In this document: in pieces, positions 1-64,000 of the stretch
How positions within the stretch are numbered: position 1 is the stretch's first letter
Layout: every line of letters begins with the position of its first letter
Assembly: GCF_026151205.1 (NCBI RefSeq)
Contig: NC_087074.1
Location: 3,100,001-3,164,000, forward strand
Length of the DNA: 64,000 bases
Direction of reading: 5' to 3'
Source of the DNA: Bolinopsis microptera
Taxonomy: Eukaryota > Ctenophora > Tentaculata > Lobata > Bolinopsidae
Notes under the pieces: model-generated
The model's input: the letters and a program-made list of their open reading frames with translations, nothing else
Told to the model about the DNA's origin: nothing
Database searches by the model: none
Program-made: the position numbers and the translations under genes

Positions 1-93
1 TGTTCCACTTTGTAACCACTTTTTCCGCGTGACCCCTATAAAACTGCACAAATGAAGCTACCTACCACTAGAGATAAGAGTTTTTATTAACAG

Positions 94-3000
94 GTAATCG
101 CCAGCATGACAGTTGGTAAGGACGTGAGTGCTTTGTTCACAGATGTGACGATGTGCATGCAGACTGACAACTTGGAGCTGAAGAAGCTGGTGTATCTCTA
201 CCTCATCAACTACGCTAAAACACAACCGGACCTAGCCATTCTGGCTGTAAACACTTTTGTCAAGGTACAATAATTGTAGTTTTATTACAAGGCTTTGCTA
301 TTTGCTCGGTAATCAGTGCCAAATGCCATCATCGGTAAGTCTATAATACAGGTGAATTGATAATGACCAAACATTTGTATCTCTCAGGATTGTGAGGACC
401 CGAACCCCCTGATAAGAGCTCTGGCAGTAAGAACTATGGGATGTATCAGGGTAGAGAAGATAACTGAGTACCTGTGTGAACCACTCAGGAAATGTCTCAA
501 GGTGAGTGTACCGTACTGTGTACCGTACTGTGTACCGTACTGTACTGTGTACCGTACTGTACCGTACCGTAGGCCGTACCTCCGTACTGTGTACCTTACT
601 GGCGGGTTACTGCAAACATTTGATTGTGTATTTAAAGAGGGATTACAATATAATCTATTGTAGCTTAACTTCAACTTAATCTCTAAAATCACGACTAAGA
701 TTTGCAACACCCTAAAATGTCCACACTCCAGGACGAAGATCCTTATGTACGAAAAACCGCAGCAGTGTGTGTCGCCAAGTTGCACGACATCAGCGCCGCG
801 CGAGTAGAGGACCAAGGGTTCCTGGAGACTCTTGGAGAGCTGCTCTGTGATAGTAACCCAATGGTGGTGGCTAACGCTGTAGCTGCTATCTCTGAAATAC
901 TCGACACTAATCCTAACGCAGCTAAACAGGTTAGAGTTTGTAGAGTTTCCGACCTGACTCAAGGATTAAGTGGGATGTAAAGTTACTAAACTAGCGATGT
1001 TTGCAAGCATATTTTACTGAAAGTAAATCTATCCCAGGTGAACATAGACACTCCCACAGTGAACAAACTGCTAACAGCACTCAATGAGTGTACTGAGTGG
1101 GGACAAATCTTCATCCTGGACTCTCTCAACAATTACTCTCCTAGAGACGAGAAGGAGTGCATCAGGTGGGTTAGAGTGGGTTAGAGTTGGTTAGAGTTGG
1201 TTAGAGTTTTTTTAGAGTTGGTTAGTGTGGGTTAGAGTAGGTTAGAGTTGGTTAGAGTGGGTTAGAGTTTTTTAGAGTTGGTTAGTGTGGGTTAGAGTAG
1301 GTTAGAGTTGGTTAGAGTGGGTTAGAGTGTGTTAGAGATATATTCAAATGGAAACAAAAACAATTGGTCTGTTTTATGAGTGATCAATTATATTCATGTT
1401 AAATCAGCAGCAGATAACACTTCTCAAACCCCCAGTATTTGCGAGCGTATCACGCCTCGACTTGCGCACGCCAACGCCGCCGTGGTGCTGAGCGCAGTGA
1501 AAGTGCTGATGAAGCTGATGGACCAGATCAATAACACGGAGTTTGTGCAGATGTTACAGAAGAAGTTAGCTCCCCCTCTCGTTACCCTACTTTCTGCTGA
1601 AGCTGAGATTCAGGTAATGTTTAGATCAGCTCACTTATATACCGGCTCTAAATTGGTTTATTTCATTTCTCACTCGCTTGTTTCCTATTACACAGTGCAG
1701 TGCATAGATACACTAACAGTTGATTTGATTCTTTTTTATCTGTCACGTTTACATAATATATTAATTTTATGATTATTACAAAAACCTCTTTTACAGTACG
1801 TTGCTCTGAGAAACATCAACTTGGTCGTCCAAAAGCGTCCAGACATTCTAAAACACGAGATAAAAGCCTTCTTCGTAAAGTATAACGACCCCATCTACGT
1901 GAAGTTGGAGAAACTTGATATCATGATACGACTTGCTGCTCAGACCAACATCGCACAGGTAAACTGAACATGATAATATCACACTTTCACTATATGTCAG
2001 CGTACTCAGATCACTGTTTTGAAAATGTGTACTCTACAGCGTACTTGAAGTGTGATGTTATAGGATATTGCATCAATATGTTAAATCAATTTCACTGCTC
2101 TTTCAATGAACGAAACGTATAGTTTATAAATGTATCTACTCACAGGTGCTCGCTGAGTTAAAAGAGTATGCTACCGAGGTGGATGTAGACTTTGTGCGCA
2201 AGGCAGTGCGCGCTATCGGGCGCTGCGCTATCAAAGTGGAGCCTAGCGCTGAGAAGTGCGTGACTACTCTGTTGGAGCTCATTCAAACTAAAGTCAACTA
2301 TGTCGTCCAGGAGGCTATAGTTGTCATCAAGGTCAGTGAATATTGATCCGATCACAGTTGATAATCTTTGTGTTTCTTTGATACAATAAATACAAATAAT
2401 CCCTTTTTAAATTTAAATAAGTTCTGTTCGCATTGTTAATCAGTTTTAATTTTACACGTCATAACATAATATATAAAACCTCAGGATATCTTCCGAAAGT
2501 ACCCTAACAAGTACGAGACCATTATCTCGACCCTCTGTGAGAATCTAGATTCACTTGACGAGCCTGAAGCCCGTGCTGCTATGATCTGGATTGTTGGGGA
2601 GTACGCGGAGAGGATTGATAATGCGGACGAGATACTCCAGTCCTTCTTGGATGGATTCCACGATGAGAACACACAGGTACACACTATACATCATGTTCGC
2701 TGTATTTTTACACGTTTGTACATTTTGTTATCGTCCGTAGAATATGATGTGATGATTTTGATTTTGAGTTATTTATAGAATTAAACATAAGATATCTTAT
2801 GTAAAAAACTGTCATTTCGCGTCGATCATAGTCACGTTGGTCACGTTTTGATTTCACTGTTATACATAACTGAGCAGTATAATAGTATATATCAAGTTTA
2901 GGTTAGATTGAAAGCAACCTTATTGTTACGCATAAATTATTATACAAGTGTCCACTAGACACTGTCTAAACAGTTCCCTTAGACATTGTAGTCAATGAAC

Positions 3001-5288
3001 CACATTTAACACATATCTCTCTTCAGGTGCAGCTACAACTTCTAACTGCTATCGTGAAACTGTTCCTGAAGAAGCCACAAGAAACACAGGAGTTGGTACA
3101 GAAAGTTCTGTCCCTGGCAACACAAGACTCCGATAACCCTGATCTTAGGGATCGTGGTTATATTTACTGGAGACTACTCTCCACCGACCCGGCTGCTGCT
3201 AAAGAGGTTATTTGTTTATTAATTAGTTGTGTGTTTGAACGAAATAGCCAATCGTTCAGATTCCAGCACCGTCTGCTTCCAAGTAGCAACTGATCTGGCA
3301 GAGCCGTGCAGAATCGAGAAAAGGGTCTTCGCATTTGTCATATTTTGCTGAGTTTTCCGCGCGCACGTGTAGATTTATGATATCAAACTGGAAATTATGA
3401 GTTGCTCAATTAATAGAACTTGCTGTGTATATAATAATAACAGCCGATGACCTTGCCATCAAATAGCCAATGATGTAGAAAGCCAATTTGAGAAGATTCT
3501 AAAAGATTAGAGAGATAAACTTAATATTCCCAGGTTGTTTTAGCCGAGAAGCCCCTGATATCTGAAGAAACGGATCTGATTGAACCGACACTGCTCGACG
3601 AGTTGATATGTCACATCTCGTCTCTTGCTAGTGTGTACCACAAACCACCCTCTGCTTTCGTCGAGGGAAGAGTACCTGTTAGGAAGATTCAAGTCAACAG
3701 AAACGCTGATGACGCCGCCGAAACTGATCCCCACATGTAAGTTTGGAGATGTCATAATTTGTTTTAGTTACTGAAAGAGCTTCCAAATAATACGATAATT
3801 TTCTTAACTCTCCACCAGTTAAAATGCTAGAACTGATAGATATGAATATTCTCAGTGAAGAGGACGACAGAGCAGAGTACAACGAAACAGAGGAGACAGG
3901 AGCACCTCAGGAGGAGGTTGGTGGAGGAGATCTCCTGATTGGGGATCTGCTCAGTCTGGACTATCCTGCTCCTACTCCCGCTCAACAACCTGTCAACAAT
4001 GCCAACCAGGCCCAACCTGTCGCTGATCTTTTGGGAGATATTTTCGGTGGAATGGACGTGAGTAAACAAGCTGTTATTCAGTTTTTCGTTCAAATTGTCA
4101 GTTATCCGGAATAATTTTGTACATCTGATATTATTAATTCTGAAGGTTACTTCTTCTCAACTCTTCTCTATTGTAGCTCGGAGGTGGAGCTCCAGTAGCT
4201 GCCCCTGTCGCCTCAAGTCCCATGGATCTATTCTCGCTATCCGCTCCAACTACCTACGTCGCGCCTCCCCAAGTTATCCTTCCCGCTGCTCGAGCTAAGG
4301 GTCTGGAGGTTTCAGCAACGTTTGCTCGTAGAAACAAAGGCATTTTCATCGACTTGACTTTCGCTAACAAGACCATGATGGTATGTAAACGAATGAAGCT
4401 ATTGTACCTTTTTGTTTTCACTTTTTATGGAGTTTAGCATGAAAAAAATATTGCTGTCAAACCTCATTCGTAGTTATTGCAGTTCCAAATTTAATATTTA
4501 AATTCTTTCAGGCCATGTCTGGGTTTGCCATTCAATTGAACAAAAACAGTTTCGGGTTATCTCCAGGAGCTCCTCTGGCTGTCAATTCTCCAGTTTTACC
4601 GGGCGTATCTGCCACAACATCACTTTCTATCGTAACTACTGGTCCGGTCATGAAAATGGATCCGCTCCTCAAAGTACAAATGGCGATGAAGAACGATATC
4701 GATGTTTTCTACTTCGAGTGCTTAGTGCCAGCCTATGTTCTATTCGTGGAAGAAGGCAGCATGGAGCGTAATCTCTTCCCACAAATGTGGAGGGAAATTC
4801 CAGACGAGAAGGAGAAGCAATTCCAGCTTCCTTTCACCAAAAAATCGCAAGGTACCACCACTACTGCTTTTTTAGGATAATGTTTTCGATTTTCTTGAGA
4901 CATTTCAAATTTTCATTCCTCGGCACATCCGCCATTTCATTGAATGTTTAAATAGTGAATGTAAGATTACCAAAACTTTGCCACTTACATATTTATATAT
5001 ACCAATTTAATGGTCTCCAAATAGTCGCGTGACTAAAACTCGACTAATTCATCCCCAGATCAAGTGGAAGCAGTGCTCGCAGCAAACAACGTGTTCGTAG
5101 TCGCAACCCGGCAGGGTGGAGACGGTGAGCACCTCATCTACACATCCGTCAAGTTCACTAACGGGATATGGGTGTTAGGTGAGCTGAGGTTACCTGCTGG
5201 TGCACCACCAAGCCTCGCTCTCAAGACACAAACCGTGGCTGCCATAGCTGAGGTTCACTCGGCTATATGTACCATTTTAGCGGATTAG
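94..5288 (+). CDS. AP-1/AP-2 complex large beta subunit (5'-partial, 14 exons)
   Basis: Large beta-adaptin of the clathrin adaptor complex AP-1 or AP-2, which acts in cargo sorting at the trans-Golgi or plasma membrane. Exons by GT-AG sites and homology: 94-264, 388-501, 732-929, 1038-1165, 1436-1613, 1797-1958, 2146-2331, 2485-2676, 3027-3206, 3534-3735, 3819-4057, 4177-4380, 4512-4851, 5059-5288. They sum to 2724 nt, exactly 908 codons with the stop, so the model is in frame throughout. The first visible residues are [15 protein letters not shown]; roughly 40 N-terminal residues lie upstream of the window. The armadillo-like trunk (to about exon 10) is very conserved ([35 protein letters not shown]). 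An acidic hinge with [10 protein letters not shown] and DLLGDIF clathrin-box-like motifs follows in exons 11-12. The ear, with [22 protein letters not shown] and [12 protein letters not shown], fills exons 12-14. Metazoan beta1 and beta2 are hard to separate by eye, so I leave the symbol blank. Confidence 0.95.
498..598. repeat. Degenerate CCGTACTGTGTA tandem repeat in AP-beta intron
   Basis: Units of about 12 bp built on GTACCGTACTGT are repeated from just after the donor of exon 388-501. They lie entirely in the intron. Confidence 0.8.
1165..1337. repeat. GGTTAGAGT minisatellite with 60-bp higher-order unit
   Basis: About 17 copies of a 10-bp GGTTAGAGTT-like unit start at the donor of exon 1038-1165. 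The blocks 1201-1260 and 1261-1320 are almost identical, so a 60-bp higher-order repeat lies on top of the basic unit. Confidence 0.85.
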
Positions 5289-6024
5289 ACTGCACTGGTT
5301 TCAGCTTTAGGCTTGTTTATGTGACGTTGAATTTATCAATTATCTACGTTTTAAAACTACACGAACTTTTTCCGTTTGCTGATAAACACACAAATTTTAT
5401 GTTTCTTTTCGGTGTGCAATTTCAATTTAATCTTCTTGATGAAGTTTTATCGTAAAGATGTATTTGTTAACTGTGACCATTCTCATTTCCTGTATTATAT
5501 GGTCTTTTTATTTTCTCATGGGGGTGAACAAATTTTCGGCAATTTTGACTTCCAGTACCTCAATTTGATCTCATACTATCCTCAGTTAACTGACTAATAT
5601 AAATGGTTTATTTTCTAAGGTCTTCATTTTCAACCGATGTGGTCACTGGCCTGTTTTGATGTTTGAAGAGGACCAATTTATCTTTTCAAAGAAAAACAAT
5701 AAGTTCACAAAATAAGGAAAACTTTTACATCACTATACAATCCACCCATAGGGTTTAAGAAAGTTCGATCATATTAAAAAGCAACTTATTTTGACTGGTG
5801 CTTGCAGAGAAAGAAAGGGAACTACAACATACCCGATCTAACCCACTTACACCGGGTAACTCAACTACGAGTTAATTGTCTTGCGTTCTTTAACAGAACA
5901 TGGTAATACGAGAAGTTATAAAAAACATATAAAAGGATTATTAAGGATTTCCCCAAAAATTACAACCAAAATGATCGGCGTAAACAAAGAATAGTTTTGA
6001 TATTAGACGTCAGGTGAAATTATC
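5289..6024. other. Convergent 3' regions of AP-beta (+) and GPx (-)
   Basis: AT-rich non-coding DNA between two converging stop codons. It must hold both 3' UTRs. A minus-strand AATAAA sits at 5607-5612, which would give the GPx mRNA a 3' UTR of about 400 nt. Since GPx uses an in-frame TGA for selenocysteine, a SECIS element should lie here on the minus strand; I could not pick one out by eye. ORFs of 60-75 codons in this stretch look like chance. Confidence 0.55.
5607..5612 (-). terminator. Polyadenylation signal AATAAA for GPx
   Basis: The plus strand reads TTTATT, so AATAAA on the GPx strand, about 415 nt beyond the GPx stop codon at 6025. It is the clearest canonical hexamer in the 3' region. 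Confidence 0.5.
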
Positions 6025-9000
6025 TTAAGATTCTTCGTTCACTTCCTTGGCGGGCTCCTGTGCCAGGAGCTTTTCAATATCCGGGATGATGTCGTTTGGA
6101 GCAAAGTTAGGAGCGTATCTCTTGATAGGGACACCGTTCCGGTCGCTTAAGAATTTGGTGAAGTTCCATTTGATGGCGTTGGTGAGGGTGCCTGGAAGCT
6201 TCTCCTTTAGCCACTGAAATGAAATACGAGTATTAGATGATTGTAGACCGCATGTAATCTGGTTTATATTAAGAAATCGACTTTTGTACTCCCTGTATTG
6301 TTGGGTATGTATTATTGTGCATTTAATTAATGTACAGTCATGACAGTAGGATCTATTAGAAATTGCACGCAGCGCACGCATGCGCGCCAACACGGCGTGA
6401 CAAAATCAAAAGTTTTGCCTCCGCGCGCTCCGTTAAGTATGGTTCTCACGACGGTCCCTCGGAAGCGCAACTTGTAGTGTCCGTCCCGACTCCCTGATTA
6501 GCGGGGTTCAGGGATTGCACGTTGCAACTCGAGTTGTGACCACCAATTTGTACATTAGAACAGAATATGTAAAATGTTGACATCGACAGTCCCATCATTT
6601 GTTTTATATGAATAAGATGTGACATGGAAATAATACAGCCTCTCATCACTGATAACTAATGTAGAAGTCTTACAACGATATCCAGATACGCCATGATAAA
6701 CAAGTTCATAATATACTACCATCTGACACGGTGCCAACTTATGACTTCGTGAATTAAATTTCGCTCAGTAGTTAGTAAATCGATCTTATTTGTAGCTTAC
6801 CTTGAACAGTTGGATTTGTTGGGCGTCTTTATTGCTCTGATAAGATATAACCATTTACCATTACAGTGAATTATGAAAAATACTTCGGGCTAACATCTAG
6901 CAAGAAAGACTTGACATTAAGGAATACCTTGGGCGAAAATCTAGCAACACTCTGGGCTAAAATCTAGCAATGCTTGAGATTGGCAATCGATATCTAGGAA
7001 TACTTTGGACTGAAATCTAGCAATACTCGGGATTGACATCTATGATCTAGCAATACTTGAGATGAACATCTAGCAATACTTAGGACTGAAATCTAACAAT
7101 ACTTGATATTGACATCTATGATCTAGCAATACTTGAGATGAACATCTAGCAATACTTAGGACTGAAATCTAACAATACTTGATATTGACATCTATGATCT
7201 AGCAATACTTGAGATGAACATCTAGCAATACTTAGGACTGAAATCTAACAATACTTGATATTGACATCTATGATCTAGCAATACTTGAGATGAACATCTA
7301 GCAATACTTCGGACTGAAATCTAACAATACTTGATATTGACATCTATGATCTAGCAATACTTGAGATTAACATCTAGCAATACTTAGGACTGAAATCTAA
7401 CAATACTTGAGATTGACATCTATGATCTAGCAATACTTGAGATAAACATCTAGCAATATTTCAATTTGATATGATCTGAATACAGCAAACATACAACAAA
7501 CACAAGAACACCATGCTCAGCTCAAACTAAACTCCTTGAAAACCACCCATTTTTATATGTAGACATAGCTTCCTTAAAGCTCTTGCACAGAATAAACATT
7601 AATAGAATAATTACTGTCGCTTTCAGGGTAGGAATTAACTGCAAGATAAAGAAGACATAATCCAAGTATAGTAAACGCTGAATGCTGAATGCTGAATGCT
7701 GATATTAAACAAAGATATTAACCCCATCGAGTATTTTGGTGCATCAATATTCAGAATTGAATAGGTACTGCATAAGATTCTGAATATGACGAAAAATGTG
7801 CACAATCAAAAATGGCTGAGTTTGAAATAAGGATCTTTACATTTAAGGAGCTAAAATGAACTTTAATTTATCTTTAAATAGTTCCTTTTCTTCGCCCTAA
7901 ATCAGGTATCTTGCATGACACAAGTTTTACACCACAATTTTTAGTGCTTTGTAGCAATTCCTGTCAATAACAGTGAAAGCAGTCGCACACGAATATATCC
8001 TAAAAGGTGGATATTTTTGAGAACATAATTTCTCCTTCTAGAATCAAGATGACTGGAAATTTACACCATTCATATCTAAAAAGGAGACCTCAAAAGATTC
8101 CGAAGCATAGTTGAAGAGTTTATCTTCATTGATTTGGGTTGTTCTACAAACGAATATTGTTTTAAAATCCGTTAAAACAAAACCTTAAATTATTCTGTCC
8201 ATTTTAAAATATGTCACCGAGGAAGAGGTTAGATTGTGGTCTCATCCAATTCCTTCAAATTTTTATTGACATAAGCGAATTAGTGAATAAGAAAATGTCT
8301 AAAGAAGAAAATTGAAAACACTTCAGATTTAAAAAAGTGAAAGCTATCATAACACTGCAGAATTCTGGTAGCAACGTGGCTGAAACAAAAAAAAATTGTA
8401 TTTTCTTGTAAATACATAATGTAAAAAATGTAAGTTAACGTAAATAAAAGCTAATAATCAATACCTTGTAAAGCGGAATAGCGTTAGCTCCATTGACATT
8501 AATCTTGTGAAACATGTCGAAAGTAACACCGTACTTCTTCACAAACTCTATTATCTCTTCATCAGTTCCCGGCTCCTGTGAACATGTCATGTGTTAGGTT
8601 AATCATTACTCATTAGGTACTGTATTAGGTACTGTATTAGGTACTGTATTAGGTACTGTATTAGGTACTGTATTAGGTACTGTATTAGGTACTGTATTAT
8701 GTACTGTATTAGGTACTGTATTAGGTACTGTATTAGGTACTGTATTAGGTACTGTATTAGGTACTGTATTATGTACTGTATTAGGTACTGTATTAGGTAA
8801 TTTATTAGGTACTGTATTAGGTACTGTATTAGGTACTGTATTATGTACTGTATTAGGTACTGTATTAGGTACTGTATTAGGTACTGTATTAGGTACTGCA
8901 TAAGGTACTGTATTAGGTACTGTATTAGGTACTGTATTAGGTACTGTATTAGGTACTGTATTAGGTACTGTATTAGGTACTGCATTAGGTACTGTATTAG

Positions 9001-10032
9001 GTACTGTATTAGGTACTGTATTAGGTACTGTATTAGGTACTGTATTAGGTACTGCATTAGGTACTTTATTAGGTACTGTATTAGGTACTGTAATTAGGTA
9101 CTTTATTACGTAATGGATCTTATTGAGAAACCCACCAAAACATAGTGGATAGCCTAGCAGCCTGTATGTACCAAGGTGCACTAACGACTGTTAAACGTAG
9201 AATGTACTTGTGTGACGCACTTTTACACCGATAATACAAACATAACATATGCGAGCCTCCTTATGTTAGTAACAATACACGTCTGTGCAAATAATACATC
9301 TGGGTAATGGGTATGTACATTTAACATCATGAGAGAAGGAGGAACCACCTTGTAACTGAGGTTCCTGTCACGACTGATCTAATTGTAATGATACCTAATA
9401 CGCACCACGGTATTGCACAACTCTCAACACTTCCATACATAGCATAATCTACACAGATGTTCTGGTTTTAATGCGAGAACTTTAAAAGTAAGAGGAACAT
9501 GACATGGTATGCCTTTTAGTTTAGTCTAACAACGATTTAGGGGAATTACAGTTGCGAATATTTTGCTATTTGAAAATATAAAGCTTGGTTAATTTTGAGA
9601 ATTGAACAATAATTGTTACTAATAATCATATCACTGACCTGGTTGCCGAATTGATTGCTAGGGAAAGCTAGAATACTTAATCCTTTATCATGGTACTTCT
9701 CGTGTAGTTGTTGTAGTTGTTCGTAGTTGAGTGGGGTTAGTCCTCAGTAAGACGCCACGTTTACCACCAGGGTAACGTTACCTCTGTGGGTGAGAGTGGT
9801 GTCATGGTAACAAATAAGTGGTAACTAACATGAATATATTGTGAAGCTAGTGTCACAATTACTAATATTAGTTTGATAAGAACAAGAGACATCCTCTGTT
9901 AGGCGATAAATCTTAGTCAAATACGAGGTTAGGCGAGTGTTATAAATTATAAACACTTTACTTGTATTTAGCTAGGTCCTGGGTCTGTTCGTGAATATCT
10001 GTGATATCTTTAAACTCGAACACACTGGAGTA
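6025..10032 (-). CDS. Selenocysteine glutathione peroxidase (GPx4-type), shared core exons
   Basis: Glutathione peroxidase that reduces (lipid) hydroperoxides. Core exons, 5' to 3' on the minus strand: 9962-10032, 9639-9783, 8465-8575, 6801-6836, 6025-6213, totalling 552 nt, or 183 residues plus stop. The order of motifs is standard: [65 protein letters not shown]. The codon at the catalytic position is TGA, exactly where the family has Sec or Cys in the NVASxUG motif, so I read it as selenocysteine, not a stop. The rest of the tetrad is present: Q in NQFG, W and N in KWNF. The usual FPCNQ has Ser here. The core has no start of its own: upstream first exons supply the N-terminus, all joining at the phase-0 acceptor at 10032. 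Introns are long and repeat-filled. Confidence 0.92.
7021..7460. repeat. 76-bp minisatellite in GPx intron
   Basis: Nearly six tandem copies of a 76-bp unit, each with the sub-motif ATCTAGCAATACTTGAGAT and related variants (unit starts at about 7035, 7111, 7187, 7263, 7338, 7414). It sits in the intron between exons 6801-6836 and 8465-8575. Confidence 0.9.
7461..8464. other. GPx intron, no feature seen
   Basis: AT-rich intronic DNA between the 76-bp minisatellite and exon 8465-8575. Apart from a three-fold GAATGCT repeat near 7680 I see no gene, hairpin or repeat here. Confidence 0.5.
8606..9115. repeat. 12-bp minisatellite (GTACTGTATTAG), about 41 copies
   Basis: A nearly pure 12-bp tandem array lies in the GPx intron between exons 8465-8575 and 9639-9783. 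Because 12 is a multiple of 3 and some frames lack stops, the array shows long artificial ORFs on both strands that encode four-residue repeats; these are not genes. Confidence 0.97.
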
Positions 10033-11126
10033 CTGAAAATAGGGTGTAGTGAGATTAGTGAGATTAGCTGCTATTCTGATGATTATTTGTAATTATTATT
10101 CAATTTGATCAGTGGAATGATTGAGCGACACCGACAGTTTATTAGCCGAAGGGAACATTTTTGAGGCTTGATAGAACTTCGAGGCTTGCCAGATGAATAA
10201 ATGTTAGTCACTGAAGAAAATTTTTGAGTATTGAACTGACAACCTAGAAGATCACTGTAATTTAATCATTTAAACTTTTATTAGTAAATCAAGGGAAACA
10301 AACTTGATTTTGAAGATCAGTGATCAGCAATCAGCATATAATAATAGGCGCGGCAGCTACGAACTATTAAATCACAGATAAGCTATCACACTATCACAGC
10401 TACACGTTATTACAGACAAGCTATCACTCTGAAACTGCTTCACACCCACACACAAGATTTTTTTAAATCGGCATGAAATTATTCGATAGAAATTCTAAAT
10501 TAAACGTGAGCTGGTATTCACATCTTGGTTAGTGGTCTCTGACGATAAACTTTATATAGTTAACCGTTCTTTTTACTTTAGCCATATTGTTTTAAGTTAG
10601 TAAGATAAGTTTACCCTGCTTTGATAAATATGGATATTGGCCAACTATCAGTACAGATATAACCCCAGATAATACAGATATAACCCCAGACACGATATTG
10701 AAATCCCAATCAGAGAGGGTCCTAGCGTTTGCATATTGTAAAGTAATTACCACGCAAGAAGATCCAGCTTTTGAACACCTAAACATACCAGCACTCCGTT
10801 AAACAAAATGATGAAACTGAGATAATTAGTAGCGACGAAACTAAGATAGCTACTACATGAGATATACTGTAGTACCGATGAGGTTGCAAGAACAATACAG
10901 AACTGGGAATGTATTGAAGGTTCTCCGTGAGTACAAGTGACGAGAGAAAAGAGTACATGATAGTAAATTAATATATCATTATTATATCAACAGAGGAATT
11001 CAGTATCAGTCGGCCACGCCATATAAGTATTTCGTCCGATGTATTTTGCTGCTATAATGTAAATATAAAATACACATTTTATCGACTTACTGCAACAAAA
11101 CTTACTGACTTATCAATGCTACTTAC
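10033..11126. other. GPx intron upstream of core exons
   Basis: AT-rich intron between the shared acceptor at 10032 and the nearest alternative first exon. No convincing coding exon or repeat. The 64-codon ORF at 10592-10786 has no support. Confidence 0.5.
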
Positions 11127-11177
11127 TTTAGGGCGTTTAACCTCTTTATCCTTACTTCCAGAGCAACCCATAACCAT
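11127..11177 (-). CDS. GPx alternative first exon, N-myristoyl form A
   Basis: A 51-nt exon with ATG codons at 11177 and 11171 and a strong GTAAGT donor. From the second ATG the protein begins MGCSGSKDKEV, a classic N-myristoylation signal (Gly2, Ser at position 5-6, basic residue after it) with Cys3 available for palmitoylation. It ends in phase 0 and joins the shared acceptor at 10032, giving RPK then [10 protein letters not shown]. Predicted product: membrane-anchored cytosolic GPx of about 198-200 residues. Inference from sequence only. Confidence 0.75.
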
Positions 11178-11547
11178 AACATGAAGAACTTACACAGTAA
11201 AAAACTACACGACTACACTGCTACAAGCACAGCATGACGCTCAGTTGCTAGAAAGTGAGTAAACCACGGCATATAATTAGTGAGTGTTCAACTTTCCGTC
11301 ATCGTGTTACCTATTACTCCTTCATCAAAACATAATAACTCTTCAAAAGTCGACAAACCAGATGTACCGATACGACATGTTCCTAAAACTTTCCTATAAT
11401 GCACAATGTGGATTTGTGATGTCACTTTTATTCGGTGTAAATTTTCTGTAAGTTACGGCTCGATGATACCATCAATTTACATACGTGTCTCAAGTTCAAA
11501 TTAGAAATATAAATTACAAACCCTGCTACCACCTCATTCTCACTTAC

Positions 11548-11586
11548 TTTGCTGAGCAATTCACATTTACTCGTACTAGAGCCCAT
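11548..11586 (-). CDS. GPx alternative first exon, N-myristoyl form B
   Basis: A 39-nt exon encoding MGSSTSKCELLSK followed by GTAAGT, ending in phase 0 and so compatible with the same acceptor at 10032. MGSSTSK also fits the N-myristoylation consensus, with Ser in place of Cys at position 3. The similar layout about 400 bp from form A suggests an old duplication of promoter and first exon. Confidence 0.65.
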
Positions 11587-12013
11587 ACTGGTCTCCGTAA
11601 ATTGATATACTGATTACAATAGCACAAATAATAAGGTTCCAGCTACGGTAGAGAAAGAAACGGGTACAACAATGAAATAGGCAAAAAGTAACCGAACACC
11701 AAGACAGACACACTTAATATATTACTGATAAAGTATTGAATTACAATTTAAATTTAGATTAACAGTTAGACATTAGATATTAATATATAAATTTGTGATC
11801 ATTTATGATTACTTTCACTGTCATCAAGAGAAGGAGAAATCATTAATTTCACTGTCATAAAGGATCAATCACTGCTGTACATTTCGAGAAAGCATCGAAT
11901 AATAAGACATGTTGATTAACAGGAAATTTAAATTAAAACTAAGGGCGGAGCCTGTCTGCCTGTCAAAAGTGAGTGAAAATAATAATATTACAGAAAGATA
12001 AAGTTACACGAAC

Positions 12014-12073
12014 CTCCTCCTTCTTTTGTGTGATTTGAGACGTGGCTAACAGCCACATCCAAAAGGTTTGCAT
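12014..12073 (-). CDS. Possible GPx alternative first exon, hydrophobic N-terminus
   Basis: A 60-nt open segment from an ATG, starting MQTFWMWLLATSQ, ending in phase 0 before a weak GTTCGT donor. The short hydrophobic start could be a signal peptide for a secreted form. The donor is poor, so this is the least certain of the alternative exons. Confidence 0.4.
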
Positions 12074-13636
12074 CGCGCCTCAGTACCAACAGTCACCAGA
12101 ACAGTAACTAGAACTAAACTAGCATTACCAACAAGCAGGTCAAAATATATAAAACCAGGCGAATGAGATCACGCGATTTTGAATTTTTATCAGTATTACT
12201 GATAAAGGAATTGCAAGATAAAGAGCATAACGTGCAGTGATACTACATAATTAAATTTACAACTTAACAATTTTCATGTGAAAAGTCAAAAAACGGCAGC
12301 CAATGAAATTCGTTTTAAGATATCTAATCTGTTTATCCTCAACTCAGTGACAAGATAAGGGAGTGATTTGTCCCATTTAATTTAGTGATCATAGAAAAAT
12401 GGCTTTTACGATTTGACAATTGGACAATCACTGTTAGTAAGTCAAGTTAATAATTTACGAGAAGTTGGTATATTGAATTTTCACTCGAAATGTTTCTACC
12501 CAGCACCCAACTTATACAGAACTTATGTCTAAGCCGCTTTTCCACGAAAATTTAGATATCTACCAAAAATAAGAGATGTCATGAAATTTCCTGTCTACTT
12601 CCGGGTAATATTAGATGTCAGATAAGAAAATACTCCTTGACGTACACAAAAGAACCGTGAGATTTTAAGAACATGCCTAGCGCCTTGGTAAAGGTAACAC
12701 ATATTCCACCACGGCTGCCAGAGTGTTGACCAGACTCCAGAGTCAAGCAGTATCCAAGATAATCTTCATGATTAATGACTCATGAGAGAGCAACTTTAGA
12801 GTCGTTTAAAGAATTGAAGTCACCTCAATCCTCTTGTTTACGGCCAAAATATTATCTTAGCATCAAAGAACAAAGATAAGTCATTGAGTCTGACACGATG
12901 AAAATCTAATTCACGATCTATGAGCCAAACTGTGATACATACCTAAGATGAGAAGTACGGACTCGTTTAGGGGGAAAAGTACGTACTTGTACGCAACTTT
13001 GAAAAGTCCGACTCATACGACGTACGATTAAGGTATAATTTTTTTGTTTTTGAATTATTATCATCGGGGCCGTTGTATAATGTAATTGTTTGTATAATGT
13101 AACTCTTAGAACTCTTCCATTAATTTCTAGAAGGAGAACTTTTCAGTAGAATTGAAAAGTACGTACGATACGAGTAAATTGAAAAGTCCGACTCATTCGT
13201 ACTTCTCATCTTAGATACATACCATGCGGATACAGATTACAGAAGTAACATGACTCTTGCTTTGTCCGAACACGAATTTTGTCCGAACTTGTTTTAAACC
13301 AAAGATGTGCTATACCAAAGTGGGGGACAATCGGACTCCTTATTTACCTTATCCTGCTCGAAGAAGTATTTAATCTTGCTGATGATAGCTCTAATCATAG
13401 CGAAAAGTTCCTGGATAGTGTATTAGTGGATAGGCGATTCTTTGATAAGGGAGTACTTTTTCCAGTTGTTGGTCTGATTCAGATATTTCAAAGATTCCGC
13501 AGAAGAGGTAGAGATGTCAGCTGCAGATAGCGATGCTCTTGATCTTTACAAAGAGGAATTAAAAATGGTCAACTCGTTTTACAGAGACCATGCATTAAAA
13601 AAGCTAAAGTTTTTGTGTTGTGTGGTTGAGTTCTCA

Positions 13637-13707
<71 letters not shown>
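13637..13707 (+). repeat. G71 homopolymer
   Basis: Seventy-one consecutive G on the plus strand, then T and six more G: by far the longest homopolymer in the window. It is not flanked by a visible target duplication. Confidence 0.95.
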
Positions 13708-13708
<1 letters not shown>

Positions 13709-15186
13709 GGGGGGACTCACAAACTCGGGTCGTCCGGGAGGTAATTACCTTTTTTAGTTAGGGAAGCTATTATCGCTCTAACATGCGTAACTTACCTTAG
13801 AACGTTACCATAGTAGAGTAGTTCCGAAACTTGGAAAAGGGGGGAAAACGTTAAAACAACAGAAAATCACGGCCCCATGGCAGTGTATCCTTACAAGTAT
13901 GCCCAAATAGTGGACTCAAGACTAGAACCCCTATTAGGCTAAGAACCAACGCTCACGAAGGACGTTCGGTTCATGTAATTGCCTTGTTTGTAACATTATA
14001 GCAGTGGCATTTCCAGGATCCTGCAGGAGGTCCCCGCCTATATAATGAATATCTAGAGTCTCAAAGCAGCAGCGTTCTTTCTGGAAGGAGGTGGTAGAGA
14101 TTCTAGGTTGCCGCTTTTCTGCAACACTAAGAGAACAGTTATAGACTGCTGTTTATAGTTATAGACTGCTGTTTAACAAGATATAAGGTTGCAAATTAAA
14201 TGTGATCCGAATTCGGACAAGAGTCGGTGTTCTGGACATTTTTCTGAACATGACTTTAGGCCAAAAAAAGTAATATTAGTACGGAAAACAGTCACGTTCA
14301 GACTAAAATCATGCGATCTTACTATTCCTTAATTTTAAACGTTAAAGCCAGAACAAACGATACTAGGTACGTGAAATATGAATACTCTAAAATATTTAAC
14401 TTCCTTAAAATAATTTTCAAAATGCGCTCTTGTTCAGATCATTTAATTAATCATCTTCTAATACTCTGGCTACCATCCAAGACAGTTGAGGATGGGAGAA
14501 GAGCCAAGTTTTGCAAACAGCATACCTACAGATTACAGAGTTATACTACGAATTTTCCGTTTCCGGCAGAACTTATTATTCACGCCCACTTTCCCACTTA
14601 ATTCCCCCACAAACATCAGCACTCGAAGGAAGTCAATTGTGTACGTTGCTGATCTGAACCTTTGCCAAGATATTTAGGAATTTGAACATTTTCAAATGCC
14701 GTTATAAAATTGCAATCAATCCAAAATCCATGCAAGTGTTTAGTTTATTAACTTTTATTTTGTTTCATCAAAAAAGTGTATTGACGGGACAAGATAATTG
14801 TTTCAGCCACAAATATTTTCCTGTTCTAGCATAAATATGTTATTTTATGCTGATGTGTAATGTGTAGAACAATGTTTATCGAATTAAGTTAATAAAAACT
14901 TACACAGCATAAAGGAACAAAGGTAAACTACTAACTACTAAACTAAAGGTAAATTACTAACGGTACCTGGTGCATAAGAAAACAATATGATCTAAAAACC
15001 TCATTGTTAGGATGTGCAATTGTGTAATGAGCACTGCAACAGAGAAGTAATACAACTAGCTACTCAACGTTAGAGTTCGTTGAAACTTAATCTGCTGCTG
15101 AAAACATCATTGCAGTGTTATATCTTCATAATTCTTGATTTTTTAGAGTTGTTAATCATACCTTTAGCAGACCCACGTCCCTTGAC

Positions 15187-15246
15187 CCCCCCCACCCCCC
15201 CCCCCCCACCCCCCACTCCCCGCCTCCCCCCCCCCCCCCCCCCCCC
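15187..15246 (+). repeat. C-rich tract ending in C21
   Basis: About 60 bp of almost pure C with a few A, T and G interruptions, finishing with 21 uninterrupted C. Confidence 0.95.
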
Positions 15247-15582
15247 GGGCCTCCAGACCCCCAAGCCCATCACACCATACCTTCTTATTTTACTATTCTG
15301 GTGCTGTTTATAATATCTATAAAATAAACATTGACGTTTTTATTAAATCTTAAACTTATGGTTAAATTCATGATCCAGAGAGGATGCGGATGAATATCAA
15401 TCTTTTGTTAAATGTTTGGAACTTAACTTTATACATCAATCTCTAAACATATTACAACCTGACAGTCAGCATACAATGCCAGAATCAGCAATTCAAAAGG
15501 GAAGTATAGGCTATAAAACAAATAAGCAATATCACAATAAATAAAACTGCAAAGTAAAACACAAAAGTAAAACCCTAAAGTT

Positions 15583-15626
15583 ACAGCAGACAGACTCACA
15601 TGTGCTGTGAGTCTGTCTGCTGTCAC
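15583..15626. repeat. 18-bp perfect inverted repeat (hairpin)
   Basis: ACAGCAGACAGACTCACA and its exact reverse complement are separated by 5 bp, directly after the donor of the basic GPx first exon. An RNA made from either strand would fold into a stable stem near that splice site. Confidence 0.85.
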
Positions 15627-15647
15627 AGCACACACAACACAACTCAC

Positions 15648-15872
15648 TCTGGCTAGCAACTCTTTCCTAGATTTAGGAGATGGTGGCTTCTCTTGAACTG
15701 CCGCCGCCCCACTACCGCCACACCCAGCATTTCCTCCACAACCGGGATCCGGGGCCGGGTCCCCTCCACAAGCGGTGGAGGCTGCATTGCAGCTGGAGGT
15801 CCCTCCAAACCTTTTCTTAAACATATGCCTTTTCTGGTAAAATTCGGTAAACTTTTTGATTCGAGTGCTCAT
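15648..15872 (-). CDS. GPx alternative first exon, basic/Gly-Cys-rich N-terminus
   Basis: A 225-nt exon (75 codons) from an ATG at 15872 to a good GTGAGT donor, in phase 0 like the other first exons. It begins MSTRIKKFTEFYQKRHMFKK, strongly basic, then has a Gly/Cys/Ala/Pro-rich stretch and ends KSRKELLAR. Joined to the core it would give an extended GPx with a basic head. The known nuclear form of mammalian GPx4, which has an arginine-rich alternative first exon, is a tempting parallel, but nuclear targeting here is only inference. It could also belong to another gene. Confidence 0.5.
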
Positions 15873-16856
15873 TTACCAATGAAATGAAATCACTCTTAAA
15901 TCGATCGAAAAATTATAAAAGGACAACACAAGAGCACAAAAGACACTTTGGATCTTTAATGACAAATGACCTGAATTTATACAAACGAAAGCGTTCAAGA
16001 TACAAATCAGCTTCAAGCTTACATAAATAATTTTAAAAAGCACAAATGACCATCAGCCTCTAATTTACCGAATAACCTGACAATGAACAAAATTAAACAA
16101 AATTAAACACAAGATTAAAATTTGAAGGAAAAAATGTCCAACAGCACAACAACAGTAGTATTACTCTAGACTTAGCAGATCTGTCATTAAGCATCTTAAA
16201 TGTGTTGAAATATAACCTTATATTAGGACACCCTGTTAACATTATGATACCTACCGCAACTATGCAAACGAGAGACTAATCCAACAGTCAAATCATGAAA
16301 CAGTAAACAGATGCACACAGAAGAGTTACCTTATTACAATATGTGTACGGTGCAACAAACCTAGCAGCAAGTAATTTATCACACCGTTTAGGAGACACTA
16401 AGTGTAAATTGTACCCAATTATACTAATTTGCTAGGAACATACAACAACATGTTGTATAATGTATAATGTATTATATAATATTATGTGTATTGTCCGCAA
16501 TGCAGTGGCGAATTAGTGGCTGTCTTTTCAATTACTCTTAATTAATCTCACAATACCATCACTGGAGAACACGTACTTATGATATGTGGCACAAGAACAA
16601 CAGGTTCTTAAACATCAGTATGCTCCATGATATGAATATATAACAAGTCACATTCTTCCAGAAAATGATGACAATTTGCAGCTTATTATAACTTGAAAGT
16701 CACTCACTAAATTTACTCACTAGGTTATACTCAGGGCTTTGAAAAGTATCTTTGAAAATCACAAAAGTAAGGACTACAAGCAGTAACACTGCAACATACT
16801 TCACTTTGCAATTTAAAAACTGAAAAACATGCTGTCATTACTCGTTATAGTCTTAC

Positions 16857-16886
16857 CACAGGAAGTTTCTTAGCTGAAACTCGTCC
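16857..16886 (-). CDS. GPx 30-nt cassette exon of the distal form
   Basis: Ten codons, GRVSAKKLPV, between an acceptor (TATAG) and a GTAAGA donor, phase 0 on both sides. It links the mitochondrial-type first exon at 17053-17118 to the shared core. Confidence 0.6.
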
Positions 16887-17052
16887 CTATAACAAAATTA
16901 AAATAACATTGTCTGCAAATTCTTATTTTTGTGTGATCGTGTCTACTTCACATTGATACTTTTTCACTATTATTATATAACCTTGATAGTAGAAATTAAC
17001 CTAAAATTAGCAACAAAGACTTACAGATGTCACCATAGTAACAAAGACTTAC

Positions 17053-17118
17053 AGATGTCGCCATAGTAGCACCACCTACACTGGACAAAAAGCCAAGTGC
17101 AGTACCAAAGCGTCTCAT
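17053..17118 (-). CDS. GPx alternative first exon, mitochondrial presequence
   Basis: A 66-nt exon from an ATG at 17118 to a GTAAGT donor, phase 0. It encodes MRRFGTALGFLSSVGGATMA and two more residues: Arg-rich at the start, Ser/Ala/Gly-rich, no acidic residues, which is a typical mitochondrial presequence. With exon 16857-16886 and the core it gives an uninterrupted 215-residue product if the TGA is read as Sec. The donor region is partly duplicated: ACAAAGACTTACAGATGTC occurs twice (about 17019 and 17041). Confidence 0.7.
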
Positions 17119-17129
17119 TGAATTAACTT

Positions 17130-19220
17130 TAATCAGGAACAATCATTCTTATATCTGTAATTCGTTCATTTCTGTTAAAACAATTTAATGATCAAAAAAA
17201 TTATTGACAGTAAAGTTACCCATCAAGGTATAATAATCATATTGGGGGGGGGGGGGGGGGGGGGATATTATAACAAATTATATTTTCGCCCTTTTTTTAC
17301 CCACCGCTACTCCATCTACTGAGACAGCTTTAGAGGGGTCCTCTTTGGTAAACCAACCCATTACTAAGGAGTATGGTTTGATTAGGAAGAGTGATATATA
17401 ATTAATATACATTTAATTTATCTAACTTGAAGATTAAATTAGCTCCTAAAAGATGCAAACAACTCGTCTTCGATGATCAATGATGAATATTGTAAAATAT
17501 GCAAGCAAACTTGCTGTATAGACGTATAGAGTATAGACAGTCTACCAAACATCTAGTCTGGAATGTGGTCTGAAATATTCGAATTTTCAAATTTTAGCGA
17601 CAGAATTTTCGAACGAGTTGGTACAGCATCAAGCATGTCATCAGGTGATCTGCAAAGCAACAAGTCTCAAATATGAAACGGGTAAAGGACACTTTGGCGG
17701 AAGTATGAAGACCCGACGTATCATGTAAACTGACTTCCCCCTTCCCCCAGCCCCTGTACTATAGTCATAGTTACAATATTGAATACTCGGCCAGCTCCAC
17801 TAGTCCCAGTCATCCTGCCCATCCAATCGCAAAGATTTATATGAGGGTAATTCTACTAGGTTTATACATTATCCATCTATTAATTATTATGTTAAACCCA
17901 ACAATCGTGTAAGGCAACGTGATAATTACTACGCTGTTGAATAGTCCTGAGAATGTCTAAAGGCTGCAAATTTGGCGAATTGTCCAGCTTATTTCGTCAG
18001 TTATGAATCTCTTAGTCCACCTATTCTCGGTCTTTGTGGCGAATACTTTTAATCTGAATTATTTTAATACAGAACTTTGACAGCATTCATCGTGGGAGTA
18101 AGACGACGAATAAAAGATGAAATACTTATAAAATAATAATTCATAGATTGTAAATGACACATATCACTGTATGGGTCTGTTCACATATTACGTAAGCCAG
18201 ATTTCTCCTTTTTAAAACCTCCTCCCTCTCCGTGAGCCACTTTACAGTTTACACATAGCTATCGTGTGGTACTTGAATAAGCTTTTTTAAACCCCCTTCT
18301 CTCTCCTACTCCCTCAGCTGGTTTACGCAATATGTGGGGGGGGGGGGGGGGACTTAGAGTCAACCATCTCCTGGTTAGAGGTAGTGATATAGGATATTTG
18401 AGAGGGGCAGAATATATGCGGAGGGGGAAGTTAACAAAAGGTCATTAAGTTATATAAAATTAGTTTTAGTGTAATCAAAATGCGGTTGAAAACTTCAGTT
18501 GCAATAAATGTTGCGTAATAATGCAGACATATGTTTAAGCGACGAAAAATGTCGGCAAACTTTTAGCCAAACCTGAACCCACTCGAAATTTCGTCGTTTG
18601 TCTATTTCAGTTCTATTCTTTGTCAGGCAGTGCAAAAATATGCCGCATATTTATGTTTAAGTACTGCACAATTTTTTTGAGAAAAATTTCAACAGTCCCA
18701 AAAATAGAATAAGCACAAATTATAATATCTTATTAAACTTAGTAGTAAACCCGCGATGGGGTGGCATGTGCCTCAATAAAAATATTGCAATCATTTATTA
18801 TTATATCAATGTATCATTAAATATTTCAAAAATATCAATAACGTATGGTTGATCCTTCACACTTGGTAAAATATATAAAAATAAAGTTAATCTACACTAA
18901 AGAATAAATAATCTATATTATATAAATCAAAAATATATATTAACTCCCCATCTTCATGTAGTCATTTATCAAAGCGGTAGAAATCCAAGTAATTTTAGTA
19001 CGCGGTGCGCAAGGAATTTCGTTTTTTTTTAAATGTGTAGGCAAGATAAGCCTAAGTGTGGCAGTGAAAATTGAAAAATAAGTTGCAGAATAAATTGCAG
19101 TGACTGACTGTCAAATGCATTATCGCAGTTCATTTATTTGACTGCACAGTGCACTAACGTTTAGGATTCTTACAGCGTTACTAACGTTTAGGATTCTTAC
19201 AGCTGTTATATTTTGCTAAT
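17130..19220. other. Gap between GPx 5' end and LINE-1 3' end
   Basis: AT-rich DNA with G runs at 17244-17264 (21 G) and 18336-18351 (16 G) and no gene I can support. The part closest to 19228 should contain the 3' UTR of the minus-strand LINE; two copies of an about 27-bp unit (CTAACGTTTAGGATTCTTACAG) lie at about 19150-19203. The exact 3' end of the LINE is not visible. Confidence 0.45.
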
Positions 19221-19227
19221 ATTTTGT

Positions 19228-22200
19228 TTAAAAGTTGTAAAGGACAAAGTTCTTGTCCGTCCACGAAAGGTTTTCTAGGTCAAGTTTTTGTTTGTCCAGT
19301 AAGTAACGTACAATGTTGTCCTTGTATGAATTAATAAACTTATCTTGTAACTTAGGTACGTTGAAGGGAAGGATTTTGTTTATTTCGTTTATCGTGTTGT
19401 TATATAATCGTGGTCCTACGTTAGAGATGCTATAATCGGTGATCCGTAAGCTGTTGAACTTAATTTCAAAATACTTTGGATTTCTCCTTTCCGTTTGTCT
19501 AAGCGGTGATTTTTCAAATATACTACAGATACTCGATGGTGCTACTCCCATATAAACCTTGTGCATCAAAGTTAGACAGCTTTTAGCAATGAGATTAGGA
19601 AGAGCCAAAATTCCTATTTTGTTGAAGATGGATTTTGTGTGAGATGGTAGTTTACGTTTTTCTTTGTCGTAAAAATAGTTATGATATTCTGAATCAGTGG
19701 CGCGAATAGCTTTCTTTTGAGCAGAGAATAAAGACTGAATGGAATTTAAAGATTTAGTACCCCAAACAGTAGCGCAGTAATACAGGTGAGATTGAATTAA
19801 ACTATTGTATAGCATTTTTTGAGCTTTATTCGGAATGGAACTTTTAAGTTTCATCATTACGCCTGCATTTCTGGATATTTTAGTCTTTACCTGTTTAATG
19901 TGCTGGCTCCAGCTAAGTTTTGAGTCAATAATGACACCTAAAAATCGTTCATGTTCACTTTTCACTAGTCGCTGTCCTTCTATACTAATATTTATATCCT
20001 CTGGTAATCTGTTAGTGAATATCATGTATTTAGTTTTTCCTACATTAAGTTTAAGACCGTTGTTTTTAACCCATGTCTGTACAGTATTTAATACTCTGTT
20101 TGCACGCATGTTCAGTTCAGTGTACGTGTCGGCAGAAACGATGATGTTTGCATCATCAGCGAAGAAAATATAATGGGCTATATCGCTTACATTTGCAAGG
20201 TCGTTTATGTAAATAATGAACAATATAGGACCAAGAATGGACCCTTGAGGAACTCCATGTTCCAATCCCATTTTTTCTGAACTGCAACCGTTGACGTGAA
20301 CATACTGTTTCCGGTTAGTTAGATAAGACTCAAACCAGGATAAGCTAAGGCCTCTTACACCATAGTGCTCCAGCTTATGTAGCAGTATCTCACTGTCTAC
20401 TAGGTCAAACGCCTTGGAGAAGTCAAGAAGCAGTAATGCTGACACTTGCTTCCTTTCTAGAGCTTTATGTATGTTAAACTGAGCTTCAAGCAACGCATGT
20501 TCACAACTGTGACCCGATCTAAAACCAAATTGCGACGCATATAGAATATTACGTGATTTTAGGTGCTTTACTAAACGTGCATGCATTATTTTTTCGAATA
20601 TCTTTGAGAAGCAGGACAAAAGTGAGATTGGTCTGTAGTTAGTAATTTCGCTGCGCGATCCTCCTTTATGGAGTGGGATAACCTTAGCAAGTTTGAGCTT
20701 TTCGGGGAATACTCCTTCGTGAAGGGAGTGTGAGATCAGGTGATTAACTACTGGAGACAGCACATTGCAAACCTTTTTAAGAGGCTGTATATTCATATCT
20801 GAAGTCGATTTGTTCTTAAGATCATGTATGATTTCAGCAATTTCGGAGGGCGAGGAGTCCTCCAGCTCCATATCAAAATCACATCGACTTGATTGGGGAA
20901 GAGAATGTCCTACTGATCCTGCACCGCGAACCAGATTGTTTTCGCTCTTTAGGTTCTCAGCTATATTAGTAAAATAATCATTAAAACTGTCAGCTATATC
21001 TTGTGAGTCGGTTATAACTCTATTTTTATAGTTAATCTTACTTATTTTTATTTTTTCTTTTGATTTCTTGTTTAATATTTGATTAATCATTTGCCATTGT
21101 AATTTGCTATTGCTCGCATGCTTTTTAAAATATGATGCGTAATACTTCTTTTTCGCAATATCTACTTGTTTTTCAACAAACTTTTTCATATGCTTATAAG
21201 TTTTTTCATTTTTTTCAGTAGGCTCTTTAACAAAGGATTTATATAGTTGGTTCTTTCGATTGCATGCACATTGAAGCCAATCTAATATCCACGGTTTAGA
21301 GTTTTTTCTGTGGTTTGATTTTTTCTTTTTAACTGGAAAACACTCATTATAGACTTCTTCATATTTAGTGTGAAAAGCTTCAAATTTTGTATTTGTCCCG
21401 TCAACGTTGTGTAAAAAATTCCAATCAATAGACGCTATTTTCTCCTCAAAACGAGCGATTTTCTCTTCATTTATTACTCGGTTTGATGATTCACAAGTTT
21501 CATTTTTCAATTTATTTCCTATTCTATTAGTGTCGAGAAGTATGCCGGTAAATGTGGCAAGGTGATCAGATAGCGATTCAGTTATAATGCCTGACTTTGT
21601 TATAGCATGGCATTGGTTTACGAAAATGTGATCAATAAGTGTAGCACTGTGACAAGTAATACGAGTTGGTCGTGATATCGTTGGTGCGAATCCATACTCT
21701 GCAAAAATATCAACATATTTAGTAGTATGGTCATTTACGCCGTATTCTAATAGATTAATATTGGTATCACCTAGAAATAATACGTTTTTGTTGCTATGTC
21801 GCGCCAAATCTTTTAGGGTGTTTTCCAATTTTTCTAAGTAACTGGGGACATTACCACTGGGAGACCGATACATATTGCATAGTATGACGTTTTTGTGGCC
21901 ATTTTGAGCTATCTCTATTAACTGAAATTCGCCAACGTTTGGATCATCTCTATAAGATAATTCAGATCGTGCAGTGACATCAGATAATTCACAGAGATTC
22001 TTGTTTACATAGGTTACTAGACCACCGCCCTTACCAGAGTCCCTTGCGGGAGCCTGAATAAAGGGGGGATGAAAGCCTTCTAACTCTAATTCTTTTCCTT
22101 GAAATGCCATACTTACAACCGTGCAGTTTGTTTCGTTGAAACACAGAACATCAAATTTTAGGTGCTGTTCAATTTCATCACGTATATTAGAGATTGCTTT

Positions 22201-22896
22201 GCTCAAAGATCGAATATTAAGAGATTGAACTTTAAATTCATAAGGCCTACTCGTGTTGATTTGCCGTGGTTCGTAGTATTTACAGCTATTTAGTACATCT
22301 GAGCAGTTATCCCATGGATTAAAGTTTAAGTCATTGTTTTCTTCAAAAGTATTACCTATATAATTAGAGTCATGGTTTCTATGGTATGGGTTAAATTTTG
22401 CGCTATTCTCGTAATTACCGTGTACGGTGTATAATTGTCTAGGTGATACCTCGAAACCAGGAAACAATTCACGTGTGCAGCTTTTGCATCCTAACTCGCC
22501 CGCTGAGCATTTATTGTGCGAATAAGCGTCGCATATCCAGCAAACCGCCATTTTTGATTTGTTTCCTAGCTTTTTACAAGTTTTGCAACTCACCCTGGCA
22601 AAACTTACTTTAGATTTAGCTTTTGTTTCTGTACTACAGGGTATGTAAGTGTTACACGAATTTTCATTAGTTAGAGTGGTAATATCAGTATTAGTAAACG
22701 GAAATATGTCAGTAGTACATGCCAAACAATACCAGTTTATGAAACTATTGTCTAATTTCATTCGATTTACGTCATTTGGTTCAAGATTAGCACATTTACG
22801 ATGAAAAATACCGTTACAAAGGCTGCATTTTAGCGGATCTTTACGTTCTAAACATTTTTTAGAACATAATCTACATCTACAAGACTCTTTGCACAT
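19228..22896 (-). CDS. LINE-1 ORF2: PHD-type zinc fingers, EEP endonuclease, reverse transcriptase
   Basis: 1222 residues, uninterrupted. It performs target-primed reverse transcription. Residues 1-60 hold a Cys/His PHD-like finger (CRLCSKKC, CSLCNGIFHRKC, WYCLAC). A second Cys-rich block at about 103-145 (CKTCKK, CWICDAYSHNKC, CKSC) follows. The endonuclease/exonuclease/phosphatase domain runs from about 220 to 445 (VQSLNIRS, FLGDTNINLL, LIDHIFVN, SDHLATF). The RT runs from about 735 (KVIPLHKGG, NYRPISLL, FGFRSGHSCEHAL, LLLDFSKAFDLVD, GVPQGSILGPILF), with the catalytic FADD at about 911, followed by the thumb and a long C-terminal region. The start is the first ATG of the open frame and sits just before the first zinc finger. 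It shares only moderate similarity with LINE-2 ORF2 in this window, so they are different families. Confidence 0.95.
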   Translation of the reverse strand: MCKESCRCRLCSKKCLERKDPLKCSLCNGIFHRKCANLEPNDVNRMKLDNSFINWYCLACTTDIFPFTNTDITTLTNENSCNTYIPCSTETKAKSKVSFARVSCKTCKKLGNKSKMAVCWICDAYSHNKCSAGELGCKSCTRELFPGFEVSPRQLYTVHGNYENSAKFNPYHRNHDSNYIGNTFEENNDLNFNPWDNCSDVLNSCKYYEPRQINTSRPYEFKVQSLNIRSLSKAISNIRDEIEQHLKFDVLCFNETNCTVVSMAFQGKELELEGFHPPFIQAPARDSGKGGGLVTYVNKNLCELSDVTARSELSYRDDPNVGEFQLIEIAQNGHKNVILCNMYRSPSGNVPSYLEKLENTLKDLARHSNKNVLFLGDTNINLLEYGVNDHTTKYVDIFAEYGFAPTISRPTRITCHSATLIDHIFVNQCHAITKSGIITESLSDHLATFTGILLDTNRIGNKLKNETCESSNRVINEEKIARFEEKIASIDWNFLHNVDGTNTKFEAFHTKYEEVYNECFPVKKKKSNHRKNSKPWILDWLQCACNRKNQLYKSFVKEPTEKNEKTYKHMKKFVEKQVDIAKKKYYASYFKKHASNSKLQWQMINQILNKKSKEKIKISKINYKNRVITDSQDIADSFNDYFTNIAENLKSENNLVRGAGSVGHSLPQSSRCDFDMELEDSSPSEIAEIIHDLKNKSTSDMNIQPLKKVCNVLSPVVNHLISHSLHEGVFPEKLKLAKVIPLHKGGSRSEITNYRPISLLSCFSKIFEKIMHARLVKHLKSRNILYASQFGFRSGHSCEHALLEAQFNIHKALERKQVSALLLLDFSKAFDLVDSEILLHKLEHYGVRGLSLSWFESYLTNRKQYVHVNGCSSEKMGLEHGVPQGSILGPILFIIYINDLANVSDIAHYIFFADDANIIVSADTYTELNMRANRVLNTVQTWVKNNGLKLNVGKTKYMIFTNRLPEDINISIEGQRLVKSEHERFLGVIIDSKLSWSQHIKQVKTKISRNAGVMMKLKSSIPNKAQKMLYNSLIQSHLYYCATVWGTKSLNSIQSLFSAQKKAIRATDSEYHNYFYDKEKRKLPSHTKSIFNKIGILALPNLIAKSCLTLMHKVYMGVAPSSICSIFEKSPLRQTERRNPKYFEIKFNSLRITDYSISNVGPRLYNNTINEINKILPFNVPKLQDKFINSYKDNIVRYLLDKQKLDLENLSWTDKNFVLYNF

Positions 22897-23471
22897 CTTT
22901 AATTTGCAAAGTATAACTATAGATTACTGGTTATATGATATACGATAGATTACTGATTATCAATATAAAATTAAAGATCTAAAGAGATTTATACAGGAAC
23001 TGTGGGTCAAGAAAACGGGTTAAGTTTTATGTTTGACTCCTAGTTCCAAAATCAGTCAAAATCTGTAAAGGTTAAATAATTGATTAAATAGTTAAAAAAT
23101 TTAAATATAAATACACTGAATTTACTCCAGTAATTCTACGCTTGTGTTGTGTTGAAATTAGTTCGGTCCGGATTTATGTTGTTGTTATCTGCAATTTTGC
23201 TTATAACCAGTTCAGATAAGATAAGAAAGAGTAAAAAACCGTTTAAAATTTACTGTGATACATTTACCATGGTCTATAAGCCATCGCAATAAAAAATAAT
23301 TTATGATTAGAAAAGAAAAAAGAAGATAAGGGACTTGCTGTTTTTGAAAAATTTGAACTTAGGTACTTTCTGTGAACGTTACTATACGTTTAGCTTTGAA
23401 AAATTAAATTTGTTCAAAATTGTGTTGTAAACGATTATGTATTCGCGACGAAAAATTTGATTTAAGAATTT

Positions 23472-25283
23472 CTACTGCATTGGCAAAAGAGATCGGAACT
23501 CATCCCTTAAAGGCCACACCTCTTCGATTACTGTCGGTCTTCGCCTGGCCAGTTCAATGATGCAGTCCAAGAGACGCGAAACGATCCCTTTCTTGGCTGC
23601 TAAGGTTAGATGAATACCGTTCCCATTTGGATCTAGTATAGTGCACCTTTTCCTCACCAGCTCAAAGCATATTTGATGCGAGTCAAACATCAATAGATTT
23701 TCAACCTTCGTGGTTAAAATAAATAAAGACTCGTTAAACCTACGAATTTCTGGATTTAGCCAGTGATAAGTGGTTAGTGTTATGGAGTTAAAGATGAATG
23801 TGGTGTTTGGGTATCTCTCACAATAAGTACGCAGATCATTCGCCACGACATCAAACAACGAGTAAGAACGGTGATTATACCTGGACAAATCGTTGATGCC
23901 TGCCGAAATCACCACGTAACTCATGTGAGGGAATAGGTGCTCAAACTTGTGAAGATCAGTGATTTTGTACATTGTCTCCTTGGTGCATGGCAAGTGAGTA
24001 GGAAACAAGCTGACGGGTGTGGTTGAATGAATTGAATCCGTCAATAGCAGAACACGTTCCGTTGGAATCGGAGTCGGGTCTGTTTCTGGTCTACTAGATT
24101 GGCGGATTGGTGGTATATGCTGTGGTGTGGTGGGAGCTGAGAGTCTGCGAAAAGTTAGTGATAGTCTCTCGCCTTGTGCTGTGGGATCTGCTTTAATACC
24201 ATGTTCCCAAAAGTCCTGGGAGGACCTTGACATGCAATAAGTCTGCCCGTGTTTGAGGTGTATGGATTGTGTCGTGAGAGGTCCTATTTTGCTGCGGAAG
24301 TCAATTGTTCGGGCAGCACCGAGACTGACTGTGATTATGTTACTGGGATTGACGATGCAAGCTTCGTTGTCACTGTGCATGGGAATTGAAGATTTACCGT
24401 TCTCATAACGAGTAAGAAGGCAAGTTATGTTGTCTGTGGTGAATGTTGGGTCTTCTGTGTGATGAGCGATTGAGTCTATGATTTCAAGGAGTGGGTGATT
24501 CGTGGGAATATCAAGTGGTTTGTGTACTGTTCTGCCATAACGATACTCTGTTCTACCAAAAAATGCTGTCTGTCGATGCCCTATCTTAGTAAAATGTACT
24601 CCGTGGCAAACTGTCTCCAGGTCTAAATGGTCAAAGTTTATATCACACGGTTCAACAGCACCTGGTATAGTTGGTAACGTCACCGTGTTGAGCTGTGCTG
24701 GTGGTGGCGGTGGGGTTGATGGAGGAGTTCTTCTAGAGTTGGCGGCGCTTTCATAAGCTAACATGTCCGTGATGCACTGTTTCGCTGCCGCTATCGACTC
24801 TGTTAGTTGTTCAATAATCCTCGCATGATGGCTTTCTGCTTCTTGAAGTTTCTCGGAAATGAGGGAGGTTACGGAAGTGAACTGATGCAAATTTTTAGAA
24901 ATATCATCTACATTGCTAGTTAGGTGTTGCTCTAGGTGTTGCTTTAAATGTTCATAGGCATGTGCCTTTCTATCCCTAGTTAGCATCCCTACTCCTATTG
25001 TATGATCTGTAAAACCACAGATTGTTGAATGGTATTCCGATTCATGTTTAAGTTGTTCTTCTGTCAGGGTTGAGAAGAGCTCTAAACTTGTTTTAGGAGA
25101 TAATAGTGCCGTCCTAAAAGTTTTATCGTACGTACCGTCTTGTTGTGGGGGTACCAGGCAGGTCTTTGAAGAGGTAGTGAGTGGGTCACTACCTGGTAGC
25201 CCCTTGTCATCTGATGAAGGATTCGTCTCGTGAGATGGGTGGGTGGTTGGCTGATCCAATAAGTTGAGCGCGGCGTCGGCCAT
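23472..25283 (-). CDS. LINE-1 ORF1: AlkB-like 2OG-Fe(II) dioxygenase fused to SGNH/GDSL esterase
   Basis: 603 residues from the ATG at 25283 (MADAALNLLDQ); the frame is open a further 32 codons upstream, overlapping the helicase gene. Residues about 60-190 are helical and coiled-coil-like, as in many LINE ORF1 proteins, then a Pro-rich linker (STPPPPPAQ). The AlkB double-stranded beta-helix follows: TRYENGKSSIPMHSDNEA with the HxD iron ligands at about 302-304, TVSLGAARTIDFR, distal iron ligand His in DFWEHGIK (about 360), and 2-oxoglutarate-binding Arg in RLSLTFRR (about 377). The esterase domain comes next: LLLTDSIH (nucleophile Ser, about 415), VISAGINDLSRY (about 463), and GNGIHLT with the catalytic His (about 553). 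AlkB enzymes remove alkyl groups from nucleic acids; some plant RNA viruses carry one to protect their RNA. By analogy this domain may demethylate the LINE RNA or cDNA. All catalytic residues are present. Confidence 0.9.
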   Translation of the reverse strand: MADAALNLLDQPTTHPSHETNPSSDDKGLPGSDPLTTSSKTCLVPPQQDGTYDKTFRTALLSPKTSLELFSTLTEEQLKHESEYHSTICGFTDHTIGVGMLTRDRKAHAYEHLKQHLEQHLTSNVDDISKNLHQFTSVTSLISEKLQEAESHHARIIEQLTESIAAAKQCITDMLAYESAANSRRTPPSTPPPPPAQLNTVTLPTIPGAVEPCDINFDHLDLETVCHGVHFTKIGHRQTAFFGRTEYRYGRTVHKPLDIPTNHPLLEIIDSIAHHTEDPTFTTDNITCLLTRYENGKSSIPMHSDNEACIVNPSNIITVSLGAARTIDFRSKIGPLTTQSIHLKHGQTYCMSRSSQDFWEHGIKADPTAQGERLSLTFRRLSAPTTPQHIPPIRQSSRPETDPTPIPTERVLLLTDSIHSTTPVSLFPTHLPCTKETMYKITDLHKFEHLFPHMSYVVISAGINDLSRYNHRSYSLFDVVANDLRTYCERYPNTTFIFNSITLTTYHWLNPEIRRFNESLFILTTKVENLLMFDSHQICFELVRKRCTILDPNGNGIHLTLAAKKGIVSRLLDCIIELARRRPTVIEEVWPLRDEFRSLLPMQ

Positions 25284-25311
25284 GGTAAATTTTCTTATCA
25301 GCAAACGAATT

Positions 25312-27927
25312 TCATGCGTAATGTAAAAGACAAATATGATAATGAAAATAATTGGCCATAGCTTTACTGGAGGAGGCAAAATCCTTAAAATCAGAAGTCA
25401 AAAACCTAGTTGTGATGAATCTTGCGTTAGATTCCTTGTAATCTGAAAATAATTCGCTATGATCCCCTTTTTGATAATAAGGTGTCTTTGAACCGTATCT
25501 CATGGAAACTGATAAGAAATGCAAGTATTTTTGGAATACGTTTTGGACGTCCTCCATTATTTGTTTGATCTTGCGTTTAGTGAATTCCGTTACCGTTCCC
25601 GAAACTAAATGTACATTATGTGCCTTTGCAGTAATTGTCAAATCATTTATAAAACTCTGAACGTCCCTCATAATAATCATAATTGAGCAGTAAACCCTTG
25701 CTCTGGACACAGTGATGTACATCCTAGCCAACAATTGATCATACCACTCTGCCAACATCTCCTCTATTGACTCTTCTGAAGTAAATTTTTTATTGAGAAC
25801 ATTGGGGAAACTCCATTCCAATATTCCTATTACTGCTGGCCATTCAGATGAGAAACTTCCCTCGTATGAGATAACATCGATGCGGTTTTTCCTTCTAGAG
25901 TCGTTTGTTGAGTGCATTGAGGCAAGAAAATCACTAGTTATGTCCTTGCAAATTTGTTCCCAGTGAGTGCAAGTGATTGAGTCTGGTCTCCGTTGCTTAT
26001 TCCTTACCAGGTGTTCTACGTAACTTGTACATAATGGATCTTGATGGTTAAAACCTTTCTCAGATGCGAATAATCTGTCATCCGCCACTATGATTGCTAA
26101 ATCTGTATTTTTCAGTTTTTTGAGCTCCTTTGAAACTGCTTCTTTGACGAACTTTTCGATTGCTAAACCATTAGGTGTGAGGCTATGCAGGAAATGCATG
26201 TTTCCTTTCGGACCATGAATGAAATGGCCTGGTTGCTGCTCTATGAACATAGTATTGGCAGGCTTGGATCGTATTTTTTTTATTCCAGAAAGCATATGTG
26301 TTATCTCGTAGGAATTTCTCAGATTGTCAGAAAGTTTTCTGATGGAATCGGGATTCAATCTGCTAAAAAATTCTTTGACATTTTTGTGTTTTTTTGTATA
26401 ATCGTACAGAAATCCTTGCTGTAAAATATCATTCACTATCCAAAATGTTCTTCTAGATCGTGACTTCGAATCAAATTCTGCCAACACCTGCTCAAATACA
26501 CGGTCAGTCTTGTTGCCAACACCTGTGGTGAAACCGTGGAAGTCATCAATGAAAATATGATAGTCAGATTGGAGCAGAATTGTTAAACTGGAGCATCTGT
26601 CTTCCTCATTAACCTCTACAACTGGATATGTTTTCATGCCTTCTAGATTCAAATCCTTCAATCGGTTCTGGAAGTATTTTATCAAAACTTGTTCTTTTGA
26701 TTTCAATGACGTATACCTCACATTGCCCCATAAAGTTGTTTTTAGGCCCGATTGTGTTACGACTTTCGAGTAGGTTTCAGCCGTAGCCTTGTTGAGGACG
26801 ATAATGGCAACGTTTTCGTTTGTAAACTTTACCATTTCGATGACTTTAGCCATAACAAGAATTGTTTTCCCACTTCCAGCTGGGCCTCTTATACAGAGCT
26901 TATTCTGTTTGCTCTCAAAGATTGCAAGCTGACTCACAGTCAAACACTTTATCTTAAGATAATCTTGAAAGATCCGTGGCGCATTCTTTACCAAAGGTGA
27001 TCTATTTCCCGATTTTAGAGAGCTGGTTATTTCCGAAGTTCTCAGTAGATGGTCAACTCGTTGGATGCTTTTACCCAGATCACAGCCATTTGTAACAGAA
27101 TACTTGTTATTTTTATTGTTCATACACCATAAACCAAGCAAAATACACGCTGTATTCATTCCCACTTTTGTTTCGAATTTAATCGTACATAAGTGACTCC
27201 TCAGAGCCCAGTTTTCAATGTCATTTTTGAAGAGAGTCGAATACTTTTCTGAATGTGTAAGAGAATTGTAACTATCAAGATTTTCTTCGGCATGTTTTCT
27301 GGTGATGCTGGTGAAAACAATTAATTGACGGATAGCTTCATATTCGATAGTCTTACATTTTTTATCAACACCGATCACAAGTTTGCGTGATTTTTCCTGC
27401 TGCTTCTGTGCCTTCCTAAAGCTTCTTATAAACTTTTCTTCACTATCACAGGAGGTCGATTTAACTTCAATCAAAGTTACAAATTTGTCATTGATCACCA
27501 GAAAGTCTATTTCTCCTTCCTCGTCCATGTCTTTTTTAGTACAATCATGTTCATCAAACAAATTATACTGCTGATGAGTAAACCTAAACCCATAAATGAC
27601 AATCATATACTCTCTGATGTCCTCTAACAATCTATAAACTTTAACTTCAGCTTCATATTCTCTCTGTTGTTTCTCGATTCGCTGCACCCAGTTAGGTTCA
27701 TTCTCAATATTATCTGGATACTTGTCTATGAATTTACAGAGTGGCGCCGGAGGAAACATAATGGGACGTTGGGTTTTCTCATTGCAATAAAAGGAGAATA
27801 TTTCTACTCCAACTTTCATGATCTTTCTGATAAATTCTTCATTTGGAGAGGTGATTAATTTTTCATCATTAACTTGGATGCTTTTACAGAGCTCACAACT
27901 CTGTGAGCTCTGTCCAGACCGTTCCAT
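25312..27927 (-). CDS. NERD/PD-(D/E)xK nuclease - SF1 helicase protein, copy 1 (intact)
   Basis: 871 residues in one uninterrupted frame. A nuclease module of NERD/restriction-endonuclease type occupies about 85-165: helical YEAEVKVYRLLED, then EGEIDFLVINDKFVTLIEVK with metal-binding D141, E154 and K156. The SF1 (UvrD/DUF2075/Schlafen-like) motor follows: Walker A GPAGSGKT (348-355), Walker B HIFIDDFHG (about 457-465), FWIVND (motif III-like), LSDNLRNSYEI (motif IV), ISYEGSFSSEWPAVIGI (motif V), YITVSRARVYCSI (motif VI). Nuclease-helicase fusions of this kind are best known from prokaryotic anti-phage systems; the role in an animal is unknown. The N-terminus looks shortened: SCELCKSIQ matches the end of the first nuclease module of copy 2, so copy 1 has probably lost that module. 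The last 100 residues have no counterpart in copy 2. The stop lies 28 nt upstream of the LINE-1 ORF1 start, so the extreme C-terminus may be read-through into the LINE 5' end. Confidence 0.85.
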   Translation of the reverse strand: MERSGQSSQSCELCKSIQVNDEKLITSPNEEFIRKIMKVGVEIFSFYCNEKTQRPIMFPPAPLCKFIDKYPDNIENEPNWVQRIEKQQREYEAEVKVYRLLEDIREYMIVIYGFRFTHQQYNLFDEHDCTKKDMDEEGEIDFLVINDKFVTLIEVKSTSCDSEEKFIRSFRKAQKQQEKSRKLVIGVDKKCKTIEYEAIRQLIVFTSITRKHAEENLDSYNSLTHSEKYSTLFKNDIENWALRSHLCTIKFETKVGMNTACILLGLWCMNNKNNKYSVTNGCDLGKSIQRVDHLLRTSEITSSLKSGNRSPLVKNAPRIFQDYLKIKCLTVSQLAIFESKQNKLCIRGPAGSGKTILVMAKVIEMVKFTNENVAIIVLNKATAETYSKVVTQSGLKTTLWGNVRYTSLKSKEQVLIKYFQNRLKDLNLEGMKTYPVVEVNEEDRCSSLTILLQSDYHIFIDDFHGFTTGVGNKTDRVFEQVLAEFDSKSRSRRTFWIVNDILQQGFLYDYTKKHKNVKEFFSRLNPDSIRKLSDNLRNSYEITHMLSGIKKIRSKPANTMFIEQQPGHFIHGPKGNMHFLHSLTPNGLAIEKFVKEAVSKELKKLKNTDLAIIVADDRLFASEKGFNHQDPLCTSYVEHLVRNKQRRPDSITCTHWEQICKDITSDFLASMHSTNDSRRKNRIDVISYEGSFSSEWPAVIGILEWSFPNVLNKKFTSEESIEEMLAEWYDQLLARMYITVSRARVYCSIMIIMRDVQSFINDLTITAKAHNVHLVSGTVTEFTKRKIKQIMEDVQNVFQKYLHFLSVSMRYGSKTPYYQKGDHSELFSDYKESNARFITTRFLTSDFKDFASSSKAMANYFHYHICLLHYA

Positions 27928-28295
27928 CCTCCAGGCCCCGCCCTGTTGCGGTAGCCAAGATCAAGATGCGTAGTCAGAGTGGCTCATAGGCTGAAATGAG
28001 TTTCGTTTCATTGAAATGTCTAAAAGTGAAATTATTTTACCAGAATATTAAACATAATATGATAGTAATTAGTGAACTTATTTCTACGGAACATAATGAT
28101 ATGAATCTATACTCACAAGTCACATCGAGGTGTCAGAACATCTTCAGTTTAGGAAAACTGATGAACAGGAATTTTTTGGAAAAAAAGGAGGGGGTGAGGG
28201 GTCATTCGGGAAAATTTCGAAAAGTACCGTGGTACTTTTTTGTTATTCCATTCGTGAAGGAGGTGGGTGGGTGGTTATTTTCAGAAATTTCGAAA

Positions 28296-29430
28296 TAATA
28301 ATAATAATAATTCTATACTGTTACATAATTTAAAAATTATGGCCCCTTATTGTGGGCAGAGTATGTTTCTTTATTTAAGTGTCCTGATTTAAAAATCATC
28401 TGAGTGACTGCATTGAAATTATTTAAGGAGAGTAACAATTAGAACATACTTATTATATTAATATCAACATTAGAACAAAATACAGTCACCTAATTCTCGT
28501 CTCCTACAGTTGAGTATAGAGGAACCATCTTTGGCGTGTATTAGGGACTTAGACCATTACAAATACCCTGCTGTAAGTTTGCAAGGTATGTGGACTAAGT
28601 GGGTCGAGAGTACTCGACTTGGAACTGGGTGTTGAGAATTCTCAACTAAACTAGAAGATAATGATGTCCAGAAGATGAGGCAGTAGATGGAGTAGTAAAG
28701 GAGTAGTAGAGGCTGAAGGGGGAGTGATGTCATAAGGAGATGTAGGACATGAAGGGGGATGGAGGTGAAGGAGTACTATAAGTATAAGTATCAATTCTAT
28801 GATAGTTTACCGATGGCGATCTGTGCTAAAGATCGGAAGGCAGTGATGCTGCCATCACTACCATCTCTTAAGATAGACCAGCATGGTTGGTCATTAGTGT
28901 AGTGCTCTTGAATGGTTTCTCTGTAGGAACAGCGGTACAGTGGACAAGAGAAGATTCGATGGTAATTGTTGTCCAACATCTGACAATTCGGACACTGAGG
29001 GTCGCATTTGTTGGCAACCCTTGCCTTGAATGCTGTGAAGGTGATGTCATGGCCATGCAAGAGAGACATTACTTTAGTGTCTGTGCTCCTGCTTGAATAG
29101 CGAGGAAACAACTTTTTGCTCCTCTCATCGATGTTATCCAGTATCTCACCCGGATTTATTCTAGGGTTCAGTAGGAGATGTTTATTCCAGGTGAAGTCCA
29201 TAAAGCGGGTTATTTCGTCTTTTGAATAGCTGACAACACCGTTGTGGACACTAGTCAGAAGGTCTATTCTGCTTCTGTTCAGCTCGTTGGACCCCCTTGT
29301 CCACGTTAGGAACTTACGTATCTCATCAATATGGTGCTGATATCGATGGGCCTTTGCCTCCTCTAGCTGTAAGATGAGTCCTTGCATAAATGGGTCACTT
29401 GTAAGTGCTTTTATTATGAATTTTATAGTG
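28296..29430 (-). mobile_element. LINE-3 copy a: 5'-truncated retrotransposon with target-site duplication
   Basis: The 3' part of a non-LTR retrotransposon on the minus strand, flanked by the direct repeat ATTTCGAAA (28287-28295 and 29431-29439) as target duplication. It ends in an (AAT)n tail at the low-coordinate side. It is the same family as the plus-strand copy at about 51430-53960, with which it shares both coding and 3' UTR sequence. Confidence 0.9.
28797..29387 (-). pseudogene. LINE-3 copy a: C-terminal end of ORF2 (truncated)
   Basis: 196 codons, open, corresponding to the region behind the RT in jockey-like LINEs. It contains a C-terminal zinc knuckle, CDPQCPNCQMLDNNYHRIFSC (Cys-x3-Cys-x2-Cys ... 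His-x4-Cys spacing), typical of that group. The RT itself is missing because the copy is 5'-truncated, so it cannot move on its own. The ATG is just the first in the fragment. Confidence 0.8.
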
Positions 29431-29488
29431 ATTTCGAAAAGTCAGCATATGTTCCATCAAAAAAGTACCTGCACCCCCCCCCCCCCCC

Positions 29489-30577
29489 GGCAGGACTACC
29501 AATAATTTTTTACAGAATGAAGTTTAGAAAAATGGATTAAAAGTTATCCGAAAATAAAATCCTTGCCAGACTTTTGAAAGGTTTCAAGAATCATCTAGAA
29601 GATAAGTGTTAGTAGTTAAATTTTAATTGGTCTCTAAGAGATAGTTGGTCAGTGATATAAAAATAATCACAATTTAATAATAAATCAAATCATAAATACT
29701 ATCAACACAATGGGGAAATAGGAAATACAAATAATGGCACTCTGAAAGACTCTGAAAAAGGAACTAACATTAAACCCGTAACGTAAACAATTTTTAAGCA
29801 TCCAGAGGCCGCTATTTACCTCGAGGAGGTGGGTATTTTTCCATACAGCTGTCTGCTGTTTAGTAAATCCACAATTTAACGACGTTGGCAGCTGAGCGGC
29901 GAATACGTAGTGATATTATCGAAGCATTCAAAATTATCAGCGGTTTAGCCTAGTGTGGATCGGGTATATTTGGAATGAGCAGATCCAATCTAATATCAAC
30001 CAGTAAATACAATTTAGTAAGAGTACTGAATAGTATTAATTTAAGATCATGGATCACCAAACTTTGCATTGTAGGTTAACCTACCAAGACGCGCGCCGAA
30101 TAGGACTCGTCGGATCGCGACGGTCTTGTCTAATATTTGAAAGAAATATTTTACGAGTATCGTCCGTTAAATTAAATTGGAACAAACTTTTTCCAGACGT
30201 CAAGAGCTCTGTGACAATTTCCGTATCACGTTGTAACCCCCATTGTCGTTACACTAATTGTTATTTCACTAAGCTTCACTTATTATTATATAGATCGTAC
30301 GGCCACGATATAGCTGCGCACCCGTGCGCGGCAGGTCTACAACGTATGTAAAGTAAAGTAAAGTAAAGTAAAGTAAAAAATTATGACATAACATCATCAC
30401 TAATGTCTACAAAGTATCATCATCATCATATGTGGTAAAACAAATTTTGTATACACGTTGTATACAAAAAAGAGTTTACAACGTGTATCAACTATTATAA
30501 AGCTTATAGTATAGTGTTTCAAATCAAGTATTAGGAAGCGAAGCTCGAAGAATTAAAGAATCATATCATGTTCATGT
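29489..30577. repeat. R1 repeat, copy 1 (upstream of helicase copy 1)
   Basis: About 1.1 kb that matches 47742-48922 in several blocks with indels: GGCAGGACTACCAATAATTT at the start, a long block with CATCCAGAGG and GGAGGTGGGTA, GGTTTAGCCTAGTGTGGATC, then GTGGTAAAACAAATTTTGTA and CATATCATGTTCATGTT at the end. It is preceded by a 15-bp C run (29474-29488). It contains short GC-rich words (GCGCACCCGTGCGCGGCAGG) that recur in copy 2. No ORF of substance (the 100-codon ORF at 30049 lies across it and is not conserved). Nature unknown: a dispersed repeat or part of a segmental duplication with the helicase gene. Confidence 0.75.
30350..30377. repeat. AAAGT microsatellite
   Basis: Five to six AAAGT units in tandem inside R1 copy 1, absent from the corresponding place in copy 2. 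Confidence 0.9.
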
Positions 30578-31176
30578 TCAAGAAAACAACAATTTCAAGA
30601 AAACAACAATTTTATTTAGTATCAGTTAAAGCAGACAAAAACATATTTTATATATATAACTAGTGCAAACTTTAGACCATATATCTTAGGGGACTTGGAG
30701 TAGCAAGAGAGTGACCAGAAAGTATATGTATACTTTTACCAAAAATACGTCGAAATGAATCCAGGGTGATACAGGATCTGAGAGTGCAGACCATAAAGTT
30801 TACGCACCCACCCTTGCCTCCTGAATTCGTGGTTGGAAAGACAATTATGCAAAATTGGTCGTTTATACTCCAAGTCCCGTTGTTAATAGAAGTAGTATTA
30901 TTTATGTCTGGAATTAGCTTCATTCAATAATAACAATATCAATATAATCAATATTAATATCAATATCAGACTAAACTATCAAATAAATAAATTATCAAAT
31001 ATCAATTATTAATTCACTCTGATTAAAAAGTTATAAATTAGGATATCTAATATTTAAGAATTACAACTACAAGTTGTTAAAAACGCCCAAAATAGATCTG
31101 AGATATTTTCAGTCTGTAGTACAATAATGATAGCAATAGTTTAAATTATGTTATGTGCTGCTGCAATTAGATTAAA
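30578..31176. other. AT-rich stretch downstream of LINE-2
   Basis: No gene recognised. The portion near 31176 should be the 3' UTR of the minus-strand LINE-2, but no clear tail or target duplication is visible. AATATCAAT motifs are loosely repeated around 30930-30970. Confidence 0.45.
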
Positions 31177-34100
31177 TTACTGTAACTTAAAATTGTTTGG
31201 AGTCCAAGTCTCTTTTAAGTCAACAGCCTGTGATTGTATTAATAGTGCTTTCGTTCTCAATTTTATCAAGTTAATGGAAGTTTCTAGACAATTGCTTGAA
31301 GTTAAAATTTTTTTATGAACAGTGTTCCAAAGCTTGGCTGCATTAAACAAAAAGGTATTTGATTTATTTAGAAGAATAACTGTTAGACTCGTTGCACGGT
31401 TTGAAATGTTGATAGCCTCATAAAGGGAGTATGGGCAGTGGTACTTGATAATCTTAGAGAATTCTAAAATACAGTGATATTTGTACAAGTTTTGAGCCGT
31501 AAGAATTTTTAACCTATTAAAAATGGGTTTCGTATGCTCCTTTTCAAAATGTTTATGGCCTAGTATTTGCATGCCATATGGTCTAGTTCTTGCACATGTT
31601 GATTGTTTATCTAGATATGAGTCGAGATCACCAAAAAGGATTCTTATACAGTGCTTCTGTGTGATAAAAAGACTATCATTTGACCGTTCTTTGAGGACAA
31701 CTCCCCAAACACTTATACCATAACTTAGATGTGATTCAAATAGAGCATTATATATTTTTAAATATAGTTCAGCAGGTATCGAGTGCCGAATTCTACAGAT
31801 TGCACCAGTCATGGACCTCAGTTTTTTACGGATGTAGTGCATGTGGGCAGACCAGTTTAGCTTACTATCTATAACAACACCTAAGAATTTGGTATCCTTG
31901 ACTTTAGTGATAACCTTACCATTGATGAATATTGATCTAGATTCATCTAGCAGGGTAGCAAATGGTCTAGTCCGTGCACAAGTGTCATCATATTCAGAGG
32001 CAGGTTTAAAATGGATGTAGCAGCATTTTGACATGTTGATATGAAGTAGATTACATTTCATATAAATCGAGACATGTTTAAGCACTAAGTTGGCTTTTTT
32101 GTATGTTGCTTCTCTAGACGGTCCTGATATGAAGATATTAGTGTCATCAGCATAAAGTACAAATTTCACTTCACTGTCTGAAAAACAGTTTACTATATCG
32201 TTCATATACAGTAGGAAGAGTAATGGCCCTAGAATTGACCCTTGAGGAACCCCGAATTCCACATCCATTGTTTCTGATGGTACATCGTTATACATCACAT
32301 ACTGCTTTCTGTTAGTCAAGTAGCTTTTTAGTAAAGTTAGTGCTGTGCCCCTAATACCATAGGAATTTAACTTGCTTAGAAGAATATTGTGATCAAGGGT
32401 GTCAAAGGCTTTGCTCAAGTCAATGAATATGCCTAGGACATGTTTATTGCTAGCCAGGGACTTTGTAACAGAGTCTATAGATTTGTGTAGAGCATGGGCG
32501 GTAGAATGGCCTTTTCTAAATCCAAACTGCGAGTCTGTTAGTACACCTTTAGATGTAAAGAAATTATAGAGCCGTTTGTAAATGACCTTCTCGAAAATTT
32601 TCCCAAATAAAGGTAATATTGATACAGGCCGATAATTTTCAATACATTCCTTATTGTCTTTCTTGTAAATAGGAATAACTTTACCAGTTTTAAAAATACT
32701 TGGGAATGTTCCACTTTGTATACATATGTTGTAAAGCCTAGCCAAGGTACCAGCGATGAGCTTTGCCGATTTTTTTACAACGATTATAGGTATGTCACTT
32801 GCCTTGCCATTTTGAAAATCTCTGATGACCTCGATAATCTCATCTTCATTAGTTTCTTCTAGGTATATGGAGTCAGACACTGAATTAGACATGAATTGAG
32901 CAAATGATTCTACTGGATCCAGAGAAATACTATTGTTCGACAATACATTTCTATTGAGATTGCTTGCAAGAGATGTAAAGTATTCACAAAATTTGTTAGC
33001 AATTATTCGTCTGCAAGTAATTCTCTGGCCATCTATGACAAAATCGTCCTTACATCTAGACATATTCTTACCACGGAGTTCATTGATAACTTCCCAGGTC
33101 TTTTTTGAGTTCATGCTGTACTTCTCGAATTTTCTAGTATAGCACATAGCTTTTGCCATATTTATTGAGTTTTTGAGAAACTTGTCGAATTCCTTGTAGC
33201 AGATGTGCTTGTTTTGATCCCCGTCAGGTAGTTTTAATGTACAAGTCTTCTTCCATTCGAAATACAACCTAGCTTTCTTGTCTATGGAATTAATTAGCCC
33301 CTGGGTAATCCAAGGGTTAGTTATGCTGTTGCGTTTAGTGGTTCTAGGAGTAAGAAGTTTGCAAGACAAATCTATCTTTTCTTGAAATAACTGCATGAAA
33401 GAGTCAAATGTGTCACAGCTGTGCTGGAACCTATCTATATCGTTTTCTATTTCAAGACAGAGCTTCTCTAGGTTAGCATTACTATAGTCGTAGTGTATGG
33501 TAATTTTGTCTGGTGAATCAGGTTTAGGCACAGAGTTAGGGGGAAGCTCAACAAGAGTGAATACAGGGTGATGGTGGGAGATATTATCAGATATCACACC
33601 AGAAATAAGGGATTGGTCTACTACATTGGTGTGGATATTGTCAATACAAGTCCTGGAACAGCCAGGTATTTGGTGTGTTGGTACTGATATGGTTGGTGTG
33701 AAGCCGTTGTTGAATATTATTTCTTGGAATTTGTCCTCTGATGGAGATGGGTCTTTCAAAATGTTGACATTGAAATCACCAAGAATGTATACTTTTTTGC
33801 CATTCAATTTTGAGAGAATACGTTCATATGCTTCGTTGAACAGTTCAAGTGATGCGTTCGGGGGACGGTAGATAACCCCTACAACAGTTGGGTCTTGCAA
33901 GCTAGTGATAGATACAAATAGTGATTCTATGTGTTCATTACAGAGAGATAAGCCAGTAATCTTGTTAAAGTTAAGGGAATCGTGCAGGTAAAGACACACT
34001 CCTGACCCTTTACTCTTGAACTGGTTTTTCTTTTGACAAAAGTAACGTGATTGATAACAGGAGGAGTATCCGTTAAGCTGATACAGGGCTCCATTTTCGG

Positions 34101-34662
34101 GATTGGTGTTTGTTTCTGCAAGGCCGATAACAGAGAATTTGTGGTCGATACAAGACAGCTCAACTGCAAAGTTGTCAAAGTTGGATGCATTTCCATCAAT
34201 GTTAAGAAATAATTTGGACAAATATTTAACTGAATTTTTAGGTAGAATGGTGGCATTCAACTCTTTTATGGAGAATGTTTTGCAATTTTCAAGAACCTTT
34301 GAGCTATTGTAGATAGATTCTATATAATTGACTGGCTCATCATCAATGAGGCCATTGTTTGCAAAGTGGGGAGCTTGGTAGAAAGGGTTGTACCGAACAA
34401 TATCATTAGCATCAGTGCATATTTTGCAGTATGTTCCATCTCGAAATTTGACTATGTTATCATCAGTTTTGCATTTTTTGTGCATTATTTTGTCACACAT
34501 CTGACAAATTATGAATGGATGTCCAGCACGCACAGGTCTATTGCAGCAGCACAGCAAATTTCGCATATTAGTTTGACTATCATGACTGAAGTACAGATCT
34601 ACGGGGACGTGGGGAAAATCTATTTTGGGCCTTGGCAACAGCACTGAACAACCTCCCATCAA
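31177..34662 (-). CDS. LINE-2 ORF2: zinc finger, EEP endonuclease, reverse transcriptase
   Basis: 1161 uninterrupted residues. An N-terminal Cys/His finger (LLCCCNRPV, IICQMCDKIMHKKC, YCKIC) lies at about 37-82. The endonuclease runs from about 150 to 365 (LFLNIDGNASN, VIGLAETNTN, VYILGDFNVNIL, SHHHPVFTL). The RT runs from about 660 (KVIPIYKKDN, NYRPVSILPLFGKIFEKVI, FGFRKGHSTAHAL, FIDLSKAFDTLDH, GVPQGSILGPLLF), with the catalytic YADD at about 835. A long C-terminal region carries CARTR motifs, one seemingly repeated (CARTRPFATLL, CARTRPYGMQI). The same CARTR word occurs in the LINE fragment at 36411-37031, a relative. The enzyme looks intact although its ORF1 partner is broken. Confidence 0.95.
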   Translation of the reverse strand: MMGGCSVLLPRPKIDFPHVPVDLYFSHDSQTNMRNLLCCCNRPVRAGHPFIICQMCDKIMHKKCKTDDNIVKFRDGTYCKICTDANDIVRYNPFYQAPHFANNGLIDDEPVNYIESIYNSSKVLENCKTFSIKELNATILPKNSVKYLSKLFLNIDGNASNFDNFAVELSCIDHKFSVIGLAETNTNPENGALYQLNGYSSCYQSRYFCQKKNQFKSKGSGVCLYLHDSLNFNKITGLSLCNEHIESLFVSITSLQDPTVVGVIYRPPNASLELFNEAYERILSKLNGKKVYILGDFNVNILKDPSPSEDKFQEIIFNNGFTPTISVPTHQIPGCSRTCIDNIHTNVVDQSLISGVISDNISHHHPVFTLVELPPNSVPKPDSPDKITIHYDYSNANLEKLCLEIENDIDRFQHSCDTFDSFMQLFQEKIDLSCKLLTPRTTKRNSITNPWITQGLINSIDKKARLYFEWKKTCTLKLPDGDQNKHICYKEFDKFLKNSINMAKAMCYTRKFEKYSMNSKKTWEVINELRGKNMSRCKDDFVIDGQRITCRRIIANKFCEYFTSLASNLNRNVLSNNSISLDPVESFAQFMSNSVSDSIYLEETNEDEIIEVIRDFQNGKASDIPIIVVKKSAKLIAGTLARLYNICIQSGTFPSIFKTGKVIPIYKKDNKECIENYRPVSILPLFGKIFEKVIYKRLYNFFTSKGVLTDSQFGFRKGHSTAHALHKSIDSVTKSLASNKHVLGIFIDLSKAFDTLDHNILLSKLNSYGIRGTALTLLKSYLTNRKQYVMYNDVPSETMDVEFGVPQGSILGPLLFLLYMNDIVNCFSDSEVKFVLYADDTNIFISGPSREATYKKANLVLKHVSIYMKCNLLHINMSKCCYIHFKPASEYDDTCARTRPFATLLDESRSIFINGKVITKVKDTKFLGVVIDSKLNWSAHMHYIRKKLRSMTGAICRIRHSIPAELYLKIYNALFESHLSYGISVWGVVLKERSNDSLFITQKHCIRILFGDLDSYLDKQSTCARTRPYGMQILGHKHFEKEHTKPIFNRLKILTAQNLYKYHCILEFSKIIKYHCPYSLYEAINISNRATSLTVILLNKSNTFLFNAAKLWNTVHKKILTSSNCLETSINLIKLRTKALLIQSQAVDLKETWTPNNFKLQ

Positions 34663-35232
34663 CGGGGCTACCTAGGATCTTATGGGCAATTGCTCGGGAG
34701 AGTTTAAAGATACCGTTTGATCCAAGGTGGATTGGGTCATCCGGCTTCTTGTATCTACAGAACTGCTTGTTCAGTAGACCCTCTTCATCGACAAAACTAT
34801 CAAAATCTAAAGTTCCTATCCTAGTGTTAGTATTACAGTAACCAAATAATAAACTATTAAATTCCATGGCTCTGTCATTCAGCCAGGAGGACCTAGTTGG
34901 TAGGATGGGTGAGACTATAACTTTAGAATATGGACACAAATCACAAATATTCTTGAGCTTCTTCGTCAGCTCATCAGCCCAATGTTTAACATCACCCCCT
35001 CCCCTTTTAATATTATTTACACCACAGTGTACTACAACGTTCTTGTATCCTACACAAATAGCAGGGTCTAACTGATCTATTGTGAAACATTCAACTCTTT
35101 TTCCAGGCAGTTTGTGACCAAATGTCCCTTTCCCTGCACCAAACCGGAGGAACCGGGTGTTTGAGTCACCAATAATCAATGTTGCATTGGTGCTGTTGCT
35201 AACATAACGGAACGTTATACTGAATCTTATGT
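34580..35232 (-). pseudogene. LINE-2 ORF1: SGNH/GDSL esterase domain, cut by mariner insertion
   Basis: About 217 codons of ORF1 remain up to the mariner insertion at 35233; the predicted start codon in the open frame lies in mariner sequence and is artificial. SGNH blocks are all present: LIIGDSNTRFL (nucleophile Ser), VVHCGVNNIKRG (block III, GxNN), and DDPIHLGSNG (catalytic Asp and His). It lacks any AlkB domain in the part that survives. The C-terminus overlaps the start of ORF2 by 83 bp in another frame. Confidence 0.85.
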
Positions 35233-35741
35233 TACAGGGTGGCCCATAAGTGACTACCCACACGCAACCTCTTAATAACTCACGTAATTCGTCTCCAAAT
35301 TGCACCAAAATTTCAGAGATTATAGATATGGGTCAAACTTAGATTTCCTGAAAGTTTCGTAAGCCACGCCCAATTACAGTGGGCGTGGCGTGACACTCCC
35401 TCTTTTTCACTATTGTCTTCATAAAATGATAACGCTTTAAGCTAAGAACTCAAAATGTTTTGCACACATTTGGCTTGATAATTGAAAACTTTTCCAAAAG
35501 TTTCAAGTTCATTGGTTTAAATATGGCTGAGTTATGACCATTTTAAAATCCATCGGATATGTGATCCGAGCACTCAGTCAGTGATATTTGCACTCAATTA
35601 GTGATCTCGTCACCCAATTTGATCAAGAGTAAGGCGTTAGCGTGTATTAATGAGGTTCATTAGGCTTTGATTGGATACCGATGATGACTTTGCTAGAAAG
35701 GAAAACACAAATTTTTAGGATAAATCAATAAATGAAATCAA

Positions 35742-36410
35742 CTAATAAAAATTCCCACACAAAAACAATTCAATAATTTCAATTTTAAGATGTTCAAATT
35801 GTCGTCCCCCAGCTGCAATCACCTTGAGGCACCGCTTCTTCACACTCCAACAAGCGTTCGTAGCAAACGCTGGGTCCATATTATGGATGATGTCGATCAG
35901 GTGGTGCTTTAGCTGCGTGATGTTTGCAATAGGATATCTCTTATAGAGTTGGTCCTTCACCTACCCCCACAGGAAGAAGTCACACGGTGTAAGGTCAGGA
36001 CTTCTAGCCGGCCAGTGTGTTTCAAGATGTTGTCCGATGGTTCTGTGGGCGAACTTGTTAGCGAGGAAATTCTGAACTGGTCGAACGATGTGAGGTCGAG
36101 CTCCATCCTGCATGAACCACCAGTCCGTGGTGAGGTAGGGGTTGTTGAAGGAGAACTGCGACAGATCAGGATAAAACTTGTTCTCCAGCAGATCCATATA
36201 GCGAACTCCGTTGACTGTCACTCTACTTCCGTTTTCTTTGTAAAAGTAAGGTCCTAGGATTCCACGAGAACTGATGGCGCACCAGATCGTGACCTTTTCA
36301 GGAAAAGCTGTTCTCTCCACCACTTCATCCGGTCTAGTAGAGCCCCAGTGAATTGCATTCTGGGAGTTGACATATCCGTTTATATGGCAGTGAGCCTCGT
36401 CGCTGTACCG
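35742..36410 (-). pseudogene. mariner transposase, C-terminal half (DD41D-like)
   Basis: Catalytic half of a mariner-like transposase. First Asp in RYSDEAHCH, second in FMQDGARPH, third in SPDLTPCDFFLWG. Counting to the Asp of PCD gives 41 residues between the second and third Asp, matching the DD41D (rosa-like) group rather than DD34D. Directly after FFLWG there is an in-frame TAG (35958-35960) before VKDQLYKRYPI, so even this half is damaged. The beginning is cut by the LINE insertion at about 36411. Confidence 0.9.
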
Positions 36411-37031
36411 AAGGAACTCCATAAAGACCTATACCACACACTATTTGAATCCCACCTTACATATTGTATCTCAGTTTGGGGTGATGCAGCACTCTTTAGG
36501 ACAGCAAGTATCTGGTTGTCTCAGAAGCACTGCGTACGGGTCCTCTTTGGTGATAAAGAGGCATACCTAAACAAGTTCCTAACATGTGCAAGAACAAGAG
36601 AGTTTGACAGCCAGGCACTTGACCATACATTCTTCCAACTAGAGCACTGTAAACCACTTTTCAAGCAACAAAACATCCTGGCTTTCAAAAATTTATATAC
36701 ATATCATACTTTTATGGAAGTTTTTAAAATACTGAAATTAAGGTGCCCAGCATCACTGCAACAGCATTATCAGCCATCTTCTAGAAAGGAAACCACTCTC
36801 ATTTCACAACTCCCATCTAATGACTTCATATCAAGATCCACAAAAATCTGGAGCACAATTGCACCTAAACTTAAGCTTTTTGACTACTCCTACAAGATTA
36901 GCCTTGCTAAAAGTCGCCTGAAAAAGGCACTTCTAAAGCTGCAACATGCTTATAATGATTCAGCATGGACTTCAAGCGATTATGACATAATGCAGCTGTC
37001 ATTTGAAAACAATCCCCTTCAACAAATGTAA
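36411..37031 (+). pseudogene. LINE-4 ORF2 C-terminal fragment
   Basis: About 206 codons, open to the stop at 37031, matching the post-RT part of LINE-2 ORF2 (ESHLTYCISVWGD versus ESHLSYGISVWG; CARTR; a final W-containing tail TSSDYDIMQL). No endonuclease or RT active site remains. Confidence 0.8.
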
Positions 37032-37700
37032 TCCAGTGTTCTCACTTCTCGGCCCACAGGTTCCTCCTATTAAAAAATTTTTGATTTTGGTAAATGTGTG
37101 CTGAATCCACCACCTATGTATTTAACCTAATATTTAGTGTATTACAGGTAGACATTGACTTAGGTAGGTATTTTTCTCTTAAGGTAGATATTAAGAATTT
37201 GGTAAATTTCTTAATTGTATGACTATTTCCATTATTGAGACGTTTTAAATATTTGATTTAAGAGGTTTTTTTTATAGGACTGGTTCACAGTGTGAACAGA
37301 TTCCAGATTTATATATTTCTTAAGTGATATTTAATAAATGATTAAAAGAACCAATTTTAAAGTTGCCATAGTAAAGCCTTTAGGTCCAAAAATTTAGGTC
37401 ACGTAAAAACAACTCTAAATCAGTAGGCTGTCACTCTATTAATGCACCACACCGCTTCCTCCACTGCACTAAAAGTTATACAATAAATTCTTCAATCCTA
37501 ATTTTGTATCGTGATGGAGACTGGAGTCCAACAAAAATTTTGTTTTACTTAACCTATATCTAATCTATTTAAAGAGTGACAACCATACTACACATTGAAT
37601 TAGGATTCCTTTAAATATCAAATTGATTTATTGTAAACTTGTTTACTCTGTAATAAATGGCATAAAATTGAATTTTTGTTTAACTGAAATTTTTGTTTAA
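36411..37700 (+). mobile_element. LINE-4: CR1-like 3' fragment inserted in the mariner transposase
   Basis: A plus-strand LINE fragment lies between the two halves of the mariner transposase. The coding part (about 36411-37031) begins KELHKDLYHTLFESHLTYC, equivalent to the RT thumb region, and includes CVRVLFGDKEAYLNK and CARTREFDS, relatives of LINE-2. About 650 bp of 3' UTR follow. AATTTTTGTTTAACTGA is present twice just before the mariner resumes (about 37670-37700). No clear target duplication; the 5' junction has a 12-bp overlap with mariner sequence (AAGGAACTCCAT). Confidence 0.8.
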
Positions 37701-38172
37701 CTGAGATTTCGTCCTCAAAGTAGGGATCCACATTCTGCTTGGACAGGAATGTGTTGGCGAAATCTATCCTCGATTGGAAATCACGGTCCAAAAGTTTGTG
37801 TTTCTTTGTGATTCGGTAGGCCTGGTTAGAAAGGTCTTGCTTTAGGATTCGCTGAAGGGTTGTTCTGCTGATGTCTAAGGCAGGAGCTCGTTTCCGGGTG
37901 CCAATCTTAGGTGTGTCCATCACGTCACCAACAACCATCGTGATGTTTTCTACAGTCCTCGCAGTTCGTCTTCTGCCGACTCTTCGCCGATCGTGTGCAG
38001 AAAACGTAAACTTGATCTTGTGATGAATGTCAAAGCAGCTTTTCCGGCAAGGGGGTGGTCGGTTGAATTTCATCTGAAATTGTCGTTTAATCTGAGGGTA
38101 GAACTCCCCATTTTCTTTCTTCAAGTAGACGAACAATCGTCGTTCTGCAGTAAAGGGAGGATAGTGAACCAT
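37701..38172 (-). pseudogene. mariner transposase, N-terminal half
   Basis: From a likely ATG at 38172 (MVHYPPFTAERRLFVYLKKE): an N-terminal helix-turn-helix DNA-binding region, then RRVGRRRTARTVENI and DISRTTLQRILKQDL, a second HTH, and FQSRIDFANTFLSKQNVDPY leading toward the first catalytic Asp. The frame continues to about 37715 (DPYFEDEI), where the LINE insertion interrupts it. The counterpart is at 35742-36410. Confidence 0.85.
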
Positions 38173-38734
38173 TTTCGATGATTCAATGGATGGTTCATTC
38201 CTTTTTATTGATTGTAAGGAACCTGTGACTAGCAGGGCTAACAAGCCCTGAAATGGTGACACCACCATAAATTCGTGTGATAGCGTTTTAGGTGCTGTCA
38301 GCTGTATAGGCCGGCCCATAAGCAGGCTGCAACCAATCAAGCGGTGCATGTGAGCCAAACAGGCCATTAACCAAGTGACGAGATCACTCACTGACTGAGT
38401 GCTCGGATCACGTATCCGATGAGTTTTGAAATGGTCATAACTTAGCCATATTTAACCAATGAACTGAAACTTTGGGAAAGGTTTTCAATATCAAGCCAAA
38501 TGTGTGCAAAAAATTTGAGTTTCTTGCTTAAAGAGTTCTCATTTTATGAAGACAATAGTGAAAAGAGGAGTGTCACGCCACGCCCCACTGTATTGGGCGT
38601 GGCTTACAAAACTTTCAGGAAATCTAAGTTTGACTCATATCTATAATTCTGAATTTTGGTGCAATTTTGGAGACGAAATTACGTGAGTTTTTAAGGGGTT
38701 TGCGTGTGGGGTAGTCACTTTTGGGCCACCTGTA

Positions 38735-39649
38735 TATATATTGTTTACAATATTGCCTTATAGAGACGTTTTTATATTTTTACTGCTTGATTCAGAGAAA
38801 ATTAAGCTTTTTCGAGAACTAATCTTTAATAGATTAGATATTTTTTATTGAAAATTCAATTAATCAGTAAATATATAAATCAAGCGTTACATTTCAGCAT
38901 GCCAAAGTTACAATGACATTTTTTATATTTACTAATGATAATTGGCTACTTGCAATATAAGTTGTTAATGTTTGCCGGATGAAACCTAACGTGAAAAAAT
39001 AAACTTGATTATATATAATTAATTCGGGCACTGAACCAAAACATAGCAAGAGCCACATTAACGTTGGGGCCGTCTACCAAATTTGGATATGACCCAACAT
39101 TACAACAAATCAAACATTTCATAATTAATTATATGGATTTTGTTCTTTCAATTCCGTCACAAATGATAAAGAAAAGAAATGGGAACAAGCAGATAGAATT
39201 GACGGACAGAATTGTAATCAAACAAAAAAAATTTCTGAGACTATAAGACTGATGAGTAATCTGGCCAAGACTGTATCGGCAGCCCAGTGGTACTTGATCA
39301 GTTTGCCTTAAAAGTAGTAATCGCTCTGACTGCCGGATACATACTGGTATTAGACTATTCCATTTCAGCTTAGATCTATGAAAAAAGCTATTTTCTGGAA
39401 GGCCATCCGAGCAGGGCCCAGTGGTTACTATGTAAGTTGAAGTATCCGACCTATCAATTTTTGAGCATTGTGTCTAGTGTACTCGGGTGCCTCCTGGTCG
39501 GCATATGAACTATATATGTAGGGAGCGAAAACTGGAATAATGGCTCATTACTATTTTATAGAAGGTCTAAAGATCGTTATAAAATAAACTTCTGTTTAAC
39601 ATGGGAGAATATTTAGTTTCTTTTGCTTCTGTTAGCAAGTTTATCGTCA
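38735..39649. other. Gap between mariner and helicase copy 2
   Basis: AT-rich; no minus-strand ORF over 60 codons. It should contain either the missing 5' part of LINE-2 or the original flank of the helicase gene, but I recognise neither. Confidence 0.4.
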
Positions 39650-40386
39650 TTATAATGGAGTAAGGTTCACCATGATCCATTTAATAGCCTCTCTTTTGGA
39701 TAGCAACAAACTGTTTGAAGATGATTTGTGATTGAGGGGGACCATATGACATGCAGTAATTGTCAAATCATTTATAAAACTCTGAACGTCCCTCATAATA
39801 ATCATAATTGAGCAGTAAACCCTTGCTCTGGACACAGTGATGTACATCCTAGCCAACAATTGATCATACCACTCTGCCAACATCTCCTCTATTGACTCTT
39901 CTGAAGTAAATTTCTTATTGAGCACATTGGGGAAACTCCATTCCAATATTCCTATTACTGCTGGCCATTCAGATGAGAAACTTCCCTCGTATGAGATAAC
40001 ATCGATGCGGTTTTTCCTTCTAGAGTCGTTTGTTGAGTGCATTGAGGCAAGAAAATCACTAGGGGGGGGGGGGGGGGCCAAGTGGATATTTGTAGATATT
40101 TGTAGATTAATGTAGAATGGATAATCCACGAAAAAAGTGGATGACATTCTACAAATATCTACATTTATCTCCAAAAATTCAGTAGAATTTCTGGGCATTA
40201 ACTTCAATTTCATCACGTTTTATATATGCTAAGTGCTTTAATGATATTATCTGACTACTTGCACAGTTCTTCTATGTTTATTTGAGTGTATTTACATGGA
40301 GATTATGGTCCATAAACACTATCATACAATAGAGAAAAGCAATGATCTAAAAGGGTGGAACTATCTAATTTAATGTTGCATATTAT

Positions 40387-40424
<38 letters not shown>
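40387..40424 (+). repeat. G38 homopolymer inside transposon A
   Basis: Thirty-eight consecutive G, followed directly by CTAAAGTTC. It may be the remnant end of another nested element; no partner end was found. Confidence 0.9.
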
Positions 40425-40499
40425 CTAAAGTTCTGATCTCTAGTACCGGTGCTGTCAGTCTGAACTTCCAACCATGCCATCCGCCTGACTAGGGAGAGA

Positions 40500-42765
40500 T
40501 AAAAGAGGTACTGTTGTCACAAGGTGGAATGAGGAGGAGGAGGTGGAAGAGGAGGCTAGGAGGACTGTGGAGAAGGAGGGGACTGAGGAGAAGGAAGAGG
40601 AGAACTGAGGAGGAGGACTGAGGAGAAGGAGGAAGAGGATGAGGACTGAGAAGGAAGAGGAGGAGGATGAGGACTGGGGAGGAGGACTAAGGAGGAATAT
40701 TGAGGAGGATGAGGATCACTGATCGGCTTAGGGCGAGGCCGAGGGGTACTTTTTTATCTTAATAGCCGAGGCCGAGGAGTGCCATCTTAGTTAAGACCGA
40801 GGCCGAGGGAAGCCGTGGGGTGCTTTTTTGACCGAGGCAGAGGTCTATCCTAGTATATGCCCTTTGAATAAACGCCATCATGTAATTAGGAAAAAAAATA
40901 GGAATACTGTTTTCAGAAATGAGAAATGAGAATGTGTCGTACATATAAGGACTGAGGAGGAAGAGGATGACTGAGGAGGAGGAGGACTGAGGAAAAAGAG
41001 GACTGAGAAAGAGGTGGAGGAGGTTGAGGAGGACTGAGGAAGAGGAGGACGGAAGAGGACTGAGGAGGAAAAACACTCAAGAGGATCAGTAGGACTGAAA
41101 AGGAGAGGACTGAGGAGGAAAAGAGGAGGAGAATGACTGGGGAGGAAGAGTTAGGAGGGGGACTGAGGAGGAAGAATCAGAAGGAGGGGGACTGAGGAGG
41201 AAGTGTTAGGAGGAGGGGGACTGAGGAGGAAGATTAAGGAGGAGGTGGACTGAGGAGGAAGTTAGGAAGAGGAGGACTGAGGAGGAAGAGTTAGGAGGAT
41301 CAGGAGGGGGACTGAGGAGAAGGACTAAGGAGAAGGAGGACTGAGGAGGAGGATGAGGGGAAGGAGGAGGAGGAGGTTGAGGAGGACTGAGAAGGAGAAG
41401 GACTGAGGAGGAGAAGGAAGAGTAGGGGAGAAGGAAGCATCTAAATTTTATTTCCGTTACAGTTTTTGTCCGTTTTTGTCCATTTTTGTCCGCTTGCGGA
41501 TGGGGAGACGGAGGACTGAGAAGAAACTGTACAAGCGAGGACTGAGGAGAACTGAGGAGGAAAAGGATAACTGAGGAGGAGGACTGAGGAAGAAGAGGAC
41601 TGAAGGTGAGGTGGAGGGGGAGGAGGTTGAGGAGGACTGAGGAAGAGGAGGAGGAAAAATACTCAGGAGGAACAGTAGGACTGAGAAGGAGAGGACTGAG
41701 GAGGAGGAGGACTGAGTAGAAGGAGAATGACTGGGAAGAAGGAGGACTGAGGAGGGGACTGAGGAGGAGGACTTAGGAGGAGGTGGAGGACTGCGGAGGA
41801 TGATGGGGGAAGGAGGAGGAGTGGAGAAGGAGGAGGAGGAAGCATCTAAATGTTATTTCCGTGAGAGTTTTTGTCCGTTTGTATCCGTTTATGTCCGTTT
41901 TTGTCCGCTTTCTGAGGAAGAGGATGCGGATGGGGAGACGGAGGACTGAGAAGGAACTGTACATGCGATGACTGAGGAGGAGGAGTTTGAGGAGGACTGA
42001 GGAGGAGGGAAGGAGGTTGAGGAGGACTGTGAAGAGAAGGACTGAGGAGGAAGAGTTAGAAGGAGGACTGAGGAGGAAGAGTTAGGAGGAGGGGGAATGA
42101 GGATGAAGAGTTAGGAGGAGGGGGACCGAGGAGGAAGAGTTAGGAGGAGGGAGACTGAGGAGGAAGAGTTAGGAGGAGGGGGACTGAGGAGGAAGACTTA
42201 GGAGGAGGAGGCCTGTAAAAATGTCCGCTTTCTGAGGAGGAGGATGCAGATGGGGAGACGGAGGACTGAGAAGGAACTGTACAATGTACATGCGATGACT
42301 GAGGAGGACTGAGGAGGGAAGGATGACTGAGGAAGAGGACTGAGGAAGAGGAGGACTGAGGATAAGGTGGAAGAGGGTGAGGAGGACGGAGGAAGAGGAG
42401 GACTGAGGAAGAGGAGATCTGAGGAGGATGATAAGGAGGAGGATGTCAGGATGAGGAAGAGGATGAGTAGGAACACTGAGAAGGATGAGAAGGAGGATGA
42501 ACCATCTAAATGTCATTTCCGTAACAGTTTTTGTTCACTCCGGACTGCAGAGGAGGATGATTGAAGAGGAGGAGGAGGAGGTTGAGGAGGACTGAGAAGG
42601 AGAGGGACTGAGGAGGAGAAGGACTGAGGAGGAGGAGGAGGTGTAGGAGGACTGAGGAGGAGGAGGAGGAGGAGGAGGAGGAGGAGGAGGAGGAGGAGGA
42701 GGAGGATAAGGAGGTGGTAGACTTGGGAGGAGGAAGAGGACCAAGGAGGAGAAGGAGCAGTGTGG
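40500..42765 (+). repeat. 2.2-kb polypurine (GAGGACTGAGGA) satellite
   Basis: The plus strand is almost all G and A with spaced CT, built from GAGGACTGAGGAGGAAGA-like units, only briefly interrupted (for example by TTTTTGTCCGTTTTTGTCC words near 41460, 41870 and 42220). The long ORFs on the opposite strand are Ser/Pro/Leu repeats produced by composition. Such strand asymmetry favours triplex DNA. Confidence 0.95.
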
Positions 42766-43190
42766 TTGACTATTTCGTAATCACCTCATGGGCAAGAGAT
42801 CATTGCTTTGTGAAATTAGTATGAATTTATCTTGAGCCGTCCTGCAGGACATGCAAACTTTGCTGGAGTATAGTTTTGCGAAACAAACTTAACCCGACCC
42901 TTGGAAATCATGACATTTGAACTCCCTCAGCTTCGCTTTCTTGATCGAAAGCTGATGCTAAAATCCCCCCCCCCCCTCCTGAAGAAGAGGAGGTCTGAGG
43001 AGGATGATAAGGAGGAGGATGTCAGGATGAGGAAGAGGATGAGTAGGAACACTGAGAAGGATGAGAAGGAGGATGAACCATCTAAATGTTATTTCTGTAA
43101 CAGTTTTTGTTCGCTCCGAACAAATCATGAACATTTGAACTCTCTCAGCTCCGCTTTCTTGATCGAATGCTGATGCTAAAATCCCCAAAA
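42405..43190. repeat. Duplicated block pair within transposon A
   Basis: 42405-42536 and 42985-43116 are nearly identical (132 bp, including CATCTAAATGT and CAGTTTTTGTTC), and 42905-42965 repeats as 43127-43187 (TTCTTGATCGAA, GCTGATGCTAAAATCCC). Together they show a local, staggered duplication across a 12-bp C run at 42965-42976. Confidence 0.85.
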
Positions 43191-43836
43191 TTAGTTTTTC
43201 CCCCGTTCAGCAACAGAGTTTCTGCCGATCTTATGTCGATCGTTCCGAAGAGGGTTGTGCTGACCTCAGTTGCTGCCTCCGAATCTGCTTCCTCCGATTC
43301 TAACATATTATAAGTATCATCAGTGCAAGTGGGACAGTCCACTTCATCATTCTCACACTCAGTCAACTCTGCAGGGTCATTTATATCCTCCTCTCATTCA
43401 ATCGGATGATGTTTTCATCTTCAAATATTTGCAGGAAAGGTAACTTGAACTTCTTACCATCGTCCACGACAGCCTTGGTACCTCGTTCCATGGCTTTCTT
43501 CAAGCTATCTATTTTGATGTCACTTGAACTCAAATCGTGGACCTCCTTCGTATCATTCTTCCATGTCTCGTGTGGTAGTGGAACTTCTTCCCTGAAAATA
43601 CTGCGTCCACGGGAATGGGCATAGGCTGTCATGTCATCTGCAAGAGCGAGCTCTGAGCGAAGATTTATTTTCTCGCAGCCGTATGCTAAAGTTATGGCAT
43701 CGAGATTTGTGCGGCGACCAGCAAAGATACCAGTTCGAATCCAAGCAAAGAGTTGTTCATTAGCATCAGATCCTAGTAGGTATGTTGTTACTTTTGCAGA
43801 AAAAGGAGATAGAGAATGAGTCCATCGCAAGTACAT
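43145..43836 (-). pseudogene. Unknown ORF in transposon A, possible transposase C-terminus
   Basis: Two overlapping-order open pieces, 43381-43836 (151 codons) and 43145-43366 (73 codons), that seem to be one frame separated by a frameshift near 43385. The first part reads LLGSDANEQLFAWIRTGIF, then AGRRTNLDAITLAYGCEKIN; the second is acidic with a CPTC pair. Unlike its GA-rich surroundings it has normal coding composition. The (N/S)xEQxFAxIRxGxxAGRRTN pattern reminds me of the tail of large DNA-transposon transposases, but I cannot name the family; a captured host gene fragment is the alternative. Confidence 0.45.
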
Positions 43837-46800
43837 TTCAGATCTTTAAACGTCTGCCAAGTTATAAACTGACAACTATCAGTTATATTAGATTTCAAGA
43901 GAACAAAAAAAGACTTGCAGTAAGAAAGCCTCAGCTAGAAAATGGATACTCTTCAGAAAAAGTCCTGTGGCTGAATATCCTTCTCTCAAAAAATACTAGT
44001 ATAAGCAGGACAGATCCAGAACAAGTGAAGGATCTTGACGGTCAGTCAGATTCAAAGCACTGAGAGAAGTATAGGCAAGCATATAGGGGTTGTCCTTGAT
44101 GAAATTATAGATGAGTGGTTACATCAAATATGGAACCTAATTCAGGTATTTAATGACATGTATAATTACTAGAAGCTTTCTGGAATCCAATAGATAAAAC
44201 ATGTAATGGATAAGAAATCACACAAATTTCTATACATTTTTTGTAGATAAATGTAGATATTTGTAGATTATTGTCAATGGATAATTCACGAAAAAAGTGG
44301 ATGACATTCTACAAATATCTACAAATATCCACTTGGCCCCCCCCCCCCCCCCCCCCCTCACTAGTTATGTCCTTGCAAATTTGTTCCCAGTGAGTGCAAG
44401 TGATCGAGTCTGGTCTCCGTTGCTTATTCCTTAAAAGGTGTTCTACGAAACTTGTACATAATGGATCTTGATGGTTAAAACCTTTCTCAGATGCGAATAA
44501 TCTGTCATCCGCCACTATGATTGCTAAATCTGTATTCTTCAGTTTTTTGAGCTCCTTTGAAACTGCTTCTTTGACGAACTTTTCGATTGCTAAACCATTG
44601 GGTGTGAGGCTATGCAGGAAATGCATGTTTCCTTTCGGACCATGAATGAAATGGCCTGGTTGCTGCTCTATGAACATAGTATTGGCAGGCTTGGATCGTA
44701 TTTTTTTTATTCCAGAAAGCATATGTGTTATCTCGTAGGAATTTCTCAGATTGTCAGAAAGTTTTCTGATGGAATCGGGATTCAATCTGCTAAAAAATTC
44801 TTTGACATTTTTGTGTTTTTTTGTATAATCGTACAGAAATCCTTGCTGTAAAATATCATTCACTATCCAAAATGTTCTTCTAGATCGTGACTTCGAATCA
44901 AATTCTGCCAACACCTGCTCAAATACACGGTCAGTCTTGTTGCCAATACCTGTGGTGAAACCGTGGAAGTCATCAATAAAAATATGATAATCAGACTGGA
45001 GCAGAATTGTTAAACTGGAGCATCTGTCCTCCTCATTAACCTCTACAACTGGATATGTTTCCATGCCTCCTAGATTCAAATCCTTCAATCGGTTCTGGAA
45101 GTATTTTATCAAAACTTGTTCTTTTGATTTCAATGACTTATACCTCATATCGCCCCATAAAGTTGTTTTTAGGCTGTGTTAAGACTTTCGAGTAGCCTTG
45201 TTGAGGACGATAATGGCAACGTTTTCGTTGGTAAACTTTACCATTCGATGACTTTAGCCATAATAAGAATTGTTTTCCCACTTCCAGCTGGACCTCTTAT
45301 ACAGAGCTTATTCTGTTTGCTCTGAAAGATTGCAAGCTGACTCACTGTCAAACACTTTATCTTAAGATAATCTCGGAAGATCTGTGGCGCATTCTTTACC
45401 AAAGGTGATCTTTTTCCCGATTTTAGAGAGCTGGTTATTTCCGAAGTTCTCAGTAGATGGTCGACTTGTTGGATGCTTTTACCCAGATCACAGCTATTTG
45501 CAACAGATTCCTCCTTATTTTTATTGTTCATGCACCATAAGCCAAGCAAAATCCACTTCGTCTTAATTTCCACCTTTATTTCGAATTGATTCGTACTTAA
45601 GTGACTCATCGCAGCAAAGTAAATTTCAATTTCATTTTTGAAGAGAGTCGAATTCTTTTCTGCATGTGTAAAAGAATTGTAACTATCAAGATTTTCTTCA
45701 GCATGTTTCCTGGTGATGCTGGTGAAAACTATTAATTGACGGATAGCTTCATATTCGATGACCTTACATTTTTTATCGACACCGATCACAAGTTTGCGTG
45801 ATTTTGCCAGCTGCTTCTGTGCCTTTCTAAAGCTGTTTATAAACTGTTTTTCACTATCACAGGAGGTCGATTTAACTTCAATCAAAGTTACATACTTGTT
45901 ATGGATCACCAGAAAGTCTATTTCTCCTTCCTCGTCCATGTCCTTTTTAGTACAATTATGTTCAACAAACAAATTATACTGCTGATGAGTGAACCTAAAC
46001 CCATGAATGACAATCATATTTTCTCTGACGTCCTCTAACGCTCTATAAACGTTAACCTCCGCTTCATATTCTCTCTGTTGTTTTTCGATTTGCTGCACCC
46101 AGTTAGGTTCATTCTCAATATTATCTGGATACTTGTCTATGAATTTACAGAGTGGCACTGGAGGAATCATAATGGGATGTCGGCCCGACGTCGGTCGTCC
46201 GGTTTTCTCATGACAATAAAAGGAGGATATTTCTACCCCAACTCTCATGATCTTTCTGATAAAGTCTTCATGTGGAGAGGTGATTAATGTTTCATCAGAG
46301 TCTGACTGCTTTTTATCCATACCTTTTTGAGTATTGTTCAGTTTGTTTTCTATTTCATCAGTGAATCCATGTTGGCAGCTTACTTCTGCGTTTGACTCCA
46401 ATTGTGAACTACCCCCTTTCTTGTCTTCCGAAACTGTAAGTCCTCCCATCAATGAAACAAGAACTGTGCCTTCTAACGGACAGCACTGTGTGTGTAGTAC
46501 AGCCTTCCCTGAAGATTTCTGAAGATCATCATCTTGGCTGCTTTTACCAAGCTCACAACTCCTTCTGACATTTGGTTCATTATCAATATTCATGCTCCAT
46601 AAACCAAGAAGCAGCCACTTAATCTTGTTTTCAATCTGTAATCTTAACGTGGGTTTCCCTTTCAAGCAATTGGTCAGAAACTCTTGGTTTTCAATGTCAT
46701 CTTTAAACAGAACACATCGCTTTTCTTCAGGGGACAAAGAAACGTAACACATCAAGTTATCCACTGCATATTTTCTATTAATGCTAGGGAAAACAATAAA

Positions 46801-47450
46801 CTGATGCACAGTCGGAATTTCAAAAAACTTGAACTTTCTGCTGGTGCCGACAATAACTTTACTTATCTTCTCAAGTGAAGTTTTTGCCTCTGTGTAGCTT
46901 TTTAAAAACTTTTCTTCACTATCACAAATGGTTGCTTCAACTGTTATGGTAGATATAGATTTGTCATGAATCACCAAATAATCAAGATCACCGTCTTCTT
47001 CTTCATATTCCTCATTACAATTGTGTTCCACAAACATACTATACTGACGATGTGTAAAGCTAAACCTTTGAAGTACAATGAAATCTTCCTGGAGTCCTTC
47101 CAGTGCAGAATAAACACATTTTCTCTCATCTTCTCGTTCTATTTCCTTCAAATCATCTGAACACATATTGTCGTAAAATTTATTATGTGGATAATAGGAC
47201 GGGGGTAGCATGACAGAACACCCATTTCTCTTTTTGCACTGAGACTTTGTAATGCTAGCTCCAATTTTGAGGATGCTTTTCAATAAATCAGACTCCGATA
47301 GAGCTGACATGTCATTAAACAAATCTCTTCGTGTAACCACTGTTCAGTATCACCAGTTTTTATCGAAAACCCAACTTTCCATGCAATGATACATATAATG
47401 GTCAACCAGTACAGCATGTAGCCACACCTCTTTAATTCATAACCTGCACA

Positions 47451-47700
47451 GAATAGATTAGAATAGATTAGAATAGATTAGAATAGATTAGAATAGATTA
47501 GAATAGATTAGAATAGATTAGAATAGATTAGAATATATTAGAATAGATTAGAATAGATTAGAATAGATTAGAATAGATTAGAATAGATTAGAATAGATTA
47601 GAATAGATTAGAATAGATTAGAATAGATTAGAATAGATTAGAATAGATTAGAATAGATTAGAATAGATTAGAATAGATTGGAAAAGATTGGAATATATTA
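47451..47700. repeat. 10-bp minisatellite GAATAGATTA, 25 copies
   Basis: Nearly perfect tandem array ending in slightly altered units, between the start codon of helicase copy 2 and the R1 repeat. No equivalent upstream of copy 1. Confidence 0.98.
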
Positions 47701-47741
47701 GAAAATAACAAAATTACAATGTCTACAATAAAATTAAAAAG

Positions 47742-48922
47742 GGCAGGACTACCAATAATTTTTTACAGAATGAAGTTCAGAAAAATGAATTAAAAGTTAT
47801 CAAAAAAGAAAATCCTTGCCAGACTTTTGAAAGGTTTTAAAAATCATCTAGAAGATACTTGTAACACGTCGTGACCCCCATCGTCGTTTCACTATTGACT
47901 ATAGAGTTTCTACGATACAGGGAGAGCCGCGTACTCGTGCGCAGCGGGTCATACAACGTATGACAAGATGATACGTGTTAGTAGTTAAATTTTAATTGGT
48001 CTCTAAGAGATAATTGTGAGTTGGTCAGTGATATAAAAATAATCACAATTTAATAATAAATCAAATCATAAATACAATCAACACAATGGGAAAATAGGAA
48101 ATACAAATGATGGCGCTCTGAAAGACTCTGAAAAAGGAACTAACATTAAACCAGTAACGCGGTAAACAATTTTTAAGCATCCAGAGGCTATTTAATACTC
48201 GTCTGATCCATAATCGAGGAGGTGGGTACTTTTCCATACAGCTGTCTACTGTATAGTAAATCCACAATTTAAGAACGTTGGCAGAGCGGCAAATGCGTCG
48301 CGTAGTGATCTTATTGAAGCATTCAAAATTATAAGCGGTTTAGCCTAGTGTGGATCGGGTATATTTGGAATGAGCAGATCAATAAACGCGCACTCGTGCG
48401 CGGCAGGTCTACATGTATGATTTCTAGAAACTTTAAATTAAATTTGGCGCTCACAGGTCCTCATGATCATGTGATCGCCGCATGAGGTTCTGTAAATGCG
48501 CAGGGCACCTTCGAGCTTATATTATTCACCTTACTGAGGCAGTCAACCAACGCGCGGCCTTATTTTTATGATATGATATGTTTTGATTGTTATTAATAAA
48601 TACCAAAATTTAAATTTGTTTTCCTAAATTTGTTTTCCTACATGCAACGTATGTGGTAAAACAAATTTTGTATACACGTTGTATACGAAAAAGGGTTAAC
48701 AACGTGTATCAACTATCATGAAGCTAGCGATGCGTTACTGTGCCGCGCCGCGCACTCAATGAGGCTTCTCACAGCTGGCTAGATCGGCAAGATGTGCTAC
48801 TGTGCCGCGCCGAGCTGCCATGAATTGACATCGTCAATTAAGAAGCTAGTGTTTCAAATCGAATATTAGGAAGCAAAGCTCGCGCGCTCGAAGAGTTAAA
48901 GGATCATATCATGTTCATGTTA
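47742..48922. repeat. R1 repeat, copy 2 (upstream of helicase copy 2)
   Basis: Matches 29489-30577 in order and orientation, with extra pieces: a CACTCGTGCGC-containing insert near 47870-47965 and a 300-bp block at about 48420-48640, and one more near 48725-48840 that contains GTGCCGCGCCG twice. The match ends at CATATCATGTTCATGTT. Its position relative to the helicase start matches copy 1 once the LINE-3 insertion there is removed. Confidence 0.75.
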
Positions 48923-49535
48923 TGTTGATGATTTTTAAAACATAATCAATAATGACTATTTTCGGTTTAATCCTCAAGTTTTACATAGCCATGTGTATAC
49001 GCGTACTGCGTGACGCGCTTGTTTCACAACAAGTAGAATTGTAGAATATATACGGTCGCGCGCTACTGCAAGCGAGAGGGCTCTGGAATTAAAGCAATCC
49101 TCAAGTTGCTAAAAAATTTATTTACTGAAACAATATGATATTCATCAAAAACCCATAATTGAATTACAAATTCATATTTTGTCATACGTTGTAGACCCGC
49201 CGCGCACGAGTGGCAAATTGTTTTATTATTAAACTTTTTATTAAATGGAAAACAATTTGATAATTTATTTGATTTGTGATTGTTTATTCAATAGTGATAT
49301 TGTTGAATGAAGTCAAACCCTTCAGATAAATTAAATTACGTTTTTAACAAAGCTAGGTACTTGGCGTATAAATGACCAAATTTGCATAAATACCTATATC
49401 CAATGGTCCATATACAATATACGGATAGATTTGACGATCATGTTACTCGTCTAAATTTCTTCGAAGTAGCGCACGCCGCTTTCTTCTCGAAATGGCCCGA
49501 GGCAAGTACTACGAAGTAGCTCGCGCCGGGCTCAT
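48923..49535. other. Stretch before the LTR element
   Basis: No gene seen. CGCGCACGAGTGGC at about 49197 is an inverted relative of the GC-rich words in R1, and CGAAGTAGCGCACGCCG (about 49463) is echoed by CGAAGTAGCTCGCGCCG (about 49512). Confidence 0.4.
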
Positions 49536-50913
49536 TGTTAGATGACCTTTAGTTGACCAATAAAACCCGTATTTGTCGTATGTACAAAACCTGTAAAACA
49601 AAATACTTTATTACAATAATAGAATAACTTTACAACCAAATTAAGCCAATTCCAAATAAATACCTAATAACTAAACATTATAAATACTTACCGATTGGAC
49701 GGTAGTGTGCTGCCACTGGTCTGCAACTCCCCAGCCCAATATGACCTGGTTGGTGGCATATAAAACAACATACCTTGGGACTACTACTCCCCCTCATATA
49801 AAGCTTTTGTCCTCGTTTCTGAGCATATGAGTTGTATCTCTGCTGTCCTCTATCCTGAGCATCAGGGTTATATCTGTTTTCTTCTCTCATTGGTTGACCC
49901 GTGAAATTCCTTTGATCCCCATTTCTGGTCCAGTGAATGTGAGACCCCAATTTGTAATCCTCAGCTAGAAATACAGGTTCCTGCTTTACCATTTCCTCCA
50001 TAGGAGTACTTTTAAAAGGTAGACTAGAGTGATTCTCATTCCTTGTGAATCCATCTCCAAACGTCCTTTTAACTGTTCTTGCATCAAGTCATAAGATAAT
50101 GTACTAGTGCAAGTTGCTCTAACTAATCTAGCCTGTTCATCATTGAGGCTTGCCTGATTTAAAAGTCTATACGCTAATACCATGTCATCGTAAAGATCTT
50201 CGTTCTTTCTCAGCTGTTTGAGGATTTTATACCTCCTCTGGAATTCTAAGATGTAGTTGTCTATATCTTCTTCATCTCCTCTCCTGTATCCCTCAAAATC
50301 ATTTATTGCCTTAAATAAAGACTGAGTACTGTCCTTCTTATACAGTTTGTCCAGTTCGGCAATGAGTTTATCAACTCCATCTTCTGCTCCTAGCACCTCT
50401 AATGTCATGTTTATAGAGACCTCCTGTGGTCTACCTTTCATGTTCATAATCAGCTTACTAGCTTGCTGCTTTGTTGATGCTGCGGTGCCAAGCTGCCATA
50501 TTAGCACCTTCTTCCATGTGCTGTAATCAGCGCTGTCGTCTAAAACTGGTATCTCACGAAGACTCATAGTTATAGTTCGACTCAAAAAACTCTAAAACTG
50601 TCTCTCAAATTAGTCTCTAAATTAGCCTCTAAATTGTAGTCTAAATAACACACAAACAAAGTGCCACTGTCAGGTCGTTGCGTAGAACGTTTTCCGACTT
50701 CCTGCTATCACTGTTAGATGACCTTTAGTTGACCAATAAAACCCGTATTTGTCGTATGTACAAAACCTGTAAAACAAAATACTTTATTACATAATAGAAT
50801 AACTTTACAACCAAATTAAACCAATTCCAAATAAATACCTAATAACTAAACATTATAAATACTTACCGATTGGACGGTAGTGTGCTGCCACTGGTCTGCA
50901 ACTCCCCAGTCCA
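49536..50913 (-). mobile_element. Short gag-only LTR retroelement
   Basis: Direct repeats of about 200 bp, 49536-49738 and 50712-50913, nearly identical, ending TGTTAG on the plus strand (so TAACA on the element strand). Between them is only a gag-like gene in two frames; no protease, RT or integrase. I see no matching 5-bp target duplication, and the exact LTR edges are uncertain by about 15 bp (a purine-rich GGGCTGGGGAG lies at the inner edge). Confidence 0.75.
49678..50585 (-). pseudogene. gag-like protein of the LTR element (frameshifted)
   Basis: 50585-49986 encodes 199 residues, of which SLREIPVLDDSADYSTWKKV starts a Copia/UBN2-like gag domain (WQLGTAAS, FEGYRRGDEEDIDNYILEFQ, LLNQASLNDEQARL). 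The second frame, about 50050-49678, continues with a basic Arg/Gln/Tyr-rich stretch and a zinc knuckle, CFICHQPGHIGLGSC, in which the last spacing is one residue longer than the usual CCHC. One shift of frame near 50045 joins them; it could be a mutation or, less likely, programmed. The end of the gene lies inside the 3' LTR, so pol was lost by deletion or never carried. Confidence 0.75.
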
Positions 50914-51430
50914 ATTGGTTATCCCTGTTTCCTTGTCATAGCTAGAGAGGGTTAACACGGTTAGAAGTATTCCGTCACAAAAGAGAGATAAATGTGTGAT
51001 CAGAAATAACACTCATAGTCCATTTACAATGGACAATATCCGTCTTGAAATGGATTTGCAATGTTGAGAACAACTCTTATTGCTCTACGGGCGTACCGAG
51101 GAAAGAAGGTGGACACCAAACTTGAGATTCAGCTATCAGAAGTCTCATACAACCTCATCCCTGCCCCTATAATGGAGTAGATCATGTGTTTTGTAAAAAT
51201 TTTTTTTAAAAATCTTTTAATTATTGGTAGCAATGAATTGTGCTCTGCCGATTGCAACACTTAAAATTTGATTGTGCTCTGCCAATTGCATCACTTGATT
51301 TAATTGAATGTATATATACTGTTTGACACACTTTTCTCTTCTCTATATCCGTCTTGAAAGGGGTTTAAAACTTGTTTTCCTCATTACTATTTCGTTTGTA
51401 TTTCCTTTGATTATTTTATACCTGATTCAA
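50914..51430. other. Stretch between LTR element and LINE-3 copy b
   Basis: No gene recognised; ATTGTGCTCTGCC is repeated at about 51236 and 51270. The upstream limit of LINE-3 copy b may lie within this stretch. Confidence 0.4.
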
Positions 51431-51449
51431 TTCTTGTTTCTACACTCAT

Positions 51450-53427
51450 TATCGGCAATAGACCCATAACATATACATGTCAATCAACTGTTCTTGGACT
51501 TAGGATAGACAACAATCTTACGTTCAAGAGTCACGCAAAATTGAAACTCAAACAATGCTGGTTTGCCTGGTACAGGATCACTCAAAACTCCACCCGCCAC
51601 AGAGGCCTGAATGCAAGCTCACTCAGAATGCTCTTCGAAACAGTAGTACTCACAAAACTTCTATATGCTGCTCCAATATGGCTAAAAAATAACCTCGACA
51701 CTTTCAAAGACTTCTATGCCAGGGTCCTCTTTAAAATAAGCGGATCCACTCACCATCCTCCCAAAGACTTGACCTCTGTCGCGCTTGGAATTCCACCCCT
51801 TGAGATATCCTATAAGATGGTCACTATAAAATTCATAATAAAAGCACTTACAAGCAACTCATTTATGCAAGAGCTCATCTTACAGCTAGAGGAGGCAAAG
51901 GCCCATCGATATCAGCACCATATTGATGAGATAGTTTCTACGTAAGTTTCTAACGTGGACAACGGGGTCCAACGAGATCAACAGAAGCAGAATAGACCTT
52001 CTGACTAGTGTCCACAACGGTGTTGTCAGCTATTCAAAAGACGAAATAACCCGCTTTATGGACTTCACTTGGAATAAACATCTCCTATTACTGAACCCTA
52101 GAATAAATCCGGGTGAGATACTGGATAACATCGATGAGAGGAGCAAAAAGTTGTTTCCTCGCTATTCAAGCAGGAGCACAGACACTAAAGTAATGTCTCT
52201 CTTGCATGGCCATGACATCACCTTCACAGCATTCAAGGCAAGGCCAAGGGTTGCCAACAAGTGCGACCCTCAGTGTCCGAATTGTCAGATGTTGGACACA
52301 GGAGGTGACCGGGACATGATTTTAGGCCTGACCGGGACCGGGACCGGGACCGGGATACAAAATGTGACTTGACCGGGACCGGGATCGTGACCGGGACTGA
52401 GATTATCAATTTACCGTGACCGGGACCGGGACCGGGACCAATAATTTCTGGGATTTCTATCTTACCGGGACCGGGACCGGGACCGGGACCAACAATCCAA
52501 TTTTACCGGGATGACTGGGATTTGACCGGGATGACCGGGATTTGACCGGGATGACCGGGATTTGACCGGGATGACCGGGATGACCGGGACCAAAACTGGT
52601 ATTCTCATATTGAAAGCTGCAACTTTCATTTACATTATAATTGAAAAAAAAACGTCAATATGGGGCATGGGCCTAATGTACTACACCAATAATGTTCATG
52701 TACTGATTACTCAAGTTCACCCTCATTCCTCATTCCTCGATCAATGATCCCTCAAATTATTCAACAGTTTCATTCTCCAATTCCAATTGACAATTGGGCG
52801 TAGCCCGAGTTGAAAACTTGATGTTAGTTTGCACTTATGAGTTATGTAACGATATTAGTTACCTAAACTAGTAAACTTGTTTAGCAATTTTAAACATTGT
52901 TTTATTTGGCTCAGAGGTTGTTTAAAGATGAAATTCACAATGAATGAAAGTAAAAACTTAAAATCACAGTGAATGAAATTATGTAAAAGATCCCGGTCAA
53001 AATCCCGGCAAATTTGAGTGATTGACCGGGACCGGGACCGGGACTGGGACCAAGAATCCTGAATTAACCGGGACCGGGATCATAAATCAGCATTTGACCG
53101 GGACCGGGACCGCGACCGGGATGAAAAATTTGACTTGACCCGGTTGACCGGGACCGGGACCGGGACCGGGACCGGGACCGGGATAGCTGAAAATTGCCAT
53201 TCCCGGTACCGGGATTCCCGGTACCGGGAATCCCGGTCACCTCCTGGTTGGACAACAATTACCATAGAATCTTCTCCTGTCCACTGTACCGCTGTTCCTA
53301 CAGAGAAACCATTCAAGAGCACTCCACTAGTGACCAACCATGCTGGTCTATCTTAAGAGATGATAGTGATGACAGCATCACTGCCTTCCGATCTCTAGCA
53401 CAGATCGCCATCGGTGAACTATCATAG
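51450..53427 (+). pseudogene. LINE-3 copy b ORF2 C-terminal region (broken)
   Basis: Coding remnants in pieces: 51450-51935 (FKDFYARVLFKISG, LILQLEEAKAHRYQHH), a frameshifting insertion near 51935 relative to copy a, 52058-52295 (MDFTWNKHLLLLNPRINPGE ... QCPNCQMLD), the 948-bp element, then 53250-53427 (NNYHRIFSCPLYRCSYRET). The zinc knuckle is therefore split by the insertion. Confidence 0.85.
52299..53246. mobile_element. hAT-like non-autonomous element with CCGGGA arrays
   Basis: Terminal inverted repeats CAGGAGGTGACCGGGA / TCCCGGTCACCTCCTG (16 bp, perfect) and an exact 8-bp duplication GTTGGACA (52291-52298 and 53247-53254). LINE-3 copy a has the site uninterrupted. CAGG ends with an 8-bp duplication indicate the hAT superfamily. 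The interior has no transposase; both arms are arrays of ACCGGG units, with an AT-rich centre. Confidence 0.93.
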
Positions 53428-54265
53428 AATTGATACTTATAGTGCTCCTTGACCTTCATCCCCCTTCATGTCCTACATCTCCTCATGACATCACTCCCCC
53501 TTCAGCCTCTACTACTCCTCTACTACTCCATCTACTGCCTCATCTTCTGGACGTCATTATCTTCTAGTTTAGTTGAGAATTCTCAACACCCACTTCCAAG
53601 TCGAGTACTCTCGACCCACTTAGTCCACATGCCTTGCAAACTTACAGCAGGGTATTTGTAATGGTCTAAGTCCCTAAGACACGCCAAAGATGGTTCCTCT
53701 ATACTCAACCGTAGGAGAAGAGAATTAGGTGACTGTATTTTGTTCTAATGTTGATATTAATATTAGTATGTTCTAGTTGTTACTCCTTTTGTTTTAACGT
53801 TTTATGGTACTCACCTTAAATTATTTTAATGCAGTCACTCAGATGATTTTTAAATCAGGACACTTAAACAAAGACACATACTCTGCCCACAATAAGGGGC
53901 CATAATTTTTAAATTATGTAACAGTATAGAATTATAATTATTATTATTCTACTCTGATACATTACAGTAGTTATAAGTAATTTCTTCATTCTGATCATTG
54001 CATTCAGTCTAATTTGCAATTCCTCTAGCATGCAGTCGGAATGTCGGAACTGTATTATATGCAGGTTTCTCAAGGATACATGACATTTACTGTTTTAATA
54101 ATGCTGTTATTGTATCAATCTATAGTATCATATCAATACAATGCAATCAACAGTGGCATAACAAAGGGGGTGGGGTTCACTAAAAGCGCCAAATAGCTGT
54201 AGAGGGCCGAGGGGACTAGAAAAAATGTTTGAAAGGGTGCAACAAAATTTTAGCAAGGAGCTGGA

Positions 54266-54276
54266 GGGGGGGGGGG
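54266..54276 (+). repeat. G11 run in GGAGGGGG context
   Basis: A short G run just outside LINE-3 copy b, in GGGGTGGGGTTC-rich flanking DNA. No element end recognised. Confidence 0.8.
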
Positions 54277-54368
54277 CAAATGGTAAAGTTTTGCCACTGG
54301 AAATCATATATCACAAGTTTGAATGTTTTTAAAACTGTCATGCATTCTTTAGTTTGTGCTGTGCTCAA

Positions 54369-57086
54369 TTATACACCTTCAGATGTGCTGTGGATCTGAG
54401 AGGCACCTCTTCCTGTTCTTTGTGTTTTATTTCCTGATCTCACAGTGTTTTCAACATTACTGTATGAAGTGCTCCTTTGTGATTTGCTGTCATGGTGTTT
54501 CCTGCATACCAATTCCCGTACTTTGTTCCTCAGTGGTGTATTCATCAAAGGGAGCAGGAAGGGTGTAAGCACACAGAAAAAGAATCTGCAGACATTTCCA
54601 ACAAACTCGCAGTTTCGGACACTAAACGGGAGTTTCTGAAAAGTACGAAGTCGGATTATTGTATAGGTATATAAATTAGGGTATTGCACACAATTTAATC
54701 AATTTTCAATTAATTGGTTTAAAACTTTAATTTTTAATTTTACATATGAACACAATTTTTAAATTTAAAAATATCACTTGCCATGTGAAAGTAGTGCGCG
54801 TAAGACAGAATAGCTATGGGCAGTTTGGTGCCAACAAAAACACACAGCAGCATTATAGTTATTCTTGCATTATAGAGGGACTGCTTTATTTTGTCCATAC
54901 TGATTCCTGTTTCAGCTTCCAGCTCTGAAAAAAGTCATTTTTAGTTTGATTGGAAAGATTTTCATTTCTTTCTCAAGATCCAATTTTAGTCAAATTGTCA
55001 TGTACCTTCAAGTGTTGACCGTACACTTCGTGATTGTCATTGACTATGTGATGACAACAGCACTTAGAGGCAAAGATCTGGGCTTCACTGTCAACCCCAG
55101 AAGAAGCAGGAGATACCCAGCAGTTAAGGTGACAGATGTCGACTTTGCTGACGATCTTGCACTGACAACAGACACCGCAGAGCAAGCGCAAGATCTTCTC
55201 CTCAGTGTGGAGCTGGCTGCTAACTCCGTTGGACTTCACCTCAACGAGAGTAAGACGAAGTACATCAGAGTCAATCTCTCTGAGTCTGACTTAAAGATCC
55301 GTGTCTTTCGAGCAACGGTTGAGTCCGTACTCCTGTACGGCTCTGAAGCTTGGACGATAAGCCAATCCATGACTAAGCGGATCAATGGATGCTACACTAG
55401 AATGCTCCGGATGGCCTTGAACATACGTTGGCCTCAAATCATCAACAACAGTGATTTATACGGCAACATCCCCAAGCCATCAGCGATGATAGCCTCCAGA
55501 AGAATGAGACTGGCTGGACATGTAGCCAGGCATGACGACCTTCTGGCAAACCAACTTCTGTTCTGGGACCCTCAGCATGGATACAGGAGACCGGGGAGGC
55601 CCCACCTTACGTTTCTGGACATGCTAAAGAAGGACACCAGCCTTTCCTGTGTTGAAGAGATAAGATCTGTTATGCTTGACCGCGACGTGTGGCGAGGAAT
55701 TGTAGCTGCTCGGACCAAGAAGCCGACTTAAGTCAGTAAGTCAGTCTTCAAGTGTTAACTTTTCACAATGAAGAAATTGGCACTGATTTGAAACTTACTT
55801 TTATTGGTTCCAATCTTGCATTCTTCTCTAAATTGTCTTGTCATCCTACGAGCTTGTGTAGCCTTTACCTGTACAAAATATTGGGGTAGTATTTTATTTA
55901 TTAGCATAGGCCAGGATTCAATTGACTTGTAAGGAATCTGGTGTATGGATCAATTTGAATAAATCAATGTAAATTGTCGACATAAAAGATTACTTGCAGA
56001 CCTGAACTGCAATGTACACAGCAACCACACCCAAGATAGATGGTATGTAGATAGTACAGTTGTTCAGCCATATGTAAGTCATCAAATGAGATTTACTTCC
56101 AGCCATCCGACAGTACATCCAACCTCCTGTTTTGATATTTTAGTCTCAGTCATCACGTTAAAGTTGAAGTATGTTTTATACCAAATAGCTGATCAATGCA
56201 ATATTGACATTCAATGATTGGTATTGTATCTTTTGCATTATTTTTCAGTCATTATATGTTTGCAGAGTTCAAAACAGATAAAGATCCTTACTGCTATGAT
56301 GATATTCCACAAATTGTGTCACTAGAGGAGTAACTGTTGGCACTGTGCCAAGTGCTACCATAGCCACATTAATCCATAGCGAATATTTGTTTTCCGTCCA
56401 AACTGTGCTGAAATTAATAGAAAAAATGAATTATTTGGTTTTACTGTCTTGGATTGTTTAGATGGTTAGGACTTAAAATATCATGTAATCTTCAAAGCAT
56501 TATAAGGATTATAATTATATACATACCTAAACCACAAAGGTTCCATAACTGAGATCAGTCTCTCCACACACATTCCAAGCATTGTTGTTAGTGATACGTT
56601 GTATAGCACCTAAATAGTAAACAGTGTTAATTTCAGGTCCTTAGTACTATTCTGGATAAAGCAAATAAGATAATTCATTATTATTTTCCTTTTTTGTTGT
56701 ATCTGGCCGCTATTTGTACACTTAATTTCCAGTTTTATAGGATTTTCGCAAACATCCCATAAGTCAAATATCTTGGAAAGTCAAGGTTCGGGAATTTTAA
56801 ATACTGTTGGGGTGAATAATTTCCTTGGTTAATAATCAGGGTTAATTTAATATTAGGCCATGGTAAATTTGGGATTGATTACATAGGTAATAGGTATGTA
56901 TAATATATGTTCTGGATTAGCTGTCTTACCTCGATAGAGCATCCATAAAAGTAATGGCAAACTTTGTCCATCAGTTCAAAGTCAGAATTGTAAGTTATCA
57001 GAATGTATGAATAATAGATGGCTGCGTTCAATATAGACACCGCTAACATGATAATAAATGGAAGGTTTTTCATCTTCCTCAAGTTC
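54369..57086 (-). CDS. Seven-transmembrane receptor (GPCR), TM2 to C-terminus, 7 exons
   Basis: Exons on the minus strand: 56930-57086, 56527-56609, 56292-56407, 56002-56126, 55799-55868, 54782-54924, 54369-54635. They sum to 961 nt, one base finishing the preceding codon plus 320 codons. TM2: FIIMLAVSILNAAIYYSYIL. TM3: VLYNVSLTTMLGMCVERLIS, with ERL at the DRY position. TM4: WINVAMVALGTVPTVTPLV. TM5: TIYIPSILGVVAVYIAV. TM6: ARITIMLLCVFVGTKLPIAI. TM7: VCRFFFCVLTPFLLPLMN. A Ser/Arg-rich tail follows. This looks rhodopsin-like but diverged; no ligand can be assigned. The exon with TM1 was not found upstream (57087-59160). The intron after 54782 starts with GC (GCAAGT), the only donor that keeps the frame. 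The intron 54925-55798 holds a LINE fragment. Confidence 0.82.
55017..55745 (+). mobile_element. RTE-like LINE fragment in a GPCR intron
   Basis: Plus strand, antisense to the GPCR. It is flanked by an 11-bp target duplication, CTTCAAGTGTT (55006-55016 and 55746-55756). The coding part runs to 55731: HFVIVIDYVMTTALRGK, VDFADDLALTTDTAEQAQDL (the catalytic FADD), NESKTKYIRV, then an apparent internal deletion straight to TVESVLLYGSEAWTIS, and an end MRLAGHVARHDD ... GRPHLTFLDMLKKD. Short 3' tail AAGTCAGTAAGTCAGT. The style is that of RTE-type elements. It is too short to be active. Confidence 0.9.
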
Positions 57087-57247
57087 CTGAAATAAAACGA
57101 TTTCCTAATAATATCAATGCTTCAAAAAACACCTGCTTCAAATCGCATTTTTTCTCCATTTGAACAAAACCAAAAATATATATTGAGCAACCAAGCTGAC
57201 CAATAAAATTCCAATAGTTTCTATTTTGATATCTGTTTAAGGCCAGA

Positions 57248-57260
57248 GGGGGGGGGGGGG
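57248..57260 (+). repeat. G13 run
   Basis: Thirteen G just upstream of the 423-bp palindrome; no element end recognised. Confidence 0.8.
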
Positions 57261-57364
57261 TAAAAGTCGATTTTCCTGTTTTCACATATTTGTTCAGAGC
57301 TGCTGGAGACGAACAAGAAGAAAAAAACCGGATCGAAATCTGACCTTGCGTTTTTAAGATATCG

Positions 57365-57798
57365 CGCGCCAAATATTGAGGTTTACATGTAATTACATGT
57401 AAAACGTTAACTTAAACTGTAAAAAGTTAAAAGTCCCTTAGTTGAGAATACTGGCCACACCCAGAAGCTGAAACTTGGCACAGTTGTTCCTTGGGCTGTC
57501 ACCCACAATTCTATTGCACAGAATTTTGATATTTGCCTCTGTTCTCGAGATATGAGGTTAACTTTACCCCAAATTCGACATTTTTCGAAAAATGGGGTAA
57601 AGTTAACCTCATATCTCGAGAACAGAGGCAAATATCAAAATTCTGTGCAATAGAATTGTGGGTGACAGCCCAAGGAACAACTGTGCCAAGTTTCAGCTTC
57701 TGGGTGTGGCCAGTATTCTCAACTAAGGGATGTTTAACTTTTTACAGTTTAAGTTAAAGTTTTACATGTAATTACATGTAAACCTCAATATTTTGGCG
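57365..57798. mobile_element. Near-perfect palindrome (foldback/MITE), about 430 bp
   Basis: Two arms of about 205 bp, inverted, meet at about 57582 with a loop of some 20 bp (between CCCC and GGGG). Outer edges: CGCCAAATATTGAGGTTTAC and its complement. The arms differ at only a few bases, so each strand shows the same small ORF (starting MPLFSRYEVNFTP), a mirror artefact. No transposase and no obvious target duplication. Confidence 0.9.
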
Positions 57799-59168
57799 AC
57801 AGCCTGTGTTTCTTACAGGAGCAAAGATGATACTTAACAATAAAAATTCTGGAAGTGCTTGGGTATTTTTTCAATCGTCTACATGTTATATAGCCTGTAA
57901 GACGACAAATTAAATTGCACTCAACTATGTTACAACATCTTGACCTGCTTGTTAAAAGGGTTAATTTGACAGTGATAAATCCCATCTTCACTTTATTGAG
58001 GTTCAGTGCTGGCACGTATCAGTGATGTCGTCATCATAGTGCCAAAAATAATATAGTGCTTTTTTGACTGATACATTTAAAATCGGCATAAATCAATCCG
58101 TATTCCGTCACTCTATTCTCGCTTTTTTTTAATTGTACTCAATCTTGTTGTATTGGCTATCAATTTATCTAGATGAGTAGATGGTTTCAACCCAATGAGT
58201 CATAAAAATAGATTCTTATGACTCATCGGGATAAATTGGTAACATAGCTAGATAAATTGGTATCATAGTTGTCCATTATCTATAGAAAATCTCTGCTCGG
58301 TATCATCTAGATGAAGCCCCAGTTAATATAGATACTCTAAAAGATCAAAAACAATACACAAGCCTGCATGTTACAACTTACATAAAATTGGCATCGTTAA
58401 TAAGTTCATGATTTTATTGAAAGTAATTATAAAATATTATTCAAACACAAATCCAAATAGTAGAACAACGGGATTGTCAACAAAACAATATCTGAACCAC
58501 ACTAGAAAAATGTTGCGTGTTCTGCGAAAGTAAAAAAATGGTCCGCAAATTGATTGCATTACAGATCATCAGAAACTCATATCCTAGATAAATGTTCCAC
58601 TTCGTAGAGCTGAGAAATAGGTTACAACTACATTAAAACTAATTAAAACTGATACCACAATGGAAGTTACTGTGAAGCGAAAAAGTCGCTAAACGTTTTA
58701 TTAACTTATTAAAACTGTGGTTGCCAATTCGAGATTTAAATAAACGAGTTTATCATTTCCTTGTTGCACAGAATGTGGTACGTGGTGCCACCTAAAAGTC
58801 CAGTAAACAGGGTGGGTCGTAACATCTGGCCACTCTGTACAGTCTAATCCAGTAATCCCGGAGTTATGTGACAAGTTTTCTCCCTTAACTAACAAAAAAC
58901 AACAAAACGTGGTGCCATCTGCTAAACTCAGGAGTCAGGTCAATTGAAGTGCATGTTTAAATTGTTTTATTGTTATTTATTATTTAACCTCGAAATACCA
59001 TGCACTCCTTGATATATCCATTATTGACTTTCCCATTAAACACAGTAACACAGGTGCTATGATTTATTCCTAGCCAAGCTCTGAGAAATCTGAGTAATCT
59101 GAGTAATCTGAAAACTAACAGAATCCACACAGTAGTAGGTAACTAACAATAACCACACAGTAGTAGGT
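57799..59168. other. Region between GPCR and WASF gene
   Basis: Upstream of both divergent genes; promoters and the missing GPCR TM1 exon are expected here, but I could not identify them. A small inverted repeat, ATGAGTCATAA ... TTATGACTCAT, lies at about 58193-58226, and TAGATAAATTGGTA-like words repeat around 58230-58265. Confidence 0.4.
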
Positions 59169-60895
59169 ATGCCGATAGCGCAGCGGACAGTAGAGCCCAC
59201 ACTGGTATGTCAGAGCAGAGGTATAACAACCAACATGCCTCCCTCCCTTCCCTCCACTTCTCTTATCGCGCTCACTTCTATCATCAGACAGGTTTGTTTT
59301 ACTACGTCAGGACATATATTGAGATGAGGATTCTGATAGGTAGGTGAGGCTTATTTTTTTACACGGATTCTGGAATTTGATTGTTCAATATAGTTGAAAC
59401 TGATTGGTTAATCTCTGAAACCTATTCACCAAAATCCACATCTATAGTGTGTTCATAAAGTAACGGATGAGCTGACAAAACACCAACACGAGCTAATAAA
59501 ACACAACTTCGGCACAAATATCAAATGTTATTAAACCATAACCAGGACATGCATATCTTCTATGAAACACAACGTAAGGCAATTAGTGACATATTCTAAC
59601 TAAACCACTCTCTAACTGATAAGTTTCACCGCACAGATAACAAATTTAAAGCTCTCTTTACTATATTATCGATATAAAGCAACTCTTGCAGCTGAGTACC
59701 CTGTCTAAATATGCAGACGAGATGTTTGGAGATGTGTTTAACGAGGCAAGCAAGTACGTGTACAGAAGTAATAAGTTAGAGGAAAGGGTGGCAGCACTGG
59801 CTCAGGCTCTTCAGGAGAGGAAAGAGGACGAGACTGGTGAGTTTAAAGAGTTCTGTGGTCGGTGCTTTCACTGATTATAATGGAGAACAATGTGTGTAAA
59901 ACTTCAAACGTGACATACAATCTTCACTATATATTAAGCGACACGATATATTATCCCGTAAAATTTGACTGACATCACGGCTTCTACTTTAACACGATTT
60001 TCCGCAAAAACCTAAAAGATGTAAAACGGAAACTTTTTTTGACTGGGTCAAATGTCATTAATGGCCTCAAATCAGCATGAAAAATAAAATATTGCCCGAA
60101 ATAACATTTTTAGTGCCCAAATATTGGGACCCCCAAGTGGTGTCTCAAAACCAGAATAAATAGGTATACATTTATTTAGTATGCTTAAATGTCGCGACAC
60201 CACTTAAGGGTTAGACGGGTTCCTGCTTGTACTTTTAATTCATTCATTGATTCAAATTTTATTAGTGATATATATCGAATCCTTCGTCATAAATTAACAT
60301 ATATGTTAATGTATGACGAAGGATTTGATATCTTTACCCGGACCACCAGCATTGATTGGCCCAAACCGACAAACAGTATGTCAACTCCATTATTGGGGTC
60401 AACACGCGTGAACACGAATCACGCAACAGGTGCACACTGCACGTGACTTCACTGCTCCAATCAGATACTCTAATATTGAGATAAGCCAATAAAAACACTG
60501 CCAAAACCATGATTACAGTTTATAAAGAGGGCTCCACTGGTTTCAGTACCGGACAATATTCAATTTGAAATTCGTATTTGGAAAACAAACTCGATTGTTC
60601 TTCGTAATAATATCGGTGTTAGAATTCAAACTTTCAGTGACCATATACAGTCTCGTGAACATTTTGAAATTACGATTAACCAAGAAATATCAGAAGGACC
60701 AGCTGCGCCTGTTTCTTCTGCGTTACTTCTGTAATCTGTGCCTTTTTTATTTTGTTAAGAAGTGAAACGACTAAAAATAGCAGCAAATCATGAAACCTAT
60801 CATCTATTTTGTGCCTTCAATGCTTTGTTTTCAGATCTAAGACCCACCGACCGCGACCTGCTGACCGATATATCTGTCAACTTCAACAATAGTCG
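59169..60895 (+). CDS. WASF/WAVE (SCAR) family protein, first three exons (3'-partial)
   Basis: Actin nucleation-promoting factor of the WAVE regulatory complex. Exons: 59169-59291 (41 codons, MPIAQRTVEPTLV...ALTSIIRQ), 59692-59836 (LSTLSKYADEMFGDVFNEAS, then KLEERVAALAQAL), 60835-60895 (DLRPTDRDLLTDISVNFNNS), all with consensus GT-AG borders and matching phases. The order MPxxxR near the start, IIRQLSxLSKYAxxxFGxxFNEA and the following heptad helix is the N-terminal SCAR homology domain, which binds ABI and BRK1. The basic, Pro-rich and WH2-acidic parts must lie in later exons; none was recognised up to 64000, so the next intron may exceed 3 kb. The TGA directly after exon 3 (GGTGAAG) is read as part of a splice donor. 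Confidence 0.85.
59837..60834. other. WASF intron 2
   Basis: AT-rich intron holding one long inverted repeat at about 60262-60340 and otherwise no recognised exon. The ORFs at 60189-60446 and 60565-60765 have no family resemblance. Confidence 0.5.
60262..60340. repeat. Palindrome in WASF intron
   Basis: ATCCTTCGTCATAAATTAAC is followed by its near-complement, centred at about 60301 on ATTAACATATATGTTAAT. Outer parts (GATAT, CGAATCC) also pair. It would form a hairpin of some 30 bp per arm; possibly a MITE remnant. Confidence 0.8.
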
Positions 60896-61767
60896 GTGAA
60901 GTTGAGCCTTGTTTGAAAATTAATACAGTTTGCAATATATAACAGATAAAACAAAGAAAAATCACACGGCTCACATAGTCCGCACTACATTTTAAAATTA
61001 AAATAAAATGACGTAAATAAACTGACTGAAGGTAATTAACTAAATGTACGATAACATACGATTAGGTTGACTACAGAAGAGTTGGTAAATCTGTCAGTGC
61101 ACACTTAATAAGCCACACGTAAGGCACGGTTAAGTTAAGGCACGAAGAGTGAAGAGTTATACTTATACCAACTTCTAATTAGTTGGCCACCCCTGAATGA
61201 GTTGTAAACTACAGAACATAGATAATCAGAGATAGCTAGGAAATTAGGGCCGTTATTGATGATATTATATTACCACTAGTTTAACCCGTGCCTACGGCCG
61301 GGAGTTCACTATCGCAGTTGAAATGTAAAAGTTATAAACCGCCTATTACATTCTAAAAACATGCATTACATTTTCGTAGTTAAATCGGTGCGAAAGCAAG
61401 AAAGTCACTCAGTCCAACACAGACCCGCAATTTAATTCTGCGTGCCCCTCACTTATCTAATCGTAATACTTGCTAGGGAATCTGAGGTCTACTGCCCAAA
61501 TTACCTATATTCTGCAACTCTCGTGTTCTATGGGGAAGAGAATAGAGAGAGCGCGAGCGTGGAGAGAGTACATACACCGAACCAACACCCCACACCCACA
61601 CCTATAGTAATATCACATTTGGGTTTACAAAATAATCATTAAACCACTTACCACGGCCCAATTTAAAAACCTTTACATTTGGCTTGGTCCCAGAGTTTTT
61701 ACCGAAAACACCAGTCCCATAACTTAACGGTTTCTTGAGTTAAGCGCTCGGAAAGTACACGCGAACG

Positions 61768-61810
<43 letters not shown>

Positions 61811-62583
61811 CTTGAGATTATAAGATTGGCTACTACTGTTAGGAACCGAGGAGGGGAAAGATTTATAATGACTAATCACATTATTGGAAAAAGTACGCGC
61901 AATATCTGTCCGATAACCTCGATATACTATTAGTTATAGTATTCATTAAAATTGATTATAATAAAAACTCAAAGTTCAAGAGCAAGCGTTTCACGGCGGG
62001 TATAGGTTGTAAGAAGGAATTATGCTGATTCTATAAAATAAAGTAACTATCAGCTATCAGTATCGTATCAGATTCACGATGAAAAATGTGCTGTCGGAAT
62101 TCCATCGTTATTTGCACCCGCTATTCTTCTAAGGTGTTAATTGATAAATTAGAAAACAAATTTAAAGAAAGAAGTATGGTCATTAAATTTTGTATCCCCC
62201 TTTTATTATTAAGGCTGGGAAATCAAGGCCAATATAAATTAAAATTGTTGAACCGTGAAAAAATCAGGCCAGATGTAGCTACAGGGAACATCATCGCAAC
62301 TCCCAGTTATAATATCCACTTTTTACTCATTGAGCCATGTGGAAGTATGGAACGCTGAACGGAAACAGGGTTTACCTGTGCAGTGTACACCAACGAAACG
62401 GTATTCTGTTACGGATTTTAAAGAAGCATGGCTGGGGCCCGTGTTGAGTACCGAGTACTTATAGATAAAAGAGTTTCCGTGCTATCTTATCAGTATTCTA
62501 CATTCCTTCTGTACAAACATTGGCTGCGGAATAATAACCACTGCCAAATGCCAAATCTTAAACGAAAGTTCGCCGTGGATCGT
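60896..62583. other. Stretch downstream of WASF exon 3
   Basis: Presumed WASF intron. It contains a (CA)n microsatellite (61769-61809) and no exon I can support. An open stretch at 62086-62358 (90 codons) has coding-like residues but no recognised family. Confidence 0.4.
61769..61809 (+). repeat. (AC)n microsatellite, about 20 units
   Basis: Uninterrupted AC dinucleotide repeat of about 41 bp. Confidence 0.97.
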
Positions 62584-62591
62584 GCATCACA

Positions 62592-63931
62592 GGGGGGGGG
62601 GGCCAATGGCATAAAATGGAGGAAAATGGAGACTTACTCATAGGTTTTTCCATTTTCTCCATAGAAATAGTCTCATTTTATGCACCATTTTATGCCATTT
62701 TAGGCCATGAAAAACCTTAAAAATTAGCATTTTCGAGAAAACATTATTTAAAAAATGATATTTTCGGCCAATAATGAAAGGTATCATGAAACATGGGAAC
62801 AGTGGTTTTCAGATAAAACTTTGAAAATGTTGACTTAGAGAATGTTCGTCCGAGTCATTTACGGATACGTACCTCTTCGTATCGAGTGCTCACGATCACG
62901 AGCTCGTGTTGCAAAGGGGAGGCCTGCTTCCGAGATCGCATTACCTCCGAGTCCAACATTGTGTCTGAGGGGAAGGTGTTGGACTTCGAAAAAAAATCAA
63001 AACAAAAAAACAAACCGAAAAAAAATTTTCGGGAAAATAATGATTTGAGTAGCATGAAACGTGGAGAAAAGCGGATTTCAGAAAAATTGAAAATTTTTAC
63101 CGAAAAATATTTTCGGCTTAAATGAACAAGGTAGCATGAAACGTGGAGAAAAGAGTTTTTTCAGAAAAAAAACTTTGAAAAATTTTGACTTAAGAATTAC
63201 CCCTCGGTACACAATTTTGGTCTCGCGGCTTCCCCTGGTAATGCGATCTCGGAAGGACAGGCTCCCTTTGCAACACGAGCTCCGGAATCGGGGAGCTCTC
63301 GACGAGACGGTACGTTTCGAGGAAGGACTGGCCGAAAATTTTCGAAGTCAAAATTTTTCAAAAAGTTTTTCTAAAAACCATTTTCTCCACGTTTCATGCT
63401 ACCTCTTCATATAAGCGCAAAATAGTTTTTTGGTTTTAGGTTTATCGAAGTCTGCACCTACCCCTCGATACTCAAATTTGGAACTCGAGGGGCTCCCCTG
63501 GTAATGCGATCTCGGATAGGCAGGCCTCCCCTTTGCAGGCGAGCGTTGTTTCGACTGTCGTGTATGTAGGGTATCACTTCTCAGTGCCTTTACTTCCCCT
63601 AGTACCACTCTCATGTGCTGTCGACATAACTTTACACTAGCTTGAGTAATTATGAGTTAGCTGAAGTGTGCCCTCTACTCACTAGTATAAGCAATCTAGT
63701 AGCTACTATGAGCTTTCTAAGCTTGTTACGCCCTAGTAAGCGTAAATACACCTTTTAGGATGTCCAAATTAGGTGTTAAATGGTGTAACGATGAAAATTT
63801 CGAAGACAAAATTCTTGGCTCAAATTGGAGAAATTGGAGAATTACTCATGGGTTTTACCATTTTCTCCATAGAAAAAGGTCTCTCATTTTATGCCATTTT
63901 TGCCATTTTATGGCATTGGCCCCCCCCCCCC
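62592..63931. mobile_element. G-tract/hairpin-ended transposon B
   Basis: 1340 bp. Left end: 11 G then CCAATGGCATAAAATGG; right end: CCATTTTATGGCATTGG then 12 C. Flanked by GCATCACA on both sides (62584-62591 and 63932-63939), an 8-bp target duplication (9 if a G is counted). Each end folds on itself: GGCATAAAATGG pairs with CCATTTTATGCC about 90 bp further in, with CCATTTTCTCCAT between. The inside has no gene but carries inverted copies of a block with CCGAGATCGCATTACC (about 62928, 63235, 63497). The architecture is that of transposon A with unrelated sequence. Confidence 0.88.
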
Positions 63932-64000
63932 GCATCACAGCACACTCTTTTAAAACTTTTTGAGAATTTTGATCTTAAATAACTTAAAGATTATTCCCAG

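Follow-up and report, generated by a model that had tools for sequence, protein, structure and literature searches.

An AlkB-encoding LINE and its extent

We describe a non-LTR retrotransposon (LINE) whose first open reading frame, ORF1, fuses a long helix, an AlkB-type dioxygenase and an SGNH esterase domain, and which has been mobile recently; about this identity of the element we have hardly any doubt. It lies on the minus strand of the window (the whole 64,000-nucleotide stretch of Bolinopsis microptera DNA analysed here), between ~18740 and ~25344, and measures ~6.6 kb, as judged from the extent of homology among copies in the same genome and from a comparison of their ends. The architecture, the pairing of ORF1 with ORF2, the dispersed near-identical copies and the invariant iron ligands are all seen directly. 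An earlier, sequence-only reading had proposed a LINE with an AlkB-type enzyme of its own in ORF1, and 20 of 20 paired loci, those ligands and purifying selection lend this proposal strong support.

All parts of the element are read from the minus strand. Its 5′ end falls at ~25337–25344 (nine copies with differing flanks, window copy included) and its 3′ end, with a short (TAC)n tail, at ~18740 (seven such copies, again with that of the window). ORF1 (23472–25283; 603 aa) begins with an ATG at 25283, the plus-strand reading of the same interval being full of stops, and comprises, by the ORF list, Pfam and an AF2 model, a disordered N-terminus, the long helix, AlkB, a linker and SGNH. A spacer of 575 bp (22897–23471) separates it from ORF2 (19228–22896; 1222 aa), which has N-terminal Cys/His clusters of a PHD-like kind, an APE-type endonuclease and a reverse transcriptase. 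The 3′ UTR (18740–19227) contains two copies of a 27-bp unit (19153–19208) followed by the (TAC)n tail, variable among copies of the window subfamily. Pfam recovers the endonuclease and reverse transcriptase predicted earlier for ORF2 (Exo_endo_phos, 1.8e-11; RVT_1, 2.7e-37); the PHD finger predicted with them gives a weak match (17.1 bits against a cut-off of 24), and many of the N-terminal Cys and His residues are invariant or nearly so among 28 aligned ORF2s. No LTRs were found, the longest direct repeat within 18500–30000 being 24 nt, nor was a target-site duplication of more than 7 bp at the ends of six copies. Domain order and tail give the element a CR1/L2-type likeness.

A NERD/helicase-like ORF upstream (25312–27927, minus; Pfam NERD, 1.3e-5) overlaps the element by ~26–33 bp. 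It was considered as a further part of the element and rejected, because other copies carry a different sequence at that place; the 3′ end of this ORF is where the window copy landed. At 39650–40216 (minus), ~14 kb away, lies a fragment in which a stretch of the NERD/helicase protein is repeated identically. The window also holds a second LINE (31177–35308, minus), whose EN/RT ORF2 (31177–34662) is 30% identical to the first and whose ORF1 (34580–35308, minus) has SGNH only, without AlkB. Two minus-strand frames at 35961–36422 and 37618–38391 resemble, in their motifs, pieces of mariner-type transposases; a Pfam search of both gave no match. Positions 40531–43033 are taken up by a long repeat tract that is rich in GAG/GGACTGAGGA and shows a strong GC skew.

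The ORF1 protein and its active sites

The AF2 model of ORF1 has a mean pLDDT of 80.6 and a pTM of 0.58, the arrangement of the domains relative to one another being uncertain. It places a single long helix at residues 105–181 (24741–24971), a possible coiled coil for multimerisation by analogy with the ORF1 protein (ORF1p) of the Danio rerio LINE ZfL2-1, in which a dimerising coiled coil is combined with an active, lipid-binding esterase (PMC3905857). The AlkB domain follows (residues 205–383; 24135–24671), and the frame has, as first read, all ligands of the family: H303, D305 and H361 for iron, R373 and R379 for 2-oxoglutarate. The HMM search proposed as a check matches 2OG-FeII_Oxy_2 (PF13532) to residues 230–379 with an E-value of 6.7e-19 (69.3 bits; cut-off, 31.2). 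By analogy, Y249 and E307 are likely base-pocket residues.

In the canonical SGNH motif an Asp precedes the catalytic His by three residues. The esterase domain that had been called complete (residues 408–578; 23550–24062) does have the fold, together with S417, G462, N464 and H558, and so far agrees with a type IV ORF1; the usual Asp position is occupied by N555, and here the agreement ends. Across the window copy and 56 relatives (43 of these 57 ORF1s form the alignment used for profiles, A1), S417, G462 and N464 are kept in all 56 rows with a letter and H558 in 55 of 55; the Asp position, in the 55 rows that have a letter there, reads N in 46, H in four, D in three, Q in one and R in one. 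With Asn so frequent at this position, the domain may have an altered hydrolase activity. At an E-value of 0.01, PF13532 is found in 43/43 of the aligned ORF1s and PF13472 in 17/43. On the AlkB side, the three iron ligands and R379 are present in 57/57 ORF1s, R373 in 56/57 (P0044 has L) and E307 in 55/57; Y249 is also kept. Because similarity to the window ORF1 was how the relatives were found, the search itself somewhat favours such invariance.

Possible function of the AlkB domain

Searched against PDB with phmmer, the window ORF1 matches human ALKBH3 (4.1e-11) and ALKBH2 (9.9e-8); a profile of 43 ORF1s reaches the same two at 1.3e-26 and 7.9e-23, E. coli AlkB at 2.1e-6 and, with its C-terminal part, a GDSL lipase at 0.0026. 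By their titles, two of the structures matched are ALKBH3 with 3mC ssDNA (8jnr) and ABH2 with 1meA DNA (3bty). Over the domain, ORF1 is 22–28% identical to human ALKBH3/ALKBH2 and shares with them the fold, the iron and 2-oxoglutarate ligands and the Tyr143/Glu195 positions of ALKBH3, with which Y249 and E307 align. Sequence and fold point to an enzyme nearer to ALKBH2/ALKBH3, which work on m1A and m3C, than to ALKBH5; neither fold nor motifs fix the substrate.

Lesions of the m1A and m3C type stop reverse transcriptase. We give roughly an even chance to a mechanism in which ORF1p would multimerise on the RNA of the element, its AlkB domain would grip single-stranded nucleic acid, and oxidation would strip Watson–Crick-face methyls (m1A, m3C) off the template RNA and/or the nascent cDNA, thereby removing blocks to reverse transcription. 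AlkB would also supply a structured nucleic-acid-binding domain, which the esterase ORF1 proteins of Repbase lack as PMC3905857 characterises them, and the SGNH domain would act at membranes or on lipids, a role put forward for ZfL2-1. The same lack in the Repbase proteins, and the placement of AlkB between helix and esterase, would also suit a domain serving chiefly as a binding platform, catalysis being secondary or unneeded; retention of the iron and 2-oxoglutarate ligands (four of five in every ORF1 compared, the fifth in all but one) is not required for binding alone, and we hold this alternative to be very improbable.

The sequence-only reading had left room both for repair of the element RNA and for escape from methylation-based control, and of the two, repair of the m1A/m3C type fits better. 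Erasure of host-placed m6A from the element RNA, or of 6mA from its DNA, as a means of evading silencing has parallels in orchids, where a Ty3/Gypsy lineage of Phalaenopsis has recently acquired an additional, ALKBH5-like ORF with demethylase activity in vitro (PMC9289625), and in mouse, where young L1s gain both N6-mA and repressive marks once Alkbh1 is knocked out (PMC4982230). Set against these are the greater closeness of the ORF1 domain to ALKBH2/3 and the mammalian case in which METTL3 facilitates L1 and ALKBH5 suppresses it (PMC7873242); such erasure is in our judgement unlikely. An ALKBH2-like repair of the DNA target or of an integration intermediate, in duplex or gapped DNA at the insertion site, is a further reading. 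Fold cannot separate ALKBH2 from ALKBH3. The sequence score favours ALKBH3 and ORF1 proteins are presumed to package RNA (PMC3905857), which leaves this reading decidedly unlikely, and the m1A/m3C repair of RNA and cDNA remains the one that we prefer.

Copies in the genome, pairing and selection

The genome searched comprises 264.65 Mb in 232 contigs, eleven of the contigs C1–C13 measuring 15.2–26.2 Mb each. ORF1 has at least 73 matches in it (73 of 849 candidates scored). Seven, the window copy included, are full-length, stop-free and 99–100% identical; the others show 33–46% identity, save for same-subfamily pieces at 93–99%. Homology among the near-identical copies runs from ~25344 to ~18740 in window coordinates, and the flanks differ outside these limits; one copy (L018) is apparently 5′-truncated inside ORF1. 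Twenty loci on ten scaffolds (L009–L028) were fetched from the ORF1 matches, and further copies with the same pairing, as anticipated, were the rule: ORF2 lies just downstream on the same strand in 20/20, ~480–840 bp separate the ORF1 stop from the ORF2 start, and both frames are full-length and uninterrupted in 11/20.

Since ORF2 follows in every one of these loci, ORF1 is not a host gene beside a LINE. The earlier reading was to be given up if copies of the family lacked AlkB and ORF1 proved to be a host gene; neither was encountered in the 20 loci, all of which had been chosen through ORF1. A host AlkB gene that just happens to precede an unrelated LINE, or an artefact of assembly, would moreover have to account for the same pairing on ten scaffolds, for relatives in other public collections and for three AlkB frames at other places, read by us as the host ALKBH2/3 genes, that branch apart from those of the element. 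An explanation of this sort is barely conceivable, and we proceed with the LINE-borne AlkB.

Both enzyme domains are under purifying selection in the one group that has enough changes for the comparison, with few changes per part. Between L019 and L020, ORF1 has 21 synonymous and 17 nonsynonymous differences, with a dN/dS of 0.235 (0.246 for ORF2); by part the ratio is 0.34 for the N-terminal region, 0.17 for AlkB (5 synonymous, 3 nonsynonymous changes) and 0.16 for SGNH (7 and 4). The corresponding values are 0.34, 0.10 and 0.18 for L019/L022, and 0.93, 0.15 and 0.29 for L020/L022; L019/L021 differ by one nonsynonymous and no synonymous change in each of AlkB and SGNH. Pairs within the window subfamily have 0–7 nonsynonymous differences in ORF1 and a dN/dS of 0 to 0.94, counts too small to weigh. 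In the group of L023 the ratio is 0.41 and 0.51 for two ORF1 pairs, and another pair has three nonsynonymous and no synonymous differences. Ratios between subfamilies were discarded as unusable, synonymous sites being saturated.

Relatives in other collections

The protein search that yielded the 56 relatives of the window ORF1, many of them of ~600 aa, drew most from ENA-labelled sources; all 56 match PF13532 and four match PF13472 too. A search from other ORF1 subfamilies listed 43 proteins, 42 of them new relative to the first list and 40 with PF13532, among them a named one of 597 aa from another ctenophore, ‘hypothetical protein ACHWQZ_G002226 [Mnemiopsis leidyi]’ (P0201). Mnemiopsis is likewise the source of the only named animal protein among the best 120 of 212 ORF2 relatives (P0174). 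One entry (P0015), deposited under the name AlkB for a Planctomycetes bacterium MAG, is 44% identical to the LINE ORF1 over 64% of it and is probably eukaryotic contamination. No relative was confirmed in IMG/VR with ORF1 or ORF2 as query, nor in GTDB genomes with ORF1. Matches in the plasmid collection (best 20 of 29 records) and in the phage collection (4/4) are limited to the AlkB part, covering 16–27% and 24–29% of the query, respectively.

Linkage of ORF1 with ORF2 in other genomes can be approached through contig sizes. Three of 36 ORF1 relatives sit on contigs equal in size to that of an ORF2 relative (best 120 of 212), with 0.38 expected on shifted sizes and three or more in 1 of 300 shifts; the 36 are the 38 with a contig of at least 3000 less P0206 and P0217, neither of whose sizes is in the ORF2 list. 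The sources of one of the three pairs (P0186/P0122) are labelled differently, and the equal sizes are suggestive only.

AlkB in other LINEs and in Helitrons

The AlkB family as such has at least 151 matches in the genome (150 of 587 candidates scored), and six further loci with frames of other sizes (L029–L034) were fetched. In L030, L031 and L032 an AlkB-containing ORF1 is followed by reverse transcriptase frames on the same strand, broken in L030. Downstream of the L034 frame come first an endonuclease fragment and then a reverse transcriptase frame that may belong to another element. In L033 (G000:C9:7324800-7332300) a frame at 3991–6303, minus, has AlkB first, then a helical region, then an apparent SGNH domain; an endonuclease frame lies downstream and the reverse transcriptase match is on the other strand only. 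PF13472 scores 25, 21.5 and 30.9 bits in L030, L031 and L034, each under the curated cut-off of 32.9; in L032 and L033, where Pfam gives no match, motifs lead us to read a putative SGNH part. A weak PHD-like match lies ahead in L032 and L034. The sixth locus, L029 (G000:C10:16870500-16880499), contains a Helitron (3922–9999), a single frame of which encodes SGNH (24.1 bits, under its cut-off), AlkB, DUF6570 and Helitron_like_N. Helitron_like_N has 41 matches in the genome, and six of the AlkB matches listed lie on the same contig and strand as one of them and in the same long open frame, of 2225 to 3388 aa.

The recurrence of AlkB with SGNH in LINE loci and in a Helitron, at PF13472 scores below the curated cut-off, might suggest that the AlkB substrate is a protein, a lipid or some other non-nucleic acid, possibly handled in series with the esterase. 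Demethylases of nucleic acids are the closest relatives of the domain, which retains Y249 and E307, its likely base-pocket residues, and we see only a slight chance for such a substrate. For demethylation of nucleic acid, the presence of AlkB in Helitrons as well suggests that single-stranded intermediates in general, and not RNA alone, are protected.

An AlkB tree of 25 rows unites 19 transposon rows, among them the Helitron, in one group (98/96); outside it fall the three host-like ALKBH2/3 frames, two bacterial AlkBs and L033. The branches of L029, L033 and L034 are long and their place is unsure, and 10 of 22 inner forks are open; P0030 was left out, as the motif script found no core in it, though its ligands are present in the 57-row ORF1 comparison. 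The AlkB of L033, grouping with the host-like and bacterial sequences, may be a second, separate capture. The reverse transcriptases tell another history. An ORF2 tree of 13 rows places L032 and the SGNH-only neighbour in the window as sisters (100/100), and in L023 (G000:C12:12443280-12453279) ORF2 is 62.9% identical to that of L026 against 40.8% to L019, the ORF1 being 44.6% identical to that of L019 against 38.2% to L026. Because the two histories differ, it appears that LINE lineages have exchanged their ORF1s together with AlkB, in agreement with the reticulate evolution of ORF1 described for LINEs (PMC4120745). That AlkB and SGNH form an exchangeable protection module of several LINE lineages and of Helitrons, kept against Watson–Crick-face methylation of single-stranded intermediates, is a tentative extension that we consider rather doubtful.

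Relation to known elements and significance

Plant RNA viruses have their AlkB as part of the viral polyprotein, and human ALKBH3 and ALKBH2 are stand-alone cellular repair enzymes. The viral domains, mentioned in PMC2714080, resemble the present case as AlkBs in genetic parasites with an RNA stage. LINEs with esterase (type IV) ORF1s, among them CR1 and L2 (PMC3905857; PMC4120745), have a helical N-terminal part (in the element a possible coiled coil), the C-terminal SGNH and the EN/RT ORF2 in common with the element, in which, unlike in these, AlkB sits between helix and esterase. The ORF1 domains listed in PMC4120745 are RRM, PHD, CCHC, coiled coil, CTD, esterase and zf/lz, and none of the words ‘AlkB’, ‘dioxygenase’ and ‘demethylase’ appears anywhere in the main text of that paper. 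The nearest precedent is the orchid Gypsy, likewise a retrotransposon encoding an AlkB-family protein, one with demethylase activity in vitro (PMC9289625). It is a plant LTR element with an ALKBH5-like ORF, whereas here the protein is ALKBH2/3-like, fused into a LINE ORF1 and spread over several diverged subfamilies; the window element has neither LTRs nor a Gypsy-type pol, its ORF2 being of the APE/RT kind, and no long direct repeats. A krill genome paper, considered as a precedent for AlkB in Helitrons, has neither of these as a whole word in its text. Among the best matches in an open-licence library of papers we found no report of AlkB in a LINE or a Helitron, and priority is not thereby proven. 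LINEs with an esterase ORF1 and a Gypsy element with AlkB are on record; AlkB in a LINE ORF1, or in a Helitron, is apparently new.

Neither the function of esterase-type ORF1 proteins nor their way of binding RNA is settled, and here a putative nucleic-acid demethylase with its active site kept is found in that very position. With this element one can ask by experiment whether retrotransposition in animals is limited by methylation of RNA or cDNA, and whether transposons counter it with erasers of their own. That Helitrons of this genome have AlkB too suggests that RNA and DNA elements face a common pressure; if the exchangeable module is real, it would reveal an unrecognised host defence, or a strong natural barrier, acting through methylation of the m1A/m3C type, and a counter-defence carried by the transposons.
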